Source: Tribonema minus
Lineage: Eukaryota > Sar > Xanthophyceae > Tribonematales > Tribonemataceae
Length of the DNA stretch: 64,000 nucleotides
Direction: 5' to 3'
Assembly: GCA_017506865.1 (NCBI GenBank)
Contig: JAFCMP010000445.1
Span: forward strand, 1 to 64,000
Within the stretch, counting starts at the first letter, position 1. Every line of letters begins with the position of its first letter. Shown one piece after another: positions 1-64,000 of the stretch. The translations under genes and the position numbers were made by a program. A model generated the notes under the pieces. The model was given only the letters and a program-made list of their open reading frames with translations. It was not told where the DNA came from and did no database searches.

Positions 1-2294
1 GGGGCGATGGCGCGTCACCGCTCTGACGCACAAGCGGGAGGCTACGGAGGCGTAGACGGCGAACCGACAAGTTGAAGATTAGGGCCGGAGGGCAGTACAG
101 CATTGAAGTACACGCCGCCGCACGGCTCTCGCCGCGCGCCAACGCGCTGACCGCGCTGATGGCCGAAATGCGCAAGCGAAGACGACGGCGACGATGGCGA
201 GAGTGGCAGAATCAGTGACGAAATCCAACGGCGTAACAGATGGCGAAATTGGCGGCGAAATAGATGCCCAAAGCCGACCAAGAAACAGGCTTTGACGGCA
301 GAGAGGTGGAGATGTGGCTATGACGATGGCGGCGAGGAGCAGGGCGTGGACGATGGAGGCGGCTATGAAGGCGACGGTGGCGCTGATGAAGGGGGGCATG
401 AGGAGGAAGGGGGCCCTGACTCTGAACCACAGGTGCGTGACTTCGACTCTAGAACAACGGTTTCTGGGCACTGGCAAGCTGAAAGCACAGCAGTTGGAAG
501 GCTGCTGGATCAACTGGCTCTTGAGATTTGGGGGCACATAGAACGCATTTGGCAGCAGTGTGGAGGCACTGCCCCGCCAGCAACGCTCTGTCGAGATGCC
601 CCAACCAATGAAGCCTCAGTTAGCAGCGTTCAGCCAGGCACACGCTGCGCCCGCGCTCCTCTTTCCCATAAACGCCACCAGCATAGCGCATGTTTCAGTG
701 TGGAAAACAGGGAGTGGATGACATTTCCCGGGGACCTGTGCGGCCAACACTGCTTCCAATGGGGAACCGCCGCTTGCGCTGCTTGATAGCGGCGTTGCTG
801 CCTCCACCAACCACCAAGTAGCATGCGACTTGCCAAGCGACTTGAAGTTGTGGCGCCATGCGTGGACCGCACTGACTGCTGAGCGTTGCCACTGCACCCG
901 CAGGCGCCACAGCGGCGGCGGCGGAGGCCGACAGCTGGCAGCGGCGGAAATGGCACCGTCGCACAGCAGCAACGCCTGCACTCCTCCGCATCGCAGCGCA
1001 GCACCAGCGGCAGCAGCGGCGGCAGCACCGGCTGGCTCATTGTCGGCAGCGTCGCTGCACGGCCAAGGCGGCGCAGCACGGCGGTTCGCGCGCCGCCGAC
1101 GATGGTGAGCCGGAGGGCGACTCCGAGGAGACGGACGAGACGGCGGCGGACAGCAATGATGTGAAGTTATGATATTGATGTTGAAGTTAAAGTGTGCATT
1201 AGCGCAGCAGCGCACCACCGCGGGCGCGCGTGGCTACCGCGCCGGGCGGCATACGTACTGTCACACGCATCTACGATACAATAATATATTTACTTTGCAA
1301 AGTACTTGATGTGGAACAAGCGAGGATCGAGCTGGCGACTGCGTAGCGTGTGCATCAGCTGCGCGGCGCGTGCCGTGCTCTTCTGCCTCGGCCATTGGGT
1401 GCATACTTGGCAGTTGCAGTGGGGGGTGGGCATGCCTGCAACGGCTTCGGTCGCCGCCTGTTGCTGTCCGCAGCACAGCTTCACGGCAACGCCTGTACAT
1501 ACATGCCATACAGGACTCGTGGGTACTTCTGTGAACTGGCCAATCAATGCCCTCGATCATGGGCTTTATAGCAGCAGAGCTGAGCAGTGATGCCTGTACC
1601 CGCACCCCATACCCCGTGCCCCATGCCCCGAGATGCCTACGTAATCCGTATTCTCAGCTTGATGTTTCATAGACCCAGACAATCGCTAGTCATGGGTCAT
1701 GAATACATGTGAGAACCCAGCTGACAAGTTGTTGAGCGTGCCACGTCGTTAAGATCCAACACCAAGCAAACCACTAGGGCTGCTGCTGCTGCCAACCCCA
1801 TTCCATACCTTACCAAAAGCTTAGTACCGGCGCCGGCCGCTTGCATTGCAGCGCAAGCACACGAGAAGTTCAACAGCAGGCCAACCACTTTGATCCTCCC
1901 TGCGATGATCGCCGCGATCGTTGCTATGGTGCAGCAGCGCTCATCACATGGTGCAGAAAGTGGAGCGGCAAGACGTTGTGCGCCTAGGTGTCGTCGAAAC
2001 AAAGCATCTCGGCACCCATACAACGCCATGTCGGCACCTGCGCGTACCGGTACCAAGATGTGGTGGTGCCGAGATGCGCATGAACAACACCTACGTAATG
2101 CATGGTGCAGTGCTCAGCAGATGGCACTTCATGCACGCTGCACCATGGCCGCTTTTGGAACAGCGGTGTGGATGTCCCGGCGTTGTGCAGGTCACGTTGG
2201 CATCTTTAGCTGGCGCTTGCCGAGCAACGGCAATTCTGGGAGGCGTACTAGTGCAGCTGCACGATGTAAAGCCTGCGCAGAACATCAGGCGTAC
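1..2294. other. Left flank with no identifiable gene
   Basis: GC-rich stretch with overlapping open frames on both strands: an acidic plus-strand frame at 292-786 and arginine/alanine-rich minus-strand frames at 616-1218. Composition alone explains them, since open frames are common in GC-rich, low-complexity DNA. No domain was recognised. A perfect 13-bp inverted repeat lies at 2004-2077. The stretch ends at the 3' end of the LINE at about 2295. Confidence 0.4.
2004..2077. repeat. Short inverted repeat
   Basis: GCATCTCGGCACC at 2004-2016 is repeated in perfect inverted form at 2065-2077, with a 48-bp loop. It could form a hairpin. It sits about 220 bp from the LINE 3' end, and no function is implied. 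Confidence 0.5.
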
Positions 2295-2372
2295 GTATGG
2301 ACTTGTATTTATAAAGGCCCAAGGGAGGCCGGGTTGCCTATGCAATCGAAAAGCTTGCGTCAACGCAGCAGC

Positions 2373-5300
2373 CTAGTCTGCGCTGTGCCCTAGGAGTTTG
2401 GATACCGGCGCCGCAACACAGCCCAGCATTCGCGCTCCACGTGTGTATGCCATGACGCGCTCCGCCAACTCCCGCGCCAGCGATATGCTCAGCTCAATGT
2501 GGATCTGACGCTTAGCTAACCCGGCCTTGCGTAACACATCTGCCTTTCCCCCCCCTGAGCACAGTGCTGAGTGCATTGCCAACTCCTTAACAAAAAGGCT
2601 TGTCTGCTTGCCCAGCCGTCCGTACGACTCCTGCACGAATGGCACAAAAGCCCAAGATGACGTCAAGGTGCCGGTGTGGTGCTTGACCTTCGCGTCCTCC
2701 CCCACCCCAGCAGCATAGCCGTCCGTGTTCGAGGCATTTGTTTTGCCTGTCAGGTACGAGCTCGCTGTGGGTGCGCGCACACTTGTGTCTAGCACTATTC
2801 CCTTGTTACGGTATGCACTGCTAAAGTGCAGACACCCTGGGTCAATGACTGTGTCCGCCCGATACCCCGGTACCTTGAAGACGCTAGCGTCCTCATTGCG
2901 GACAATAGAGACATGGTGCTGTCTCAAGATGCGCTGTAGGCACCGCTTTTGGGCAGTGTGTGTCGCGTTGTGCCCCCGTATGTGCTGGCTGGGGCAGCTG
3001 ATCGCATGCGTGGAGGTGGGGCTCACGTCACTGCACCGCCATGGGCACACCTCGCCCTGTATGCCCCACCCGTCTATAAAGATCGCAACCATAATCATCG
3101 TGGCTGCTGCCATACTGGACATGGGCGCCGCACCCGGGCGGTCATTGGCAGCGGGTGGCACGCTCATCCACGCCATTGCCCCGGACGCACGCTGGCTGCG
3201 CAGCTGCGCCAGGACCCGCGCGCTAGCCTGTTGGCGGCGGCGGCTGGTGTCACGCAAGTCACCAATAAGTGTAGCCTGCGTCGGCTTGCCCACGGCACCA
3301 GCCGAGGCAGCCTCTAGGTCCTCCACCAGGCAGTCCTCGTATTGACGTCGAAGAACATTTGAAAGGCCGGCTTGTAGTCCGTGCGTGAAGTGACCGCGCC
3401 GGCGGCGGGGCACTACCTTTCTGCAGATCTCGTCAGCATAGGCCTCCCAGTCGTCGTCGTCGTCCTCCTGCCCGCCGCTGCAGCTGCTTTCTTCCGCGCT
3501 AGTTTGTGTTTTAGCGGGCGTGGAAGAGGCAGCCGCGGCAGCGGCTTGAGGGCCAGGTACGGTCGCCGCCGCAGCGGCCGCCTCGGCGCCAGGCACAATG
3601 CCGTGGGTGTGTGGGGCTGGCTCAGTGGTCCCCGTCTCCGTGACGGCAGTTGCGGCGTAGATCGCTTGCACCGCAGTGGGGAGCGTCGACGCTGCGGCCG
3701 TTGTATCCGCTGCCCACCGTAGCAACGATGCTGGGAGCTGCTCGGCCACAGCTGTGCGTGATTTTTCGCCGCCATCAGCTGTCAGCGCTCGCGTAGAGCG
3801 TCGCACGGCCTCGATGATTGGCGGCAGTCCCTGGTCCTCGCGTATTGCGCATGAGTGCTGCGCGAACCAGGTGACTGCGCCGTGTTCGTCAGTGCCGAGC
3901 CTCAGGGCCCCTGCTGCCACAGTGGCATGAATTATTGCAGGCCGCAGTGTTGTGCATGCCTGGGCCGTGTATGCGGCTGGTGCCAGTAGCCCCAAAAGCG
4001 GCATGCCCAGACCGCCTCGTCGCTCCGGCAACCGTGACGCCCGCAGTGGCACTGCGATGTCCGTGAGTTCTGGCGGGCCCAAGCGCGGCAATACCAGCAC
4101 GCTGCCACTGCTGGCTACCTCATTGTCACCAGCAGTGCAGGCGGCCAGCAGGTGTGACTTCATGACTGCCGCGGTAGCGCAGCCGTGCAGGTGCAGCATG
4201 CGTTCAAGCGTCCATGCACAGAACCCGTCAAATGCGTGCAGCCATGTCTCACTCAAAGCCGTGTCAACGACCCGAGCTAAGAAGCCCATGCGCTTCGTCA
4301 GTGACCTGCGCAGAATGAACTGTGCTGCCTGTAGGTGATGCCGCGCCATCCCAGCTAGCTGCCACGACAATCGCCATGTCCCTGCGTCAACAAGATGCTT
4401 GCTCATGGCAGCATGCACATAGGCTGGGTGCCCTACCGGTACCCCGACCGACGTAAAGCCCTGACTGGATTCTGGCATGGTGGCGTCCACAAACGGTATG
4501 TCAAGGGCGCGCAGGCGTGCTCTGGCCGCTTCATCAAACACTGTGCCGCGCATGGCAATGGCCAGCGACTTGTCTGGTCGAACGCGTAGGCCCCCTGCCG
4601 CAAGCCGACGGATCACCTCTGCCACCCCAGCGGCCGCTGCATCGTCGAAGTAGGCAGCTTGCAGCACGTTGAGGTCATCCAGGAAAGCGCAGTGCGGGGC
4701 TGGCGGTTCCGCTGTGCTGTGGCCGTAGGCCGGCATACTGCCGGGCGTCGCACTCACTCCATCAGGGTAGAAGAGTAGGAATGCCGCTGCCACTGCAAAG
4801 TACAGCGGCCCTAGAGGGTCCCCTTGCTGGCACCCTAGGTGGGAGCAGATAATGCGAGCTTCACCGTTCACCTCCACTCGCATCTCTGGGGCAGTGTCAC
4901 CACAGTATACGGACTCAAAGTGCGGGAGCAGCTCCGGACAGAAGAGCATAAGTCCCCGCACAATGGCGGCGCGATCCACACTGTTAAATGCGTTCTCACA
5001 GTCCAGCTGGATTGTGGTGCCATACAGCTCGTGCCACACGCGCGCGCGCGCTGCCACATGCTCGACGCCAGACCGGTATCCTACGCCAAACTGCGACATG
5101 GAGGCCAGCAGCCCCGATATTTTGCCCTTGACACCCCGTGCCGCTGTGGACCCGAGGAGTCTGCGCCAGACACTGGAGCAGGCGATCGGACGCCGCTTCT
5201 GTCCTATGCCTGAGAGGGCCGCGGCGCGGAGAAGCCGTTGCGATTGCTCCGGCAGCAGTTCGGGCTCAACAAGCAGCGTCGTGAACACCTTGGCCAGGTG

Positions 5301-5681
5301 ATGGGCGAATGCCGGTTCCATCACATCCGATTCTGAATCACCAGCTAGTCCTGGCGAGGCACTGCCCACGGGGCGGGTGGCTGCTTTCACTGGTGCACCA
5401 GGCCCAGCGGCCATCAAGAGGTGTTCATAGCGTAGGCCGTCCAGCCCTCCTGCCTTCCCCGCCCCTGCTGCGGACAAGGTCGACAGTATGTCTGTCGCCT
5501 CCACCTCGAGGCGCCGTCCGGCTGCGCTGGCAGCATCCTCAGGCCTATCGCTGCGATCATGCGCCTGACCCGATTCGAAGACGGGACTGCCGCTGCCAGC
5601 GGGCCCGGCGGTCGTTGCCACCCCTGCGCCGTGCAAGCAGTGCCGCCGGGCGTCGCGTACCAGGCCGCGCACTTGCTCCAT
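2373..5681 (-). CDS. LINE ORF2: reverse transcriptase plus restriction-like endonuclease
   Basis: This 1102-residue product would nick the target and reverse-transcribe the element RNA. Visible motifs in order: the entry motif GLDGLRYEHLL (about 79-89); motif 2 RRPIACSS (163-170); motif A LDCENAFNSVDR (226-237); motif B QQGDPLGP (285-292); motif C FLDD (333-336), where most LINEs have YADD; the post-RT LPERRGGLGM segment (551-560); a long Ala/Thr/acidic linker (about 640-750); a finger with C879, C883, H892 and C896; RGHN (902-905); and an endonuclease-like core with D943 and D965. Its frame is open upstream of the annotated ATG and overlaps the end of ORF1 in a frame shifted by -1. It may therefore be expressed by frameshifting, by reinitiation, or as one disrupted polyprotein. 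Confidence 0.85.
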   Translation of the reverse strand: MEQVRGLVRDARRHCLHGAGVATTAGPAGSGSPVFESGQAHDRSDRPEDAASAAGRRLEVEATDILSTLSAAGAGKAGGLDGLRYEHLLMAAGPGAPVKAATRPVGSASPGLAGDSESDVMEPAFAHHLAKVFTTLLVEPELLPEQSQRLLRAAALSGIGQKRRPIACSSVWRRLLGSTAARGVKGKISGLLASMSQFGVGYRSGVEHVAARARVWHELYGTTIQLDCENAFNSVDRAAIVRGLMLFCPELLPHFESVYCGDTAPEMRVEVNGEARIICSHLGCQQGDPLGPLYFAVAAAFLLFYPDGVSATPGSMPAYGHSTAEPPAPHCAFLDDLNVLQAAYFDDAAAAGVAEVIRRLAAGGLRVRPDKSLAIAMRGTVFDEAARARLRALDIPFVDATMPESSQGFTSVGVPVGHPAYVHAAMSKHLVDAGTWRLSWQLAGMARHHLQAAQFILRRSLTKRMGFLARVVDTALSETWLHAFDGFCAWTLERMLHLHGCATAAVMKSHLLAACTAGDNEVASSGSVLVLPRLGPPELTDIAVPLRASRLPERRGGLGMPLLGLLAPAAYTAQACTTLRPAIIHATVAAGALRLGTDEHGAVTWFAQHSCAIREDQGLPPIIEAVRRSTRALTADGGEKSRTAVAEQLPASLLRWAADTTAAASTLPTAVQAIYAATAVTETGTTEPAPHTHGIVPGAEAAAAAATVPGPQAAAAAASSTPAKTQTSAEESSCSGGQEDDDDDWEAYADEICRKVVPRRRRGHFTHGLQAGLSNVLRRQYEDCLVEDLEAASAGAVGKPTQATLIGDLRDTSRRRQQASARVLAQLRSQRASGAMAWMSVPPAANDRPGAAPMSSMAAATMIMVAIFIDGWGIQGEVCPWRCSDVSPTSTHAISCPSQHIRGHNATHTAQKRCLQRILRQHHVSIVRNEDASVFKVPGYRADTVIDPGCLHFSSAYRNKGIVLDTSVRAPTASSYLTGKTNASNTDGYAAGVGEDAKVKHHTGTLTSSWAFVPFVQESYGRLGKQTSLFVKELAMHSALCSGGGKADVLRKAGLAKRQIHIELSISLARELAERVMAYTRGARMLGCVAAPVSKLLGHSAD

Positions 5682-5692
5682 TGGCGTATCGA

Positions 5693-8602
5693 CTACCCGG
5701 GCCGGGTGCCAGTTTCAGGGTGCTTTGCTGCCAGCACCTGTGCCGTGACCTCGTCTGCTGGGGCGCATGCTTCACGCGCCTCTAGTCGTGCGGCAGCCAG
5801 GCCTACCCCCCGTCGCTTGCCTGAGAGGGCAGCGCATGCTGTTTGCTGCCTGGAGTCAGCCTCCGTCCAGTCGGCATCGAAGTTCGTTTGTGCCGACGCC
5901 GTAGCTGCGTTGTTTGGTTTGGGGGCCCGCAGCGCCGCTGCTGCTGACAGCGTCTTTCTCAGTAGCTCCGCAAAGTCGCCAGACAGCAACGCTGCCAGCC
6001 GGGCCGCAGGCGGCATACCGGTTCCCTCCGGTTGCCTACCAAAGGCCATTGCTGCTAGCAGGTGCAGCAGCCTGTAGCCGCGCTGCACTAGAGTCTGAGA
6101 AACCTGATGAGCAAACGCCCCGGCACCATGGTGGAGGCGCACCCGTGCCGCCTCACGTGCACTGTCTGTGGCGTCCGCCAGTAGTCGTGTGGCGTGCTCC
6201 ACTAGCCGTGCCCACTGGGTGCACTGCAGCTGAGTGCGGAAGGGGTTGGCAGTCGTGGTGAACCGTAGCAGCAGTAGATCCGCCTCATTGGTCTGGTCAA
6301 GTGCGTGGACGACCGAGGGCGTCGAGAGGTCCCAAGCCAGGGATGCTCGTGACTGGGGCTTTGAGGGCCTGCCACTGGTGGTGGTGGTCGGGGGGGGCGG
6401 TGACGCGGCATCGTCCGGCGGGTCCAAGTCCATGTCCGCCCATCCCACGGCCGTCCCGTGGGGGGGGCTGCTGTCCTGCAGCCTTAGGCTGTTAGACTGA
6501 GTGCGGCTGCCGGCGCTGCCAGGCGGTGCCGCAGCAGCTGCCGTTCGGCGCCGGCGTTGCGCGCCGGTTGCCGTGGCCGCCGGGCGTTTCTTGCTGGACT
6601 TTGAGTTGGCAGCGCCACTAGCCGGCACCGCCGGTGGCTTTGGAGGTGTCGCTGCGGCAGCCCCCGCCGCCGCGGCCGCGCCGTCGCTACCCGCACCCCC
6701 GCCCTCGGACTGGCCCGGGGGTACTGCCGGGCGTGCGCGCGTGGGGGCGCTTCCATTCCGTCGACACGTGTGGCATGGCGAGGTCAGCGCGCATTGCCTC
6801 TGCCCCGCGCTGGCTGACATATGGACCAGACCGCAGGCACCTGTGCATGCACTCAGCTTCCTTACCGCCCGTAGGAAGTCTTCTGCCGTGCAACCATACA
6901 TGGTGCTCATCTCCTGCACACGCTTGGCATGGTGTGCCCCAGTGTTGCAGGTACTGCTGCCTGAAGGGGCACGGTCACCGGATGGGTCGTGATCAACCTG
7001 CTGCCGGATGCCCTTGGCGTATGCTGCCGCCAGATTTTGCTGACAGTGTGATGTGCTCGCCTCAGGGTTCAGCATCGACCTCGTGCAGCTACCACCGTTG
7101 AAGTGGGCCACTACCGGTGCCATGCGGCTCGCAGCTGACAGTTTGCCTCGCTGTTTGCTGTCCTCTTTCTGACCAAGCTGCCAAAATGCCAGTGTGCATA
7201 AAGGACACCTCAGTGGCTCAGGCTGCTGTGGCAACTGCAGCGCAGTACGGGGCTGTGTCCGACTCGGAGCCGTGATGTGGGTGCTGTTAGCTTGAGTGGT
7301 CGCCGACGCTGTCATAGTGGTTGGCAAGGGCGGAGCTGCCGCAGGGGCGACAAGCAGTTCAAAGTGTCCCACATTTGTATATAGCCCAGGCGGCGTCCAC
7401 AGCATATCCAGATGGCAGTCAGGCTGAGCTGGAGTTGCCGGTGCGAATACCGCTGGCAGCCCCATCAGTTGTGCCAGCACCAGCCCTGTTGATTTTTGCG
7501 TGCTGCCAGTGGCCTGAGGCTCGGCCTGCCACACCGTCACCGAGACCGCGTAGACCGCTGCAACAATGGCCCACACAGACAAACCGAGGGGCCGTCCCCA
7601 CACGCCCTCTTCCTGTAGGCGTTGCAGCAGGAGCGTGTGCCCGCTGTCCGCGCTGTCCGTTTCATTTGTGCCGTACTCGATTGCGAGGCAGCGAGCGCGT
7701 GTCCCGTACGTGTCGAATTGTTCACGTGTACACGCAGGTTGGGCTGCTGCATGCGCGGTCAGTTGACGCATCGATGACATGCTGGCCCCTTGTTTGCCCG
7801 CCCCCTGCGTGACGTATGCCACCATCCCGTCCAGCAGTGCCTCTCGCATGGCAATCACCAGTGCTGGGGCCGGCAGTCCGTGCTCAACTGCGACGCTGCC
7901 TATGCCGTGTAGAGCTGTATGAATCAGGCAGTTGCCGTTGCCCACGTTGCTCATGGGGCGAAGCTCCCCACCACGTGCTAGCGTCGCTGTGTTTTCCCCA
8001 AGTGCCTGTTTGTGGAGTGCCTGCAGGCCCGTGTGCCAAGTGGAAAAACCATAGTTGGTGGCTTTTGCCAGCGCGTCTTGCTGCTCCTCCACGGTGACTG
8101 TATGGCACACGGTTGAGGGTATCCGGGTCGCCACCGTCACGGTGGTGACCTTCGCCGGCCCGGATATTGGTGCTGAGGGGGCAGAGGCACCGCCCCTCGG
8201 CGGTGTGGTGGCTGGTGCCAGGGGTGCACGAGAATTGTCGCACTGGGCCTGTCGCTCCTGCGTCCGTCGTCTGTGTTTACCTCTGCGTCGACTGCGCTTT
8301 CCACTGGCAACCATAGCCGTGACAGGTGCTGTCTCGGTCATTGTTGCGTGGGTGCTGTTATCACCAGCCTGCGTTACGTCTGACTCACCACGTTTCCCGG
8401 CTGGCTGGCGAGGCGACCTGGCAACGACCGGTTCCCTAAGGGAGAGTTGGTCAAACACCGTTGCCAGGTCATTACCTTCTTCTCGGAGGGAGAGCAAGCT
8501 GAACGTGACCGTCAGGTCATGCATCTGACTCACCAGCGGTGCGCAGGAAGTCCGGCCCAGCAGGGTCTGTGTTGCTGGCGCGTCGCTGGGCGCCGGCCGC
8601 AT
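5693..8602 (-). CDS. LINE ORF1: OTU-family cysteine protease protein
   Basis: A 969-residue protein in the middle of the LINE. Residues about 205-420 resemble an ovarian-tumour (OTU) deubiquitinase fold. The nucleophile segment is GNGNCLIHTAL with Cys225; the usual preceding Asp is replaced by Asn. A WGRPLGLSVWAIVAAVY helix region follows (about 335-351). The distal catalytic His lies in NVGHFELLV (His413). Cys-rich clusters near 465-625 and an Ala/Pro-rich low-complexity tail follow. OTU domains are known in several eukaryotic retroelements and viruses, where they are thought to remove ubiquitin or process polyprotein. That role here is inference. Only one TGA codon and 16 sense codons separate it from the upstream ORF in the same frame. 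Confidence 0.7.
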   Translation of the reverse strand: MRPAPSDAPATQTLLGRTSCAPLVSQMHDLTVTFSLLSLREEGNDLATVFDQLSLREPVVARSPRQPAGKRGESDVTQAGDNSTHATMTETAPVTAMVASGKRSRRRGKHRRRTQERQAQCDNSRAPLAPATTPPRGGASAPSAPISGPAKVTTVTVATRIPSTVCHTVTVEEQQDALAKATNYGFSTWHTGLQALHKQALGENTATLARGGELRPMSNVGNGNCLIHTALHGIGSVAVEHGLPAPALVIAMREALLDGMVAYVTQGAGKQGASMSSMRQLTAHAAAQPACTREQFDTYGTRARCLAIEYGTNETDSADSGHTLLLQRLQEEGVWGRPLGLSVWAIVAAVYAVSVTVWQAEPQATGSTQKSTGLVLAQLMGLPAVFAPATPAQPDCHLDMLWTPPGLYTNVGHFELLVAPAAAPPLPTTMTASATTQANSTHITAPSRTQPRTALQLPQQPEPLRCPLCTLAFWQLGQKEDSKQRGKLSAASRMAPVVAHFNGGSCTRSMLNPEASTSHCQQNLAAAYAKGIRQQVDHDPSGDRAPSGSSTCNTGAHHAKRVQEMSTMYGCTAEDFLRAVRKLSACTGACGLVHMSASAGQRQCALTSPCHTCRRNGSAPTRARPAVPPGQSEGGGAGSDGAAAAAGAAAATPPKPPAVPASGAANSKSSKKRPAATATGAQRRRRTAAAAAPPGSAGSRTQSNSLRLQDSSPPHGTAVGWADMDLDPPDDAASPPPPTTTTSGRPSKPQSRASLAWDLSTPSVVHALDQTNEADLLLLRFTTTANPFRTQLQCTQWARLVEHATRLLADATDSAREAARVRLHHGAGAFAHQVSQTLVQRGYRLLHLLAAMAFGRQPEGTGMPPAARLAALLSGDFAELLRKTLSAAAALRAPKPNNAATASAQTNFDADWTEADSRQQTACAALSGKRRGVGLAAARLEAREACAPADEVTAQVLAAKHPETGTRPG

Positions 8603-8650
8603 ATGCAGTCGGCGTGACGTGCGGCAGGGTCCAAGCTTGGTACCCGTCGG

Positions 8651-11326
8651 TCAAGCGCAAAGTACCGTGACGCGTGCCCGATTGGGGGCAAGGGCCAGTG
8701 CACGTACCCTGCGCGCGAGTGCGCCAGCCGCCCCCAGCAGGCCTTGCCAGTGTGATCCCGTCGGGTCCCTGGGGCATTCGCTAGACTGAGCGCCCGCTGC
8801 GACAGCAGCTGCGGCACTGCCAGGTGTGCTGGGCACACGATCGTTGCTTGACATCGTTGCGCCGCTATCGCTAGCACGACTTTCGCCAGGCAGCACACCC
8901 ATTGTGCTGCTCCGGGTCAGTCTCGGCAGCGGCGCATCTGCCACACCGTCCAACGTAGATGCATGGGCTTGCCTGGGGTCTACCCCCAGGTGCTCGCATC
9001 CGAGGATTTTGCGTATGGGACCACATTTGCTAGCGGCGGCGAGCAGCGCGGCTGTTGGCTTCAGGCTATTCCCCCCACCAACAGCTGCACCACCCGCTGC
9101 CGCCGCGCATGTCGTTGGTCGGGTGTGTATGTCAGCAATGTGATCATGGCCTGATGCACGGTCACAGCCTGACAGTGTGCATGCTGTCGCGGCGACCGGG
9201 CCTGCGAGGCAGTCGGCGCAGCGCCACACGTCGCACTGGTCCAGGGCCCCTAGATCACCAGATGGTGTCGTGGCGCTTGCTGCTGTGCGTCTGATGAAGA
9301 GGTTGCCGCACCCGTCGCAGACCTGCTCCAGGCCGCCGTATATTGGTCGGTGGTCTAGGAAAAGCTGAACATGCAGTTCTGCAAATTGCTTCCCTTTCCC
9401 TGTGTGGCGCGTGCGCTGGTGTGCACATGCGTGTGCCGCTGGGCAATTCTTTCCCGGGGCCCGAGGATTTGCTCGCACTATGAACTTGTCGCACATGCGG
9501 CAGTCCAGCCCCGGGATATTGACCTTCCGGTTGGCAGCGGGTGTCTTGGCGGGCGCCAAAACTGTCATAGCGGTGTTGCCGGATATTGGGTGCCCGTTGC
9601 GACTGTTACCGTCAGAGGTGACGCTGCCGCCTGACAGAGAGGCGCCGCTGCCAGCTGGCTGCAAAGACCGGGACATGATTCGTCTCTGGTGACCCGCCGG
9701 CCCAGGTTCGCCAACTTCCATCGGTACAGGCATGGTCACGGTGACCGGCTTTGCCAGCGCACCGCCAGACTGTGGCTCTGGACGGGTGACGCTGCCAGTG
9801 CTTTGGGCGCTGGCGCGGCGCCGACCCCGCCGGGGTGCAGCCGCCCCACGTTCGCCGCCCGGTGCAGCAGCCGCTGCGGCCGCTGGTGCTGTTGTCACCA
9901 TGTCTGCAGTACATGGGGTTTCCGCTGCGGTGACCTCCATCGGCTGAGGACCGGGATGCCACTGGGGAGAGGCGCCGCTGCTAGCTGGCTGCGAAGGCCG
10001 CGACGTGATCCGTCTCTGGTGACCCGCTGGCCCACTGGTAGGTTCGCCAACTTCCATCGGTACGGGCACGGTCGTGGTGACCGCCTTTGCCAGCGCACTC
10101 AGTTTGCCAGACGGCGACTCTGGGCGGTTGATGCTGCCAATGCTTCCGAGGCGTCCCAGGGGCGGCCCGGCGCTGGCGCCGCGACGCCGACCCCGCCGGG
10201 ATGCAGCTGCCCCGCGTTGGCCATCTGATGCGGCAGCGCCTGCCGGCGGTTTTGGCACCATGTCTGCCGCACGTGGCGTTGCCGCCGCCGTTAAGTCGGA
10301 GGTAACCTTGCGACCGCATGCAGCGGCGGCTGTGACAGTCGTCCGTGGCTGTGCAACCACCGGGTTGGCCGGTGCGGGCCCCGCCGCTGGTGCGGCAGTG
10401 GCAGCCGTCACTAAAGGCGTTTTCCGCCGCGAACGTCGTTTTGGCATTGGCGTTGTCGCTACTGGTGAATCCGGCGGCAGTGTCGCCCGACGGCGTTTAT
10501 TTGCCGCTGGTGGCGGTAGTACCACCAAGCTCAGTACAATCATCGCTGCTGGCGGCAGTGCCTCCCGTAAACTCGCCGCTTGAGACTCCGAGTCACTGGC
10601 AGGCTGATGCCGCGGGCGCTTCGTCTGTGAGCATCCCCTGTCACAGTGATTAGCGGCACCTGGGCTAGACAGATGGCGGCGGCGCTTCTTGACGTGCGCG
10701 TGGCTGCCACTGCCCTGAGGCTCGTCCGAGTCGGCTGACGACAAGTGTAGTCTGCGCATGCTTCTGCACAGCTCTGCAACCTGACTGCACACTGGCACCT
10801 CTGGCATCGGCCGCGGTCTAGAGCTCTGGGCCATCAGCTGAGGTGGTGGCGGGCCGGGTATCGGTGGCGGGTCCGGTATCGGCGGCGGGCCCGGTATCGG
10901 CGGTGGGCCCGGTATCGGCGGCGGGCCCGGTATCGGCGGGGGGCCCGGTATCGGCGGCGGGCCCGGGATCGGCGGCGGGCCCGGGATCGGCGGCGGGCCC
11001 GGGATTGGCGGCGGGGCCGGGATCGGTGGCGGCGGCGGTATCACTAGGCGTACCCAACGGCCAACACCATGGCGGCGTCTGCGGCGTGTGTCAGATTGGC
11101 GTGCAGCTTTGACCTGCCACCACCACAAGCCAGTATTCAGCCCGTGGTTGCGCTGTTCCCGTTTGCGTTTCAGAGGTGACCCCTCCCCACGTGAGGCAGG
11201 GCTGGTAAGCCAGTGGAGAGCCATAGCTTTGAAAGGCGACTTTGAGGCGCGAGAAAAAAAAAAAAAAAAAAGCCCAGGCTCGGTCTCGAATGCGCGGCTG
11301 CCTACCGCGACCACTCCCCTGCACAA
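8651..11326 (-). CDS. LINE 5' ORF: Gag-like, proline-rich and Cys/His zinc-binding protein
   Basis: An 891-residue product at the 5' end of the LINE. The first residues are encoded through a poly(T) run and give a run of Phe, so a start at Met 35 (near 11224) is more believable. Next come a basic stretch, then ten or so PPPIPG units encoded by an 18-bp minisatellite. Basic, Ala/Thr/Pro-rich segments follow, with internally duplicated blocks such as VPMEVGEP seen twice. The C-terminal third carries CRMC, CDGC, CADC and a final Cys-His-rich region, probably a nucleic-acid-binding zinc module. It ends in a TGA followed by an in-frame continuation into the OTU ORF. No enzymatic motif was seen. 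It is probably an RNA-binding packaging protein by position. Confidence 0.6.
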   Translation of the reverse strand: MCRGVVAVGSRAFETEPGLFFFFFSRASKSPFKAMALHWLTSPASRGEGSPLKRKREQRNHGLNTGLWWWQVKAARQSDTRRRRRHGVGRWVRLVIPPPPPIPAPPPIPGPPPIPGPPPIPGPPPIPGPPPIPGPPPIPGPPPIPGPPPIPDPPPIPGPPPPQLMAQSSRPRPMPEVPVCSQVAELCRSMRRLHLSSADSDEPQGSGSHAHVKKRRRHLSSPGAANHCDRGCSQTKRPRHQPASDSESQAASLREALPPAAMIVLSLVVLPPPAANKRRRATLPPDSPVATTPMPKRRSRRKTPLVTAATAAPAAGPAPANPVVAQPRTTVTAAAACGRKVTSDLTAAATPRAADMVPKPPAGAAASDGQRGAAASRRGRRRGASAGPPLGRLGSIGSINRPESPSGKLSALAKAVTTTVPVPMEVGEPTSGPAGHQRRITSRPSQPASSGASPQWHPGPQPMEVTAAETPCTADMVTTAPAAAAAAAPGGERGAAAPRRGRRRASAQSTGSVTRPEPQSGGALAKPVTVTMPVPMEVGEPGPAGHQRRIMSRSLQPAGSGASLSGGSVTSDGNSRNGHPISGNTAMTVLAPAKTPAANRKVNIPGLDCRMCDKFIVRANPRAPGKNCPAAHACAHQRTRHTGKGKQFAELHVQLFLDHRPIYGGLEQVCDGCGNLFIRRTAASATTPSGDLGALDQCDVWRCADCLAGPVAATACTLSGCDRASGHDHIADIHTRPTTCAAAAGGAAVGGGNSLKPTAALLAAASKCGPIRKILGCEHLGVDPRQAHASTLDGVADAPLPRLTRSSTMGVLPGESRASDSGATMSSNDRVPSTPGSAAAAVAAGAQSSECPRDPTGSHWQGLLGAAGALARRVRALALAPNRARVTVLCA
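10843..11040. repeat. 18-bp coding minisatellite
   Basis: About ten tandem copies of a unit close to GGGCCCGGTATCGGCGGC (plus strand). On the minus strand these encode repeated Pro-Pro-Pro-Ile-Pro-Gly. Single-base differences between units (Gly to Asp, Gly to Ala) show it is a drifting minisatellite inside the LINE 5' ORF. Confidence 0.9.
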
Positions 11327-11340
11327 CTATACCACTTTCA
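11254..11340 (-). promoter_or_regulatory. Possible Pol III-like boxes beside a homopolymer run
   Basis: Read on the minus strand, TGGTATAGTTG fits the A-box pattern TRGYNNANNNG. About 30 bases later ATTCGAGACC resembles a B box (GGTTCGANNCC) with mismatches, and an 18-base T run (11254-11271 on plus, as A) follows. This layout resembles a tRNA-derived SINE head or an internal Pol III promoter at the LINE 5' end. The T-arm does not fold convincingly, so it is not called a tRNA. Confidence 0.2.
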
Positions 11341-12170
11341 GTTCAAGATCCCGCCCTGCTCTGGTGTACCTGTTGAGGTGGTTCTCCCGCCGTCGTGAAA
11401 CGAGCGGTGGTGGAACGAGTCGGTGTGCTCAAGCTCTCTGCCTCTGACCAACACAAGGCAGCTGGGCTGAATGCAATGCTGTGCAATTCGTGTCCTTGCC
11501 GCTGCAGTGTCGTGGTCCTGTCGTGTCTGTGCGTGTGCTGAATGCAGTCAGTCTCTGCCAGGCGAGGTCCCTTGTGCGGCTGCAAATCAAGCTGGTCAGC
11601 AAGCGTTCAAACCTTAATCTGGTGAACTGCTATCTACTGCCCTGCGATCCAGTGTGCCCTAGGTTCCCCCTTCCCGATCCGTCGACGGCGATATCGTCTG
11701 ATGTTTTTTTTTTTTTTTTTTTTTTTAGTTTGCCCTTCTTGTGCTTCGGCCGATGTCGCTGTGTGCGTAGGTAGCTTTAGCAATATCAATGCGAGGCTTA
11801 CTTGCTTACACCGGCGACCCACGCTGCGTGTCTGGCCTTGTTCGCCTCAGGCCCGCGGTGGAGCGAAAATCCGCTCTCTAGTCCTCGGCTGTAGCCAGGC
11901 CGACAGGTTGAGCGTGCGGTGCTGCTGTGCCCTCAGTGTCCCCTGTGCATCCTCGCCTTCCGCGCCGCCGCTCCGCCAGCGGCTCCTCCTTCGCTGCCTC
12001 CTTGCACAAACGGACGTACACTCATCTTTGTGCGTGTTTTGTAGCTGCCTTGGTCTAGGACACCAGACGCATCGCAGCTGACTGCTCAATGTCGAAGCAA
12101 CAAGCGCTTCTACGCAGGTGGCGTGCACCCAGGCACGAGTAAAACCGGACCGAAAAGGCAACAACTGCGC
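11341..12170. other. Spacer between the two LINEs; 23-base poly(T)
   Basis: No gene is recognised. A run of 23 T at 11704-11726 is the main landmark. The stretch may contain the untranslated 5' end of the first LINE, but no boundary or duplicated target site was found. Confidence 0.4.
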
Positions 12171-12174
12171 GGCA

Positions 12175-13479
12175 GCAAGCGGTGAACAGTTTTATTGGTA
12201 CTTTTTATTAATTCTCGCTCAGGGCGCGAAAAAGCCCAGATGATTGGCATCTAGCTGTAAGGAATCTACATGTCGTATGACAGTCTGAAAGTGTCGCAAC
12301 GACAACCACTCAAACGCCGCCGCTGCCAAATGGCATCTCGGGGTCCTCCCCTACGTCCTCCTCCATGTGCCCCCCCCCCCTGGATTCTGCCATGTGTGTC
12401 ATGACACGGCCAGAGTACGCCATGTGGACCGCTGCCGACAGTGCCGAGCGTAAGCGCGCCAGGGCGATGCCCTTGAGAGCTTTAGGGCGCGCTCCTCCGG
12501 GCAGTGACATCCTGCTGGCATACTCCGTCGCCACAGCCTCCAGCAGCTTCCGCCCCTGCTCCCCGATGCTGCCAAATGACCCTATTGCCAATGTGGCAAG
12601 TTTGTAGCAATTCTGATCATAATGACCAGAATAGTGGGTAGTCTTGGCGGCCTCTTGGTCGCGGCAGCATCGCTCGGGGTCTGCTGCAGTTTTCGCCGCC
12701 CGCGACGCCACCTGTGCCTCGAAGCAGGTAACGTCCACCATGAGCGGTAGGTGGCGTGTCGGGTCGTCGTAGCCGGTCACCGGGAAGGCGTCGGCAGGCA
12801 GCACGATGTCCATCCTGCGACTCCCCGGCGGCCCGGCGGACCCCAGAAACGGCGTGTAGTCCTCGTCCACCAGTCCCGTTTTGAGGTATTGCCGCAGGAG
12901 GCGCTGCGTGGCCCTCTTGACGCTATTGTGGACAATGGTGTCGTGCGCCTTGACGCGTGGCGCTTGACACAGCCGTGCATGCAGGGTGCCGCCCGGCGAC
13001 TTCCCGCACAGCTTGCAGCCTGCCGTCTGCTCCTCTACTCCGATGGCGCGTTTGACGGCCAGCTGCCAGGATAGGCCATCGAACGAAGCCGTTGTGGAGT
13101 ACATGGGCTCGTTGAGGAATGCCATGCCGATCGAGTGCATGTGGCGCTGCGACCGGAATCGAGCAAGTGCTTGCGTGCGTTGCGTGCCCTGCGGCAGCTG
13201 TTGCAGGTCCGCCTCCACCTTATCTGCAAGCTCGGTAGCGACGGCATCTGCAAGCGCACTCTGATTGGGGCGCTTCAGGCTACACTGCAACTGCAGAGCA
13301 CTGGCGTCAAGTACGCAAGCAGCATCCGCACCAGTGCCACCACCTGCTGTCGGCCGCAGCGGCGGCTGCTGCGTAGGTGGTTGCTGCTGCAGTGGCGTTA
13401 GCGCTGGTGGCAGTATATGTTCCAGCTTGTCACCTGTGGCTGCACGTAGAGATGTGGCAGCTGTGGCGATCGTCCACAT
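12175..13479 (-). mobile_element. 5'-truncated LINE of a second, related family (LINE-B)
   Basis: The C-terminal 389-residue ORF of a retroelement plus about 135 bp of 3' untranslated sequence. The reverse transcriptase part is missing, as expected from 5' truncation during target-primed insertion. It sits in a field of roughly 95-bp degenerate repeats that recur on both sides (about 12140-12205 and 13515-13812). Its tail resembles a stretch in RME-8 intron 1 near 51866-51955. Confidence 0.6.
12310..13479 (-). CDS. LINE-B C-terminal restriction-like endonuclease domain
   Basis: A 389-residue ORF that parallels the C-terminus of the first LINE's ORF2. Both have an FRSQR/LRSQR lead-in, then a Cys-Cys-His-Cys finger (here C155, C158, H167, C171) and a following His-Asp (179-180) in place of RGHN. 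A PD-(D/E)XK-like core with RMDIV (D224) and MVDVT (D249) follows. In RLE-class LINEs this module binds and nicks target DNA. No reverse transcriptase precedes it, so it cannot move by itself. The long intact frame suggests a young insertion, or a remnant kept open by chance in GC-rich sequence. Identity with ORF2 is low, so it comes from another family. Confidence 0.65.
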   Translation of the reverse strand: MWTIATAATSLRAATGDKLEHILPPALTPLQQQPPTQQPPLRPTAGGGTGADAACVLDASALQLQCSLKRPNQSALADAVATELADKVEADLQQLPQGTQRTQALARFRSQRHMHSIGMAFLNEPMYSTTASFDGLSWQLAVKRAIGVEEQTAGCKLCGKSPGGTLHARLCQAPRVKAHDTIVHNSVKRATQRLLRQYLKTGLVDEDYTPFLGSAGPPGSRRMDIVLPADAFPVTGYDDPTRHLPLMVDVTCFEAQVASRAAKTAADPERCCRDQEAAKTTHYSGHYDQNCYKLATLAIGSFGSIGEQGRKLLEAVATEYASRMSLPGGARPKALKGIALARLRSALSAAVHMAYSGRVMTHMAESRGGGHMEEDVGEDPEMPFGSGGV

Positions 13480-13514
13480 TATTGGTACTTGTGTGATTTG
13501 CGAGTTCCATTGCG

Positions 13515-13812
13515 CGCCCTCCTCGCCACCTCAATCAAATAGGCAACATCAGCGCGGCAGCAAGCAGGCACTAAACGGGTTATCGGTACTCTGTGTGATG
13601 TGTGCGAGCGGAGAGTCACACCCTAACCGACCAGGCAACGACAGCGCTGCAGCAACCAAGCGGTTATCAGTGTCTATTGATGCTTTTGTGATGTGCGCGC
13701 ACCCATTTCTCGCTCTCCGCTCGCTCACACCTCAACCAAACAGGCAACAACACAGCGAGCGCCGGCAAGCAGTACACGGAGTTTTATTGGCAGTTTTGTG
13801 ATGTGCGCGCCC
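13515..13812. repeat. Three degenerate ~95-bp tandem repeats
   Basis: Three units share a core of the type AGGCAACAACA...GCAGCAAGCAG...TTATTGGTACT...TTTTGTGATGTGCGCGC. A fourth related unit lies across the LINE-B insertion at about 12140-12205. The array lies directly downstream of the FAM210-like stop codon, so it is probably part of that gene's 3' untranslated region or flank. Confidence 0.7.
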
Positions 13813-13829
13813 ATTGCGCGAGCGGAGCG

Positions 13830-14206
13830 TCACACCTTGCGCGGCGCGCGTCCGAGCACGCGCGCCAGCGTCGGCGTCACCGCCAGCACTATCACATACC
13901 GTATCGGCTCTGCGAGTTCTGTCGCCACGAGCGACATGGCAGCGCTTTTTGCCTGCGGGTTCGTCTCAATCAGATAGTGCAGCCTGCGAAACGTGTTTGT
14001 TAGACCCGGGGGGGGGAATTCCCCCTCCTTTGTGACCATCCAGGCGATACCGTCGTGCGCCTTTTCCAGCGCCAGCGTGGTGTCGACGGGGGGTACGTAG
14101 CCGCTCTCGAAGAGGAGGTACCCCCCCACGAACATGCCCGCGTAGAGCGCGTAGTACGTGCCGATGGCCACGATGCCGTAGCGCTTCCACATCATCCGTG
14201 CTTTGG
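13830..14206 (-). CDS. FAM210/DUF1279-like membrane protein, last exon
   Basis: The frame runs from a likely splice acceptor (CACAG, 14207-14211) to TGA at 13832-13830. It encodes about 125 residues. The segment WKRYGIVAIGTYYALYAGM followed by a hydrophobic GGYLLFESG matches the start of the DUF1279 (FAM210) domain. The end, ELAEPIRYVIVLAVTPTL, matches that family's second membrane segment, where a PIR...TP pattern is typical. FAM210 proteins sit in mitochondrial or plastid inner membranes; that location here is inferred. The N-terminal targeting part must lie in upstream exons that I could not find. The exon's first 30 bases are repeated three more times upstream. The translation start is unknown: the ATG at 14195 is only the first in this exon. 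Confidence 0.7.
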
Positions 14207-14650
14207 CTGTGAGGGAGGGGGGGGGGGTAGGGGGTGTTTGTCAGGATGGAGACTTGCGAGTCATTCAAGGGAGTGAGTGAGTCATGGCCGCGTTGCCGTA
14301 GCGCTTCCACATCGTGCTGTGAGGGAGGGGGGGGGGTAGGAAGGGGGTAGGGGGTGTTTGTCAGGATGGAGACTTGCGAGTCATTCAAGGGAGTGAGTGA
14401 GTCATGGCCACGATGCCGTAGCGCTTCCACATCGTCCTTGCTTTGGCTGTGAGGCGGTGAGGGGATGGGCGGGTGGCAAGGTGTCAGGGATGGAGACGTG
14501 CGAGTTGTTCGCGTGAGTGAGTTGGCGAGTTGTCTGATGCCGTAGCGCTTCCGCATCATCCGTGCTTTGGTCGCGAGGAAGGGGAGGGGAGCGGGGGGTG
14601 GGGATGACGAGGGGTGTACGGATGGAGACTCGTGAGTCATTCAAGAGAGT
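14207..14650 (-). repeat. Exon-boundary echo array of the FAM210-like gene (4 copies)
   Basis: The plus-strand core GCCGTAGCGCTTCCACATC occurs at 14175 (real exon), 14295, 14415 and 14539, so the period is about 120 bp. Each unit holds the first ~30 bases of the exon plus the upstream intron with its acceptor-like end and a TGACTCGCAAGTCTCCATCC block. Only the 14175 copy leads into the full coding frame. The others run into intron sequence. Confidence 0.85.
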
Positions 14651-15523
14651 GAGTCATCTGTTGGGCGAGTGCAGCACGGAGTGAAAAGCGAATGCGACTG
14701 CCACATGCAGACTGCGTTTGCGGTGATGTCTTTATTTGGATGCTTTGAGAAGTATACCGTTGGGGAAGCATACATTGGTACTGCAGAAAACCAGCTGCGC
14801 AATAGGGCGCAGGTGCGCGTGCGAGCATCACGACAACAACGGTTTGTAGAGTTGTAAGTCTCAACGCAGACCCGGCTGCCTTGAACACAGCGCATTGAAG
14901 TGGCCCCTCAACGCGGCCGACAGATGTGTAACCATTTGTGTCCGCGACCTATCGACGTTGAGTTGCACCAAGGTACCGATGCCAGCAAGCCTAGCCCTGG
15001 CCTTTTAAAACATAGACACCCCAAGAGGCTGCGGCGCAGGCGCGCGCTGCCCGCGCTGACATTGTCACCATGCAGCGTCGTCCGTCATCGTTGGCTGTGC
15101 AAACGGACCGCAACACACTACCACACACGCACCAGCAGATGCCTACAAGTGTGACTTCACAGTTCAAGTTACTGCCGGTGCAGCTGCTCAGACAGCACAT
15201 CTTGCGGGCAGGCAAACGTCACCCGCTGCGCTGGCAGGCCCAGCACAAGTACAGTTTATGCATATCCATGTACCCCGCCAGCGCCCCCGCTGCTCGCTCT
15301 GCGCGTGTCGCCTGGCTTGGGTCTGCTCATCACTTCGAAGCGCCAACGCTCAGCGGAATCTGCAGCTGTGGAAGCGCACATGCGCTGCATGCCGAGAGAT
15401 GGCCGGAGACGGCAGCGCTCGCTTGGCGTGTGCGTCGGTCGATATAAGTGGCTCTCGCGTGCGTGCCTTTGAGTTGGCATTAGCACTCAGGCGTGTGGTG
15501 CGAGAAAGCGTTCACGCGGCTGC
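14651..15523. other. Region without an assignable gene
   Basis: Contains several overlapping open frames (for example plus 15070-15447), none of which resembles a known family. It may hold the missing 5' exons of the FAM210-like gene, but no exon with a convincing targeting peptide was found. Confidence 0.3.
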
Positions 15524-16076
15524 TCGATAATTAGGGTCACTGGACGGATTTTTTGTTTCCGCGTAGAAAGGGGGGGTGGACGTGCTTTTTGCGGAGCTAA
15601 TCAAAAAGGGTGGACGCATTTTAAGAAGACTACATAGATCGACTGCTATGCACTTCGTTCATAATTGATTCGCGCCGCGTCGCCGCACAACCACGCCGCA
15701 GAAAAACGTTTCGTCCCTCGCCAGTTTTGTCAGGTTCCGCGTGCATCCTGTGTGCCAAAAGTGCTAGGCCTCCATAGAGCAGAGGTCGAAGCTGTTTTAA
15801 CAACAGCGCTAAATGTGTTTCAAGCCAGTCCCGCAGCAACGTACAGCAGCACCGCATGGCCCAGCTCCAGCACGACCAAGTTCAGCTTTGCTTTGACAGA
15901 GTGAACTTCGTAATCGGTACTGTGTGTGGCTTACAAAGAGGGGTGAACATCTTATTGCTGAAGCAATACAATAAGGGGGTGGACATCTGGTTGGTGAAGC
16001 AATTAACAGGGCGTCCTATGTTTTTAGGCTGGCGTTAAAACTAACAAAAAAGCCGTCCAGTGACCTTAATTATCGA
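15524..16076. mobile_element. MITE-like element with ~38-bp terminal inverted repeats
   Basis: The left end TCGATAATTA(G)GGTCACTGGACGG and the right end are inverted copies that continue through GGATTTTTTGTT (left) and GGCTTTTTTGTT (right), with about three mismatches over 38 bp. The element is 553 bp and has no coding capacity. It is AT-richer than its surroundings and carries internal GGTGGAC(G/A) subterminal motifs near both ends. This is the form of a non-autonomous DNA transposon. A target duplication is not clear, so the superfamily is unassigned. Confidence 0.8.
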
Positions 16077-16093
16077 CAAGACGGTAGCTTAGA

Positions 16094-16167
16094 AATGGCC
16101 GTTGCGTTGGGTGTTACAGTGTACACCACCAATGGCCGTTGCGTTGGGTGTTCCAGTGTACACCACC
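16094..16167. repeat. 37-bp direct tandem duplication
   Basis: Two adjacent copies of AATGGCCGTTGCGTTGGGTG...GTGTACACCACC differ at one position (TTACAG versus TTCCAG). They start 18 bp beyond the right end of the MITE-like element. Confidence 0.9.
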
Positions 16168-17387
16168 CCTGCACTCTATACGGCAGCTGACGCCGTTTAT
16201 CCATGTTGTCTGCTGAGCGTTGCTGCACGAGTGATGCTCCGCATATGCCCTATAAGCACCACCTACCTTGCTTACCCATGCGCGTAGCACAAAGCTCTAC
16301 TCCAGGCGTGACACGCGGGTTTGCGTCCTCCTGCTGCTCAGCACAAGCCTGTGAACATCTGACTCGTTGTCGGTCTCATACTGCGCAGCACTTGCGCTTC
16401 AGCTTAAGTTTCCCCACTTATACTATTTGTCGCCAACTCTGCCACCCACATCTGTGCTGCGGCGTCATGCCCCGCTGCATGAGCGTTGATGCTCTGAGTG
16501 CCAGCAGCGTACGCACTGGCGTGAGACTGCAGAGTGCGCAGCAATCTACATACCTGCCACTTGCTTCCCCCCTCCCCCGCATCATTTGCCGCCATCTCAC
16601 CTGCTGCTCATTTGGCGATGCGTTGCTGCACACCAAAAGGTTTGACGGGTGACTGCAATGTGCACAGTCCGTGACGGTTCAAGCACACATTTGGTTGTAT
16701 TGATGCCATGCGTACAGAACAGCTGGCGCCTCGCTTGGCGCCGGTGTTTGCACGGACGTTGGGTTCACTGATGACACAGGCACAATGGCGATTGTGGTTT
16801 GTCGTAAGAAATTAACGCAGCGTCCACATCTTTCACTTGTCAGAGCAGCTACCGTGCGCCTGCATCATCCAGTTTCTCCTGGTGATGCACTTGAAAGACA
16901 CCCCAGCAAGCGAAAACTACAACTCTGACACTGCAACACAACGAAATCTGGCGTAGTGGCGCCAGAGCGGTTACGCATCACGAGCCAGTCGGTCATGATA
17001 CGCAAGCCACCACAACTCAAGAAGACTCACTGAGGAGGTTTACAACAAAAATAGTACTTGGGACGTCACGGTATCGGCTCACCAAACAGGCCTTGCGGCT
17101 CTTCAGCCTGCGCAGCTTGCGCAGCTTGCACTCGCATCCGCTGAGCCTCCGCCCTGGTCTCTGGTCTCGCCTTCTGATTATCCTCTTCGTCCATGTCGCG
17201 CTTCGTGTGGTTGATGCGAACAACGAAGCCACAACATCTCGCATGAGGCAGTGCCGCACGCGCCGGCGCCTTCATGTTGCATCCCTGAAGAAGCGAGGTT
17301 CGATGACTCACAGCGCAGCTGACAGACCGCAGGTCCCTGGCACTTAATCTCACTAATCGCAGCATGATAGCAAATGGTCGCAGGCAG
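16168..17387. other. Region without an assignable gene
   Basis: Short open frames on both strands only. Nothing matches a family I know and no repeat stands out. Confidence 0.3.
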
Positions 17388-18030
17388 TCCACCAAACCTC
17401 AACTCTTCGAAACTTCAAACTTCAACATTTTGACAAGACGACCCCATAATTCCGCGAGACGCTGCGGCGTCACCTGGGCGCCCCGTCCGCGCCGCCGCGC
17501 GTTGCCCCAGGTGCCACAGGCCAGTGGACTCAGGCGTGCACTGCGCTGCACCCGTGGCACAACTTGCTTACGGACGCGCTCCATCAGCTGCGCAAGCAGG
17601 TGGCCCACCTCCGCGGTCGCGACCGGGACACCCTTGCCCGCTCCCGCCAGGATACACGGCGCACCACGGTTCAACAAGTTCATGGACATCATTTTCCGTA
17701 CAGCAGCCAGGTCTCTCTCCGTCCACCAAACCTCAACTCTACGAAACTTCAAATCTTCAATTGGCAAGGTCAAGCACCTGCAGAATTCCGCGTGAAGCCA
17801 CCTGACCGTGCGCCCTGTCCCCGCTGCCGCGAGTTGCCCCAATGCCACAGGCCAATGGACTCAGGCGCACACCTGCACTGCTGTACACATGGCCCGGGGC
17901 TTAACGTCAAGCCGCACAAATAGGTAGCCACATCCGCGTCTCTACCGGGACACCTTGCCTCTTTTTGCCGCTACGCGGCGCACCACGAGTTCAACTTATT
18001 CATGCACATCGTTGTCGGCAGCAAAAAGTT
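17388..18030. repeat. ~330-bp tandem direct duplication (2 copies)
   Basis: Blocks recur in the same order about 330 bp apart: CCACCAAACCTCAACTCT (17389 and 17722); the AATTCCGCG segment; GTTGCCCCA...GCCACAGGCCA(G/A)TGGACTCAGGCG (17505 and 17833); and CACCACG...TTCAAC...TTCATG (17665 and 17980). The second copy is more diverged. Confidence 0.8.
17399..17848 (-). CDS. Hypothetical protein frame within a tandem duplication
   Basis: An open minus-strand frame of 149 residues. The segment ERDLAAVRKMMSMNLLNRG followed by VGHLLAQLMERVRKQV looks helical and protein-like, but I do not recognise it. The frame spans the junction of a 330-bp direct duplication, and the matching part of the second copy (about 17930-18030) has lost the frame. 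It could be one exon of a larger gene or a chance frame in GC-rich DNA. Confidence 0.25.
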   Translation of the reverse strand: MALGQLAAAGTGRTVRWLHAEFCRCLTLPIEDLKFRRVEVWWTERDLAAVRKMMSMNLLNRGAPCILAGAGKGVPVATAEVGHLLAQLMERVRKQVVPRVQRSARLSPLACGTWGNARRRGRGAQVTPQRLAELWGRLVKMLKFEVSKS

Positions 18031-19560
18031 CTGCCTCCCAGTCCCAAGAGTGCAGCCGAGCGCAGAAGCGGTAGCGCCAGGGCGGTGCACTCAACAGCGC
18101 GGCGGCTTTGAAGTAGCCTGTTGCATATACATCACCATACGTGACCGCTCTTGCCCCTCCCGCCTCCGTCAGGCTCAGGGGGGCGCGCGCGATGTGCAGC
18201 CTGCCAGTGTGCTTCATTTGGCTCCCAGGATAAGAAAGACACATGCGTAGTCTCAGGGGCCTTGGACCCCACTACACGTACCCTTTTCTGCAGCCCTTGA
18301 CCACTTCGGCGCCATGGTTTGTGACACCCACGCGCTGCTACACGCACTCGCCGAGCAGAGTTTGCAGGGCAGCTACAATCTTGCATAGCGTGCTGCCTTC
18401 TGGCGCCGGCGCAATTCCCCCGAGCAATCGTGCTACAGCGCGCGCTCACACTGTGGCACGCGTTGTGATTGACAACTGGAACGCAGTCAAAACCTCTGAT
18501 AACAATGTCAGCGCCTATTGCCGCATCGCATTGTTGCAGGTGCCGTGGCCCTCGCCGGCCAGCGCCGACCTGCCGCCCCCCCAGTAGACATTGTAAATGC
18601 AATGCGCATCTGATTGTGTGCTCAGCCCATGCGGTCCAGGACATATGTGATGTACAGCTTCAACTCTTCGTTCTTGCAGCCGGCTTGAACGGCATTGCTC
18701 TGGCTTCTGGGTTCACCTACCAAGTACAGCAAGACTGTCGGAGCACCAGTGGCTCTTTGCATTCCGGAAGGCGCTGACATTCTCGGTTCACTTACAGCAC
18801 GACGTCGGATCACCAGTGGCTCTTTGCGTCATGGTGGCGCACCTCAGCTGACGCGGCCCAGCAATATTGCATATGCCTAGCATTTGAGATTCGCGACTGG
18901 TCAGCCAGAACAGCGGGTCAGCGCAAAACCGGCCGCAGAAACAATGCCGGCTGTGCCCCCTTAGCGTTGCGAGCCTGTGTGCCTGACTCAAATGCGTTGC
19001 AACCTGGCTGCGCTTGCCAATGCTGCCAACGAGTCAGCGAAGTTTCTGCGCAAGTGCCTCTGCAGGTGCTGTATCGCACACCAAGCGTGACTAGTGGTGA
19101 CCACCGCCGCCCGCTGCACTGATTCACAAGGGCCCGCGGGTGTCAATGAAAGAGCCTAGGCGGGCAGGGGCTTGAGTATACATATACATACTGCTCAGGC
19201 TGCCGCTAATGATGCCGGCCGTTCAAGGTGGCGCTGACAGTACTACTACACATACACTGTGTATGATACACTCCCCGCGGCTGACGTTGCGTGGTGAATC
19301 GCAATGACTAAGATTAGAGTCTCTCCACTGTCACAGTGCTTCTTTTTCCTGGATCACCAAAGCGTGTGGCAGTCAAGAGGCTAGCTACTCAGGCTGATTG
19401 AGGTGTCCAGCCAAAATCTCGCCAGCCAAGTATCTCCACACCTGCAGCAATTAAGCTTGGTAAGTTGCGGGCACTTTTGCAGCAGCTGCGGCAGCAGCAG
19501 CTGATTTGCCATGCATGCGCCGTGCAACTGCTGTGAGCTTGGCTTTTATGGTACTACTTG
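18031..19560. other. Region without an assignable gene; small local duplication
   Basis: An open minus-strand frame at 18132-18644 has no recognisable domain. At about 18710-18845 a block containing GGTTCAC, CACCAGTGGCTCTTTGC and a GGCGC end occurs twice, about 80 bp apart. Nothing else stands out. Confidence 0.35.
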
Positions 19561-19811
19561 TGCATGTGTGTGTCCAGGCGTTGTGGATACATGTGCCATG
19601 CACGTGTCTCGGTACCTGTATGACATGCACGTGTCTCGGTAGGTGCCATGCACGTGTCTCGGTACTTGTACAACATGCACGTGTTTCGGTACCTGTACAA
19701 TATGTCGTACAGGTACCGAGACACGTGTTCTAGTACCTGTACGACATGTCGTACATGTACCAAGACACGTTGATGGCACATGTGTCCACAACGCCTGGAC
19801 GCACACATGCA
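19561..19811. mobile_element. Foldback element with ~55-bp inverted ends and internal repeats
   Basis: The left arm begins TGCATGTGTGTGTCCAGGCG (19561). The right arm ends with its inverted copy at 19811, and the match extends about 55 bp inward with a handful of mismatches. Between the arms, a ~26-bp unit containing CACGTGTCTCGGTAC and a TGTA(C/T)GACATG-like spacer recurs several times, direct on the left and inverted on the right. Nearly the whole 251 bp could fold on itself. There is no coding frame of its own and no clear target duplication. Confidence 0.75.
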
Positions 19812-20426
19812 GCCCGCACCATGAATTCTATGAAATGCTGCAACAATACCATCCATGTAAAACGTCACAGCGAGCAGCCAGCAATGCCAAGGTGAGCACA
19901 GATAGGCTCATGAACATTTGTGATACCGGGTGTTTCAAGAAACAAATGCTGGACAAGGGACAGACGCGTACCGCAGCATATGCCTATGTGCCGACGCCGC
20001 AGGCATACATGCAGGTAGACGAACAATGCAGTTGTGGCTCACCTTCAAGTTGTGCACTCGTCAATGTTCATGGTACAGATCATGCTACTACTAGTAGATT
20101 CTGCTGCAGCATCATCAACAGCTGGACCAGGTGTAGTCAGTGAGTAGGCTACAAAACCCATTGCTGCTGTGGAAAACAATAGCCGTTGCGTAACATCGAT
20201 ACCTGGTGTGCTGTGTGCAAGAAGACGAGTCTGAAGTCACATAGTATCAGCAACAGGGGTCTGTATTGGAGGGCTCAAGTTGTCGGGATCTGACTGAGGT
20301 GCCTTGAGCGCATGTTGCTGCAGCTGCTTGAACACCGTGACTGCTTGAAGTGCTGCAACCCCTCCTGAAATTTGCAGCTGCTGCTCCGTGTCCATGCACA
20401 TGCTAGCAGCATCGTTTCGCTGATAT
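19812..20426. other. Region downstream of the LNR gene stop codon
   Basis: No exon was recognised. It probably includes the 3' untranslated region of the minus-strand LNR gene, which ends at 20427. Confidence 0.3.
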
Positions 20427-20529
20427 CTATGATGCCGGCAACAGCGTGCACGTGGCGCCGTAGGACTTGCACGGATCCTTGCAGTGTCCAGAGTTGACGT
20501 TCTTGCAGCAGTCTCCATCGTCCCAGCCG
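20427..20529 (-). CDS. LNR gene, terminal exon (second LNR module)
   Basis: After an ATTGCAG acceptor the exon reads (TG)C GWDDGDCCKN..., then GHCKDPCKSYGATC, and stops at TAG 20429-20427. The WDDGDC core is the calcium-binding end of an LNR. The first half of the module (DGWCD-type) must lie in an upstream exon not located. Confidence 0.6.
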
Positions 20530-23500
20530 CTGCAATATGTTAGCAGGCAAAACATACGTAAATAAACCTGTATGTGCGTGGTTGGCATCTGCATGCTGGG
20601 GTGCCAGCATCTCATTTGGTTCTGCAGTGGGTGGGCTAGCTAAATAGCGCTACGGTTGCGGATTTTTTTCAGGGTGCCAGAATTGAAAAAAGAGAGCGAG
20701 GCCTTTAGTGAGGCTAACAAAAGTCCAATGGCAGTGATGCTCAGACAGCTTGAGGGGTCAGTGCTCATAGCACCGGTGATTGCTGTGCAAAGATATCAAC
20801 TGCTATTCAAACGTCATGGTTAGATGACTTCGGTGCCAGAAGCCATACCTCTTCCTTGACAATGCAAATCAATTCATGGCAAGAGGTCATGATACGAGAC
20901 ATCGAGTGCCTGGCAGTGACCCTGCCTCACTTGGTGTTCAGCACACCAGTTCCAGTAGTGCAGCACCCGCACTCACCATGCTGGAACGTTGAGCACTTCG
21001 TCGCAATGTCCCTGCAAGCATGACAGGACGAGACATGACAACACAGTCAGCATGTGCACACGATGCACCTTGATGTAAGGTTGCTGGAGGGCGTGCGGGA
21101 TGCCTTGACGTGTATTGACACCTCCTCCGCATGCCGCACGCAGTTCATAGATCTTCATGGCCAGTCAGAGCTGCCGCACCATGATCATGATGGCCCAATT
21201 GATAGTATACTGACCGGCTAGACCAGGTGGATCATTGTTCCACGAACATCATGATACAGTCATTCAGTTGTCAACATGAATTTGAATGATCATCGAGCTC
21301 CTTGTCAAATTTCAAATTGTTGTTCAGGGTGCAATCTGACACTTGCCGGCATTAGACGTGTCATGGAATATGGCTCATGTCATTCTGCCGTATGTCTTTG
21401 TGTGCCAATGGCAGTTTGTGGCACTGACCGCTTAAGCATGGCAATTTCAGTCATCACCAGAGTGAGCTCTGATACATGACTTACTGACACAACTGATGGC
21501 ATCACTGTTGGTTGCACATTGCAAGAGCCAGCCACTACACAGCTTATTGTAGTTTTTTCAACAACTGCCTATCAAAGCTCGTTCAATAGAAGGCGTTGAA
21601 TTTGTAGCGGATCTCTAGGTCACATTTTGCACAGTCTGGGGGTCCGGCACACAATTAAGCATTCCTACTTGTAAGTGGGTAAGATGGTAAAAACGAGGCC
21701 AAAGGAATTAATAACCAGATCTGCTATTCTCTGTAGCTTTCAGCTTTTTCCACGCTGGCCCAGTGTTGTCACAGGCTGAAGGCGCGCACACCATGTGCAA
21801 GTAATACCCGGGACCATTTGGATCTTGTTGTTTGTCCGAGCTTTATATAACCAAACAACAAACTGTGCCTGTGCACAACACAGTTCTGCTGGCACTGTGG
21901 ATATTGGCGTTGCACAAGTTGCAGAAACACTTGCACGGCCCCCACGTCGGACTTATGTGATCAGCTCATGTAGAAAGCAGGGCCTGAAACTTTGCAAGTT
22001 CAGAGTGTTGGGCTAACATCCCACATCGAGGGAGCGCGTACTCATGATCTCACATCGATCAAGGCTGCAAGGGAGCCAACTTTGAAAGTGGCAGATGGAA
22101 TTTCCAGGCCATGAAGAATTTGTAGATCCGGCGGCGCCCGGCGGGGCCAAGGGCAGCTTGCACTATGACTCAAAAAAGTGCGACGGTGGTCTGTTGCACT
22201 GCGAGGAAATGACTCCTCCAGTGGGCACTATATGTACAAACCGGCCGTCATCGCTCACACGGTCAGGCTTAGCTGATTGGCTGAGCTGATTGCAGGGCAT
22301 ATCTTACTGCTTCCCATCTTTTGTCAACTGGAAGCAAGAACCCTACAACGCATGAAGCCAGCAATGTTTGCTGCTGCAGTATGTGCAAATGCCTTTCGGA
22401 GCAGGCTTTATAAGAGCTGCCAGCTCCGTACTAGCGGGCGGAGACGTTGTGTTTGAGAACGGCGGTCTGCGCATCTGCTACCTTGAAACCTGCCCTGAAT
22501 ATTGGATAGTGTCCATCGTGCAGCGCTGAATTTTTGGGCATTTGAGGGTTTTTTTTGGCAGTTTCCAGCTCACATGATTGGAGTTATCAATTGATGACGT
22601 TGCAGCATTAATGTTCAAACTCACTTCTCACTTTTTGATGCATCTACACACACCCTGGTACACGTTGAGACCAGCCAGGTATGAGCTTACTTGCGATGCA
22701 TCTCCCAGAATCTTCTCAGAAGTATAAACATTGACTTAAGCTCATCGATGACACATGAGCCTTCTGAGTATACATTTTTGCACATCAATGTTGCGGTCAT
22801 GGCACAATGTCAAGCGCTGTATCAGTGTTTCTGTATACAATGCTGTTGTGGGTGACTCAGAGGCGGAAGCTTCAAGGTGTACATACATGCGTAGTATATG
22901 CATAGCTCATCGGGCTTTATCAGCTGCGCATATATACTGCAACGTACCTGCACACTTCAAAAAAGTATTTCAGAGCGATATAGCAACCTTTGACTAGCCC
23001 ATCGGGGCTCAACGACTACCAATGCACACAAGGGCAGCAGCTCACACTGCTGTTGGCTCACATTTCTGAGCTGCTGCTTCTGCTTGTCGTCAACGTCGCA
23101 GGTGAACCCGTGGTAGTTCTCGGTGCGGGCAGCGGCGATTGAAGTGGTGTTCCCGTCTGCTTCAGGTATGAACTTGCGCATGTCAATGCGCTGGTAACCG
23201 TCCGTGATGGCGCAAGGAGTTTCAGGCATCAGCAATACGGCGGTGCCGTTTGTGAACTGGTAGTACTTCTCGCAGGTCTCGCCCTGGCAGACGAAATCTG
23301 TGAGGCCGCCGTCACCCTGAGCACGCAATCAGGCAGCAAAGTGTGAACATTGTGATTGGCAATCATGAATGTGTCGCGTTGTCATACTCATAGTACGTAC
23401 CATCAGTCTCAACTGCGGCGCTGGTCGGGGGGGGCAGCGTCAGCGTAGTGGCGTGCCAGCAGACACGGGGGGATATGGCATGCGCATGATGCCCTGATTT

Positions 23501-26500
23501 ATTATGCACAGCATCACGACTGGCACTGTGCACCAAATGAACATGAACAGTTGTATACGCATATAAATGTGCTTGGTGTGTGTGGCTGAGGTGCAGTGCG
23601 TTTCATGCGACAGCAACTGAAACCTTAAGAGGCCCAGACATCAAGTCAGCGTTCGTCGACACGTGATTTTCTGGGGTGCAATTCGAGGATAGCATGGTTA
23701 ATTTTCAGTATCAGTGGAGTGCACCACGCCCGCCTGGCTCCACTAAGGGGAATTGGTAGGATAGACTTATTTGATCACACAACCATGAACCACATGATGA
23801 TCCTACCTACTAGTCCACTGGCAATAGCATCTTTACTGAATTGTTGACAATTTTATGATAAAGTGCTCTTACCAGTGAACTCCAGCTCGCTCGTTAATGA
23901 TTCAATGTCCATTGCGCGGTCACCTGAAAGCCAATGCTGTAGTTGCCGTGGGCCGGAGTGTCCCATCTGTTGTACTTTATGTAGACCTCTCCGCACATGT
24001 TGAGCAGCACTTCAACTGAGATCTTGGGCATCAGATTGACTGGCGCATGTACGGCTTCCGGGTCCAGACACTGCACACAGAAAGTTAAAGGATGGCACTT
24101 CTTTCAATTCGTTTTTGAGCGCACAGCAGCTTGAGGACACAGGGAATTTGTACACAGCAGTGCCTGATGAATCACCCATGCATTTGGACAAAATAAGTGT
24201 TTGATGCTCTAAACCTTCGGCCAGCCAATGTCAGGTACGATTTCTGAGCCCCGGATGCTAACATGGTCCTACAACCACAATATCTGTTACAGTAGGGTCT
24301 TACAAACACCAAACAACAACATCGAACGGCAAGGTTGCTGTGAACTCATGCTCACTGTCATGGCATGATGAGCCTGTGCATTGATGCAGCAAGCCTGAGG
24401 GGCGCAGTGAGCGTGCCTGCCCCCATCGTGATATGCGGCATAGCAAACTGTGCCTCAGGCTGTATGCAGACACAGAGAAGGAAAGCGATTGTGCAACCAG
24501 GTAGCGTCGCCCAACATGTTCGGTGGGGCGAATGCTGTAGTGGAGGGCGGTAATCACGTCTAGCAGCAGCACCAGCAGCAGCGGCAGCAGCAGCAGCAGC
24601 AGCAGCAAGAGGCAGTGTACTTGCGACAGATGTCGTCCTGTGTAAGACACCTCAAACAACTCAACTGATGGCAGTCGTGATTTTTTCAACAGTTGCACAA
24701 AGCACTCTTCGTCATTGTAGTATTGACTATCGCTGGAGATTAAATCCACGAGGCTGGTAAACGGTGAGACCAGCAGAAACCTAGGTACAAGCATTCGAGG
24801 ATGAACGCTCACAATGATGAGACCTACTGATGAGCTTGGGCAACATCACTCAGTGGCAGACATTGCCAGACCACGTTATTTACAGTGACGCGCCTTCACT
24901 GATGAGCTTCCTGACTGTATTCGAGTATGAGCGAATTACTGTTGGCAGAAAGGAATGCAAGCGTCGCGTCAGCGATGCTGTGTTTGACATCGTCTTGAGT
25001 TGGACAGCATCATGATGATCTTGTACACGGTTGCAGACCAGGCTGCCGCAGCGGCTGCATAGGAGCAAACTTCATGACTGCATAGGACACCTGGCCTCCC
25101 CTAGGGCCTGTGGGAATACTACTGTCAGTAGCACAAGCTCATGAGCATGGTTACTTCATTGAAGTATTTTTAAATAGCTCGTCAGGGCCTGTATAATTAT
25201 TTATAACAAAATGATGTCACAGTGGTACATGTGAGCACTATGTCATATGATAGACATTGTCAGTATGCTTGCTGCAGAACATTATTCTTCCTGGGTAAAG
25301 AGGCAAATCGCCTCAGCGGTCAACAGCAGGTACACAATGTCAAGTGCACCTAGTGAAGCGCAATCATGATGCTGTATATACTGTCATGGCGTATAATGAT
25401 ACTACAATCCACTTCTGAGTCAAATGGCGTAAAAAGCGTGCTACAGTTGTTGTGGCAATAAACTGGCACACTCCGAGTCCCATTGGCAAGTTGTATATCT
25501 ATGGATGTATGCCGACGCTTGTGCAGTTGCGCCACCCACAAAGCCGATGTTGACAGACACGACCGGGGGCTGCCCTCACAGGTCAACCATTGACCAAAAC
25601 ATGCAGGTTCTAACTTTGACTGGAGCAGCCCCAAAAGCTCACATACGGCTTCTGCCAACAATCGATGCACAGGCGGCAAATGACCGAATTCATGAAAAAG
25701 TACAATTTTTTGAAGAAGTATATATATATATATATATATATATATCGTCACAGTGGGATGTTCAATGTGTGTGCAATGTAGTCCCCTCTCACACATCTGG
25801 TTGATGTGGGATCAAACATTAATAGGCGTAAACATATGATGACAACTGTGAGCATGCTGACATCTCATGCACCAATGGCATGACCATCGTGAACACATCC
25901 TTAGCTCAGCCAGTGGGACATGAAACACCATGTGCCAAAAGTACAACAGTGTAAAGCAGTTTCAAAGTAGTAGTATTCACGCACTTCTCAACCCTCCTTG
26001 CAGTTTGGTCTGTTTGGCAATGTTGGCACACGCTGGACCCAAAAACCAGGAACCATCAGGGAGCACAGAGGAGGGGGAAGGCAATGTTTAAGCATCCACG
26101 TCACACGCACTGCAGTCACAGCCGGAGACAGACGTACAGCAATCAGAAAATCGACGAGGCACGTGGGGCTTGCAGCCCACTGGCAGGCAGAGATCGCTTT
26201 GATCCTGTGCGCCTTGCATTGCATTCCGTCGAATAGCCCACGATTAGTTTGCATGTATACTTGTGTACTTATGGAAGTACAAACAAAATACGCAAAAAAC
26301 CATTGGCACTTACTTGCAAGCCACCGCCCATTTTGCAGTTGATGCCCACACACGTTGCAATGCAGCAGTCTCCGCCATCGTAGGCACTGAAGGTAACAAT
26401 TTCCCAAAGAGAAGCGGTGAATACATGCAGAGAGTTTGAGGGTCAGCAACGGCACTCTCCATCAATATTGTGTGTCTGCAGCGTAAGTGCAAGCCGCTTG

Positions 26501-29500
26501 AAGCAAGAAACACGCATGCAAAGGGATCAATGAACTAGGTAGCCGAATTGAATGTGCCCACCACTGGCAGGCTGCTCCGAGTCATTAATTGACTCTCAGA
26601 GCAGCGACGCACCCAGACTGTCAGTAAGGCCGGCTTGCTCAGACATGGCCCTGGTTGAGCAGCATTGCCTGTAGACACTGGCTGTTTGCAAACGGAGACA
26701 GCAAGACAGAATCATAAACAATCTCTTGCAGTAATGCTCAGCCGCTGGCTTTGTGCCAACCAATAGCCCCATGCAGGGCTCCTGCTTAGCTGGGTAAGTC
26801 CTCACCTTCGTCAGCCAAATCAAAACGGTTCCATCAGCATTGTTGTCTGCGCTGATGATGCACACCACTTTTGCCACTTTCATCATCTATGTCTGGTGCA
26901 GTACTTCGTGTCAGAGAGTACCGGAAGGCACCAAGTACTACAGGCGCTGTGTGTGCACGCCGTCCCTACTTGCAAACTTCAATGAAAGAAGTTGCATTGT
27001 TGATGCTCCAAGCATCAAGTTGGTCTAATAATCAGACTGCGTCGTTCATTGTAGAATGTCATCCAAAAGTGGCTACCCAAGCACATACGGTAGGTGTGAC
27101 TGCACTGTCTACGGTCCGCAACAATCCACGGCACACAGTGGTATTGCAGTGGCAACGATTATCCCTGACACTAGTGTGGCGTGTGAGATGAGGATTGAGT
27201 ACAGTATTACGCCCTTGATTGTGCTGCCTCAAGTGTGGTTGCTTGTGATGCCGCTGCACTGGCATTGGCAAAACGTTCACCTGTATGCCCTGCTCTCCCG
27301 ATCATGATGCTTCTTTGTTCTGCGTGCAGATTCTTGACCAAAGGTTGTAATGACAGCAAATGATCTGCTGCTGACCTGTGCACATAATTATCTATCGTGC
27401 ATCAGACACAGGTCACGAAAAAGTTTACTTTACGACAGCACCTCCAATTTACCGTCTACATGCTGTTATCCAATTTATTGGGCTCAAGTTGAAGTGCTCT
27501 GAAACTTCAGCCTGTGCTGCTGAGACTGCATTGAGTAGGTCAAACAAGCGCCAGCACCAGCATGTGTTTGACAAGAACTTGTGACGCGGTGCATTGTACA
27601 GTGTCTCAGGCGCATGTGGCTCCGTCGTAGGAGCGTGTTTTATGTGCACATGTTGGCTATGTACATGTGTGTCTGAAATACTTCTCACAAAATGGCCAAG
27701 CTCTACAGTATGCGGAGCATCAGATGTCATTGACAGGTGTTTTGTGATGACCGGACTGTTGGAGCAGAGCGTTTACTAGTAGTACTGCAACACCAAAGTT
27801 GCAAGCGACCCTGTTTTCTCAAAAACCTGAGTTGTGAGATGATGCTGGCTTCTTTGTGCAGTCTGACAGAGTGCACCCCATGGGCTTGAAGTTTTCCGAC
27901 AAAAAAAGACGGCTTGCCAACCGCTCATTAAAGATCATACGGTGACCAATATCAGCACTGCTAAATATCGGTACCAAGTCAGTTCCCTGTTCAGATGTCT
28001 TACCAGGCTTCGTTGTTGAGTGTTGGATCGCACCAGCCATCTGCACAGAAAGCCAAGGCGACAGGGTATTGTCATCTTCTTGTCACCTCAGGTGCACCAG
28101 CACACTCAGCAGTGCAGATTCGGCTGCTGCATAGGAGTGAACCTTAGGAATGAATCAGACAACGGGCCTCCTTTTCAAGCTGCGGCCTTCGCGTATGAGA
28201 GCCCACAAGTGCCTTCAACAGCAATTGAGCGATGCAAGTAAGGCACATGTGGCTTGCTTGCAACAGCTTCCACAACCATGGCAGTGCCAGGTTGTTTGCA
28301 ACACGTTTCTGCATGTTAAGCACAAGCTCTTTATGATCAGCATAAAATGTCAAAATAGCCATGGGCATAGGTGCATGCACAAGTGCCGCCCTTGATGCAG
28401 CATCTATTATCGTGGCGCCATAGCAATAGGAACGAGAACGAGGAAGCAGCTTAGGTTTGGGAAAGCGGCTGACACGTGTGCGCGATTGTTGCATCTTGGT
28501 TTCGATTGCTGAGAGCATGTATGTACCTACTGCCACACCAAAAGTCCACAAGACAAGCTTAAGGCTGACCATCACGAAACAACAGTTGTAATATTCCCTA
28601 CAGAATGCAGAAGCTTTGGCAGCTTGTAATGACAGCCTGAGCTATTTTAAAAGCACAGTCTTGGCTGGGACTTGTGGACTTGAATTTATCCCTTGGCTGG
28701 GACTCAATGACATCCTGTTGCGATCATCACAGTGATGAAGTAATGGTACACAAGCACGACACATGACATCATGTCATGATAACAAGGATCACACCAGCCT
28801 GTCCACTTGCAGCGGCACCCATGACGTCACGCCGTTGATGGAGATACTCAGAATGGTCACAATCGGTGCATCACATGCTGCTGCGTATGAGCAACAGCAC
28901 ACCAATTGACCACGTAGCAAGCAGACTGGTACACTGCAACTGTGGTCCTACTTCTGCACTGTGGTCCTACTTGATACTCTGGCAATATCTGTACCATGGC
29001 GGTCTTTACAAGGTTTTTGGGCCAGACTATCTCCTCAGCCACATGGCCAGCCCGCCTACGGTGCGATTGACAACAAGTAAAAATGCAGGGCGTTCACGAT
29101 GCAGGCCTAACAAGGCGTGCTACAACTGCTATGGATGCATGAGCATCAGATGGCTAACACTTTATAGTTCAAATAGTCACGACATTGCGATGAGCACACT
29201 GCAGGTGTACAGTCTCCACAGCTACTGAAGTACTGAGTCAGTGTAACCCTAGGGCCGTGGACCTAAACTTTAGTACAACTAAAGACGGCTATGCTGCTGG
29301 GGTGGGGGAGGACGCGAAGGTCAAGCACCACACCGGCACCTTGACGTCATCTTGGGCTTTTGTGCCATTCGTGCAGGAGTCGTACGGACGGCTGGGCAAG
29401 CAGACAAGACTTCTTGTCAAGGAGTAGGCAATGCATTCAGCACTGTGCTCAGGGGGGGGGGAGGCAGCTGTGTTACGCAAGGCCGGGTTAGCTAAGCGTC

Positions 29501-31760
29501 AGATCCTCATTGAGCTGAGCATGTCGCTGGCACGGGAGTTGGCGGAGCGCGTCATGGCGTACACACGCGGAGCGCGAATGCTGGGCTGTGTTGCAGCGCC
29601 GGTATCCAAGCTCTTAGGACACAGCGCAGACTAGGCTGCTGCGTTGACGCAAGCTTTTCGATTGCATAGGCAACCCGGCCTCCCTTGGGCCTTTATGAAT
29701 ACAAGTCCATACGTACAACTAAAGCTAACAGCGTCACATGTAGAAGGGCATTATGCTAGATTAGGGCATGCTCAAATGGCAGGGGTACCTGCCAGTGTTG
29801 TGTGACCAGCAAACAACTGTTAAAAGTGCGGCAACATCCAGAACTGATATTGAAGTACTCAGGCTGTACGTGTAGGGTTTTGGCCTCTTGCTGATCCTCC
29901 CTGTGTGTTGCAACACCGCGCACCTCTGCGCTGCAAAAGGGCCCTCCTACAAAGCGCCAAGTTGTCAAACTACCTTCGTGTTCACATCTGAGAGCGTCCG
30001 CGATGACCTGACAGCTCCCAAGCAAGGCCCTTTTGTCACTGCAGTGTCATCAACTTCTTCACCTTGACCAATTGGTGTGCCTTGAACATTTTTCTTGGTA
30101 ACAACACCAGATACTATCTTCTATGTGCCACAGTGAGTCCATGTTGATAAAAGGAGGGCCCTTGACCTGCGGCCCTGTGCCATGCGCTTCTGTACCTTTC
30201 AGTGAGGACACCGGATGACTCGCAACGCACCTCCATACGCGGGATCGCCAGTGGCGGTGGAATCCACGAGGCAGCCGGCTGGCCTCTCGGACGATTTTGT
30301 TTGCGAACCGAACGACTGAGTTTTGACGCGCATGTTCTCGTAGACGACGGTGTATGTGGTTGAGGAAACCGGCGCTGTCGCGGTGTTCAACCAGCGCAGA
30401 ACAAAAGACAACACAGTCAGCTTTGAAACATTTGCTGCTGGCATGCGCACAGTGAGCAGCAGGGTACTGCTTTGACAATTGCAACAGTGAGAGAAGTCAG
30501 GTTCAGAGTCTGAAGAATGAAATACTTCGAAGTATGTGAATTCGGTTGACGTCATTGCTATGGCGCACTGTGTCTGCTTCTACACAAACGAGCAAAACCA
30601 CCCAGGCGTCGCAGGGTGCAACACAAAGCCTTTTGCTAATGGTTGCCACTATCCCCTGAATAATTCTACTCGGCCCGCACGCGCAATGTGTTACTGAGGT
30701 TCAAAAGTCTGCCGGCAATGCAGCACCAAGCAAACCGGCAACCCAGCTAAGGGAGAGGTGCTCCGCACGACAACTGAGTTGCCCCTTCTGCACGGTCATA
30801 TAATGTGGTACTTCCATAATATGATGACCCATCCAGGCTTGTCTGGTGCAAGTACCAAATGTATTCTGCACAAATGTAATACCATGTACTGACACACAAT
30901 GCAATCGCTTAGGTGCAGTGCCTCCCCACTTGCCTGCGTAGACATGCGAGTCATCTCCAGCAGTCAGATCCGCCCAGAAAGGTGCAATGAACGCTTGCCC
31001 GGTCGAGGTCGCAGGCAGGCTGGAGGGAGCTGGACGGCTGTCGCCAACCAGCTTAATCAGCCCATTCTCGTCGAGTTGCAGTTGGCTGTAAGACACCCCG
31101 TAGTAGGGGAACGTAAAGTGGAGCATGGGGAATATCACGGAGTCCTCAAACATCACCGCTGCATATGCTGCTGCTGAAATAGGCACCCCGGCACTACCTG
31201 CAAGGACCAGAAGTACAGCACCGCATGGTTAGTTTCTTGAGCTTATTGAGTGTGCATTGCCCGGTCATTGCTGGCCATCGCGCGGCAGTCGCTACATCAG
31301 TGTAAGGGCAAACAGCAATCAACATGGTCGAATCACTGACAGCTAAAAATGTGACTACAACACGCTTTTAACGCAAGCAGTACACCAGTTCACCACACCC
31401 AGCTCATGTATCACGTGCAATGAAGCGATCAGCCTTAGCAAGCAGCACAAGTCGGCAATGATGCACCCACCAGGGATGAGCTGGGCACCCAAATCCAGGT
31501 ATGCCTGATTGCCTGACGTGCTTGTTTGTACCGGAGCATGTCTGACACGGAGTGCAGTCGCAACGGTTCCATAAGCGGCCATCATCACGTAGTTCATTTT
31601 CAAACCGGGGGTCCGGATGTTGTTGACAATCTGCTCCAGCAGCGGGAGCGGGGGACGCACGCCAGATGTTGGCGGCAGCACCGCGCCCCTGTAGAGTCCG
31701 CTGGACAGAGTGGGTGGGTCTCCATTGGGGCATACATGCTCGTGGACGGCTATCAAGACC
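20427..31760 (-). CDS. Extracellular protein with LNR (Notch-type) and nidogen-like segments, multi-exon
   Basis: Small minus-strand exons with consistent GT-AG edges are scattered over about 11 kb: 31760-31471, 31197 to about 30945, 30466-30231, 28040-28004, 26846-26806, 26386-26313, 24753-24651, 24070-23924, 23316-23062 and 20529-20427 (stop TAG). The encoded pieces are Cys- and Asn-rich, with N-glycosylation-type NGT and NTT sites. They include FPYYGVSYSQLQLDENG...APFWADL and EVYIKYNRWD...GNYSIGFQ, both nidogen (NIDO)-like. Two LNR modules are present, with split exons giving DGWCDPTLNNEAC + AYDGGDCC and a terminal C + GWDDGDCC. LNRs are Ca2+-binding, disulphide-rich ectodomain modules. 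Not every exon has been found, and phase was checked only at some joints. Exons further 5' (34.7-42.5 kb) may belong to the same transcript. No kinase, protease or ion-channel motif was seen. Confidence 0.5.
23062..23316 (-). CDS. LNR gene, Cys-containing ectodomain exon
   Basis: About 85 residues from a GCTCAG acceptor to a GTGAGC donor. It has five Cys, NGT and NTT glycosylation sites and a CQGETCEKYYQFTNGT segment, consistent with a secreted domain. The family is unknown. Confidence 0.5.
23924..24070 (-). CDS. LNR gene, nidogen-like beta-strand exon
   Basis: Forty-nine residues between a TGTGCAG acceptor and a GTGACC donor, in phase at both ends. The pattern VEVLLNMCGEVYIKYN...GNYSIGFQ resembles the conserved end of NIDO-type domains (hydrophobic strand, G-x-I/V-x-Y, then G-x-x-x-I/V-G-F/I-Q). 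Confidence 0.5.
24560..24608. repeat. CAG/CTG trinucleotide repeat
   Basis: Interrupted run of about 16 CAG-type triplets (plus strand) in an intron of the LNR gene, with single CAC, CGG and AGG interruptions. Confidence 0.9.
24651..24753 (-). CDS. LNR gene, probable exon
   Basis: About 34 residues between TTACCAG and GTGTCT. Encodes LVDLISSDSQYYNDEECF and a basic continuation. Splice signals are plausible; similarity was not recognised. Confidence 0.4.
25719..25745. repeat. (TA)n microsatellite
   Basis: Uninterrupted TA run of 27 bases inside an intron-like stretch. Confidence 0.95.
26313..26386 (-). CDS. LNR gene, exon with the second half of LNR 1
   Basis: From a CTTCAG acceptor: T AYDGGDCCIATCVGINCKMGG... 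to a GTAAGT donor. The first base completes the Cys codon opened by the 28004 exon, giving the continuous LNR order DGWCD...EAC + AYDGGDC. That match supports both exons and the phase. Confidence 0.6.
26806..26846 (-). CDS. LNR gene, small probable exon
   Basis: Forty-one bases between GCGCAG and GTGAGG encode NNADGTVLIWLTK, which looks like a strand pair of the nidogen-like fold. It lies between the two LNR half-exons, so if both LNR exons are joined directly this one is skipped or belongs to an alternative form. Confidence 0.3.
28004..28040 (-). CDS. LNR gene, micro-exon with the first half of LNR 1
   Basis: Thirty-seven bases between TGTGCAG and GTAAGA encode DGWCDPTLNNEA plus two bases of a Cys codon. 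The residues are diagnostic of an LNR. The exon's shortness is unusual. Confidence 0.6.
28041..29272. other. Intron-like stretch without recognised exons
   Basis: AT-richer sequence. A minus-strand open frame at 28144-28575 has no recognisable family. No exon edges were clear. Confidence 0.3.
29273..29724 (+). mobile_element. 5'-truncated LINE copy with 12-bp target-site duplication
   Basis: Bases 29285-29712 reproduce the last ~430 bp of the 2.3-kb LINE in the opposite orientation, including the ORF2 C-terminus ending in KLLGHSAD. The frame is broken (TAG at about 29425). It is flanked by perfect 12-bp repeats GTACAACTAAAG at 29273-29284 and 29713-29724, the signature of target-primed insertion. 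Confidence 0.95.
30231..30466 (-). CDS. LNR gene, ectodomain exon
   Basis: About 79 residues from AAAGCAG to a GTGCGT donor. A hydrophobic/Thr-rich beta pattern (TLLLTVRMPAANVSKLTVL, then TTYTVVYENMRV) with one Cys. It looks like part of an extracellular beta-sandwich; the family was not identified. Confidence 0.5.
30945..31197 (-). CDS. LNR gene, nidogen-like exon
   Basis: Starts after CCTTGCAG and encodes FPMLHFTFPYYGVSYSQLQL, DENGLIKL and, further on, APFWADLTAGDDSHVYAG. Nidogen-type domains share the FPFYG...NG.i.F...IAPFWAD pattern. The 3' edge is uncertain; a donor near 30945 fits the end of the recognisable sequence. The first base joins the previous exon in phase (G + GT). Confidence 0.55.
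31471..31760 (-). CDS. LNR gene, upstream exon
   Basis: From a ATGCAG acceptor to a GTGGGT donor, about 96 residues, including HEHVCPNGDPPTLSSGLYRG and LEQIVNNIRTPGLKMNYVMM. It joins the 31197 exon with a conserved phase. Family unknown. A hydrophobic ATG-starting extension to 31810 could be read as a signal peptide, but an acceptor fits better. Confidence 0.5.
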
Positions 31761-32148
31761 CTGCATACACAGCACCACAACATGACCAGTGAGAGTGCCG
31801 CAGTGAACACAGTGATTCAACTGCAGTGTGCCATGTACAGTGTAGTTATGATGAGTAGCATGCACTGTAAGGCTGCTGGATAAAAAACAGGGAAAACTAC
31901 GCTACTACATCCATGCCACCATCAAAGACAAAAACTGTATGATTGCAAGTGTTCCAGGCCAAGCTCTAGGGCAAATACGCAGCGAGATAAGTTCAAGTTA
32001 TTAGAAGTATAAAGTGAACTTACAAGCACTATTTGCATTGGCATTGCTGCAGGATTGCACAAATCAGGTCTGGTATCGCTGGTAACCTCAGTCCTGCTAT
32101 TTTGAAGGTATTGATGGCCATGTACATTGAGTTAGAGGCTGGAAGTAC

Positions 32149-32740
32149 GTATGGACTTGTATTTATGAAGGCCCAAGGGAGGCCGGGTTGCCTATGCAAT
32201 CGAAAAGCTTGCGTCAACGCAGCAGCCTAGTCTGCGCTATGTCCTAGGAGCTTGGATACCGGCGCTGCAACACGACCCAGCATTCGCGCTCCGCGTGTGT
32301 ACGCCATGACGCGCTCCGCCAAGTCCCGCGCCAGTGACATGTTCAGCTCAATGAGGATCTGACGCTTAGCTAACCCGGCCTTGCGTAACACATCTGCCTT
32401 CCCCCCCCCTGAGCACAGTGCTAAATGCATTGCCAACTCCTTGACAAAAAGTCTTGTCTGCTTGCCCAGCCGTCCGTACGACTCCTGCACAAATGGCACA
32501 AAAGCCCAAGATGACGTCAAGGTGCCGGTGTGGTGCTTGACCTTCGCGTCCTCCCCCACCCCAGCAGCATAGCCGTCCGTGTTCGAGGCATTTGTTTTGC
32601 CTGTCAGGTACGAGCTCGCTGTGGGCGCGCGCACACTTGTGTCCAGCACTAGTCCCTTGTTACGGTGTGCACTGCTAAAGTGCAGACACCCTGGGTCAAT
32701 GACTGTGTCCGCCCGATATATACCCCGGTACCTTGAAGAC
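32149..32740 (-). mobile_element. 5'-truncated LINE copy
   Basis: Matches the last ~590 bp of the 2.3-kb LINE in the same orientation, starting at the same 3' terminus (after AAGTAC at 32143-32148) and ending at GAAGAC (32740). It has a TATA insertion near 32717 but keeps a 140-residue ORF2 C-terminal frame (32649-32227). No convincing target duplication is seen. Confidence 0.9.
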
Positions 32741-34678
32741 CCGTACTGATCAGCTTACCTAAACTGCCCGTGAATGTTCATAGCGCGGCTAAATTTGCCA
32801 CACGCTCGACTAACGATCGAAAAGCATCACACAAACTCAGTGTAGGAGGTCTTCAGGATTCATGGCAACGTTCTATATGATACGTTTACACTAGTATTGT
32901 TTGTGCAGGTCTCATCTCAACGCAAGGGATAGATCAAACAACATAGTCCGAGTCAACTAGAGACGACCATAAGGTAACGTACTGTCTGTGTAAGGAAGTT
33001 CAACTTTGTTTTGCAGACTTCAAGTATGCTGGCACTCAAAACGTATGATCAAATTCGCTGCCTGTTGTGGACATCGATGTACATCCCTAACTAGTGCGGC
33101 ACAAAACCCATCATCATGCAGTTCATTGCAGGAACATGCGTGAACGGTAGGAACTGTTACTCAGTCAAAAGCAGGTCATGGTGTACTGCATCCTGTGTTC
33201 ACATGTCATAGCGTACAGCATCTTGTTGCTCCCTCGCTGTCAACTGCAATCAAGCACTTGCCCTGAAGTGAAGATGGCACAGGCGCAGAAGAGCAGGAAA
33301 CGGCTGAACCAGTCCTTGCTCCTTCTCCTGTGTAGGAAAACACAACGGGTATGACGTCAACTGCACGGAAGCAGCTGCAGCTGAAGAAGCATCACCTGGT
33401 CCACGAGAAATGGAGCAAGCGCCAGTTTATTCCTGTACCATGCCCATGCACTGCTGGTAGTCTGTGAAACAGGTTCGTGCGCTGAATCGGCTTGTCATTG
33501 CTCCTGAGCAGTGCTAGCACCTTCTGATTCGACCATGACGCGCATTAATCCAACGTCACCGCTTCAGTCAAGGCGGTCGCAGTGTTATTGCCATGTACAT
33601 GCGCTGCCACAATGACTGCTGCTCGAGATGTGCGTCGCCCTTGTGCATCCCCCGCCCTTGTGCATCCCCTGCCCTTATGCATCTCCCGCGACAGAATGGG
33701 AGATCAAGCGCGCACGCAGACAAGCGCATATGACGCCGCAGCAACGCAAGGCCTCACAGCTCATAGATGGAATGTCCCCAGGGCGCTGAGCAGTGGGGCG
33801 CGGCTTTGAGAGTCAGCACAATTTCTTAACCTAAACAGGGGAGTTCTACAGCATGCCATTGGCCATGGGCCCGTATTGAACACACAATTGATTATTATAT
33901 GCGCTAGAGCTACGTGTTGTAGCAGGCGCAGCGCACCTTTCACATGACAACGGCTGCTAGACAACGGCTTTCAATCGTTCTTGATCAACCTTAGCAACAC
34001 CTTGTGGAGGGAAGGGGGGGGGCAGGGGGGGGTAACAAACGTACATTTCGTCCAAACACCTAGTTTTTCAGCCATGGCGATCACCCCCGGGGGCCCCCCA
34101 AGCGGTGCACCTATCTACTACTGCAGTGACTATGGGCTTTATTGACTTCGGCTTGTCAATGAGGGCCAGAAACCCTACGGCTGGTAGTATCAACCAATGA
34201 AATTATGCCATGGACGCCATGCTTGTGCAGTGCTTATGCAGCGCTGTGCTGTCGATGCATCCAGGTGGCCCTGAGTGCAAGCTCTACGCTCGATGTCCCC
34301 CTATGCTAGCTACACCTTCAAATGAGCTGCCAGGAGGGGTCTTTCCCTGCTGTCTCTACAGCTACAACCTGAGACCCACGCTGTTGTCTGAAACTCTACG
34401 AGTGTGAACCTCAGCCAAGTATGCCGTCACTCACTGCGATCAGCCCGTCTGTAACGCGGCCACGTTTTGACCCGAATGGTTGAAATAATAGCCTTTCATG
34501 AAGCTACCACTGCACACTTGAGCGCTGCTGCAACCAGTAGTACTTGTCTCACCCATGCATCGTGTTCTGCCAAATGGTGCCAATGCAGGGCTTGTAGTAC
34601 TATAGGCCTTATTTATTATAGGCCACAAGCCGCTGGTACAAACTGTGTGCTGTTGGATAGTCCGTACATGGCTCATAC
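32741..34678. other. Region without recognised exons
   Basis: AT-richer, with short G-runs near 34010-34030 and a small CCCTTGTGCATCCCC-type repeat near 33645-33690. No supported gene. If the 34.7-42.5 kb exons and the LNR gene are separate, their boundary lies here. Confidence 0.3.
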
Positions 34679-34779
34679 CTGGCCTGCATCTTCAAAGCGA
34701 TGATATCTATGTCCGGGGCTGCTGCTGTGGGTCTCACGAGTTCGCCACTGACGGGAGCACTGAGAGTCTCATTGGCCAC
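34679..34779 (-). CDS. Membrane-protein gene, exon
   Basis: Between ATGCAG and a GTATGA donor. Encodes VANETLSAPVSGELVRP and PDIDIIALKMQA. The first residues echo the LAIANE end of the 36826 exon. Confidence 0.45.
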
Positions 34780-37700
34780 CTGCATTGACACAGTATCAAT
34801 GTAGAATTTAAGAAACACGGCTTGAGTGCCAGCACTCATTTGCATTTCCTCTGCATTGACATCACAGGCGCTTTAAAGGCGTTGTGTGGAACATGACCTA
34901 AGCAGCAGTGGCATCATGCACAGAGATTATTTAGCTCGAGCAGCAGGTGTAATCATGCATAGAGGATCTCTGGAGGTCATCACGCACAGAGATGCTGCGG
35001 ACACTCTCTGTGGACTTCATTGATTGAGTACAGGTCATCGTTCAGGCACCGCGATGTGTTACATCAGCAACACCTGGACGCACACCGTGTGCGAAGCAAA
35101 AAGAACGTGCAAAGCACCAAGAACCTATACACCTTCACCACGTAATTAGAAACAATGCCAAGATCATCCCAAACCTTTGCAGATGCCCAGCTTTGTACAA
35201 GCGTATGTGTAGTACCGCTTACACCGCAAGTTAACATGGCTTAAGAAATCAGCTGCGGCAGGAGCATCATAGATTCACAGTGCTAGTGGTGCCACATGTG
35301 ACCTGGCAAGCTGTTGCTAGTACAAAGGAGCGACCGCTGGGCCTTCGGAAGAACCGGCAACCCACGATTTGCAGCAGCTCCATCGTCAGGTAAATCGACA
35401 ATCAGCATCATTCGCACTTGAGCTCCAGCAGCATTATAATGCAACATAGCATTGCCCATGCACAGGTGTTTGTTACCAAAGCTGGTCTTGATCCCCGCTC
35501 ACCTTGCAATCTCTAGCTGTTGCGAAGGTGCCTGGTGCACTTGGCATCACCGTAGTGGGCAGCGCAACATCATACACTCAGTCTACCCACAACGGCTGCC
35601 TCGCGCATGAGCATAGATTCCAACCAAATGGGACAATCTATACTTCAAACAAACTAATACGCTCGCTGTGTGTTTGCGGCCGGTGCGTACGTGCCTTGTC
35701 CGCCGAGGCGTCATCGAGCGTGGCAGCAGCCAGCGGTGCTTCCTCGTCACGGGATTGCGCTTCATAGTCCTCGTCTAAAAACATCACTTTGAGGCTTTTG
35801 ATGCTGAGAAGCCTTGCAATAACGTTGTCAGCCTGCAGTGGCAACCAGACACATACCTATATTTTAGCATTTGTGTTGACATCAGCGGCACTGCAGCATG
35901 CTGGCTGTTGATTTGACACTCTCAGTGCAATGATTGATGCATAATGTCATACCAATGCATGCATGCGCAATGCCACCGATGATGACTATGCCACTGGCAG
36001 CCGCATGTGTAGGATCCCTGCAAACGCAGCTGTGCACATGATTGAGAGCCACACAGTACAGCCGAAATTGGTGTGAGGTATCATGGAAACAGTGGCGTCA
36101 GTCATCAGAGGCCGCTGGCTTTCACAACGACCATCGGCGGATGAAGAAGGGAACAGGGGTGATTGAAGAAGCGCACGAGCACTTTCAGCCAATCAGATGG
36201 CACAGCCAAGCAGCAGCCGAGCTTAGTGCGTCTTCCAGGCACACGGTGGGAAGTCATAATGGCTTGCGCTGCAATCGTGTTGGACCCTGTGAAAATGCTG
36301 CTAGTGCCAGCAGGCACTGTGGTGTGAGCTGCATTGTCAGCAACGTCTGATGCAGTTCACGTCCATGAATTCGGCCGCTCTTGTCGCATGGAATGCAGGT
36401 ACTTTAATCATTCGGAAATTCATGGCCGCAAAAACTGCACAGAGTGGCTCTAGTTGACATGAAGTTCGCGCACGCGACTGCCGCAATCAAGTGTGCTAGG
36501 GCGGTGCGCAACACATATATATCGCCAGAGGAAAGCCTCATAGTGAGCACCGCTTCAATGTCCGCTCTGAACAGCCAACAGCCAGGTGGCCTAGGGCCGC
36601 ACAAAAAAAAATCACATGCATGTAGGGCAAATGTGATTGTTAGCTTTGTAGCAAATCAAATCGCCAGTGAGGGTGGTGATGTCACTCATCAATGAATTGG
36701 TCTGCCATTGCTTGATCTCTTGCCTCTTGTATCAGTGTTCACGCGTGACAGAACGACCGCACTAAAAGTATTCAAGGCTGCCTCACGTATCTTGTATGTT
36801 CAAGTTGCCAAAATCACAGACCTACCTCATTGGCAATCGCCAGTGCTATGAAGTTCTGGATGAGGTCGATCAGGTCAGCTGCTTTGGCCATCACCTGCAG
36901 GTGCGATACGCCAGTACGTGCAGCAGCGCAAGAACAATGGTTGCAGGTGAGCATGTGCATGTATCAGAGCATAACAGCTGTTGACGTGTTGCTGTATGTT
37001 TCGCAGTCAACTTGATGTAGCGCTTGACTTTTGCGACAAACAGCAGCGAGAGTTCACAAATTGTTATTGTCATCAGCATTGACAGTGTCTGTCACGGACC
37101 AGCATCGGTGCAGATGCACAGATTCGGGCTGAACGTGGAGTGCCAAATGTGGTATAACATGAAGCACTACACTTACAATGGCTGATGCCTGCGATACACT
37201 TTACGATTGGCAGGGTGTGAGTGTGTGACGCGTGAGAGGGGCAGCAGGGCATTATCAGCATGATCGACCATTTTTGCAATTTATAAATAACTTCGACAAA
37301 CATTGCCAGCTGTCAGATGTACAGCCAATGAACATCGTTGCACACACTTTGAAGTCGGTAAACTATTGAATGTGCACCTCTAACATGAGTAACGCAGCAG
37401 CCTGAGGGGAGCAGCAGTTGTAGCAGCAGGAGCGGCGGCAGCAGCATGCTGCAGCAGCACAAGTCTGCTGACTACAGCCTCATACTCGCACAGACAACCG
37501 GAATAATGATACCTAAGTTCGTCCTCTTTTGCTCTGTTTTCCTTGTTCCGTTTTACTCACGTGCCCGTACACGTAGCACTCAAAGCCGTACTGCACAAAG
37601 CTGAGAAGTGGGACGATGACGCCAAGGAGGTTGCACCGGGCAAGGCCCACTCTAAGGATGAACCACATCTCCGTAGTCGTGGAGCCGACAGAACCAGCAA

Positions 37701-40700
37701 CCTGCGCACAAACAGAGCAGCAGGAGCGCTGAGTTGACCATAGGGAGCAATAGCAATGGCAATGGCTTGCGGTTGTATTTCAGCAATGCCTTGCGGTGAT
37801 ATAACAGCAATCATGTCATTATGGCAATGGCTTGCGGTTATAACACAGCGTACAGTCTACAGTCACCGGAGTAGGGTTAAATGGCGGGACCCATGCACTA
37901 CTGTCGAAATTCTCAGTGCCATGTTTGGCTTGCTCAGCCATCCTGCAGACCTCCAGATACTGGCGCATCTGATTGCATGAGTTCCAAAGAAATTGGAGTG
38001 GTTTGACGGTCATGCAGCTGATACAGCCATGTCTACATGGACAGAAAGGCAGACAGTTCGCATGAGACGAGGTAGGCAGTCACCTAGGTATCGTAAGGCT
38101 ACCACGATTTATAAAAGTGTCACAGAGTGGCGATTACCCTGTAAAACTGTGCATGCGATGAATGGCATAACGTTGACCTGCAGAGCATGCCCATAGCGTT
38201 GCAGTCAGTCTTTCTACGTTCGTGCTGGTACGCCACAATGGCCGAGGTTCCCGAATGGACGGTGAGGCACCTCGACCAACTATGGTGCATCATGAGGAAC
38301 TAATAATATGAATGCCGTACAACTCCGAGCATCACAACTACAATAACTTCGAAGTAGCACTATGCTTGCCAAGGATCAGACCTTACTGTTGCGATGCTGG
38401 TCATGAGCCCAATGCTTCAACGATGAGTAAGCAAACACAAACAGAGATGTCAATGACTAAGCTACCATCTCTACAAGCGCACTGCGACCGGTCGTGACAT
38501 GATAGATGATTTCAGAGCTCAAATTTAACTATCTTTGAAGTACATGTGTACGCTTGCATGCCAATCAGTGAGGCGCAGGTATGAAGTCTTGTCGATGAAA
38601 GTAAACATGGAAGTCAGCTTTACTGGGAACGGAAAGCTACAGTTCTGTTGATCAAACCTGCTGCTTCTCGGTACACTAAGTAGTGTTTACTTGTATAACA
38701 CATCAGTGAGGCTGTCAAGTGCTCTGGCAGTGGTATAACATTTGCCGTACCTATGGACAGCGACACAACTCAGGCTGCGAGTCCGAGCCATTATATGCTG
38801 GTCACAATGCACTTCATGTGCTTGTCAATATACTTGGTGATGGCAAGAGAGAACTCACGTATGCCACGGCAAGCGGCATCCCCCAGTACAGCTGGGTGGA
38901 GTATTTCAGAAAATCTGTGCGTGTCAGCGAACAGAGGCACAAGACCGAGCAAATGAGTCGTGCATCATGATGTATGATTCAATGAAGTTTGCTGCTGCAC
39001 TGCGGAGAGAAATGACCGCAGTGGCACGACTTCATGCGAAAACTCACATTGGCAGGCATTAGTGTAATCAACCATATAGTGTTGATATGCCAATTTGGTA
39101 GTTAGCTTAGGTCAGCCATCAGGTACGCGCCATTGCAATGTTTAGCATGCATTTGGCAACAACCATTGGCAACAAACGCGCATATGCTGTATAATACGCA
39201 ATGTCACCTCATGCAGATGTTGATGCGGGTACAGGTCATATGCTGAAGGACAGGCTGGTGCAGCTGTTGCAGGCGGTGGAAAGGATGAGCCGCACAGCCT
39301 GGCGGTGCAGGAGCTAGTCTAGTAGTGAGCAAGCACTCGCCATGATATCCCGCAGTCTAATTTGTCAAATTTGGTTAACCTCTCCATTTTCTTACGTTCG
39401 GCCTAAAATCAGCATGTGCAACTGGCATGGTCCCCAATCAAGACAGCAGCAGTTGTACTGAAGGTGCAGGTTGTCCAGCGGCGCCCTGCCCAGTGATCTG
39501 GAGCCTACTGCATGAAGCTGATTGGCTGCCAACCCATGCCCCCACACACCGGGTTTGAAGGTTGCCAGTGGAGAACTTCTAGCTGTACCAACTTGGAAAG
39601 GCAGGCGCAATATCTGGTCAGACATTTCAAACCATTTTCCTCTGCTCATGGTTTGACTTAATAGTTGGCTCGCTCAAAAAGCCAAAAAAGTTGCACGTAT
39701 GGACTTGTATTTATAAAGGCCCAAGGGAGGCCGGGTTGCCTATGCAATCGAAAAGCTTGCGTCAACGCAGCAGCCTAGTCTGCGCTGTGCCCTAGGAGTT
39801 TGGATACCGGCGCCGCAACACAGCCCAGCATTCGCGCTCCACGTGTGTATGCCATGACGCGCTCCGCCAACTCCCGCGCCAGCGATATGCTCAGCTCAAT
39901 GTGGATCTGACGCTTAGCTAACCCGGCCTTGCGTAACACATCTGCCTTCCCCCCCCCTGAGCACAAAAAGTTGCACTTCCAAAAAAGTGTGCAATCGACA
40001 TCTTGAGATATCCCATGCTGATCTCGCACTTAAAAATTAACCTCAAAATGACACGTACATCATCCTGAAATGTTAAACATCATCCTGAAATGCAGCGGTG
40101 AATGCAGGCACTGGCAACATTTCAAACAAGTCAAAGAGACTTCAACTTCACCAAAGTGGCCCAGGGTGATCTATGATGCTGTGTCCCGTTTTCCCGATTC
40201 AGGTCCTGTCTTTCGCAATTCATTTCTAGCATTCAACAGCTTTGGGCAGTCACTACAGTATCATGATGCTCCTGCAGGCGAATTGCTTACCAATACAATT
40301 CTTCTCCTTGTCGCGGAAGTCCAAGAAGATCTTCAGGAAGACCAGAAACTGCGAGCAAGAGTGCATGCAATTGCTTCAGAACATTTACTGTATGAGAACT
40401 ATTTCAAATTGGCGCAATCCCCGAATACTACTAGAACTGTAGATGCTTGATTAAACGCCCCTCCCCCCTGTCACACGGTACAGGCCCGTCCCCTGTGCAA
40501 ATGGCCATGGGCAGTGCTTGCCAGGGCAAAGTGCACCATGGGCAACAACGTCCACCTCCGCTTGGAACTTTGAACCCCCCCCTAGCAATTGATTAACCAG
40601 AACGGCTGCAGGTTGGCACGCTGCCTCGCAGGAGACAGCCGGGGAAAAACGTGAAATTAAGCTGAACTTCAACTGATCGTTTTCTGAGTGATTCACTACT

Positions 40701-42513
40701 GCCGGCGATGGCCACACAGGCAACAAAGCTCGCTTGACATGAGCTAGCTGTTGCACTTATAACAGCTTTGTCAGCACCACCAACCCCTATCATCAGAGGT
40801 GTTGGCAATCGCCACCTCGGCACCGTGTAAGCCCGCGGGGCCCTTGTAAATGGGGCCCCCCTCCTGCTTGTAAATCATTATGCCCCCCCTCGATGCTAGC
40901 AGCTCAGAATGGAGCAGCTAAGCCCACCCCCCCCCTTCTTAGGCCCCTCCCCTGTGTAACCGCCCATGGGCGTGCTGTGCACTGGTCCATTCGCTGGCCC
41001 GAGGGCGCGTGTACTCGCGCAGTTATGGTACAGCACCGTAACATTTACTAACTTTAAGTTACTAAGGGTTGAATTCAGTAACGAGTTGAAGACCCAGGGC
41101 CTGCTACTACTAGTACTACTAGTAAACTACTAGTAATACGTGCTACTCCTAGGTTCGAACTCTACAGCATCTCGTCTTTGAGTGATGCTCACTGGGCCCT
41201 TCGTCTGGCGGAACCCAGTGACACAAACTGGCAGTGCCAGCACCGGGTCCCCTTACCAATAGGCTGCTGCAGCTGCCTGAGTGCACCTGCCAGGACCTGG
41301 CCTTGATGACGCTCATTGAATTTCATGGAACTTCTTGATGACGGCTCATCAATGATTCGTCATGGACAAACTTTGAGGAACAATTGTTAAAACGACTTCA
41401 TTTTGTTCGAGGGTCGAGCTCAAGGACCTGACAAACCGTGAAGACTTTGGATTGCAAAGCCGCCTGACAGTGTGCAACCAACTTGAAACTGTTCACATAG
41501 TATTACTAGTACCACCACTAATACTAGTAGTCTATTAGTAAGACTACGACTAATAGTAGCCAAGTAACTACTGTAACAGCTGTCACTGTGAATCACAGTG
41601 ACTGTGGCACATATGTGCACATGCAATCATGATGTAGTACGAAACTTGCCTGACCCAGCATGATGGTCAGCGCGAAGATCCGAAGTAGAATCCAGAATGG
41701 CAGCCCATTGCGGACCACATATTCGTGCGTGGACGGGATCTGGACAAACGAAGGCTCTCCATCCTGTAAGCAATACAGTTGAAGTTGAAGTTGTGGATCA
41801 TACGGCGTACGCACACAAAGTGCTGAATTCTGTTGGCATACATTAAGCAAGCCCCAAGTGATGCCAAACGCTGCGCTGTTTATCCAAGTTGTTGACATGT
41901 CCGCACTGAAACATCACTTCTGAATCTGATTCAGACTCTGAGTCTTCAACAAAAAATCAGAATCTGCGCAACGGTTTGACTTGCTGTTGCCTCTGCGTTT
42001 GTTGCAGTCATTATCGGTGTGATAATTCTATATACTGTTTGCTGACGGCTGAGCGGCTGCCGCCCACACTTTAAGCAGAAAGCATACTATGTACAGCATG
42101 TCATCGACTTATTAGTGGTCGTGGATCGCGAAATCCTGCACCTGGAACTAAATAGACTATAGCGGCAAACGGCAGCTTTCAAATTGAACAGCAACAACTG
42201 GCTACAAATTGATCCTATAATTGTGACATATACACGTGCTCGTTGGCTGGTGCTGGTGCTGGTGCTGCTGCAGCTGTCAGCAAAGTGGTACGTAATTCAA
42301 CGCTGCCAGTTTCTCCACATGATAACATACAGTCACAACATTACGCGCTCAAATCGTGAGTTGAGCACGAACGAGTGCATACCTGCAGCAGCAGCATGTC
42401 CTCCTCGCGCCGTTGCCTGCAAACATCCGTGATCCAGTCCTTCCAGTACTGAAGACTGCATATGTGTTTATTTTCCTTGCGCCATGCTTGCCAGTCAGTT
42501 TGACTGCGAAACC
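34679..42513 (-). CDS. Unidentified multi-pass membrane protein, multi-exon (partial)
   Basis: Exons read on the minus strand: 42513-42383, 41763-41650, 37701-37561, 36894-36826, about 36566-36450, 35832-35691 and 34779-34679, most with clean AG/GT edges. The encoded order is a Trp-rich charged segment (DWQAWRKENK, YWKDWITDVCRQRREEDM); a segment NGLPFWILLRIFALTIMLGQ that looks membrane-spanning; EMWFILRVGLARCNLLGVIV with LLSFVQYGFECYVYGH, a second hydrophobic stretch; an amphipathic LIDLIQNFIALAIANE; and an acidic YEAQSRDEEAP tail. No family was recognised; a channel or receptor is possible. Exons are probably missing. The gene may end before 34.6 kb or continue into the LNR exons further downstream. 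Confidence 0.45.
35691..35832 (-). CDS. Membrane-protein gene, acidic exon
   Basis: From CTGCAG to a GTACGC donor. Encodes ADNVIARLLSIKSLKVMFLD and an acidic, Ala-rich continuation. It looks cytosolic. Confidence 0.45.
36826..36894 (-). CDS. Membrane-protein gene, 23-residue exon
   Basis: Exactly 69 bases between CTGCAG and GTAGGT, in phase. Encodes VMAKAADLIDLIQNF and IALAIANE. Confidence 0.5.
37561..37701 (-). CDS. Membrane-protein gene, hydrophobic exon
   Basis: Exactly 141 bases between GCGCAG and GTGAGT, in phase. Encodes VAGSVGSTTTEMWFILRVGL followed by the hydrophobic LLGVIVPLLSFVQYGF, a likely membrane segment. Confidence 0.55.
37750..39684. other. Intron-like region without recognised exons
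   Basis: Contains a short GGCAATGGCTTGCGGTTATA-type repeat (about 37755-37850). No supported gene. Confidence 0.3.
39685..39976 (-). mobile_element. 5'-truncated LINE copy with 12-bp target-site duplication
   Basis: Bases 39697-39964 are a nearly identical copy of the last ~270 bp of the 2.3-kb LINE. It is flanked by AAAAAGTTGCAC at 39685-39696 and 39965-39976. The high identity indicates a recent insertion. It is on the same strand as the surrounding membrane-protein exons, in a large intron. Confidence 0.95.
39977..41649. other. Intron-like region with C/G-rich repeat-like blocks
   Basis: A plus-strand open frame at 40070-40450 has no recognised family. Between about 40445 and 40985 C-rich blocks with GCCCCTCCCCCCTGT and CCCATGGGC motifs recur and look like a dispersed repeat remnant. 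CTAGTA-rich palindromic runs lie at 41100-41160 and 41500-41570. Confidence 0.35.
41650..41763 (-). CDS. Membrane-protein gene, exon with GC donor
   Basis: Exactly 114 bases from TTACAG to CAG|GCAAGT, in phase, so the following intron would be a GC-AG intron. Encodes DGEPSFVQIPSTHEYVV and a hydrophobic LPFWILLRIFALTIMLGQ. Confidence 0.5.
42383..42513 (-). CDS. Membrane-protein gene, Trp-rich exon
   Basis: The likely acceptor is TTTCGCAG and the donor is GTATGC. Encodes QTDWQAWRKENKHICS and YWKDWITDVCRQRREEDMLL. It joins the 41763 exon in phase (LLLQ + DGEPS). The upstream edge is uncertain. Confidence 0.45.
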
Positions 42514-42599
42514 AGGCCCTCCAGGCACCGGGATCAACGTACGCACCCCACCGGGCGCTCATGTCGTAGCAACGCAACAGCACGAGAGATCAATGCTCA

Positions 42600-42993
42600 A
42601 ACATAGACCCCACGGGGCAACCTACCGATCAGGAAATTCCTTGACCCCACGGGGCAACCTCGAATTCATCCTTTCGGCTAAATCTGAAAACCAAACTTCC
42701 CCCATGTAGTCAAAACCAAACTTCCCCCATGTAGTCATAGGGAGACATGAGATTACAATAAGTGCACGCTGACGTGACTTGCAATGTGCAACACACACTA
42801 TTGCCGCTGGTATCATCACAAGTCATGCCTGAGATGACCCGTTCAACAACGCATGAAGCATGAATGCTGCATCAACTCGCAGCGGAGCTGTGCCGATGAC
42901 TACGTAGCAATCGAGATGACCCGTTCAACAACGCATGAAGCATGAATGCTGCATCAACTCGCAGCGGAGCTGTGCCGATGGCTACGTAGCAAT
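42600..42993. repeat. Three small tandem duplications
   Basis: CCCCACGGGGCAACCT occurs twice (about 42608 and 42645). AAAACCAAACTTCCCCCATG occurs twice in tandem (42687-42735). An ~81-bp unit starting CGAGATGACCCGTTCAACAA occurs twice in tandem (about 42832-42993) with one or two differences. Confidence 0.9.
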
Positions 42994-43263
42994 CGGTACA
43001 GGAGCGACAGACACGCAACACCAAGAAAAGGTACAGTATTTTCACTAGCGGGAACAGTTATCAATAAAGTGTACAACGACTCTGTGGGTTCGAACACAAA
43101 GTAGACCATGGAGCCGGTGGTGTGGGGGAATTCCATTAATGAAACACATGAAAACCAGAAACCAAGCAACCTAATAGCACCCAGTGCTTGAGCACTGTCC
43201 TTCAATTTTCTTGCAGGGACACCAGCTTCCTTGCACTGGCAGAAGGTGTCTCCAGCACCACGC

Positions 43264-44394
43264 TTAGTGTCCTTCGCGCCTTGCAAGCTGCTTGTATCTC
43301 ACGTTGACCATGCCCGGCGTCTTGTGCGCGGCGCAATGCGTGGCGGCCTTACCCCCCGGCACGCCAAAGCTCGGCCACCTCGTGCACTTGACGCCCCCCT
43401 CGTCCATTCCGGCGCACTTCTTGTGCTTTACGTCGAGCATGCCCGGCGTCTTGTGCGCGGCGCAGTGCGTGGCCTTACCCCCGGGCACGCCAAAGGTTGG
43501 CCGCCTCGTGCACTTGGCACCCCCCTCGTCCACACCAGCACACTTCTTGCTTTTGACGTCGACCATGCCTGGCGTCTTGTGCGCCGCGCAGTGCGTGGCA
43601 CCCTTGCCTCCAGGCACGCCGTAACTCGGCCACCTCATGCACTCGGCGCCCCCCTCGTCCACACCGGCGCACTTCTTGTTGATGACGTTGACCATGCCTG
43701 GCATCTTGTGCGTGGCGCAGTACGTGGCGCCCTTATCCCCGGGCACGCCGAAGGTCGGTTGCCTCGTGCACTTGACACCCCCCTCGTCCACGCCAGCGCA
43801 CCGCTTGCTGTTGACGTTGACCATGTCCGGCGTCTTGTGCGCCGCGCAGTGCGTATCGGCCTTACCCCCGGGCACGCCGAAGGTCGGCCGCCGCGTGCAC
43901 TTGGCGCCCCCCTCATCCACACCGATGCACTTCTTGCTCGTGACGTTGACCATGCCCGGCGTCTTGTGCGCAGCGCAGTGCGTGGCGGCCTTCCCTCCGA
44001 GCACGCCGATGCTCGGCCACTTTGTGCACTGGTTGCCCCTCTCGTCGACACCGGCGCACTTCCTATACTTGACGCCGACGCTCTTCTTGTTTCTAGCGCC
44101 GACGGAAATTGCTTTGTCCGCCTTCATCCTGTCCACTGCGGCCATCACTCTTTGCACTTCCGCATGAGCCGGCGGCTGCTCCAGCATATCTGTGCCCATG
44201 ACGAGCGAGGGTGTCCTGGCTCTTCGCCGGGTCACAGGCCGCCCTTGTCCGCTGGACAGCAGCCTGAACCGCGCATCAACGCCAGGTGGTAGGACCGTTT
44301 GTTGCCACCACATACGAGGCGCAGCTAAGACTGCTGCTGCCTGCGGTGAGCGGCGTGCCGCGGTAAGAAAGCCTATTCTGTACGCGTAGTTCAT
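43264..44394 (-). CDS. EsV-1-7 cysteine-repeat protein, six repeats
   Basis: A single uninterrupted frame of 376 residues, with ATG at 44394 and TGA near 43264. After an ~100-residue basic, low-complexity N-terminus (possibly a targeting peptide) come six ~43-residue repeats (about 112-370). Each has the form C-x9-C-x15/16-C-x2-H-x12, with the recurring core PTFGVPGGK...THCAAHKTPGMVDV. This is the EsV-1-7 pattern (C-x4-C-x16-C-x2-H-x12), with a longer first loop. The family is best known from brown algae, including the developmental regulator IMMEDIATE UPRIGHT, and from some large algal viruses, with a patchy spread in other algae. Its biochemical role is unsettled; metal binding by Cys3His is likely. 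The repeats are very alike, pointing to recent internal duplication. No introns, unlike its neighbours. Confidence 0.8.
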   Translation of the reverse strand: MNYAYRIGFLTAARRSPQAAAVLAAPRMWWQQTVLPPGVDARFRLLSSGQGRPVTRRRARTPSLVMGTDMLEQPPAHAEVQRVMAAVDRMKADKAISVGARNKKSVGVKYRKCAGVDERGNQCTKWPSIGVLGGKAATHCAAHKTPGMVNVTSKKCIGVDEGGAKCTRRPTFGVPGGKADTHCAAHKTPDMVNVNSKRCAGVDEGGVKCTRQPTFGVPGDKGATYCATHKMPGMVNVINKKCAGVDEGGAECMRWPSYGVPGGKGATHCAAHKTPGMVDVKSKKCAGVDEGGAKCTRRPTFGVPGGKATHCAAHKTPGMLDVKHKKCAGMDEGGVKCTRWPSFGVPGGKAATHCAAHKTPGMVNVRYKQLARREGH

Positions 44395-45969
44395 CGATGC
44401 GTTCGTCGGCTTGCAGCCTGCACTCTACGACTGGTTGAAAGCTTGCCGTCAGGAGGAGGAAGACTTGACAAATATGAGATCGCTCATCTCTCCTCTAAAC
44501 TTCAACATGTGTTTGAAGTGGGGACGTGGACGTGGTGAATGTGCTTTGGGTAAATTTTACGCAAAGCGGTGTACAGATAGTGTGCTCTTCGGTACGCACG
44601 CCTTTTGGCCTATTGGCTGTGGCGCAGCGCGCGCGGCTGCACCTTTGGACCTTTGACTAGCAGCGTGAGCAGTGAATATGATTTGTAAGGACTCAGTGTC
44701 CAGCTGGCAGGAGGTCTCGGTTCTACAGGGACAAGCCGGTTGGGGAAGTGCCATTGCGCAATTTCGAGCTGACATACCACAGCCAACACGTGAGTTGCAT
44801 AGCATTTGCGGCACCACAATTCTGATATTACTGGGCTTGACAGTGTGAGCGCGCTATCGATTCGGAACAGAATGTGTCTTTAGCTGGCGACAACGTGCAA
44901 AGCCAATGCTCTTGCCCCATTACACCACCATTGCTCTCCATTGACATGTGCTAGTGGCCAGAGGATCAGAGCCCTAGTAGCAACGTTTACTGGAAACTAT
45001 GCAAGTCACGGGTTCAACACATCTGCGCAGTTGCTGCAGCGATCCGATTTCATGCATAGATGGTTCAAATCAAACATCTGAAGATGATTTCAGTGTAACT
45101 GAGCACGGCCATGTTCGTGACAGCAACGGCACTGAAGCTGCACTTGCATCGCAAGCAGTGGCACCTCCATTGGTGCACATGGGCCATGACAACGTGCGCG
45201 ACAAGGGCGGCATGTGAGCGTGTGAGCCGCGGTCCTGGCAGGTGCGCTTCTGCTATAACGCGCATGCAATGGCAACGTGTGATGCCGGCACGTGCGGCGA
45301 CGCCGGCGCTTCACACGTGTTTTGACTGCTAGCTGTGGCAGCGCTCTTGTCTATGCACGCGCCAGCTGGACAGGGCAGCAAGCAGGCCGACGCCGCCAAT
45401 AGTGCGGCACACCGGAATATTGGGCGCGCCTGTGCCGTTGTCAGCACGTGTCTGCCTGCTGCGCTGTAATCATCGAGTTGCTGTCGCGACTTGCACCAGC
45501 TAGCGCAGCTGCACTGCACTGATCAATGTTGACAAATTCGTCATCAGGCACCCGAGAAGGTCGGTGCCAGGCTCACGAGAACCTCCTGCAGTGGCTGAGA
45601 ACACGACAAAGGCATTGCAACAGACTGCAAACAGAAGCAAACCGACCAGCACACAAGCAGGCGGATGCTACGCAAAAAATACATGCTGTTATTGCTGCTT
45701 CATCGACGTCTTGTGCATGCAGCCGCATCTGAGATGCAAATGGCGACGCTCATGCGCAGTCTTCAAGTTGGTAGCAGGACTGCAAAACATCTCTCTCACC
45801 TCTGCAGCTACCGCGAGGCGTACCGGAGTAGGCTGCCTCTGCAGCAGGCGCTTGACACACGCACTCAGTCTGTGTGAGTAAGCAAGATTCAAAACCCTAG
45901 TGGTAGGGTTGAAGAGGGGGGCTGGCACCCTACATACGTGCGCATTAGGGTTAGCATGCGTCTTGCGTC
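44395..45969. other. Region without an assignable gene
   Basis: Short overlapping frames on both strands. No domain and no strong repeat. It probably contains the promoter of the EsV-1-7 gene immediately above 44394. Confidence 0.3.
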
Positions 45970-46341
45970 TTGCAGCTGGTGTGCCTCATGCAAATCAGTT
46001 CAGGTGTCGGAGTGTTCAGACTGAGTAAAACTCGCAAAGTGACGAGCGTCGCGAGCGTCAGAGTACATGACATGAAAACGCCTCGGTACAAGGGCGATCC
46101 TCTGCTGAACGAGTTTGTTGCTGCCGTGAATGGCAAGCTCGATGGTGTACACATGTCAGCGCGCTGCGGTAACTGCATAAAGAAAGCCAAACGCATGTAT
46201 ATAGGATCAATGTCTCAGAGAATGCCACAGGAGGTGGCCAGAGAGAACAACTTCATCTTCAACACGCTCCCACACACTGGATGCCCTGTAATCCACAACT
46301 TGGTTCTACATGTAGACATCATACCTGACACCCGGCATTAA
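45970..46341 (+). CDS. Hypothetical protein or terminal exon
   Basis: An open plus-strand frame of 123 residues right after a CTTGCAG acceptor-like site, ending TAA at about 46341. The segments RYKGDPLLNEFVAAVNGKLD and SARCGNCIKKAKRMYIGSMS look protein-like. No family was recognised. It may be the last exon of an unseen gene. Confidence 0.3.
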   Translation: MQLVCLMQISSGVGVFRLSKTRKVTSVASVRVHDMKTPRYKGDPLLNEFVAAVNGKLDGVHMSARCGNCIKKAKRMYIGSMSQRMPQEVARENNFIFNTLPHTGCPVIHNLVLHVDIIPDTRH

Positions 46342-46749
46342 TGATCATCTTCAACACGTCCCGGGCGTGCACAAACAATACACCACCGCCACATGACGGT
46401 ACAATGCATCAGCAGGCAAGACAGGCACACACACACACATCATCGCTTGCCCGGCATCCAACACATTTTCGAGTAATACATAGTTTTGTTCATTGACACC
46501 TGCGCAGGAACAAACGGACGTGCGCAAAGCGCAATCCCCAAGCCCCCTCCCCCCCCCCCCCCCACTCTGTACCTCGTCGAAAAACAACACCCTATCTAAG
46601 TGGCACGGTCCCTGAACCCTAACCCCCCTGCGCCCATGCTACAAGTGCCCGATGGCCCAGCACAAGGCGCCTTACCACACTGACTTGAAGTGCTGCGGCA
46701 TTGTGCGACTCGCCAGCTCATGGCAAGCGTCCCCCGCAATTGCATCAAA

Positions 46750-46842
46750 TCAGCGCGTGGGCAAAGTGTTGACGACTTCGTGCACGGGGGGTCCGTCAGG
46801 GATGTACACCACCATGCCGTCCAGGGCCTTGCTCAGCCGCAC
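46750..46842 (-). CDS. Ferredoxin exon 4 (C-terminus)
   Basis: From GACGACAG to TGA at 46752-46750. Encodes VRLSKALDGMVVYIPDGPP and a short tail. It matches the conserved ferredoxin end (L-x-x-x-L-D-G-M-x-V-x-x-P), which fixes the gene's stop. Confidence 0.75.
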   Translation of the reverse strand: MRLSKALDGMVVYIPDGPPVHEVVNTLPTR

Positions 46843-49800
46843 CTGTCGTCAGGGGGGCGGCAGCGGTGCGCGTGCGTGTGTCAGCGCTCAGCGGATGACT
46901 TTGAGATGAGTTCCGTGCTGCGGTGACATTGAGGAAGCACATGCGCTGCGTCGTAGTACAGTTTGGCTCCATGTTCAAGCTGTGATGCGTGCTACGCTCT
47001 TGCAGTTGAACTCAGACATGCCGACCACCGTTGCTCAAGGTAGCGGGTAGCAACCCACGTGTGTGTCAGCGCTCGTACAAAGTGCGCGGTGCTGCGCTGC
47101 GCACCGTGGAGAAGCACGTGCGTGCGCGCGTGCGCCGCACGCGGCGCAGTGCAGCTGTTGCCATCCAGCTGTGACGCACGAAGCTGTGACGCATGCCACC
47201 ATCACTAATCGGCAAGCAGCCAGCGCGAGCGCTGTGCACCGGTGTGCTGCGCTGCACGCCCACTGGAGACAACAGGCGCACCACTGACACAGGCGTGGCA
47301 GCGCTCGCCGCGTCCATGTGCTGGCTGAGCGCTGCTGACTGAATCGGCAGCCCTCAGCAGCGCTTACAGCGCCAACCGCGACGGCTGTTACATCAAAGTC
47401 AGCGCCAGTGCGTGTTGCGTGATGATATCTGCGAAAGCGTTTGAGACTTTCTGAGGAGCGTGACGCGCCGGGGATCTGCGAAAGCGTTTGAGACTGTTTG
47501 AGGGGCGTGCTGCGCCGGGCGGGGCTCTACTACCCTAAGCTGAGCGCTGGTGCAGGTGAGCTCTGCCGACTGATCTGGCAGTCGAGGCGTGACGCGCCGG
47601 GGACGCATGTTACCACTCTGGCGACTAAACAAAAAAGCAGAAAAGCAGCTGAGCGCTGCTGACTGCCGCATCAAAAAACTGATGTGTGCTGCTTGCATCA
47701 AAGCCGACACAGGTGCGTGTTCCATGATGATGTCTGCGAAAGCGCTTGGGCTTTATTAGATACATGACCTGCCGCGGGGGGGGGGGGGGGCTTTACTACC
47801 GTATATGCCCGAGTAAACGCCCGCGCGTTTCCTCGGGCATATACGGTATTCTAGAAGCTGAGGACTGCTGCAGGTGGGCGCTGCCGACTGACCTGGCAGC
47901 CGAGGCGCGATGCGCCGGGGACGTAGAGGTTGTCGCCAATGTCATCCAACTGCTCCTGCTCGCACTCAAAGACCTCGTTGAGCTTGCCATACCACTCGTC
48001 GGGGATCATGACGTGGCACGTGTTGCACTGCGGGCCCGCTCCGTACTGGCGCGCACAGGAGCGAGTGAGTGAGTGAGTAAGTGAGTGAGTGAGTGAGTAT
48101 ATGAGCCTTGCCGTACCACTCGTCGCAGATCATGACGTGGCACGTGTTGCACTGCGGGCCAGCCCCGTACTGGCGCGCGCAGGAGCGAGTAGCAGAGTAA
48201 GTGAGTGAGTGATTGAGTGAGTGAGTATATGAGCCTTGCCGTACCACTCGTTGTGGATCATGATGTGGCACGTGTTGCACTGCGGGCCCGCCCCGTACTG
48301 ACGCGCGCGAGTGAGTAACTGAGTAAGTGAGTGAGTGAGTGAGTGAGTGAGTGAGTGAGTATATGAGCCTAGCCGTACCACTCGTCGGGGATCATGACGT
48401 GGCACGTGTTGCACTGCGCGCCCGCCCCGTACTGACGCGCGCAAGTGTGTAACCGAGTAAGTGAGTGAGTGAGTATAAGAGCTTGCGATTTCACTCATCG
48501 AGGATCATGAAGTGGCACGTGCACTGCTGCTGTGCAGGAGATAGTCAGCGAGTAAGTGAGTGAGTCTTGGGGGCGACACTCCGTTAACCCTACACGTAAC
48601 CCTACCCCTGACCCATTGCACTCAGGCGCACAAAATTAGCGGCAATGAGCGGTGATGGGTTTAGAGGGTGACAGTGGGCCTGCGCACAGGAACATGCACA
48701 CAGTGACAGGCACACGCAGGCGGCACATGAGTACGCGCCTGGATGACAGGAGAGCCAAGTAGCAGATGAAGAAAGGCGTTAAAAGACAGTTACACGGGCC
48801 GCCGCCTGGTGACAGCAAGCTGTCGTTTACGGACGGACATGGCTGGGCAAAGAGCTCTGCGGATTCCACTGATTCACTTGATGACGGGATTGCGCCTGCT
48901 AGCGTGCATGCACACTGCGCCGCAGTGGTGTAGCGTTGAGTTAGCCTTAGCCCTAACCATAAGTGCGAGTTGATCAGCCTAACCCTAAGTGCGCATTGGT
49001 GCTGATCGGCAGTCATGGGGTGGCACAACGCAAGGCAGGCAAGCTAACCCTAACCCTAACCCTAATCCTAACCCTAACGGTACCACCAGCAAGATGCGCC
49101 CGATGGTTGCGCATACCTCACAACTTCATGTCAAAGCTAACATACATTTTGCCACTCAGCCACCGCTTCATGTCACCCAGCAGTCACACATGCGCGCCAC
49201 CGACCATCATGGGAAGGCACAACGCAAGGCAGGTACCACGTGCATGCATCTATGTTTCCTCATGCTACTCAACTGCTACCCAAGGTGAAGCTGAATTTGC
49301 AACTCAACGGCTTATGGACAGCATCTAGGTAGCGACGCTACATGCGCCCCATGCACTGACGACGACGTCAAGCTAACCCTAATCCTAACCCTAACCCTAA
49401 TTTTCAGCTGCTGAGTGGGCTCATATCCGCAGCTGGAGGCTCTGGCAGGTCAGAATCAGAAAAGTGAGCCTCCTTCCCCTGCCTTACAGCTAGAGTGATT
49501 GCACACAGCTACAAAGCTACGCCCGCCGCCTCCATGCCGTTTGTATACGTTTTAAGATCACCAACTGAAAAAGGCGTGCTGAATATGTAGCTGTGTGGCT
49601 GTATACATAAATGCTTTGTCCGCGCCTGGCGCTACTTCCACGCAGGCTGCGCCCGTTGGTTGCAATGTGTGTTGGTGTGTACGTGCCACGGCGCGGCAGG
49701 CACAAAGCTGGCGCCCATAATGCTGCCAAAAATGGCTCTATCGCCGACAGGCACCGAAGATTGCAGGCGTTCTTCAATGAGTGACGTGCCAGCAGTGAGA

Positions 49801-50996
49801 TTTCAACGCACCCCGCAGGAATCCTCATCACATATGGGGTTTGCGCTGTCGAGAACAAAAGCTACATATCAACTTGCGCTTTGAGTGACACCGCCGCCCC
49901 AGGGCTGCAGACTTCAGGCACAACAGTCGTGATAACAGAAACACCCACGATGCACGCCCCAGAAGTTCCAGAAAGAACTCTAAGCAGTGATGTTTCATGA
50001 ACTGACCCGGCCTCAGCTCGCACCCTCGGTGCAAACGATCCGGCTGCTCTACGTAACTTCAAGTTGCACTTCATGGAACTGGGATGCTGAAGTTTTAGAT
50101 CTATCTTCAAAGGCTCCCGCCGTTGGAGACCTGTGTTTGAATCCTCACCTCATCCTCCAGGAACACGTCTGTTCGCCTGATATATTTTGGCATGCCGCCC
50201 CCCCCGCACGCTCCGTCCAATGCAATATCGTGCAGCTTCGCCACTTCGTATATTGATTGTCCCACCAGCCCTGGCACCGTTTTCCTGACCCCCTGTTGGG
50301 TGCGCAGCAGCGCAGAAAGGTTGAGTGATGGCTTGACTTCATGGTGAAATGTTGTGCAGGACTCAGGCAGGCAATCGCTGCCTTTCCACACCTTTTGATA
50401 AGTTAGTCGCCTGCGGATACCGGGAGTTGCGAATATTTTGTGTCCCCAAGTTTGAAGTCGGGGGCTCTGGCAAAGCGTCGCTCCAAGGATAGGAGCATTG
50501 AGACAGACAACTGAGTGCTTCCAGAGCTTTGCACAGCGGTTCTCGTCATTGCAGAGGAGCTGGAGCGCTTTGTGATGGCGTGTACGTATCGAGCACTGGG
50601 GCAGGCATCAGAATGAGCGGAGCGCTTGATGAGGATGGCGATGACAGGCCATCTTACTCATAATCTACTCATCGGCCAACGCAATGGGCATGCAATCCTT
50701 TGCCAATTGCTGTACTCAAATACCCAACCCACCTCCAAGTCGACGAATGTGATGGTCACACTCTTATCGGCCACTGTGGACATAGCACGCCATGCCGCTG
50801 GCCGACGCGTCGCAGCTGACACGAGGCGCGCCAGCATGATGATTCTCTCTCTCTAAGCTTCTCCCGCTTGTGTACTGTAGCGAACTGTAGTGAACTTCAC
50901 GTTGGACTTCCCACCGTGCCCGTTAGGGCCATCGCGGGCAGTTGCTCGAGATATCTGGGGGGGGCAGGCTCGCAGTTGCTGGTTCGCAGCTGCCAT
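46750..50996 (-). CDS. Adrenodoxin-type [2Fe-2S] ferredoxin with a loop insertion
   Basis: Four minus-strand exons: a tentative first exon 50996-50886, then 50292-50149, 48045-47893 and 46842-46750 (TGA), about 166 residues in all. The core reads VPGLVGQSIYEVAKLHDI, LDGACGGGG, then CNTCHVMIPDEWYGKL, SRLGCQ and LSKALDGMVVYIPD, the order expected for the adrenodoxin/mitochondrial ferredoxin family (Fer2). The cluster cysteines are C-x25-C-x2-C-x39-C. The usual first spacing is x5, so about 20 residues are inserted between ligands 1 and 2. Exons 2-4 all join in phase 0. The Arg-rich, mostly uncharged first exon suggests a mitochondrial presequence. A role in electron transfer (Fe-S biogenesis, haem or complex I-associated ferredoxin) is inferred. 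The gene is divergent from RME-8. Confidence 0.75.
47460..47606 (-). repeat. Echo copies of the 3' end of ferredoxin exon 3
   Basis: At about 47606-47545 the sequence repeats the exon 3 end and following intron: CCCCGGCGCGTCACGCCTC, then TGCCAG|ATCAGTCGGCAG. The donor GT of the true exon (47892-47891) is AT here. A further decayed fragment lies near 47475-47462. Confidence 0.75.
47776..47790. repeat. Poly(G) run
   Basis: Fifteen consecutive G, next to the 52-bp palindrome. Confidence 0.9.
47797..47848. repeat. 52-bp near-perfect palindrome, possible transposon-end remnant
   Basis: TACCGTATATGCCCGAG (47797-47813) and its inverted copy ending at 47848 flank AAACGC...GCGTTT arms. This looks like two terminal inverted repeats fused head to head with no interior, the smallest possible MITE, in the intron after ferredoxin exon 3. 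Confidence 0.75.
47893..48045 (-). CDS. Ferredoxin exon 3 (cluster-binding core)
   Basis: Exactly 153 bases from GCGCCAG to GTCAGT. Encodes YGAGPQCNTCHVMIPDEWYG, the acidic EQEQLDDIGDNL and SRLGCQ. It carries ligands 2-4. Its first ~80 bases are echoed four times upstream and its last ~40 bases at least once downstream. Confidence 0.75.
48046..48535 (-). repeat. Exon-boundary echo array of ferredoxin exon 3 (4 extra copies)
   Basis: On the plus strand, TACCACTCGTCG(G/C)..ATCATGACGTGGCACGTGTTGCACTGCGGGCC recurs at about 47985 (true), 48114, 48241, 48376 and, more decayed, 48490. The units of 115-135 bp hold about 75 bases of exon (QYGAGPQCNTCHVM...DEWYGK) followed by (TCAC)n-rich intron. Only the first connects to the rest of the exon. 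Confidence 0.9.
49044..49078. repeat. Interstitial telomere-like tract
   Basis: CTAACCC-type units, about five, one with CCTAAT, in ferredoxin intron 2. An AAGGCAGGCAAG context precedes it, and the segment just before it (GGCACAACGCAAGGCAG) is repeated near 49215. Confidence 0.9.
49373..49400. repeat. Interstitial telomere-like tract
   Basis: About four CCCTAA units, one altered to TCCTAA. The preceding AAGCTAACCC matches the 49044 tract. Confidence 0.9.
50149..50292 (-). CDS. Ferredoxin exon 2 (N-terminal fold, first Cys ligand)
   Basis: Exactly 144 bases from CCAACAG to GTGAGG. Encodes GVRKTVPGLVGQSIYEVAK, LHDIALDGACGGGG and the unusual insertion MPKYIRRTDVFLEDE. Joins exon 3 in phase 0. 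Confidence 0.75.
50886..50996 (-). CDS. Ferredoxin exon 1 (tentative, presequence)
   Basis: An ATG at 50996 opens a 37-residue Arg/Ala/Asn-rich segment ending NVKFTT before GTTCGC. In phase with exon 2 it would supply the first beta strand. The donor is weak, so both edges are uncertain. Confidence 0.35.
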
Positions 50997-51099
50997 GTTG
51001 CTGTCTTTCAGCAGTAAATACCTGGAATAGCCGAATGCGCACCGCAAACCATCGTTGAAGAGAGCACTTGCACTTATAGGTGCATGGTTTTGGATCATC
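50997..51099. promoter_or_regulatory. Compact divergent promoter between ferredoxin and RME-8
   Basis: Only 103 bp separate the proposed start codons of the two opposite-facing genes, so they probably share a bidirectional promoter. No TATA box is apparent. The call depends on both tentative first exons. Confidence 0.35.
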
Positions 51100-51390
51100 A
51101 TGGCATCGCCTCAGAAGCTCAGGCGCTCCATCTCGGCACCAGAGGTTCGCAGCAAAGCGGAGGGTCAGGCGCAGGGGCAGGATGCGGGCTCAGGGTATAG
51201 CGATGACGATGATGACCTGCTCAATGGCGCAATATCAGGCGGCGATGAGTTTGCTGACAGGCCAGTATCCATGGTCATCTGTCCCGCAACCGGGAACCTG
51301 GTGCAGTTCAGCTCGCAGTTCTTTGTGACGAGGCTGCTGGGGGTGCTGGGGGTGCGCGTCAAGAGGCACAGGGTACTGGCGATATCACAG
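51100..51390 (+). CDS. RME-8 exon 1
   Basis: ATG at 51100. 97 codons to the donor CAG|GTGAGT. An acidic/Ser-rich leader (YSDDDDDLLNGAISGGDEF), then SQFFVTRLLGVLGVRVKRHR matching the first strands of the RME-8 PH-like domain. An upstream in-frame ATG exists at 51055; the downstream one is preferred because the leader before it looks hydrophobic and unrelated. Confidence 0.75.
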
Positions 51391-54300
51391 GTGAGTGTCC
51401 ATAATACTCTGAAGCACTGCACTTGACCACTCGCAGCTGATGCCAGCAGTTGGTGCGAAGAGCAGCACGTGTGCAAGCAGAACATGCTTCATTGCTGTGC
51501 GCGCCGTGTACTGCTGCTGCTTTTGCAAGATGCAATGCCTTGCTTGCTGTCGCACAACCACGATGACCTCATTCACTGCAGCAACGACTGCTATCTACAA
51601 CTGCAGTCGCCACTCCCACGAATGCACTTGGCGCTAGCATCTTCTATGCCGGCTGCTCATTTCAATGCCCTAAGTACACGCAGCGTAAGATGCTGCTCAC
51701 AAGTTGAGGTAGGTGCATATGCAGCTCTCGGCGCGCATTGCCTGGCATGACACCAGAGCCACCCCTGCGCATTCGCCGGCGTACTTGTGAACTTGTGCTG
51801 AATAGAAAGCATTACGAAATATGTTTAAATGTTCTATGCGCTGTAGGTCTCCAGCTGCTATTCTCAACGCTTCTCGTTCTGAGGACGCGAAATAGCCCAG
51901 ATGGCAGATGTTGAGCGTACTACCAGAATCTACATGTACCCCGTGACAATTCGGCAGTGTGTCAGTGCGCGTTGACGATCACTTGTCAGTGCGCGTTGAC
52001 GATCACTTGTCAGTGCGCGCTGACAATCACGTGTCAGTGCGCGTTGACAATCACTTGTCAGTGCGCGTTGACGATCACTTCGACACACATTCAACAGCCC
52101 GCGCACAATGCCGCTGCTGCTGCCGCTGCCGACAACTGCATGCTGCTGCTGCTCTACTTCCGCAGGTCAGCGAGCGTTGACGCTCACGTAGGCATATGTT
52201 CAACAGCTTGCGTTTGCTGCCGCTGTTGCTACTGCTGCTCTACCCCCGCAAGGTCATGCTGTTGCTGCTCTACCCCTGCAGGTCAATGCGCATTGACGCT
52301 CACGTGGACACAAGTTCAACAGCCCGCGTACGTTCGCTGCTGCTGCCGCTGCTCTACTTGGGGTTAACCCTAACCAACCCTAACCCTACCCCTGACCCTT
52401 CCCCCGCAGGACCGCCTCTATGTGCTGCGCATCGACGCCTCCAAGCAGCCCAAGGTCTCCTACCCGCTCACCAGCTGCACGCTTGAAGTTCCGCACGACA
52501 GGGGGGCGCTGGGGGGGCACGGCTTCACCCTGCGCAGCGACGTGGGATCCGTCGACAGCGGCTACGAGTGCAGAGGGCGCGCGTCGCTGCTGCGCCACTT
52601 TGCTGAGGAGTCGGACAGGGTGGCGGGGACGCCGCTGCTGCAGCTGTTCCAGGTATACATGCATACCCAGCCAAGGGAGACGACAGAAAGTGCTGTTGAA
52701 GATAATGTTGAAGCACAGAAAGCAAAGAGTGTGCGCAAGACACAATGGAAAATACAGTTGAATGTAGTTTTTAAGTACAGATAGTGTGGTGTGAAGCTGT
52801 GTTCGCACGAAAAGTGTGAGCGCATGTGTGAATGTGCATAGGCAGATGCAATAGCGGAGAGCGTCACCAGTAGTGACTCACTACGGCACTTTGCCGAAGG
52901 GCACCCGCAAGAGGGTGCAGCAGTCCTTGACGATACACATTTACACACAGAGAAGGTGCAGCGCGATGAGTTCAGTGAGAAAGCACTCCCGAAGGCGGGC
53001 GGTGCAGTGCCAAAGGGTGGCGCCGCACAGCATCGCACTACAGTACTTTGTTGAGCACTGTCTTTTGCGTCCTTTCGTGACCAGATGACACACGCTCCGC
53101 GTAGAGATCACTGGTGTTACTGAGGCTGCCCTGATTATGGTCGAGCTTTACAGGGTATGTAGGCACATTTGATATGAGCCCCCCCCCCCCCCCCCCCCCC
53201 TCTCTGATTGTCTTAATCTTGCTCTATCCCATTTGCCTTTGTCATGCAAACATTACTTAGGCCGTGAAGCGGAGGCGTGGGGGCAGAGCAGATGTCGCAA
53301 CAGTGCTCCGCGTGGGTCCCACTTGCCTGGAGCGGCGCGGCGGCCCGGAGCTGAGCGTTGTTGCGCACAGGCAGTGCCTGCTGAGCGTGCAGCGGGTGGT
53401 GCTGAGGCGTGACGCGCCGCAGGAGCTGGTGCTGGAGTGCAGCGCGGGCCGGCGGCAGGTCTACAGGTATGTATGTATGCTTGTTTGTAGACAATTCAAT
53501 GTGCAGTCTTCTAGTGTGTTTAGAAGTGTATGATTGTGCCGCATGAGGACGCCCTTCGCCATGCAGCTGACCGGCGCCGTCCGTGCCTCCCTCTGATGCT
53601 CGAATCGGCATTGCATGTATGAGTACATGTACTTTGAAGTAGACGTCTACATGCACATACATGTACGGGTGCGTTTGTGTCAAACATGTTAAAACTGTGC
53701 GTATGCATGCGCGCGTGTGTGTGGCACGGCAGCTTGGTGCGTGCCTCGCAGGCCTCATTGCGATCGCTGGGTATTCTGCAGATGCTGCCAAATACTTGGA
53801 AGTACATGACAAGTGGATTGTTCATGTCTGCACACTCTCCGCTTTGCAGATGCACACGCTCCGCTGATAATGTACAATGTGCGTGTGTACGCATCAGCTT
53901 GCAAGGTCACGACTGCCTGGTTCGCGCCATGGAAGCGACACTGCGTGCGCTGGTCGTCATGCCGCCGCCACCATACCTGCATCAAAAATGTATCGCTACT
54001 AGATTATGTACCGCAAGAAGTCCGTCATGTATGCACACGCTCCGCTGATGAAGACACACCACAATGTGTGCACGCACGGCGCTCGCACTGCAGCTTGCAA
54101 GGACGTGATGGCTTGGTGCGTGCCATGGAGGCCTCGCTACGTGCGCTGGGTGTCATGCCGCCGAGACTATACATTTAACATGCATTACTATACATAGTAC
54201 AGTATGTTTTTCAAGAAGTCAGTCATGTATGCACATGCTCCTATGATGAATGTGCTTAAACTTGTGCATTTGTGACATCGCCGCCACAGCTTGCAAGGGC

Positions 54301-57300
54301 GTGACGGCCTGGTGCGCGCCATGGAAGCCTCACTGCGGGCCCTGGGAGTAATGCCGCCGCCGGTGGTGAGCCTATCTCCGAGAGAGGAGGAGGCTGAGCG
54401 CTGCGGCAGGGTGGCGGGCAGGGGCGCTTATTTGGTGTACATGCCCGTCAGAAAGTGGAGCCGCTCTCGGGATGCTTTCAAGGTGAGTCAGGAGCCACAG
54501 CCATCGCGGTACTTGTTTATATACGCAGAGGTATCATGTACCCACATCATATGTGTGGAGCCAGAGATATGATGTACCTACATTATATGTGTGGAGCTGG
54601 AGCCATTTAAATGCTTAACTATATATTTAGAGGTATGATGCCTACAATATACGTGTGTATATGTATGTATGTACGTGAGAGGAGCAGGCTGAGCGCTGCG
54701 GCAGGGTGGCCAGCGCATATCTGATGTAAATGCCTGTCAGGAAGTGGAGCCGCTCTCGGGATGCTTTTAAGGTGAGTCAAGAATCGCAGCCATTGTAATG
54801 GAAGTATATACCTAGAGGTATGATGTATCTACAAATTTATGCATCAAGCCGTGGCGATTGTGGTGCTGATTGATATCCTGCTGTGAGGTAAGATACCTGC
54901 TGATTACTATACTGCTATGAGGTATGATGCCTACAGTATGCATGTGTATGTATGTACGTGAGGGGAGGAGGCTGAGCGCTGCGGCAGATTGGCCAGCAGG
55001 GGCGCTTACCTGGTGTATATGCCCGTCAGAAAATGGAGCCGCTCTTGGGATGCAAGCAAGGCGAGACTAAGAGCCAATGTGACATAACACTGTGATTAAA
55101 CACGTGCATGTATGCACTTGTGTATGCATGTGAGACGGCAGCCAGTATGTGAGGTTAGCAGCAGCACCCTATGGACATTTTTGTGTGTCCAGGTTGCTTC
55201 AAAGATCGCACAACAAGTTCCTGGCAGTTGGTATTCGTGGGAGGTGAACCAGGAGGCTGAACTTGGGGTGCACACAGTGTGGCGGAAGAAGGAGCGAAGG
55301 CAGCCAATATTTCCATGTATGTATGCACAAATAGCCAATACCTGGGAATTACACGTGCGCAACTGCCATCGCTCGTTCGTACGCAGGACCGCATGCCGGC
55401 ACTTACCGCGGACTCGGTGCTGATGTGATGCTGTTACACATGTGTAACTGCCAGAACACTCGCTCGTACGCGGGACCGTGCGCTGGCGTTTACTGCGGAT
55501 GCGGTGATGATGCAATTCTTTTACACATGTGTTGCTGCCAACGCTCGTACGTAAATGCGCAGGACCGGGCGCTGGCGCCTACTGCGGACGCGGTTCTGAA
55601 AATCGTTTCCAAGCAGCACTTGAACTCACACATCTGCTGATGCGATTCTGTTACACACGTGCGTAACTGCCAACACTCATTCGTATGTATATACGCAGGA
55701 CCGTGCGCTGGCGCTTACTGCGGACGCGGTGCTGGAAATTGACCCCGACTGCGGCGACTGCGTCCGCGAGCTGCCGCTGGAGTGCGTGCTGAATATTGTT
55801 GATGACGCGGAGCGCTGCTGCCTGCAGCTGCAGCGCGCGTGGGGGGAGGCCGATGAGTACCACTTTCAGGTAAGCACATACATACTCTAAGTTTGACGGT
55901 GCGTGTGACTGCGTTTTCAGTAGGCACTCATGAATGGCACATGTTGAAGTTTGACACAGGCAGCATTACTGCATGTACGCGTGTTCACTATGGCACAATC
56001 GTGTGTGTGTCACGCGTTGAAGTATGCAGTGAAGTGTGCATTTGCATCGTCAATGACGCGGAGCACTGCTGCCTGCAGCTGCAGCGCGCGTGGGGGAAGG
56101 CTGATGAGTACCACTTTCAGGCAAGTACATGTCTCAGGATGGCTGTATATGTGTTTCGGGCATGATTTTTCTCTTTTTTTTGCGTCACATGTTGAAGCAA
56201 GGAGAAGTTAGCAGTTGATGATGCGGAGCGCTGCTGCTTGCAGCTGCAGCGTGCGTGGGGTGAGGCTGACGAGTGTCACTTCCAAGCATATACACCGTAT
56301 CTCAGGAAAGCTGTATGTATGCACAGCTGTACGGCAGCTTCTTGAGCGCTGCCGCATCAGGGTTGGACCTGGCCAAGCATCGGTATAGGTCAGACTCAGA
56401 TGTGGGGTCAGGTACACTCAGCGCTGTGGCCCGTTTGGTCATAGCTTTGGTCAGAGTTCAAGTTGAGGGTGGGGGTAAGGCATACATGATGTTCCACTCC
56501 TTGAGCTAGGGGCAGGCTCGCTGCGCTCCAGGTCTTTTGGCGCTACATCAACATAACTTCCCGTCGTTGACGTTGACTTCCAATGGTCAAGAGCAGAGCA
56601 TATTGCATGCAATGTAGTCAATGTCGCACAACGAGCTGGCTGCGGCAAATCGTGTTCACGGAGAGAACGTGGTGCTGTCTCAAACACACAGTCAAGGCAG
56701 GTGTTCTGAACAGACCACATGCACATGCACTTTGTGCTTTGACGCTGCAGCCAATGCGGCACATTTACAACCCGTGGCGCTGGTGTAACCTCGGTGTAAC
56801 CTCAAGCTGCATGCGCAAGTATCGCGTCACAGTTACAACACGTGTGAGTGGTGTAACTTAAACTGCCTCTGCTGTAACTTCAACTGCAGGACTGCCACGC
56901 CGCGCGGGCCCCCGCGCCCCCTCTCGCAGCCCTCATGGGCTTTGCACGAGGCCTAGAGCAAGACAGAGACGTTTCCGACCACCACGATGCTGCGGAAGAA
57001 GAAGGTTCCCAGCAGAACGATCCTTCGGACACGGAACCGGGCTCCTGCGGTTACTACGAGCTGGCGCTGCTTGCGGAAGAGTCCCGGGGACTGCTCCTGG
57101 CGTGCCTGCTGCGCATGGCTCAGCTGGCCAGCGGCGGGCGCTGCTGCCCCGTGAGCTTGCAGGTATTAGCGATGTGGACACGGTATGTATGTATTGGAGG
57201 CCATTGTTAGTGTGTCACGCTCCAGGGATTCTCTTCTTCTTCGTCGCGGCTCTGGACCGAGTGCAGGTCGCGCGTTTACAATGGTGGGGGCTGTCAGTTG

Positions 57301-57819
57301 AAGTTGTGTGCTCCTCGTAGAAGTTACGCCAGTGTCGCTCCTCTCTCGTAAGTCTCCCACTGTTTGTTGGCGCATCTCTGAAGGGCGTGCGTCGAGTGCT
57401 GGGACAGTTGCGTGCTCTCAGTTGAAGTTCCAGGCACTGCCTCCGCCGTCAGTGTGATTTAATTCGCAAACAGTGCGTATTGGCTTGAGCTGTGACATCA
57501 GCGCGAACTCCCCATCTTCCTCTGAGTCATACCGCACTCATAATTTGCCGTATGCATACTTCCAGGTTCATATTTACCACTGAACACGCGTTGCAGCCTT
57601 GCTCAGGTGTGGCAGGCATGCAAGACAGACACTACTTGACTCAACGAACTACTTGTTCTCCATGTCAAAGTTGGCCCGCATGTGTTTGCGAGTGCTGATT
57701 GAGGGGGCTACGCACAGGGCATGTACATATGTAGAACCTTTGCTGAGGAGGAGTTGAATCTGACTCTGAATCACACACTACACAAGTACATTTCCATCAT
57801 CCTCTCGTATATCTACCTA

Positions 57820-57853
<34 letters not shown>

Positions 57854-60800
57854 ATGCAGCCTGTGACCCCTGCGCGTTGCATACGCGCCCTTTGCGACCA
57901 AATGCTAAACTTGACTCTGACTCGCACGCTGCATACATACCCATCACTCCCTCGCATACCAACCCCCGGCGCAGCCCGTGACCCCCGTGCACCGCCTCGG
58001 CGACCACATGTGTACAATACTAGACTTTGATTGAGTTGCACGCTACATACATACACCTCAATCTCCTGCGTACCTACCTACCCCCCGCCGCGCAGCCCGT
58101 GACCCCCGCGCACCGCATGGGCGCCCTCGGCGACCACATGCACCCCGCCTATGTGGAGCTGCTGCTGCGGCGCATGCGCGAGCTCGACGCGCGCGACTGG
58201 CGCGACGCCGCGGCAGCGCTCCGCATGGTCAACAACACGGTTGCGCCGGGCGGCTTCAAGGGGTGCGGAAAGGTCCTCGTGCGCGGCGCCGCGGGGACCG
58301 TTCTGCAGCTCCTGTGCTCACAGGAGCTGCACGAGCAGGTAAAGTTTGTTGTGTATGGGTATGAGCAGGGGTGCAAAAGCGATGGGGCGGATCATCGAGG
58401 AGGCGCGCTTCACCGGGCCCCTGAGGCGGCACGCCAAAGCCCCGCAATATGGCAACATCTCATGGCCAACCGGTGCAGCTTGACGTGATAGACTGTCGGA
58501 TAGAGGCGGTTTTTGACACACCTGCTGCTGGCAGACTGTCCATCCCGTGAATTCTACATATGTGTGAACCGATGTCACCGTCACTGGGCTATTTTTCAGC
58601 AAAGGTGCTTATGCTTCTTGAACTGTGTTTCTGGGCGACGGTGCGCATGGTCCGTCTGGGAGCACATATGCATTAGAAAGGGGGTTTGAGTTTCTGTTAT
58701 TTTGTTGTTGGGCGACTGGTTTCATAAATTTTGTTGTTGGGCGATTGGTGCCATCTGGGAGCGCGTGTGCATTTAAAAGCGCGTTGAAGTGTCTTGAAGC
58801 ATGTTGCAAGGCGCGACTGGTGCGCAGGGGTCCGTCTGGGAGATCGTGTGCGTTAACAAGGGTGCTCATTTTTGCTTTAATAATGTTGTTGCTTTAACGA
58901 GGGCGTTCATGCAATTATATTGTTGGGCAATTCGTGTGCAGGGGTCCGTTTGGGAGCGCGTGTGCGTGCTGCAGGCGGCGCTGAGACTGCTCTGGGACAT
59001 GCCTGAAGAGCTGGCCAAGCCAGAGGCACAGGTGCGCACGCCTTCTATTGTAGAAGTACATACATGCGGTATACGTGCCTCAGACGTTTGCCATACGCGT
59101 ATGTGTTGTTGCGGTGCTTTATTCCGGTGCTTTATTCCACAACTGCTATGGTCATGTTTGTACTACAGAGGTAGTGCAAATAAGAAGTCTCATTTGCACT
59201 CAGAATGATGAGTGTCCTGAAGCTGTGATGCCTGCGTTGCAGTTATGGCACCTTGCAGTACCCTGCTGGCTTGCCTATTCGTACCACATAGATCATGCTC
59301 TATCACCACTCGCGCCACAGCACCGGATCAAATTGCCTGGGCTGCGCGCCCGCTGCGGCTGGCTGACTTAGTGCTACGTTGAAGTTGTGCTACTTGTATT
59401 GAAATTCTGGCACCCGTATTGAAATTCTGGCACCCTGAAGTGCCCTATGGTGATCCTAACGGAAGCCCATTGAAATTATGGCACCCTGAAGTGCCCTATG
59501 GTGATCCTAACGGAAGCCCATCACCTGTCTCGCTCTCACGTCAGAAACCGGCCTAGAAGCATTCACTGGACGCGCGCCAGGGGCTGCCTTGCTAGTGCTG
59601 TGTTGGAGTTTTCTGAAGGAAACGAGTCAAAAGATTGTAGAGCTCTAGTGTTGCAGTTGCCAAACCAGGTCGCTGCTGTGGCATCTTGTTGTTCTGACCT
59701 TGATCTCTCAGGGCGCCCTAGAAGCGTTGATCGACTGCTTGGACGCGCGCCAACCGCTGGCCGTGCAACAGTGGGCGGCCAGGGTCCTCCATGCGGCGCT
59801 CACGCAGCCCTGCAAGGGCAGCAGCGCGACCGACAGGCAGCTGAACGCGCCGGTGGCAAAAGCGGCATTCGGGCCTGCCCCTGGCAGGTAAGACACTTTT
59901 GTCGCACGATAACTGTCACGCATGCTGGCGTGTATGCCCATAAGTGCACTTCAGCCACTCAGTTAAGTTGTTCAGAGACTGAGACGTCCCTAGCAGGTAT
60001 GTGCACCCTTGTCATAGCTATGTGCACGCCTGCGCGCATGCTTGCTGGTCTCATGACTCTCTGCTGTGTGGGAGTACTGTACTCGCTCTTCACACGACGC
60101 TGCGCTCGCCTCTCGGCGGATGATGCTCAGCATGGCGTCTGACGAAGGGAACGCATTGGTCACATGTGGCATATGTCCAGTTTCTGTGCTGCGGGTGTGC
60201 GCCGACCGCCTGTTACGCTCAGCACGGCTTAGTTTAAGGGTAACCCTAACCTAACCCTAACCCTAACGCTTAGCACGGGGCTGGAGCGGGTATGCAGGTA
60301 TTGCACTCACTCTCCCTGCGCTCCATAAGCTGCTTATCTGGTGATGCTACGCTCAGCGCTGGACACATGTAGGTTGTGCTGTAGGTAATGTGCTCACTGC
60401 CTCTGCGCCGTGCTGCGTGCGCCGCTTGTCTGGTGGTGATGCTCAGCACGGCGCCGGACCCGCGCGGGCGCGTCCACCGCGTGCTGCGCGCGGCGTTCCC
60501 AGGCTGCCATGGCCTCGACGCCGGAGCGCACGGCGGCGGCGTCATCAGCGGCTGCGACGATGACACCAGCGAGGCGACGGCGGCGGACTGCTGCGCGCTG
60601 CCGCCGCCGCCGGTGGACGCCCACGCTGCGCTGGTTCAGGTGTGTAGTCAGTGGCAAGAGTGGCAAGAGCGAGAGTTGTGGCAATGGTGGCGTTGCTGGT
60701 GACACTGAGGGTTGCGGGGTTAGGGTACCTCACGACGGCGGCGGACCGCTGCGCGCTGCCGCCGCCGCTGGTGGACGCTCACGCCGCGCTCGTCCAGCTG

Positions 60801-62396
60801 TGTTGGGCGTAATGGGTGCTGGCGTTACTGGTCACAGTGGCGGTTAGGGTTACTTCTAGGGCTAGGACTGCTGCGCGCTGCCGCCGCCGCCGGTTGATGT
60901 TCACGCCGCGCTGGCCCGGGTGCGTTGGGCGCAATGGGTGCTGGCGTTTTTGGTCACAGTGGCGGTTAGGGTTACTTCTAGAGTGCCCGCTGCCGCCGCT
61001 GCCGGTGGACGTCCATGCTGCGCTGGTTCAGGTGTGTAGGCAGTGGCGAGAGTGGTGTGAGAGTGGTGGCGTCGCTGGTGACGAGTGAGGGTTGAGGGTA
61101 GGGCAACTGGGACGGATCTTTTTCATGACGGTGCCGGTAGTGCAGATGGTGACAGCGGCAGCGTCGTCGGCTCAGGGTTGGGGTAGCGTTAGGGTTAGGG
61201 TTAGGGTGAGGGTCACGTTAGACCGTGTTCAGCGATGGTGCTGATGGCATTGATGGCGAAGATGCTGGACGTGCTGCCGCCAGCCAGTATCTTCCTACCA
61301 GATCTGTACAGTCTTCATCAACTTACTTTGTGGAGTAGGCTGCCGCGCGCCACGGCCCGCGCTGCTGCGTCTAGGGTAAGGGTTAGGGTTAGGGGTAGGG
61401 GTAGGGTTAGCTAAGCCTAAGTGGTTGCCGCAAGTGGCGCCTCCCTCCCCACGTGGGCAGCTGGCGTGTCTAACCCTCCCTCTGACCCTAGGGCTTCGCC
61501 GCCTCTAACAGTAGCACTTCACCGCCTGCATCAGCAGCCGCGCTTTGGCAACCATTGTGCTGCACGAACCCTAACCCTGAACCTTATCCTGTTCGTGCTC
61601 GTGTCTCGGCCGGCGCTGCCCAGGATGGTCGGCAGCTGGTGGTTAACCCCAACGCTAACCCTCACTGGCTTCTTTGGGAGTACGCATGAACCTGGCACTG
61701 TGCTCAGGGTCAGGGTTAGGGTTAGGGTTACAACCTGTTCCTGCTCGTGTCTCAGAGCTGCTCGGCTGCAAGGACAAAGACCAAATCCTGACCTGACGCA
61801 AGCAATTCACCGCCACTATTCTTAGAACGTGACTGGCAGCGGTGTCTAATGAACCCCGTTACCCTAACCCTAATTGTGCGCCTGTGCATGCCTTAGCCGA
61901 CGCTGCTAGAGATGGTTGGCTGCTGGCTCGGGGAGGGCAACAGGGCGGCTAGCAGGGCTTTGGCGGACGCTACGTGGGGCGCTCTCACCCGGTGAGTACA
62001 ATGACTCTGACTTGCCTCGATTACTCATTCACTGTGCTATGCCGTCGTGCTGCGCCTGTTGGAAAATGCGAGGTTCCGTTGCCCGCCGTTGGCTCAGGCC
62101 AGCAAATTTAAGTCAACGACTTCGCACTTTCACTCATTGACTCGGCCACTCTGAGCAGATCACCAAGCCAGCACGCGTTTAGAATGCAGTCAGGATGGAG
62201 CGTCGTGCTATGACTCTGACTCACCAGTTGACTCCATGACTCACTCGCTGTGCTACGACGCAGGCGGAGCGTCGCGCTGCGCTTGTTGGGCAACGTGAGA
62301 TCGCCCTGCCTGCCACTGGCTCAGGCCAGCATGGCGCTGCTGTGCGGCATGGCGGCGAGCAGACGCCTGTCGCCGCCGACAAAAGCGCAATTACAG
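51100..62396 (+). CDS. RME-8/GRV2 (DNAJC13) homologue, N-terminal part
   Basis: Thirteen plus-strand exons with matching phases: 51100-51390, 52410-52652, 53261-53466, 54290-54482, 55193 to about 55316, 55699-55869, 56890-57162, 58096-58338, 58942-59031, 59712-59887, 60447-60639, 61897-61991 and 62264-62396. The product follows the N-terminus of RME-8/GRV2: a PH-like start (VKRHRVLAIS...RLYVLRID); RASLLRHFAEE; then GRADVATVLRVGPTCLERRGG; DGLVRAMEASLRALGV; ALTADAVLEIDPDCGDCVREL; ESRGLLLACLLRMAQ; VTPAHRMGALGDH; and STAPDPRGR. The ends of the armadillo-like repeats and the DnaJ domain lie beyond the window. RME-8 is a large endosomal co-chaperone that recruits Hsc70 to control retromer/SNX sorting and clathrin release. 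The WRG motif of the family's PI3P-binding start is not conserved here. Exon 5's donor is unresolved. Confidence 0.8.
51866..51955. repeat. Copy of the LINE-B tail region
   Basis: TTCTCGTTCTGAGGACGCGA and AAATAGCCCAGATGG...AGAATCTACATGT match the stretch at about 12211-12285 with gaps. It is a short dispersed repeat in RME-8 intron 1. Confidence 0.6.
51957..52083. repeat. Five 24-bp tandem repeats
   Basis: GTCAGTGCGCGTTGACGATC plus ACTT, five copies with A/G and C/T changes, in RME-8 intron 1. Confidence 0.95.
52084..52409 (+). repeat. Echo-like units before RME-8 exon 2
   Basis: Three ~110-bp units each contain TTCAACAGC(C/T)(C/T)GCG, a GCTGCTGCCGCTGC-rich block and an acceptor-like CTCTAC(T/C)(T/C)CCGCAG, near 52173, 52278 and the true acceptor at 52409. 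The middle unit holds a second acceptor-like variant. GTTGACGCTCACGT links the units to the 24-bp repeats. Confidence 0.65.
52363..52391. repeat. Interstitial telomere-like tract
   Basis: GTTAACCCTAACCAACCCTA and further CCCTA units immediately upstream of the exon 2 acceptor. Confidence 0.9.
52410..52652 (+). CDS. RME-8 exon 2
   Basis: 243 bases, phase 0, CCCCGCAG to GTATAC. Encodes DRLYVLRIDASKQPKVSYPL and SLLRHFAEESDRV, matching the GIVTLDP...TNSY and RASILTEL regions of plant GRV2. Confidence 0.8.
52653..53260. other. RME-8 intron 2 with a 22-base poly(C)
   Basis: No exon. A run of 22 C at 53179-53200 precedes the acceptor. Confidence 0.6.
53261..53466 (+). CDS. RME-8 exon 3
   Basis: 206 bases, ACTTAG to GTATGT, ending in phase 2. 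Encodes AVKRRRGGRADVATVLRVGP, then LSVQRVVLRRDAPQELVLEC. This parallels the RRRPVVLEVTP...IDP segment of animal RME-8. Confidence 0.8.
53840..54289 (+). repeat. Two echo copies of the 5' end of RME-8 exon 4
   Basis: Exon-like starts at 53898 and 54094, exactly 196 bp apart and 196 bp before the true start at 54290. Each keeps an acceptor CAG and encodes LQG(H/R)D(C/G)LVRAMEA(T/S)LRAL, then drifts into non-exonic sequence. The upstream intron piece (ATGTATGCACACGCTCCGCT) is repeated too. Confidence 0.9.
54290..54482 (+). CDS. RME-8 exon 4
   Basis: 193 bases. The first base completes a Ser codon from exon 3. Encodes LQGRDGLVRAMEASLRALGV, then SPREEEAERCGRVAGRGAYL and KWSRSRDAFK before GTGAGT. 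Both ends of this exon are echoed in its flanking introns. Confidence 0.8.
54670..55065 (+). repeat. Two echo copies of the 3' end of RME-8 exon 4
   Basis: GCTGAGCGCTGCGGCAG at 54688 and 54971 restarts the exon end (true copy at 54392). Copy one has an in-frame TAA (GATGTAAATGCC for GGTGTACATGCC) but keeps GTGAGT. Copy two keeps the frame but its donor is GCGAGA. Neither can replace the true end without damage. Confidence 0.9.
55193..55316 (+). CDS. RME-8 exon 5
   Basis: From GTGTCCAG. Encodes VASKIAQQVPGSWYSWEVNQ and HTVWRKKERRQPIFP, matching the KEAVG...GWWSVTRLRS region of GRV2. The donor is unresolved: GTATGT at 55317 leaves the wrong phase for exon 6, so another site or an extra small exon is needed. 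Confidence 0.6.
55381..55698 (+). repeat. Three echo copies of the 5' end of RME-8 exon 6
   Basis: GACCG(C/T/G)GCGCTGGCG(C/T)..ACTGCGGA(C/T)(G/T)CGGT-type starts at 55387, 55474 and 55563 precede the true start at 55699. Units of 87-136 bp also repeat the intron piece GTTACACATGTGTAACTGCC. Confidence 0.9.
55699..55869 (+). CDS. RME-8 exon 6
   Basis: 171 bases, phase 0. Encodes DRALALTADAVLEIDPDCGD, VRELPLECVLNIVDDAERCC and EADEYHFQ. It aligns with ALTETCLVERDPATYNI...LKPLGEV...NPQLFTIEF in animal RME-8, the clearest match in the gene. Confidence 0.85.
56049..56285 (+). repeat. Two echo copies of the 3' end of RME-8 exon 6
   Basis: Copies of the last 72 exon bases at 56049-56120 and 56214-56285. 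Both keep the reading frame (DDAE.CCLQLQRAWG.ADE.HFQ) with a few changes. Their donors are GCAAGT and GCATAT, in place of the true GTAAGC. Confidence 0.95.
56890..57162 (+). CDS. RME-8 exon 7
   Basis: 273 bases, phase 0, CTGCAG to GTATTA. An acidic insert (DRDVSDHHDAAEEEGSQQND) precedes ELALLAEESRGLLLACLLRM, which corresponds to the TERDSLLASLLDGVRASGN helix of animal RME-8. Confidence 0.75.
57163..57820. other. RME-8 intron 7, no exon recognised
   Basis: No coding similarity and no clear repeat in this part of the intron. Confidence 0.5.
57821..57849. repeat. Poly(C) run
   Basis: 29 consecutive C just before the first echo of exon 8. Confidence 0.95.
57850..58095 (+). repeat. Two echo copies of the 5' end of RME-8 exon 8
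   Basis: GCAG|CC(T/C)GTGACCCC(T/C)G starts at 57860 and 57975 precede the true start at 58096 (spacing 115 and 121). The second copy also repeats CTCGGCGACCACATG from inside the exon. The intron piece ACT(C/T)TGA(C/T)T...ACATAC is shared. Confidence 0.9.
58096..58338 (+). CDS. RME-8 exon 8
   Basis: 243 bases, phase 0. Encodes PVTPAHRMGALGDHMHPAYV, RRMRELDARDWRDAAAALRM and VNNTVAPGGF. Matches the TPTHKGQRWG...SLHLRFL...ANISYSG segment of animal RME-8. Confidence 0.8.
58630..58941 (+). repeat. Three echo copies of the 5' end of RME-8 exon 9
   Basis: TCCGTCTGGGAG-type cores at 58651, 58751 and 58831 precede the true 58945. Each is preceded by GGGCGA(C/T)TGGTGC-like intron sequence. Copies diverge after 15-25 exon bases. 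Confidence 0.85.
58942..59031 (+). CDS. RME-8 exon 9
   Basis: 90 bases, phase 0, TGTGCAG to GTGCGC. Encodes GSVWERVCVLQAALRLLWDM and PEELAKPEAQ, an armadillo-like helix pair. Confidence 0.7.
59414..59600 (+). repeat. 51-bp tandem duplication and exon 10 echo
   Basis: TTGAAATT(C/A)TGGCACCCTGAAG through CGGAAGCCCA occurs twice in tandem (about 59416-59520). At 59552-59590, GGCCTAGAAGCATTCACTGG and ACGCGCGCCA repeat the start of exon 10 (true copy at 59712). Confidence 0.85.
59712..59887 (+). CDS. RME-8 exon 10
   Basis: 176 bases, CTCTCAG to GTAAGA, ending in phase 2. Encodes GALEALIDCLDARQPLAVQQ and WAARVLHAALTQ, an armadillo-like pair. Confidence 0.7.
60115..60446 (+). repeat. Echo copies of the exon 11 acceptor with a telomere-like tract
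   Basis: GCTCAGCA(C/T)GGC-like starts at about 60128, 60216, 60270 and 60350 precede the true 60447. A CCCTAA tract (60236-60268) sits between two of them, directly joined to the CTTAGCACGGGG copy. Confidence 0.8.
60236..60268. repeat. Interstitial telomere-like tract
   Basis: Four to five CCCTAA units, one lacking a C, within the exon 11 echo array. Confidence 0.9.
60447..60639 (+). CDS. RME-8 exon 11
   Basis: 193 bases. The first base completes Ser from exon 10. Encodes STAPDPRGRVHRVLRAAFPG and ATAADCCALPPPPVDAHAAL. STAPD(P/S)RG is a landmark shared with plant GRV2. Confidence 0.8.
60740..61040 (+). repeat. Three echo copies of the 3' end of RME-8 exon 11
   Basis: Copies of the exon end (CTGCCGCCGCCG...GTGGACG..CACGC.GCGCT) finish at 60797, 60919 and 61031; the true end is 60639. 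Only the last keeps a GTGTGT donor. Short GGTTAGGGTTA pieces join the units. Confidence 0.9.
61188..61212. repeat. Interstitial telomere-like tract
   Basis: Three TTAGGG units plus a variant in RME-8 intron 11. Confidence 0.9.
61371..61410. repeat. Interstitial telomere-like tract
   Basis: About six TTAGGG-like units with G insertions (TAGGGG) in RME-8 intron 11. Confidence 0.9.
61567..61579. repeat. Interstitial telomere-like tract
   Basis: Two CCCTAA-type units (AACCCTAACCCTG), opposite in orientation to the 61371 tract. Confidence 0.75.
61600..61650 (+). repeat. Echo copy of the 5' end of RME-8 exon 12
   Basis: GCCGGCGCTGCCCAGGATGG and TCGGCAGCTGG (61607-61640) mirror the true exon start (61897), with the acceptor AG changed to GG. 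CCCCAACGCTAACCCTC follows. Confidence 0.7.
61705..61730. repeat. Interstitial telomere-like tract
   Basis: Three TTAGGG units preceded by a GGGTCA variant. Confidence 0.9.
61858..61873. repeat. Interstitial telomere-like tract
   Basis: Two CCCTAA units 24 bp before the exon 12 acceptor. Confidence 0.85.
61897..61991 (+). CDS. RME-8 exon 12
   Basis: 95 bases, GCCTTAG to GTGAGT, ending in phase 2. Encodes PTLLEMVGCWLGEGNRAASR and ALADATWGALT. Confidence 0.65.
62039..62263 (+). repeat. Echo copies of RME-8 exon 13 upstream of the true exon
   Basis: At 62044-62104 the middle of exon 13 is repeated (GTCGTGCTGCGCCTGTTGG, ending CGTTGGCTCAGGCCAGC), out of frame. At about 62193-62215 the start (GGAGCGTCGTGCTATG) is repeated, joined to intron sequence CTCTGACTCACC. 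Confidence 0.85.
62264..62396 (+). CDS. RME-8 exon 13
   Basis: 133 bases. The first base completes Arg from exon 12. Encodes SVALRLLGNVRSPCLPLAQA, SMALLCGMAASRRL and SPPTKAQLQ before GTATAT. The end is echoed six more times downstream. Later exons were not recognised before the window ends. Confidence 0.65.
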
Positions 62397-62439
62397 GTAT
62401 ATACGTATACCAAAAGCAGTATACTTCAAAGTAAGTCGG

Positions 62440-63105
62440 TGCAGCGAGCAGACGCCTTTCGCCGCCGACAAAAGCGCAGTTACAGGTATGTATGTATGCA
62501 TCATGAAAACAATTCAAGTCAGTGCGGCGAGCAGACGCCTGTCGCCGCCGACAAAAGCGCAATTACAGGTATGTATGTATGTTTACTGAAAACAATACTT
62601 CCGACGACACTGCGCCACGCAGTAGCATCATCTACCCATGAACCTGAACCGAATAGCATCTTTTTTTGAGAGCTCTGCAGACCTGCGCCACCGGCAGGTG
62701 CAGCCAGGAGTACATGTCAATGCAGCGAGCAGACGCCTCTTGCCGACAAAGGCGCAATTGCAAGTATACATGTGTATATACTGCAACACCATTCTTTTAC
62801 GAAACAATACAAGTCAGTGCAGCGAGCAGATGCCTGTCGCCACCGACAAAAGCGCAATTACATGTATGTATGTATGTGTACTGAAACATCGTTTTCAACA
62901 GTATGTGTCAGTGCTGCAGGCGCCTGTCGTTGCCGACAAAAGCGCAGTTACAGGTATTTACACCAGAACATCACTATCGGCAAGGCGTACCAGTGCTGCA
63001 GCTGTTGATTGAGTGTTTTTTTAGCTATCTAGTTATGCCATGCTTTAGCTGTGCGGCATGGCGGCAAGCAGACGCCTGTCGCTGCCGACGAAAGCGCAAT
63101 TACAG
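62440..63105 (+). repeat. Six echo copies of the 3' end of RME-8 exon 13
   Basis: GCGAGCAGACGCCT...GCCGACAAAAGCGCA(A/G)TTACAG ends at about 62486, 62569, 62764, 62863, 62956 and 63104, after the true end at 62396. Most keep a GTATGTATGTATG-like start of intron. Some keep the acidic-free frame SRRLSPPTKAQLQ, while others lose codons (62764) or the acceptor side. Confidence 0.95.
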
Positions 63106-63204
63106 ATGTGTATGCAGCGCTGAAGTATCATCACACAGCGCTCTTGTGTTCGAGGTTAGGGTCAAGTTGCAACAACCCTCGAGCACTGCTGTAGCGCCAC
63201 AGGA

Positions 63205-63226
63205 GCTAACCCTAACCCTAACCTAA
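63205..63226. repeat. Interstitial telomere-like tract
   Basis: Three CCCTAA units, the last shortened (CCTAA). Confidence 0.9.
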
Positions 63227-64000
63227 GGCGCTGCTACATTTCCACGCCAAGTGTGAAAGTCTACACAAGTGTTGTTAACCTTACGTGAATTATAGCCTTC
63301 ACTGAGCCGGCTTGAATGGACATGACGGTATTTATACTTCGAAGTAAATGTACGTGAAGTGGATGGTTGACCCATGCATTCGTAGCGTATACATTCCCTG
63401 TACGTATGGGTGCAGTCAAAGGGGGCGCCAGGGCAGGCGAAACATCATGGAGTATGTAGGCACGCGCAATTATCATAGGAATCGTCTGCGTCAATGTATG
63501 GGTGCGCCCATGGCGCTGAACACTGCTCTTGAGCCGCCGTTGCTGCCGCAAGGCGGGCCAGGGCATTGTAACGTACACCCTGTACTTTGAAAAATGAACG
63601 TGCGGCACTGAGATTTTTGGCACGTCTATGAGTTTGAGCACGGCTCGTCTGCCCTGTAGGTGTAGGGTTAGGGTTAGGGTTAGGTTAACCCTAACCCAGA
63701 GAACTCATTCGGCTTGCAGAGCTTGAAGGGCATGTGCGCATGGATGCAAGTAAAGAGCCAGCGGTACTGACCCATATTGCCGAGTGCTGCTGGCGCCGCG
63801 ATGCAGGAGGTGACCTGGTCACTCATCAGGCAAATATGTGAAGCTTATAGAGTAGGCATGTATGGACGCATTTCACTCATCACGCTGAGCGCTGCCGTCA
63901 CTGTTGTCGTGCCATCGCAGGAGGTGGCCAGGGCATCCAAGAGGCCAGGGCATGCTGTAGGGTAGATATGTATGTATGAAGTATGAGTGCACTTGAGACT
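63227..64000 (+). other. End of window: probable RME-8 intron with further echo-like pieces
   Basis: GCAGGAGGTG(A/G)CC and GGCCAGGGCAT pieces recur near 63427, 63548, 63803 and 63920, each partly acceptor-like. They look like echoes of an exon start whose true copy may lie at 63921 or beyond the window. No exon was assigned. Confidence 0.4.
63662..63698. repeat. Head-to-head telomere-like tract
   Basis: Three TTAGGG units run directly into inverted TTAACCCTAACCC. Inverted telomere repeats of this kind are typical of fusion or repair junctions. Confidence 0.9.

Follow-up and report, generated by a model that had tools for sequence, protein, structure and literature searches.

An RME-8 homologue with copied exon ends

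The DNA analysed here (the window) is the opening 64-kb stretch of contig C445 (1,973,627 bp) in the 158-Mb Tribonema minus assembly. The gene under study is an RME-8 homologue (Pfam RME-8_N match, E=6.3e-7) that extends on the plus strand of C445 from 51100 to about 95840, the window holding its 5′ part. Twelve GT-AG exons with an open frame were rebuilt by hand inside the window (Table 1). The first-pass annotation had counted thirteen; exon 13 begins at 64045, just past the window end. The deposited RME-8 protein (JKP88DRAFT_325533, here P0121; 2951 aa) maps onto the same exons with extra micro-exons between them, and begins exons 3 and 6 at later positions, about 53333 and 56932. Exons 3 and 6 have no echo in the hand-built model.

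The terminal 70 bp of each exon were scored against the exon's own intron, and the same queries against the other introns of RME-8 served as the control. The 264 control comparisons reached a maximum score of 27, which was exceeded by 10 of the 24 exon ends, in 7 of the 13 exons (exons 1–13), with own-intron scores of 31–121. Both ends stood out in exon 4 (head 85, tail 91), exon 5 (head 62, tail 121) and exon 12 (head 54, tail 101); the others were the heads of exons 7 (45), 8 (37) and 13 (31) and the tail of exon 10 (100). Weak ends were the heads of exons 9 and 11 (score 26 each, P 0.019), and the head of exon 10, for which a score of 34 required a query that spanned the junction. The boundary copies that the first-pass annotation had described in the adjoining introns are thus confirmed. 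Its figure of at least eight affected exons holds only with the weak cases counted, seven being strong, and the echo-like units that it had placed before exon 2 are not significant at the DNA level (own-intron score 21, P 0.19). Its view of the pattern as a recurrent one at exon ends, distinct from the duplication of a single exon, is supported, and heads and tails are both affected.

The copies are visible in a self-BLAST of 51.0–64.0 kb, with six tail copies of exon 12, three head and two tail copies of exon 5, two of each kind for exon 4 and three tail copies of exon 10. Many are taken as in-frame micro-exons in P0121 (e.g. 55387-55416, 55563-55592 and 56076-56123), which shows internal repeats by a 7-of-9 test (16 rows, some overlapping). 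Some predicted exons in the later part of RME-8 (e.g. 84833-84866) are copies themselves. The introns are numerous and repeat-rich, as would suit placement of the copies by introner-like or other transposed elements. Against that source, the ends of RME-8 exons resemble their own introns but not the remaining introns of the gene, and one 1001-bp probe (intron 2–exon 3–intron 3), in a genome search that skipped very common words, hit only its own locus and two sites close by. On the RME-8 introns and this one probe, we regard transposition as highly improbable.

Table 1. Hand-built RME-8 exons inside the window and copies of exon ends in the adjoining introns (C445 coordinates).
Feature	Position	Strand	Remarks
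Exon 1	51100-51390	+	open frame, GT-AG
Exon 2	52410-52652	+	open frame, GT-AG
Exon 3	53261-53466	+	open frame, GT-AG; P0121 starts it later
Exon 4 head copy, far	53898..53969	+	self-BLAST 53895-53969 vs 54287-54361, 84%; junction 392 bp upstream
Exon 4 head copy, near	54094..54163	+	self-BLAST; junction 196 bp upstream
Exon 4	54290-54482	+	open frame, GT-AG
Exon 4 tail copy, near	54668..54771	+	GTGAGT kept; self-BLAST; offset +289
Exon 4 tail copy, far	54951..55060	+	donor GC; self-BLAST; offset +578
Exon 5 head copy, far	55387..55422	+	TRF, self-BLAST; micro-exon in deposited model
Exon 5 head copy, middle	55474..55509	+	TRF, self-BLAST
Exon 5 head copy, near	55563..55603	+	self-BLAST; micro-exon in deposited model
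Exon 5	55699-55869	+	open frame, GT-AG
Exon 5 tail copy, near	56053..56120	+	donor GC; self-BLAST 93.6%; partly exon in deposited model
Exon 5 tail copy, far	56214..56285	+	self-BLAST
Exon 6	56890-57162	+	open frame, GT-AG; P0121 starts it later
Exon 7 head copy, far	57860..57905	+	self-BLAST
Exon 7 head copy, near	57975..58010	+	self-BLAST
Exon 7	58096-58338	+	open frame, GT-AG
Exon 8 head copy	58828..58853	+	self-BLAST
Exon 8	58942-59031	+	open frame, GT-AG
Exon 9	59712-59887	+	open frame, GT-AG
Exon 10	60447-60639	+	open frame, GT-AG
Exon 10 tail copy, near	60733..60797	+	TRF, self-BLAST
Exon 10 tail copy, middle	60865..60919	+	TRF, self-BLAST
Exon 10 tail copy, far	60984..61031	+	self-BLAST
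Exon 11	61897-61991	+	open frame, GT-AG
Exon 12 head copy	62050..62104 (limits approximate)	+	self-BLAST 62001-62104 vs 62210-62331, 68%
Exon 12	62264-62396	+	open frame, GT-AG
Exon 12 tail copy 1	62441..62485	+	TRF, self-BLAST
Exon 12 tail copy 2	62524..62568	+	45/45 exon bases identical; self-BLAST
Exon 12 tail copy 3	62722..62763	+	self-BLAST
Exon 12 tail copy 4	62819..62863	+	self-BLAST
Exon 12 tail copy 5	62916..62953	+	self-BLAST
Exon 12 tail copy 6	63048..63105	+	donor lost; self-BLAST 94.8%
Exon 13 head-region copy	63878..63938	+	18/61 bp exonic; exon at 64045

Copies occur in other genes but very unevenly

Further genes were predicted with our own gene finder, seeded on RME-8 and run with strict penalties and a joint two-strand model against runaway tiny exons; it recovers 12/12 hand-built exons, but was seeded with these. 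On 3 of 11 scattered pieces of the assembly (L012, L015 and L017) no model passed. In 18 predicted models, 176 exon ends were scored and 52 of them had copies, RME-8 being represented by three models and an H+-ATPase by two. RME-8 contributed 29/72 ends, the H+-ATPase 16/29 and other C445 models 4/26. The claim that the copies are a recurrent property of boundaries therefore extends beyond one gene, but the pattern is very uneven between genes, with 49/127 ends on C445 and 3/49 on the six pieces sampled elsewhere. Copies occur in genes of two further contigs, and several other genes have hardly any or none. A gene on L008, which we take from its sequence to be aminopeptidase-like, has a copy at 1/14 ends with introns of 357–820 bp beside the scored exons, and the L011 models, with introns of 688–1861 bp, have no copies at 5 ends.

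These fractions are raised by the choice of models. The exon-terminal 50-bp test described below omitted C445 models that end before 20 kb, any model that has fewer than two exons or scores below 60, and exons that are shorter than 90 bp or have weak scores. The array, flank-identity, codon-position, age-matched, copy–copy, dN/dS and per-gene counts also omitted every C445 model that ends before 50 kb, the loci L007 and L013 (no copy at 24 exon ends in the 50-bp test), and models below a minimum of 3 or 4 exons. The age-matched window test further omitted a retroelement at 102–112 kb.

The pattern is strong in the H+-ATPase gene, which lies on C445 about 37 kb past the RME-8 end. The modelled protein is 96% identical to a deposited Tribonema minus protein (P0001) over the whole 786-residue query. 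P0001 skips the copies and has no internal repeats by the 7-of-9 test. The last two exons of the predicted model are absent from P0001, and its exon start at 140450 is about 45 bp late relative to P0001. A paralogous H+-ATPase encoded on another contig (P0002) carries two in-frame internal repeats in the deposited protein, which, as seen in the protein, would fit with copies in that gene too. Recurrence in an unrelated gene, the 1.97-Mb length of the contig and the divergence of most copies, both from the exon and among themselves, make an assembly artefact a very remote prospect.

Copies carry exon, splice site and intron sequence

Across all scored genes, the 39 head and 43 tail copies (82) consist of exon sequence, the splice site and some intron. 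In the 78/82 usable copies, identity to the source was 0.85 on the exon side and 0.71 on the intron side, against 0.58 at random intron positions, and this bears out the composition proposed in the first-pass annotation. The nearest copy lies 77–336 bp from the true junction (median 145.5 bp; 52 exon ends), close to the suggested period of about 80–300 bp, and at 41/52 ends the distance is 107–199 bp. Splice-like sites are indeed supplied by the copies: GT stands in 25/39 tail copies, with GC in 6 more, and AG in 27/36 head copies, giving GT or AG in 52/75 copies overall. Introns with a copy are longer than those lacking one (median 694 bp, n 44, versus 450 bp, n 72; P 6e-4), in agreement with the idea that the copies lengthen introns, although longer introns also offer more room for copies. 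The proposed decay with distance from the exon is only a trend. Two or more copies were present at 21 ends, 19 of which had enough shared sites; the nearest copy was closer to the exon sequence than the next one at 12 of these 19, with 3 ties and 4 reversed.

Differences between exon and copy fall at codon positions 1, 2 and 3 in numbers of 106, 101 and 243, with dN 0.073, dS 0.232 and a dN/dS-like ratio of 0.31 (CI 0.24–0.40). Where the exon is under constraint and its copy is neutral, the expected value is about 0.5. In-frame stops occur at about the neutral rate: 7 were found, where the rate of replacement changes predicts 6.6 and half the rate of silent changes predicts 10.6. Copy–copy differences are likewise concentrated at third positions (78, 76 and 182; 182/336 at third), as are those unique to the near copy (17, 12 and 30; 30/59 at third), a skew that would follow from purely neutral decay of the copies only if the exon itself had changed from one copying event to the next. 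Differences are more frequent at C and G inside CpG than at C and G elsewhere, and base composition, by a hand reckoning from these frequencies, narrows the gap and leaves an excess. Conservation of the exon parts far beyond neutral was considered and set aside after comparison by codon position, stops, copy–copy differences and simulation; the silent excess remains, and could stem from exchange between haplotypes or from some coding use.

The second of these causes would make the copies functional, as alternative micro-exons or decoy splice sites under selection. This would agree with the third-position differences, the retained GT or AG, the micro-exons in the deposited RME-8 model and the two repeats in P0002, and all gaps in copies of hand-built exons (4/4) are multiples of three. 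Outside the hand-built exons, however, 20/22 gaps are not multiples of three; stops are present at the numbers given above, the deposited P0001 has no internal repeats, and to our knowledge RME-8 homologues have no need of such peptides. We therefore consider function unlikely. Unequal exchange or conversion between diverged haplotypes, with the silent and intron differences partly older than the duplication, would account for the silent excess and for intron sides more diverged than exon sides in young copies (intron-side identity 0.77, n 16; equal-rate simulations 0.87–0.92). In amphioxus, array numbers are reported to differ between haplotypes. By our own reckoning some of the silent excess is due to composition, and the data here come from a single assembly; an origin of this kind appears improbable, though less so than function.

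Exon ends show copies more often than control segments

The terminal 50 bp of exons were copied in the adjoining intron at 46/207 ends. The corresponding counts were 0/207 for shuffled introns, 5/154 for mid-exon segments (Fisher P 7e-8 against exon ends), 24/207 for mid-intron segments (Fisher P 0.006) and 28/207 for junction-adjoining intron segments. At the sampled loci, exon ends thus show copies in excess of mid-exon and intron controls, as the comparison suggested by the first-pass annotation anticipated, with part of the excess due to ascertainment.

Local arrays show the same bias. In 13 models, 53/60 arrays (0.88) touch a predicted exon, where rotation expects 33.9 ± 3.2 (SD), and 7/60 have no exon contact. 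Among arrays of at least 90% identity, 17/19 touch a predicted exon, one of the 17 lying in retroelement sequence. The BLAST array search reports no offsets under about 60 bp, and five intron-only repeats of period 13–51 bp, detected by TRF in the window's RME-8 introns, are absent from the 60 arrays. Such counts also favour exon ends because only one member of an exon–copy pair is free to drift, whereas in an intron pair both are. The pooled arrays were judged a biased basis for claiming a hotspot, and age-matched windows and simulations were used. With 40-bp windows, offsets from 25 bp up and age-matched thresholds, young copies were found for 20/154 exon-terminal, 38/1227 intron and 0/34 mid-exon windows. 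Junction-adjoining intron windows rarely showed copies (6/176 at a 34/40 cut, 12/176 at 31/40), indicating that intron copies are poorly detectable and that the junction preference may be partly ascertainment.

These observations bear on the possibility that tandem duplication is uniform and that only exon-end copies stay recognisable: selection would hold one partner of an exon-end pair fixed, both partners of an intron pair would decay, and duplications inside exons would be purged. On the junction-adjoining counts, detection in introns may be a quarter to half as efficient, and correction for it brings the intron interior near the exon-end rate; short-period intron-only repeats exist as well. 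Our simulations, few and simple, let tandem duplications fall uniformly on genes whose introns evolve neutrally and whose exons change silently, with small indels added. Under uniform placement they gave an exon-touching fraction of 0.37–0.64 with intron decay at 1–4 times that of exon-derived bases (0.49–0.64 at 2–4 times), against 0.88 observed, and the exon contact of 17/19 of the most similar arrays also speaks against uniformity. Lowering intron-only events to 0.3 or 0.1 raised the fraction to 0.66–0.94. No simulated setting fits all the statistics together: for young copies, the intron-to-exon-end ratio was at least 0.41 in the simulations and is about 0.24 in the data. The simulations suggest, as support rather than proof, that junction-crossing duplications are favoured about 3–10 fold over intron-only ones. 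Uniform duplication seen through unequal detection is the most serious of the alternatives, though we doubt it.

Discussion

The first-pass annotation knew of no named phenomenon that fits these copies. The ‘mirages’ of amphioxus fit closely. As described in the published reports, their repeat units, of about 150–160, 157, 108, 60 or 10–72 bp, span the exon boundary at 5′ and 3′ sides, and many keep AG/GT; splicing is reported to be normal, copy number in the arrays varies between haplotypes, and mirages have been proposed as a source of new introns. The account of lancelet PGBD5 gives 60- and 108-bp cases and cites TnC and Adh, crediting the Adh case to Canestro et al. 2002 (PMC3902484). In Tribonema, too, the repeat unit spans the exon–intron boundary, its intron part more weakly (0.71 versus the 0.58 baseline); copies stand at both 5′ and 3′ boundaries; and the spacing is similar, with an upper tail that exceeds the published unit lengths quoted above. 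The Tribonema arrays are therefore mirage-like in three testable features. They differ in occurring in a stramenopile alga, at a large share of RME-8 and H+-ATPase model ends and sometimes at both ends of one exon. Normal splicing is a feature of mirages, while in Tribonema the deposited models disagree, P0001 skipping copies and P0121 including many. Copy-number instability, haplotypic or somatic, is another, and Tribonema is known here from a single assembly.

Other known systems share single elements with these arrays. In the potato RdRp gene, a single tandem duplication across an intron–exon boundary made a new intron (PMC4974935). The elementary event is the same, with the intron 3′ side and exon 5′ side in tandem; it occurred once and its copy is spliced as an exon with RNA support, whereas Tribonema has many events with copies that are intronic in our models and in P0001. 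Intron gain by AGGT tandem duplication also alters gene structure by tandem duplication, but there an exonic unit creates a new intron, while the Tribonema unit includes a junction that is already there and adds length to an intron already present. AGGT-type exonic duplication was discarded as a description, the examined copies holding the existing junction and, in many, intron DNA. Introners change intron content in bulk (PMC9860276); by comparison, one probe revealed no dispersed family in Tribonema, and every copy matches its own exon.

Taken together, the arrays are probably of the mirage type and arose by serial local tandem duplications across splice junctions. Each copy would be born at the DNA level by a local tandem duplication, usually of about 110–200 bp, that straddles the exon–intron junction. 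The junction contiguous with the exon body would stay in use, and the displaced copy, made of exon end, splice site and a piece of intron, would become intron and decay mostly as non-coding DNA. Repeated events at one junction would yield an array and a longer intron, newer copies pushing older ones outward. A unit near 145 bp might, as a guess, reflect a nucleosome- or Okazaki-sized event; slippage, R-loops and DSB repair stand as candidate causes put forward in the first-pass annotation. Points that count against this explanation are ascertainment, the unmatched simulations, the silent excess, the ordering of copies as a trend only and the strong differences between genes. More tentatively, and less likely than not, splice junctions in this lineage might themselves be preferred sites of tandem duplication of roughly nucleosome length and such duplication a main engine of intron growth, with a strong effect in certain genes or chromosome regions and a slight one elsewhere.

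As far as the open-licence literature searched goes, mirages have been reported from lancelets only. No report of mirage-like copies in algae or stramenopiles was found among the matches listed in open-licence titles and abstract starts; within that scope the unusually dense Tribonema arrays are new for the lineage. For annotation they carry a warning, since unproven micro-exons can form part of the gene models deposited for Tribonema. Dense mirages in a yellow-green alga (Xanthophyceae), from a lineage very far removed from lancelets, suggest an independent, or much wider, mutational process. Such a process would make introns longer and supply material from which new exons and introns could form, and the Tribonema arrays provide a concrete and testable system for intron growth.

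Repeats and mobile elements around the RME-8 gene

Toward the start of the window lies a retroelement with long open frames, one of which (2376-5714) contains the match to the reverse transcriptase domain RVT_1. The end of this frame is overlapped by one copy (2291-2882) of a dispersed, near-identical repeat that occurs at four sites, with one of the copies inverted. As judged by eye, protein segments resembling the retroelement also occur further along the same contig (C445:102467-111661 and C445:130087-130990) and in another sampled genome piece (L016:3906-6417).

Interstitial TTAGGG-type repeats were found at three sites, two of them inside one RME-8 intron and the third upstream of the gene. 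The predicted first exon of the EsV-1-7 gene is overlapped by a 134-bp array, which may be another exon echo, that is, a copy of an exon end with its splice site and some intron sequence.

Features in the window and in sampled piece L015
Feature	Location	Strand	Details
Retroelement	2376-17683	-	reverse transcriptase domain, long open frames
Dispersed repeat	2291-2882, 29284-29716, 32145-32740, 39689-39965		94.8-99.6% identity
EsV-1-7 cysteine-rich motifs	43267-44424	-	six, within 129-bp (43-codon) tandem repeat
Array	47979-48527		134-bp unit, 3.9 copies
TTAGGG-type repeats	49044-49078, 61174-61213, 61372-61410		interstitial
Predicted protein	L015:3858-6758	+	two exons

Other sampled pieces and deposited proteins

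On visual inspection, the predicted protein in L015 resembles the primase-helicases of giant viruses and is a candidate for that type. The GC content of contig C1 is 0.71 over its first 10 kb (L007), compared with 0.52 at 200 kb.

Internal peptide repeats are present in two deposited T. minus proteins, RME-8 (P0121) and an H+-ATPase paralogue (P0002). Many of those in RME-8 correspond to intronic copies of exon ends, and those in the paralogue are known from the protein sequence alone. In both proteins the repeats are probably either annotation artefacts or real micro-exons.
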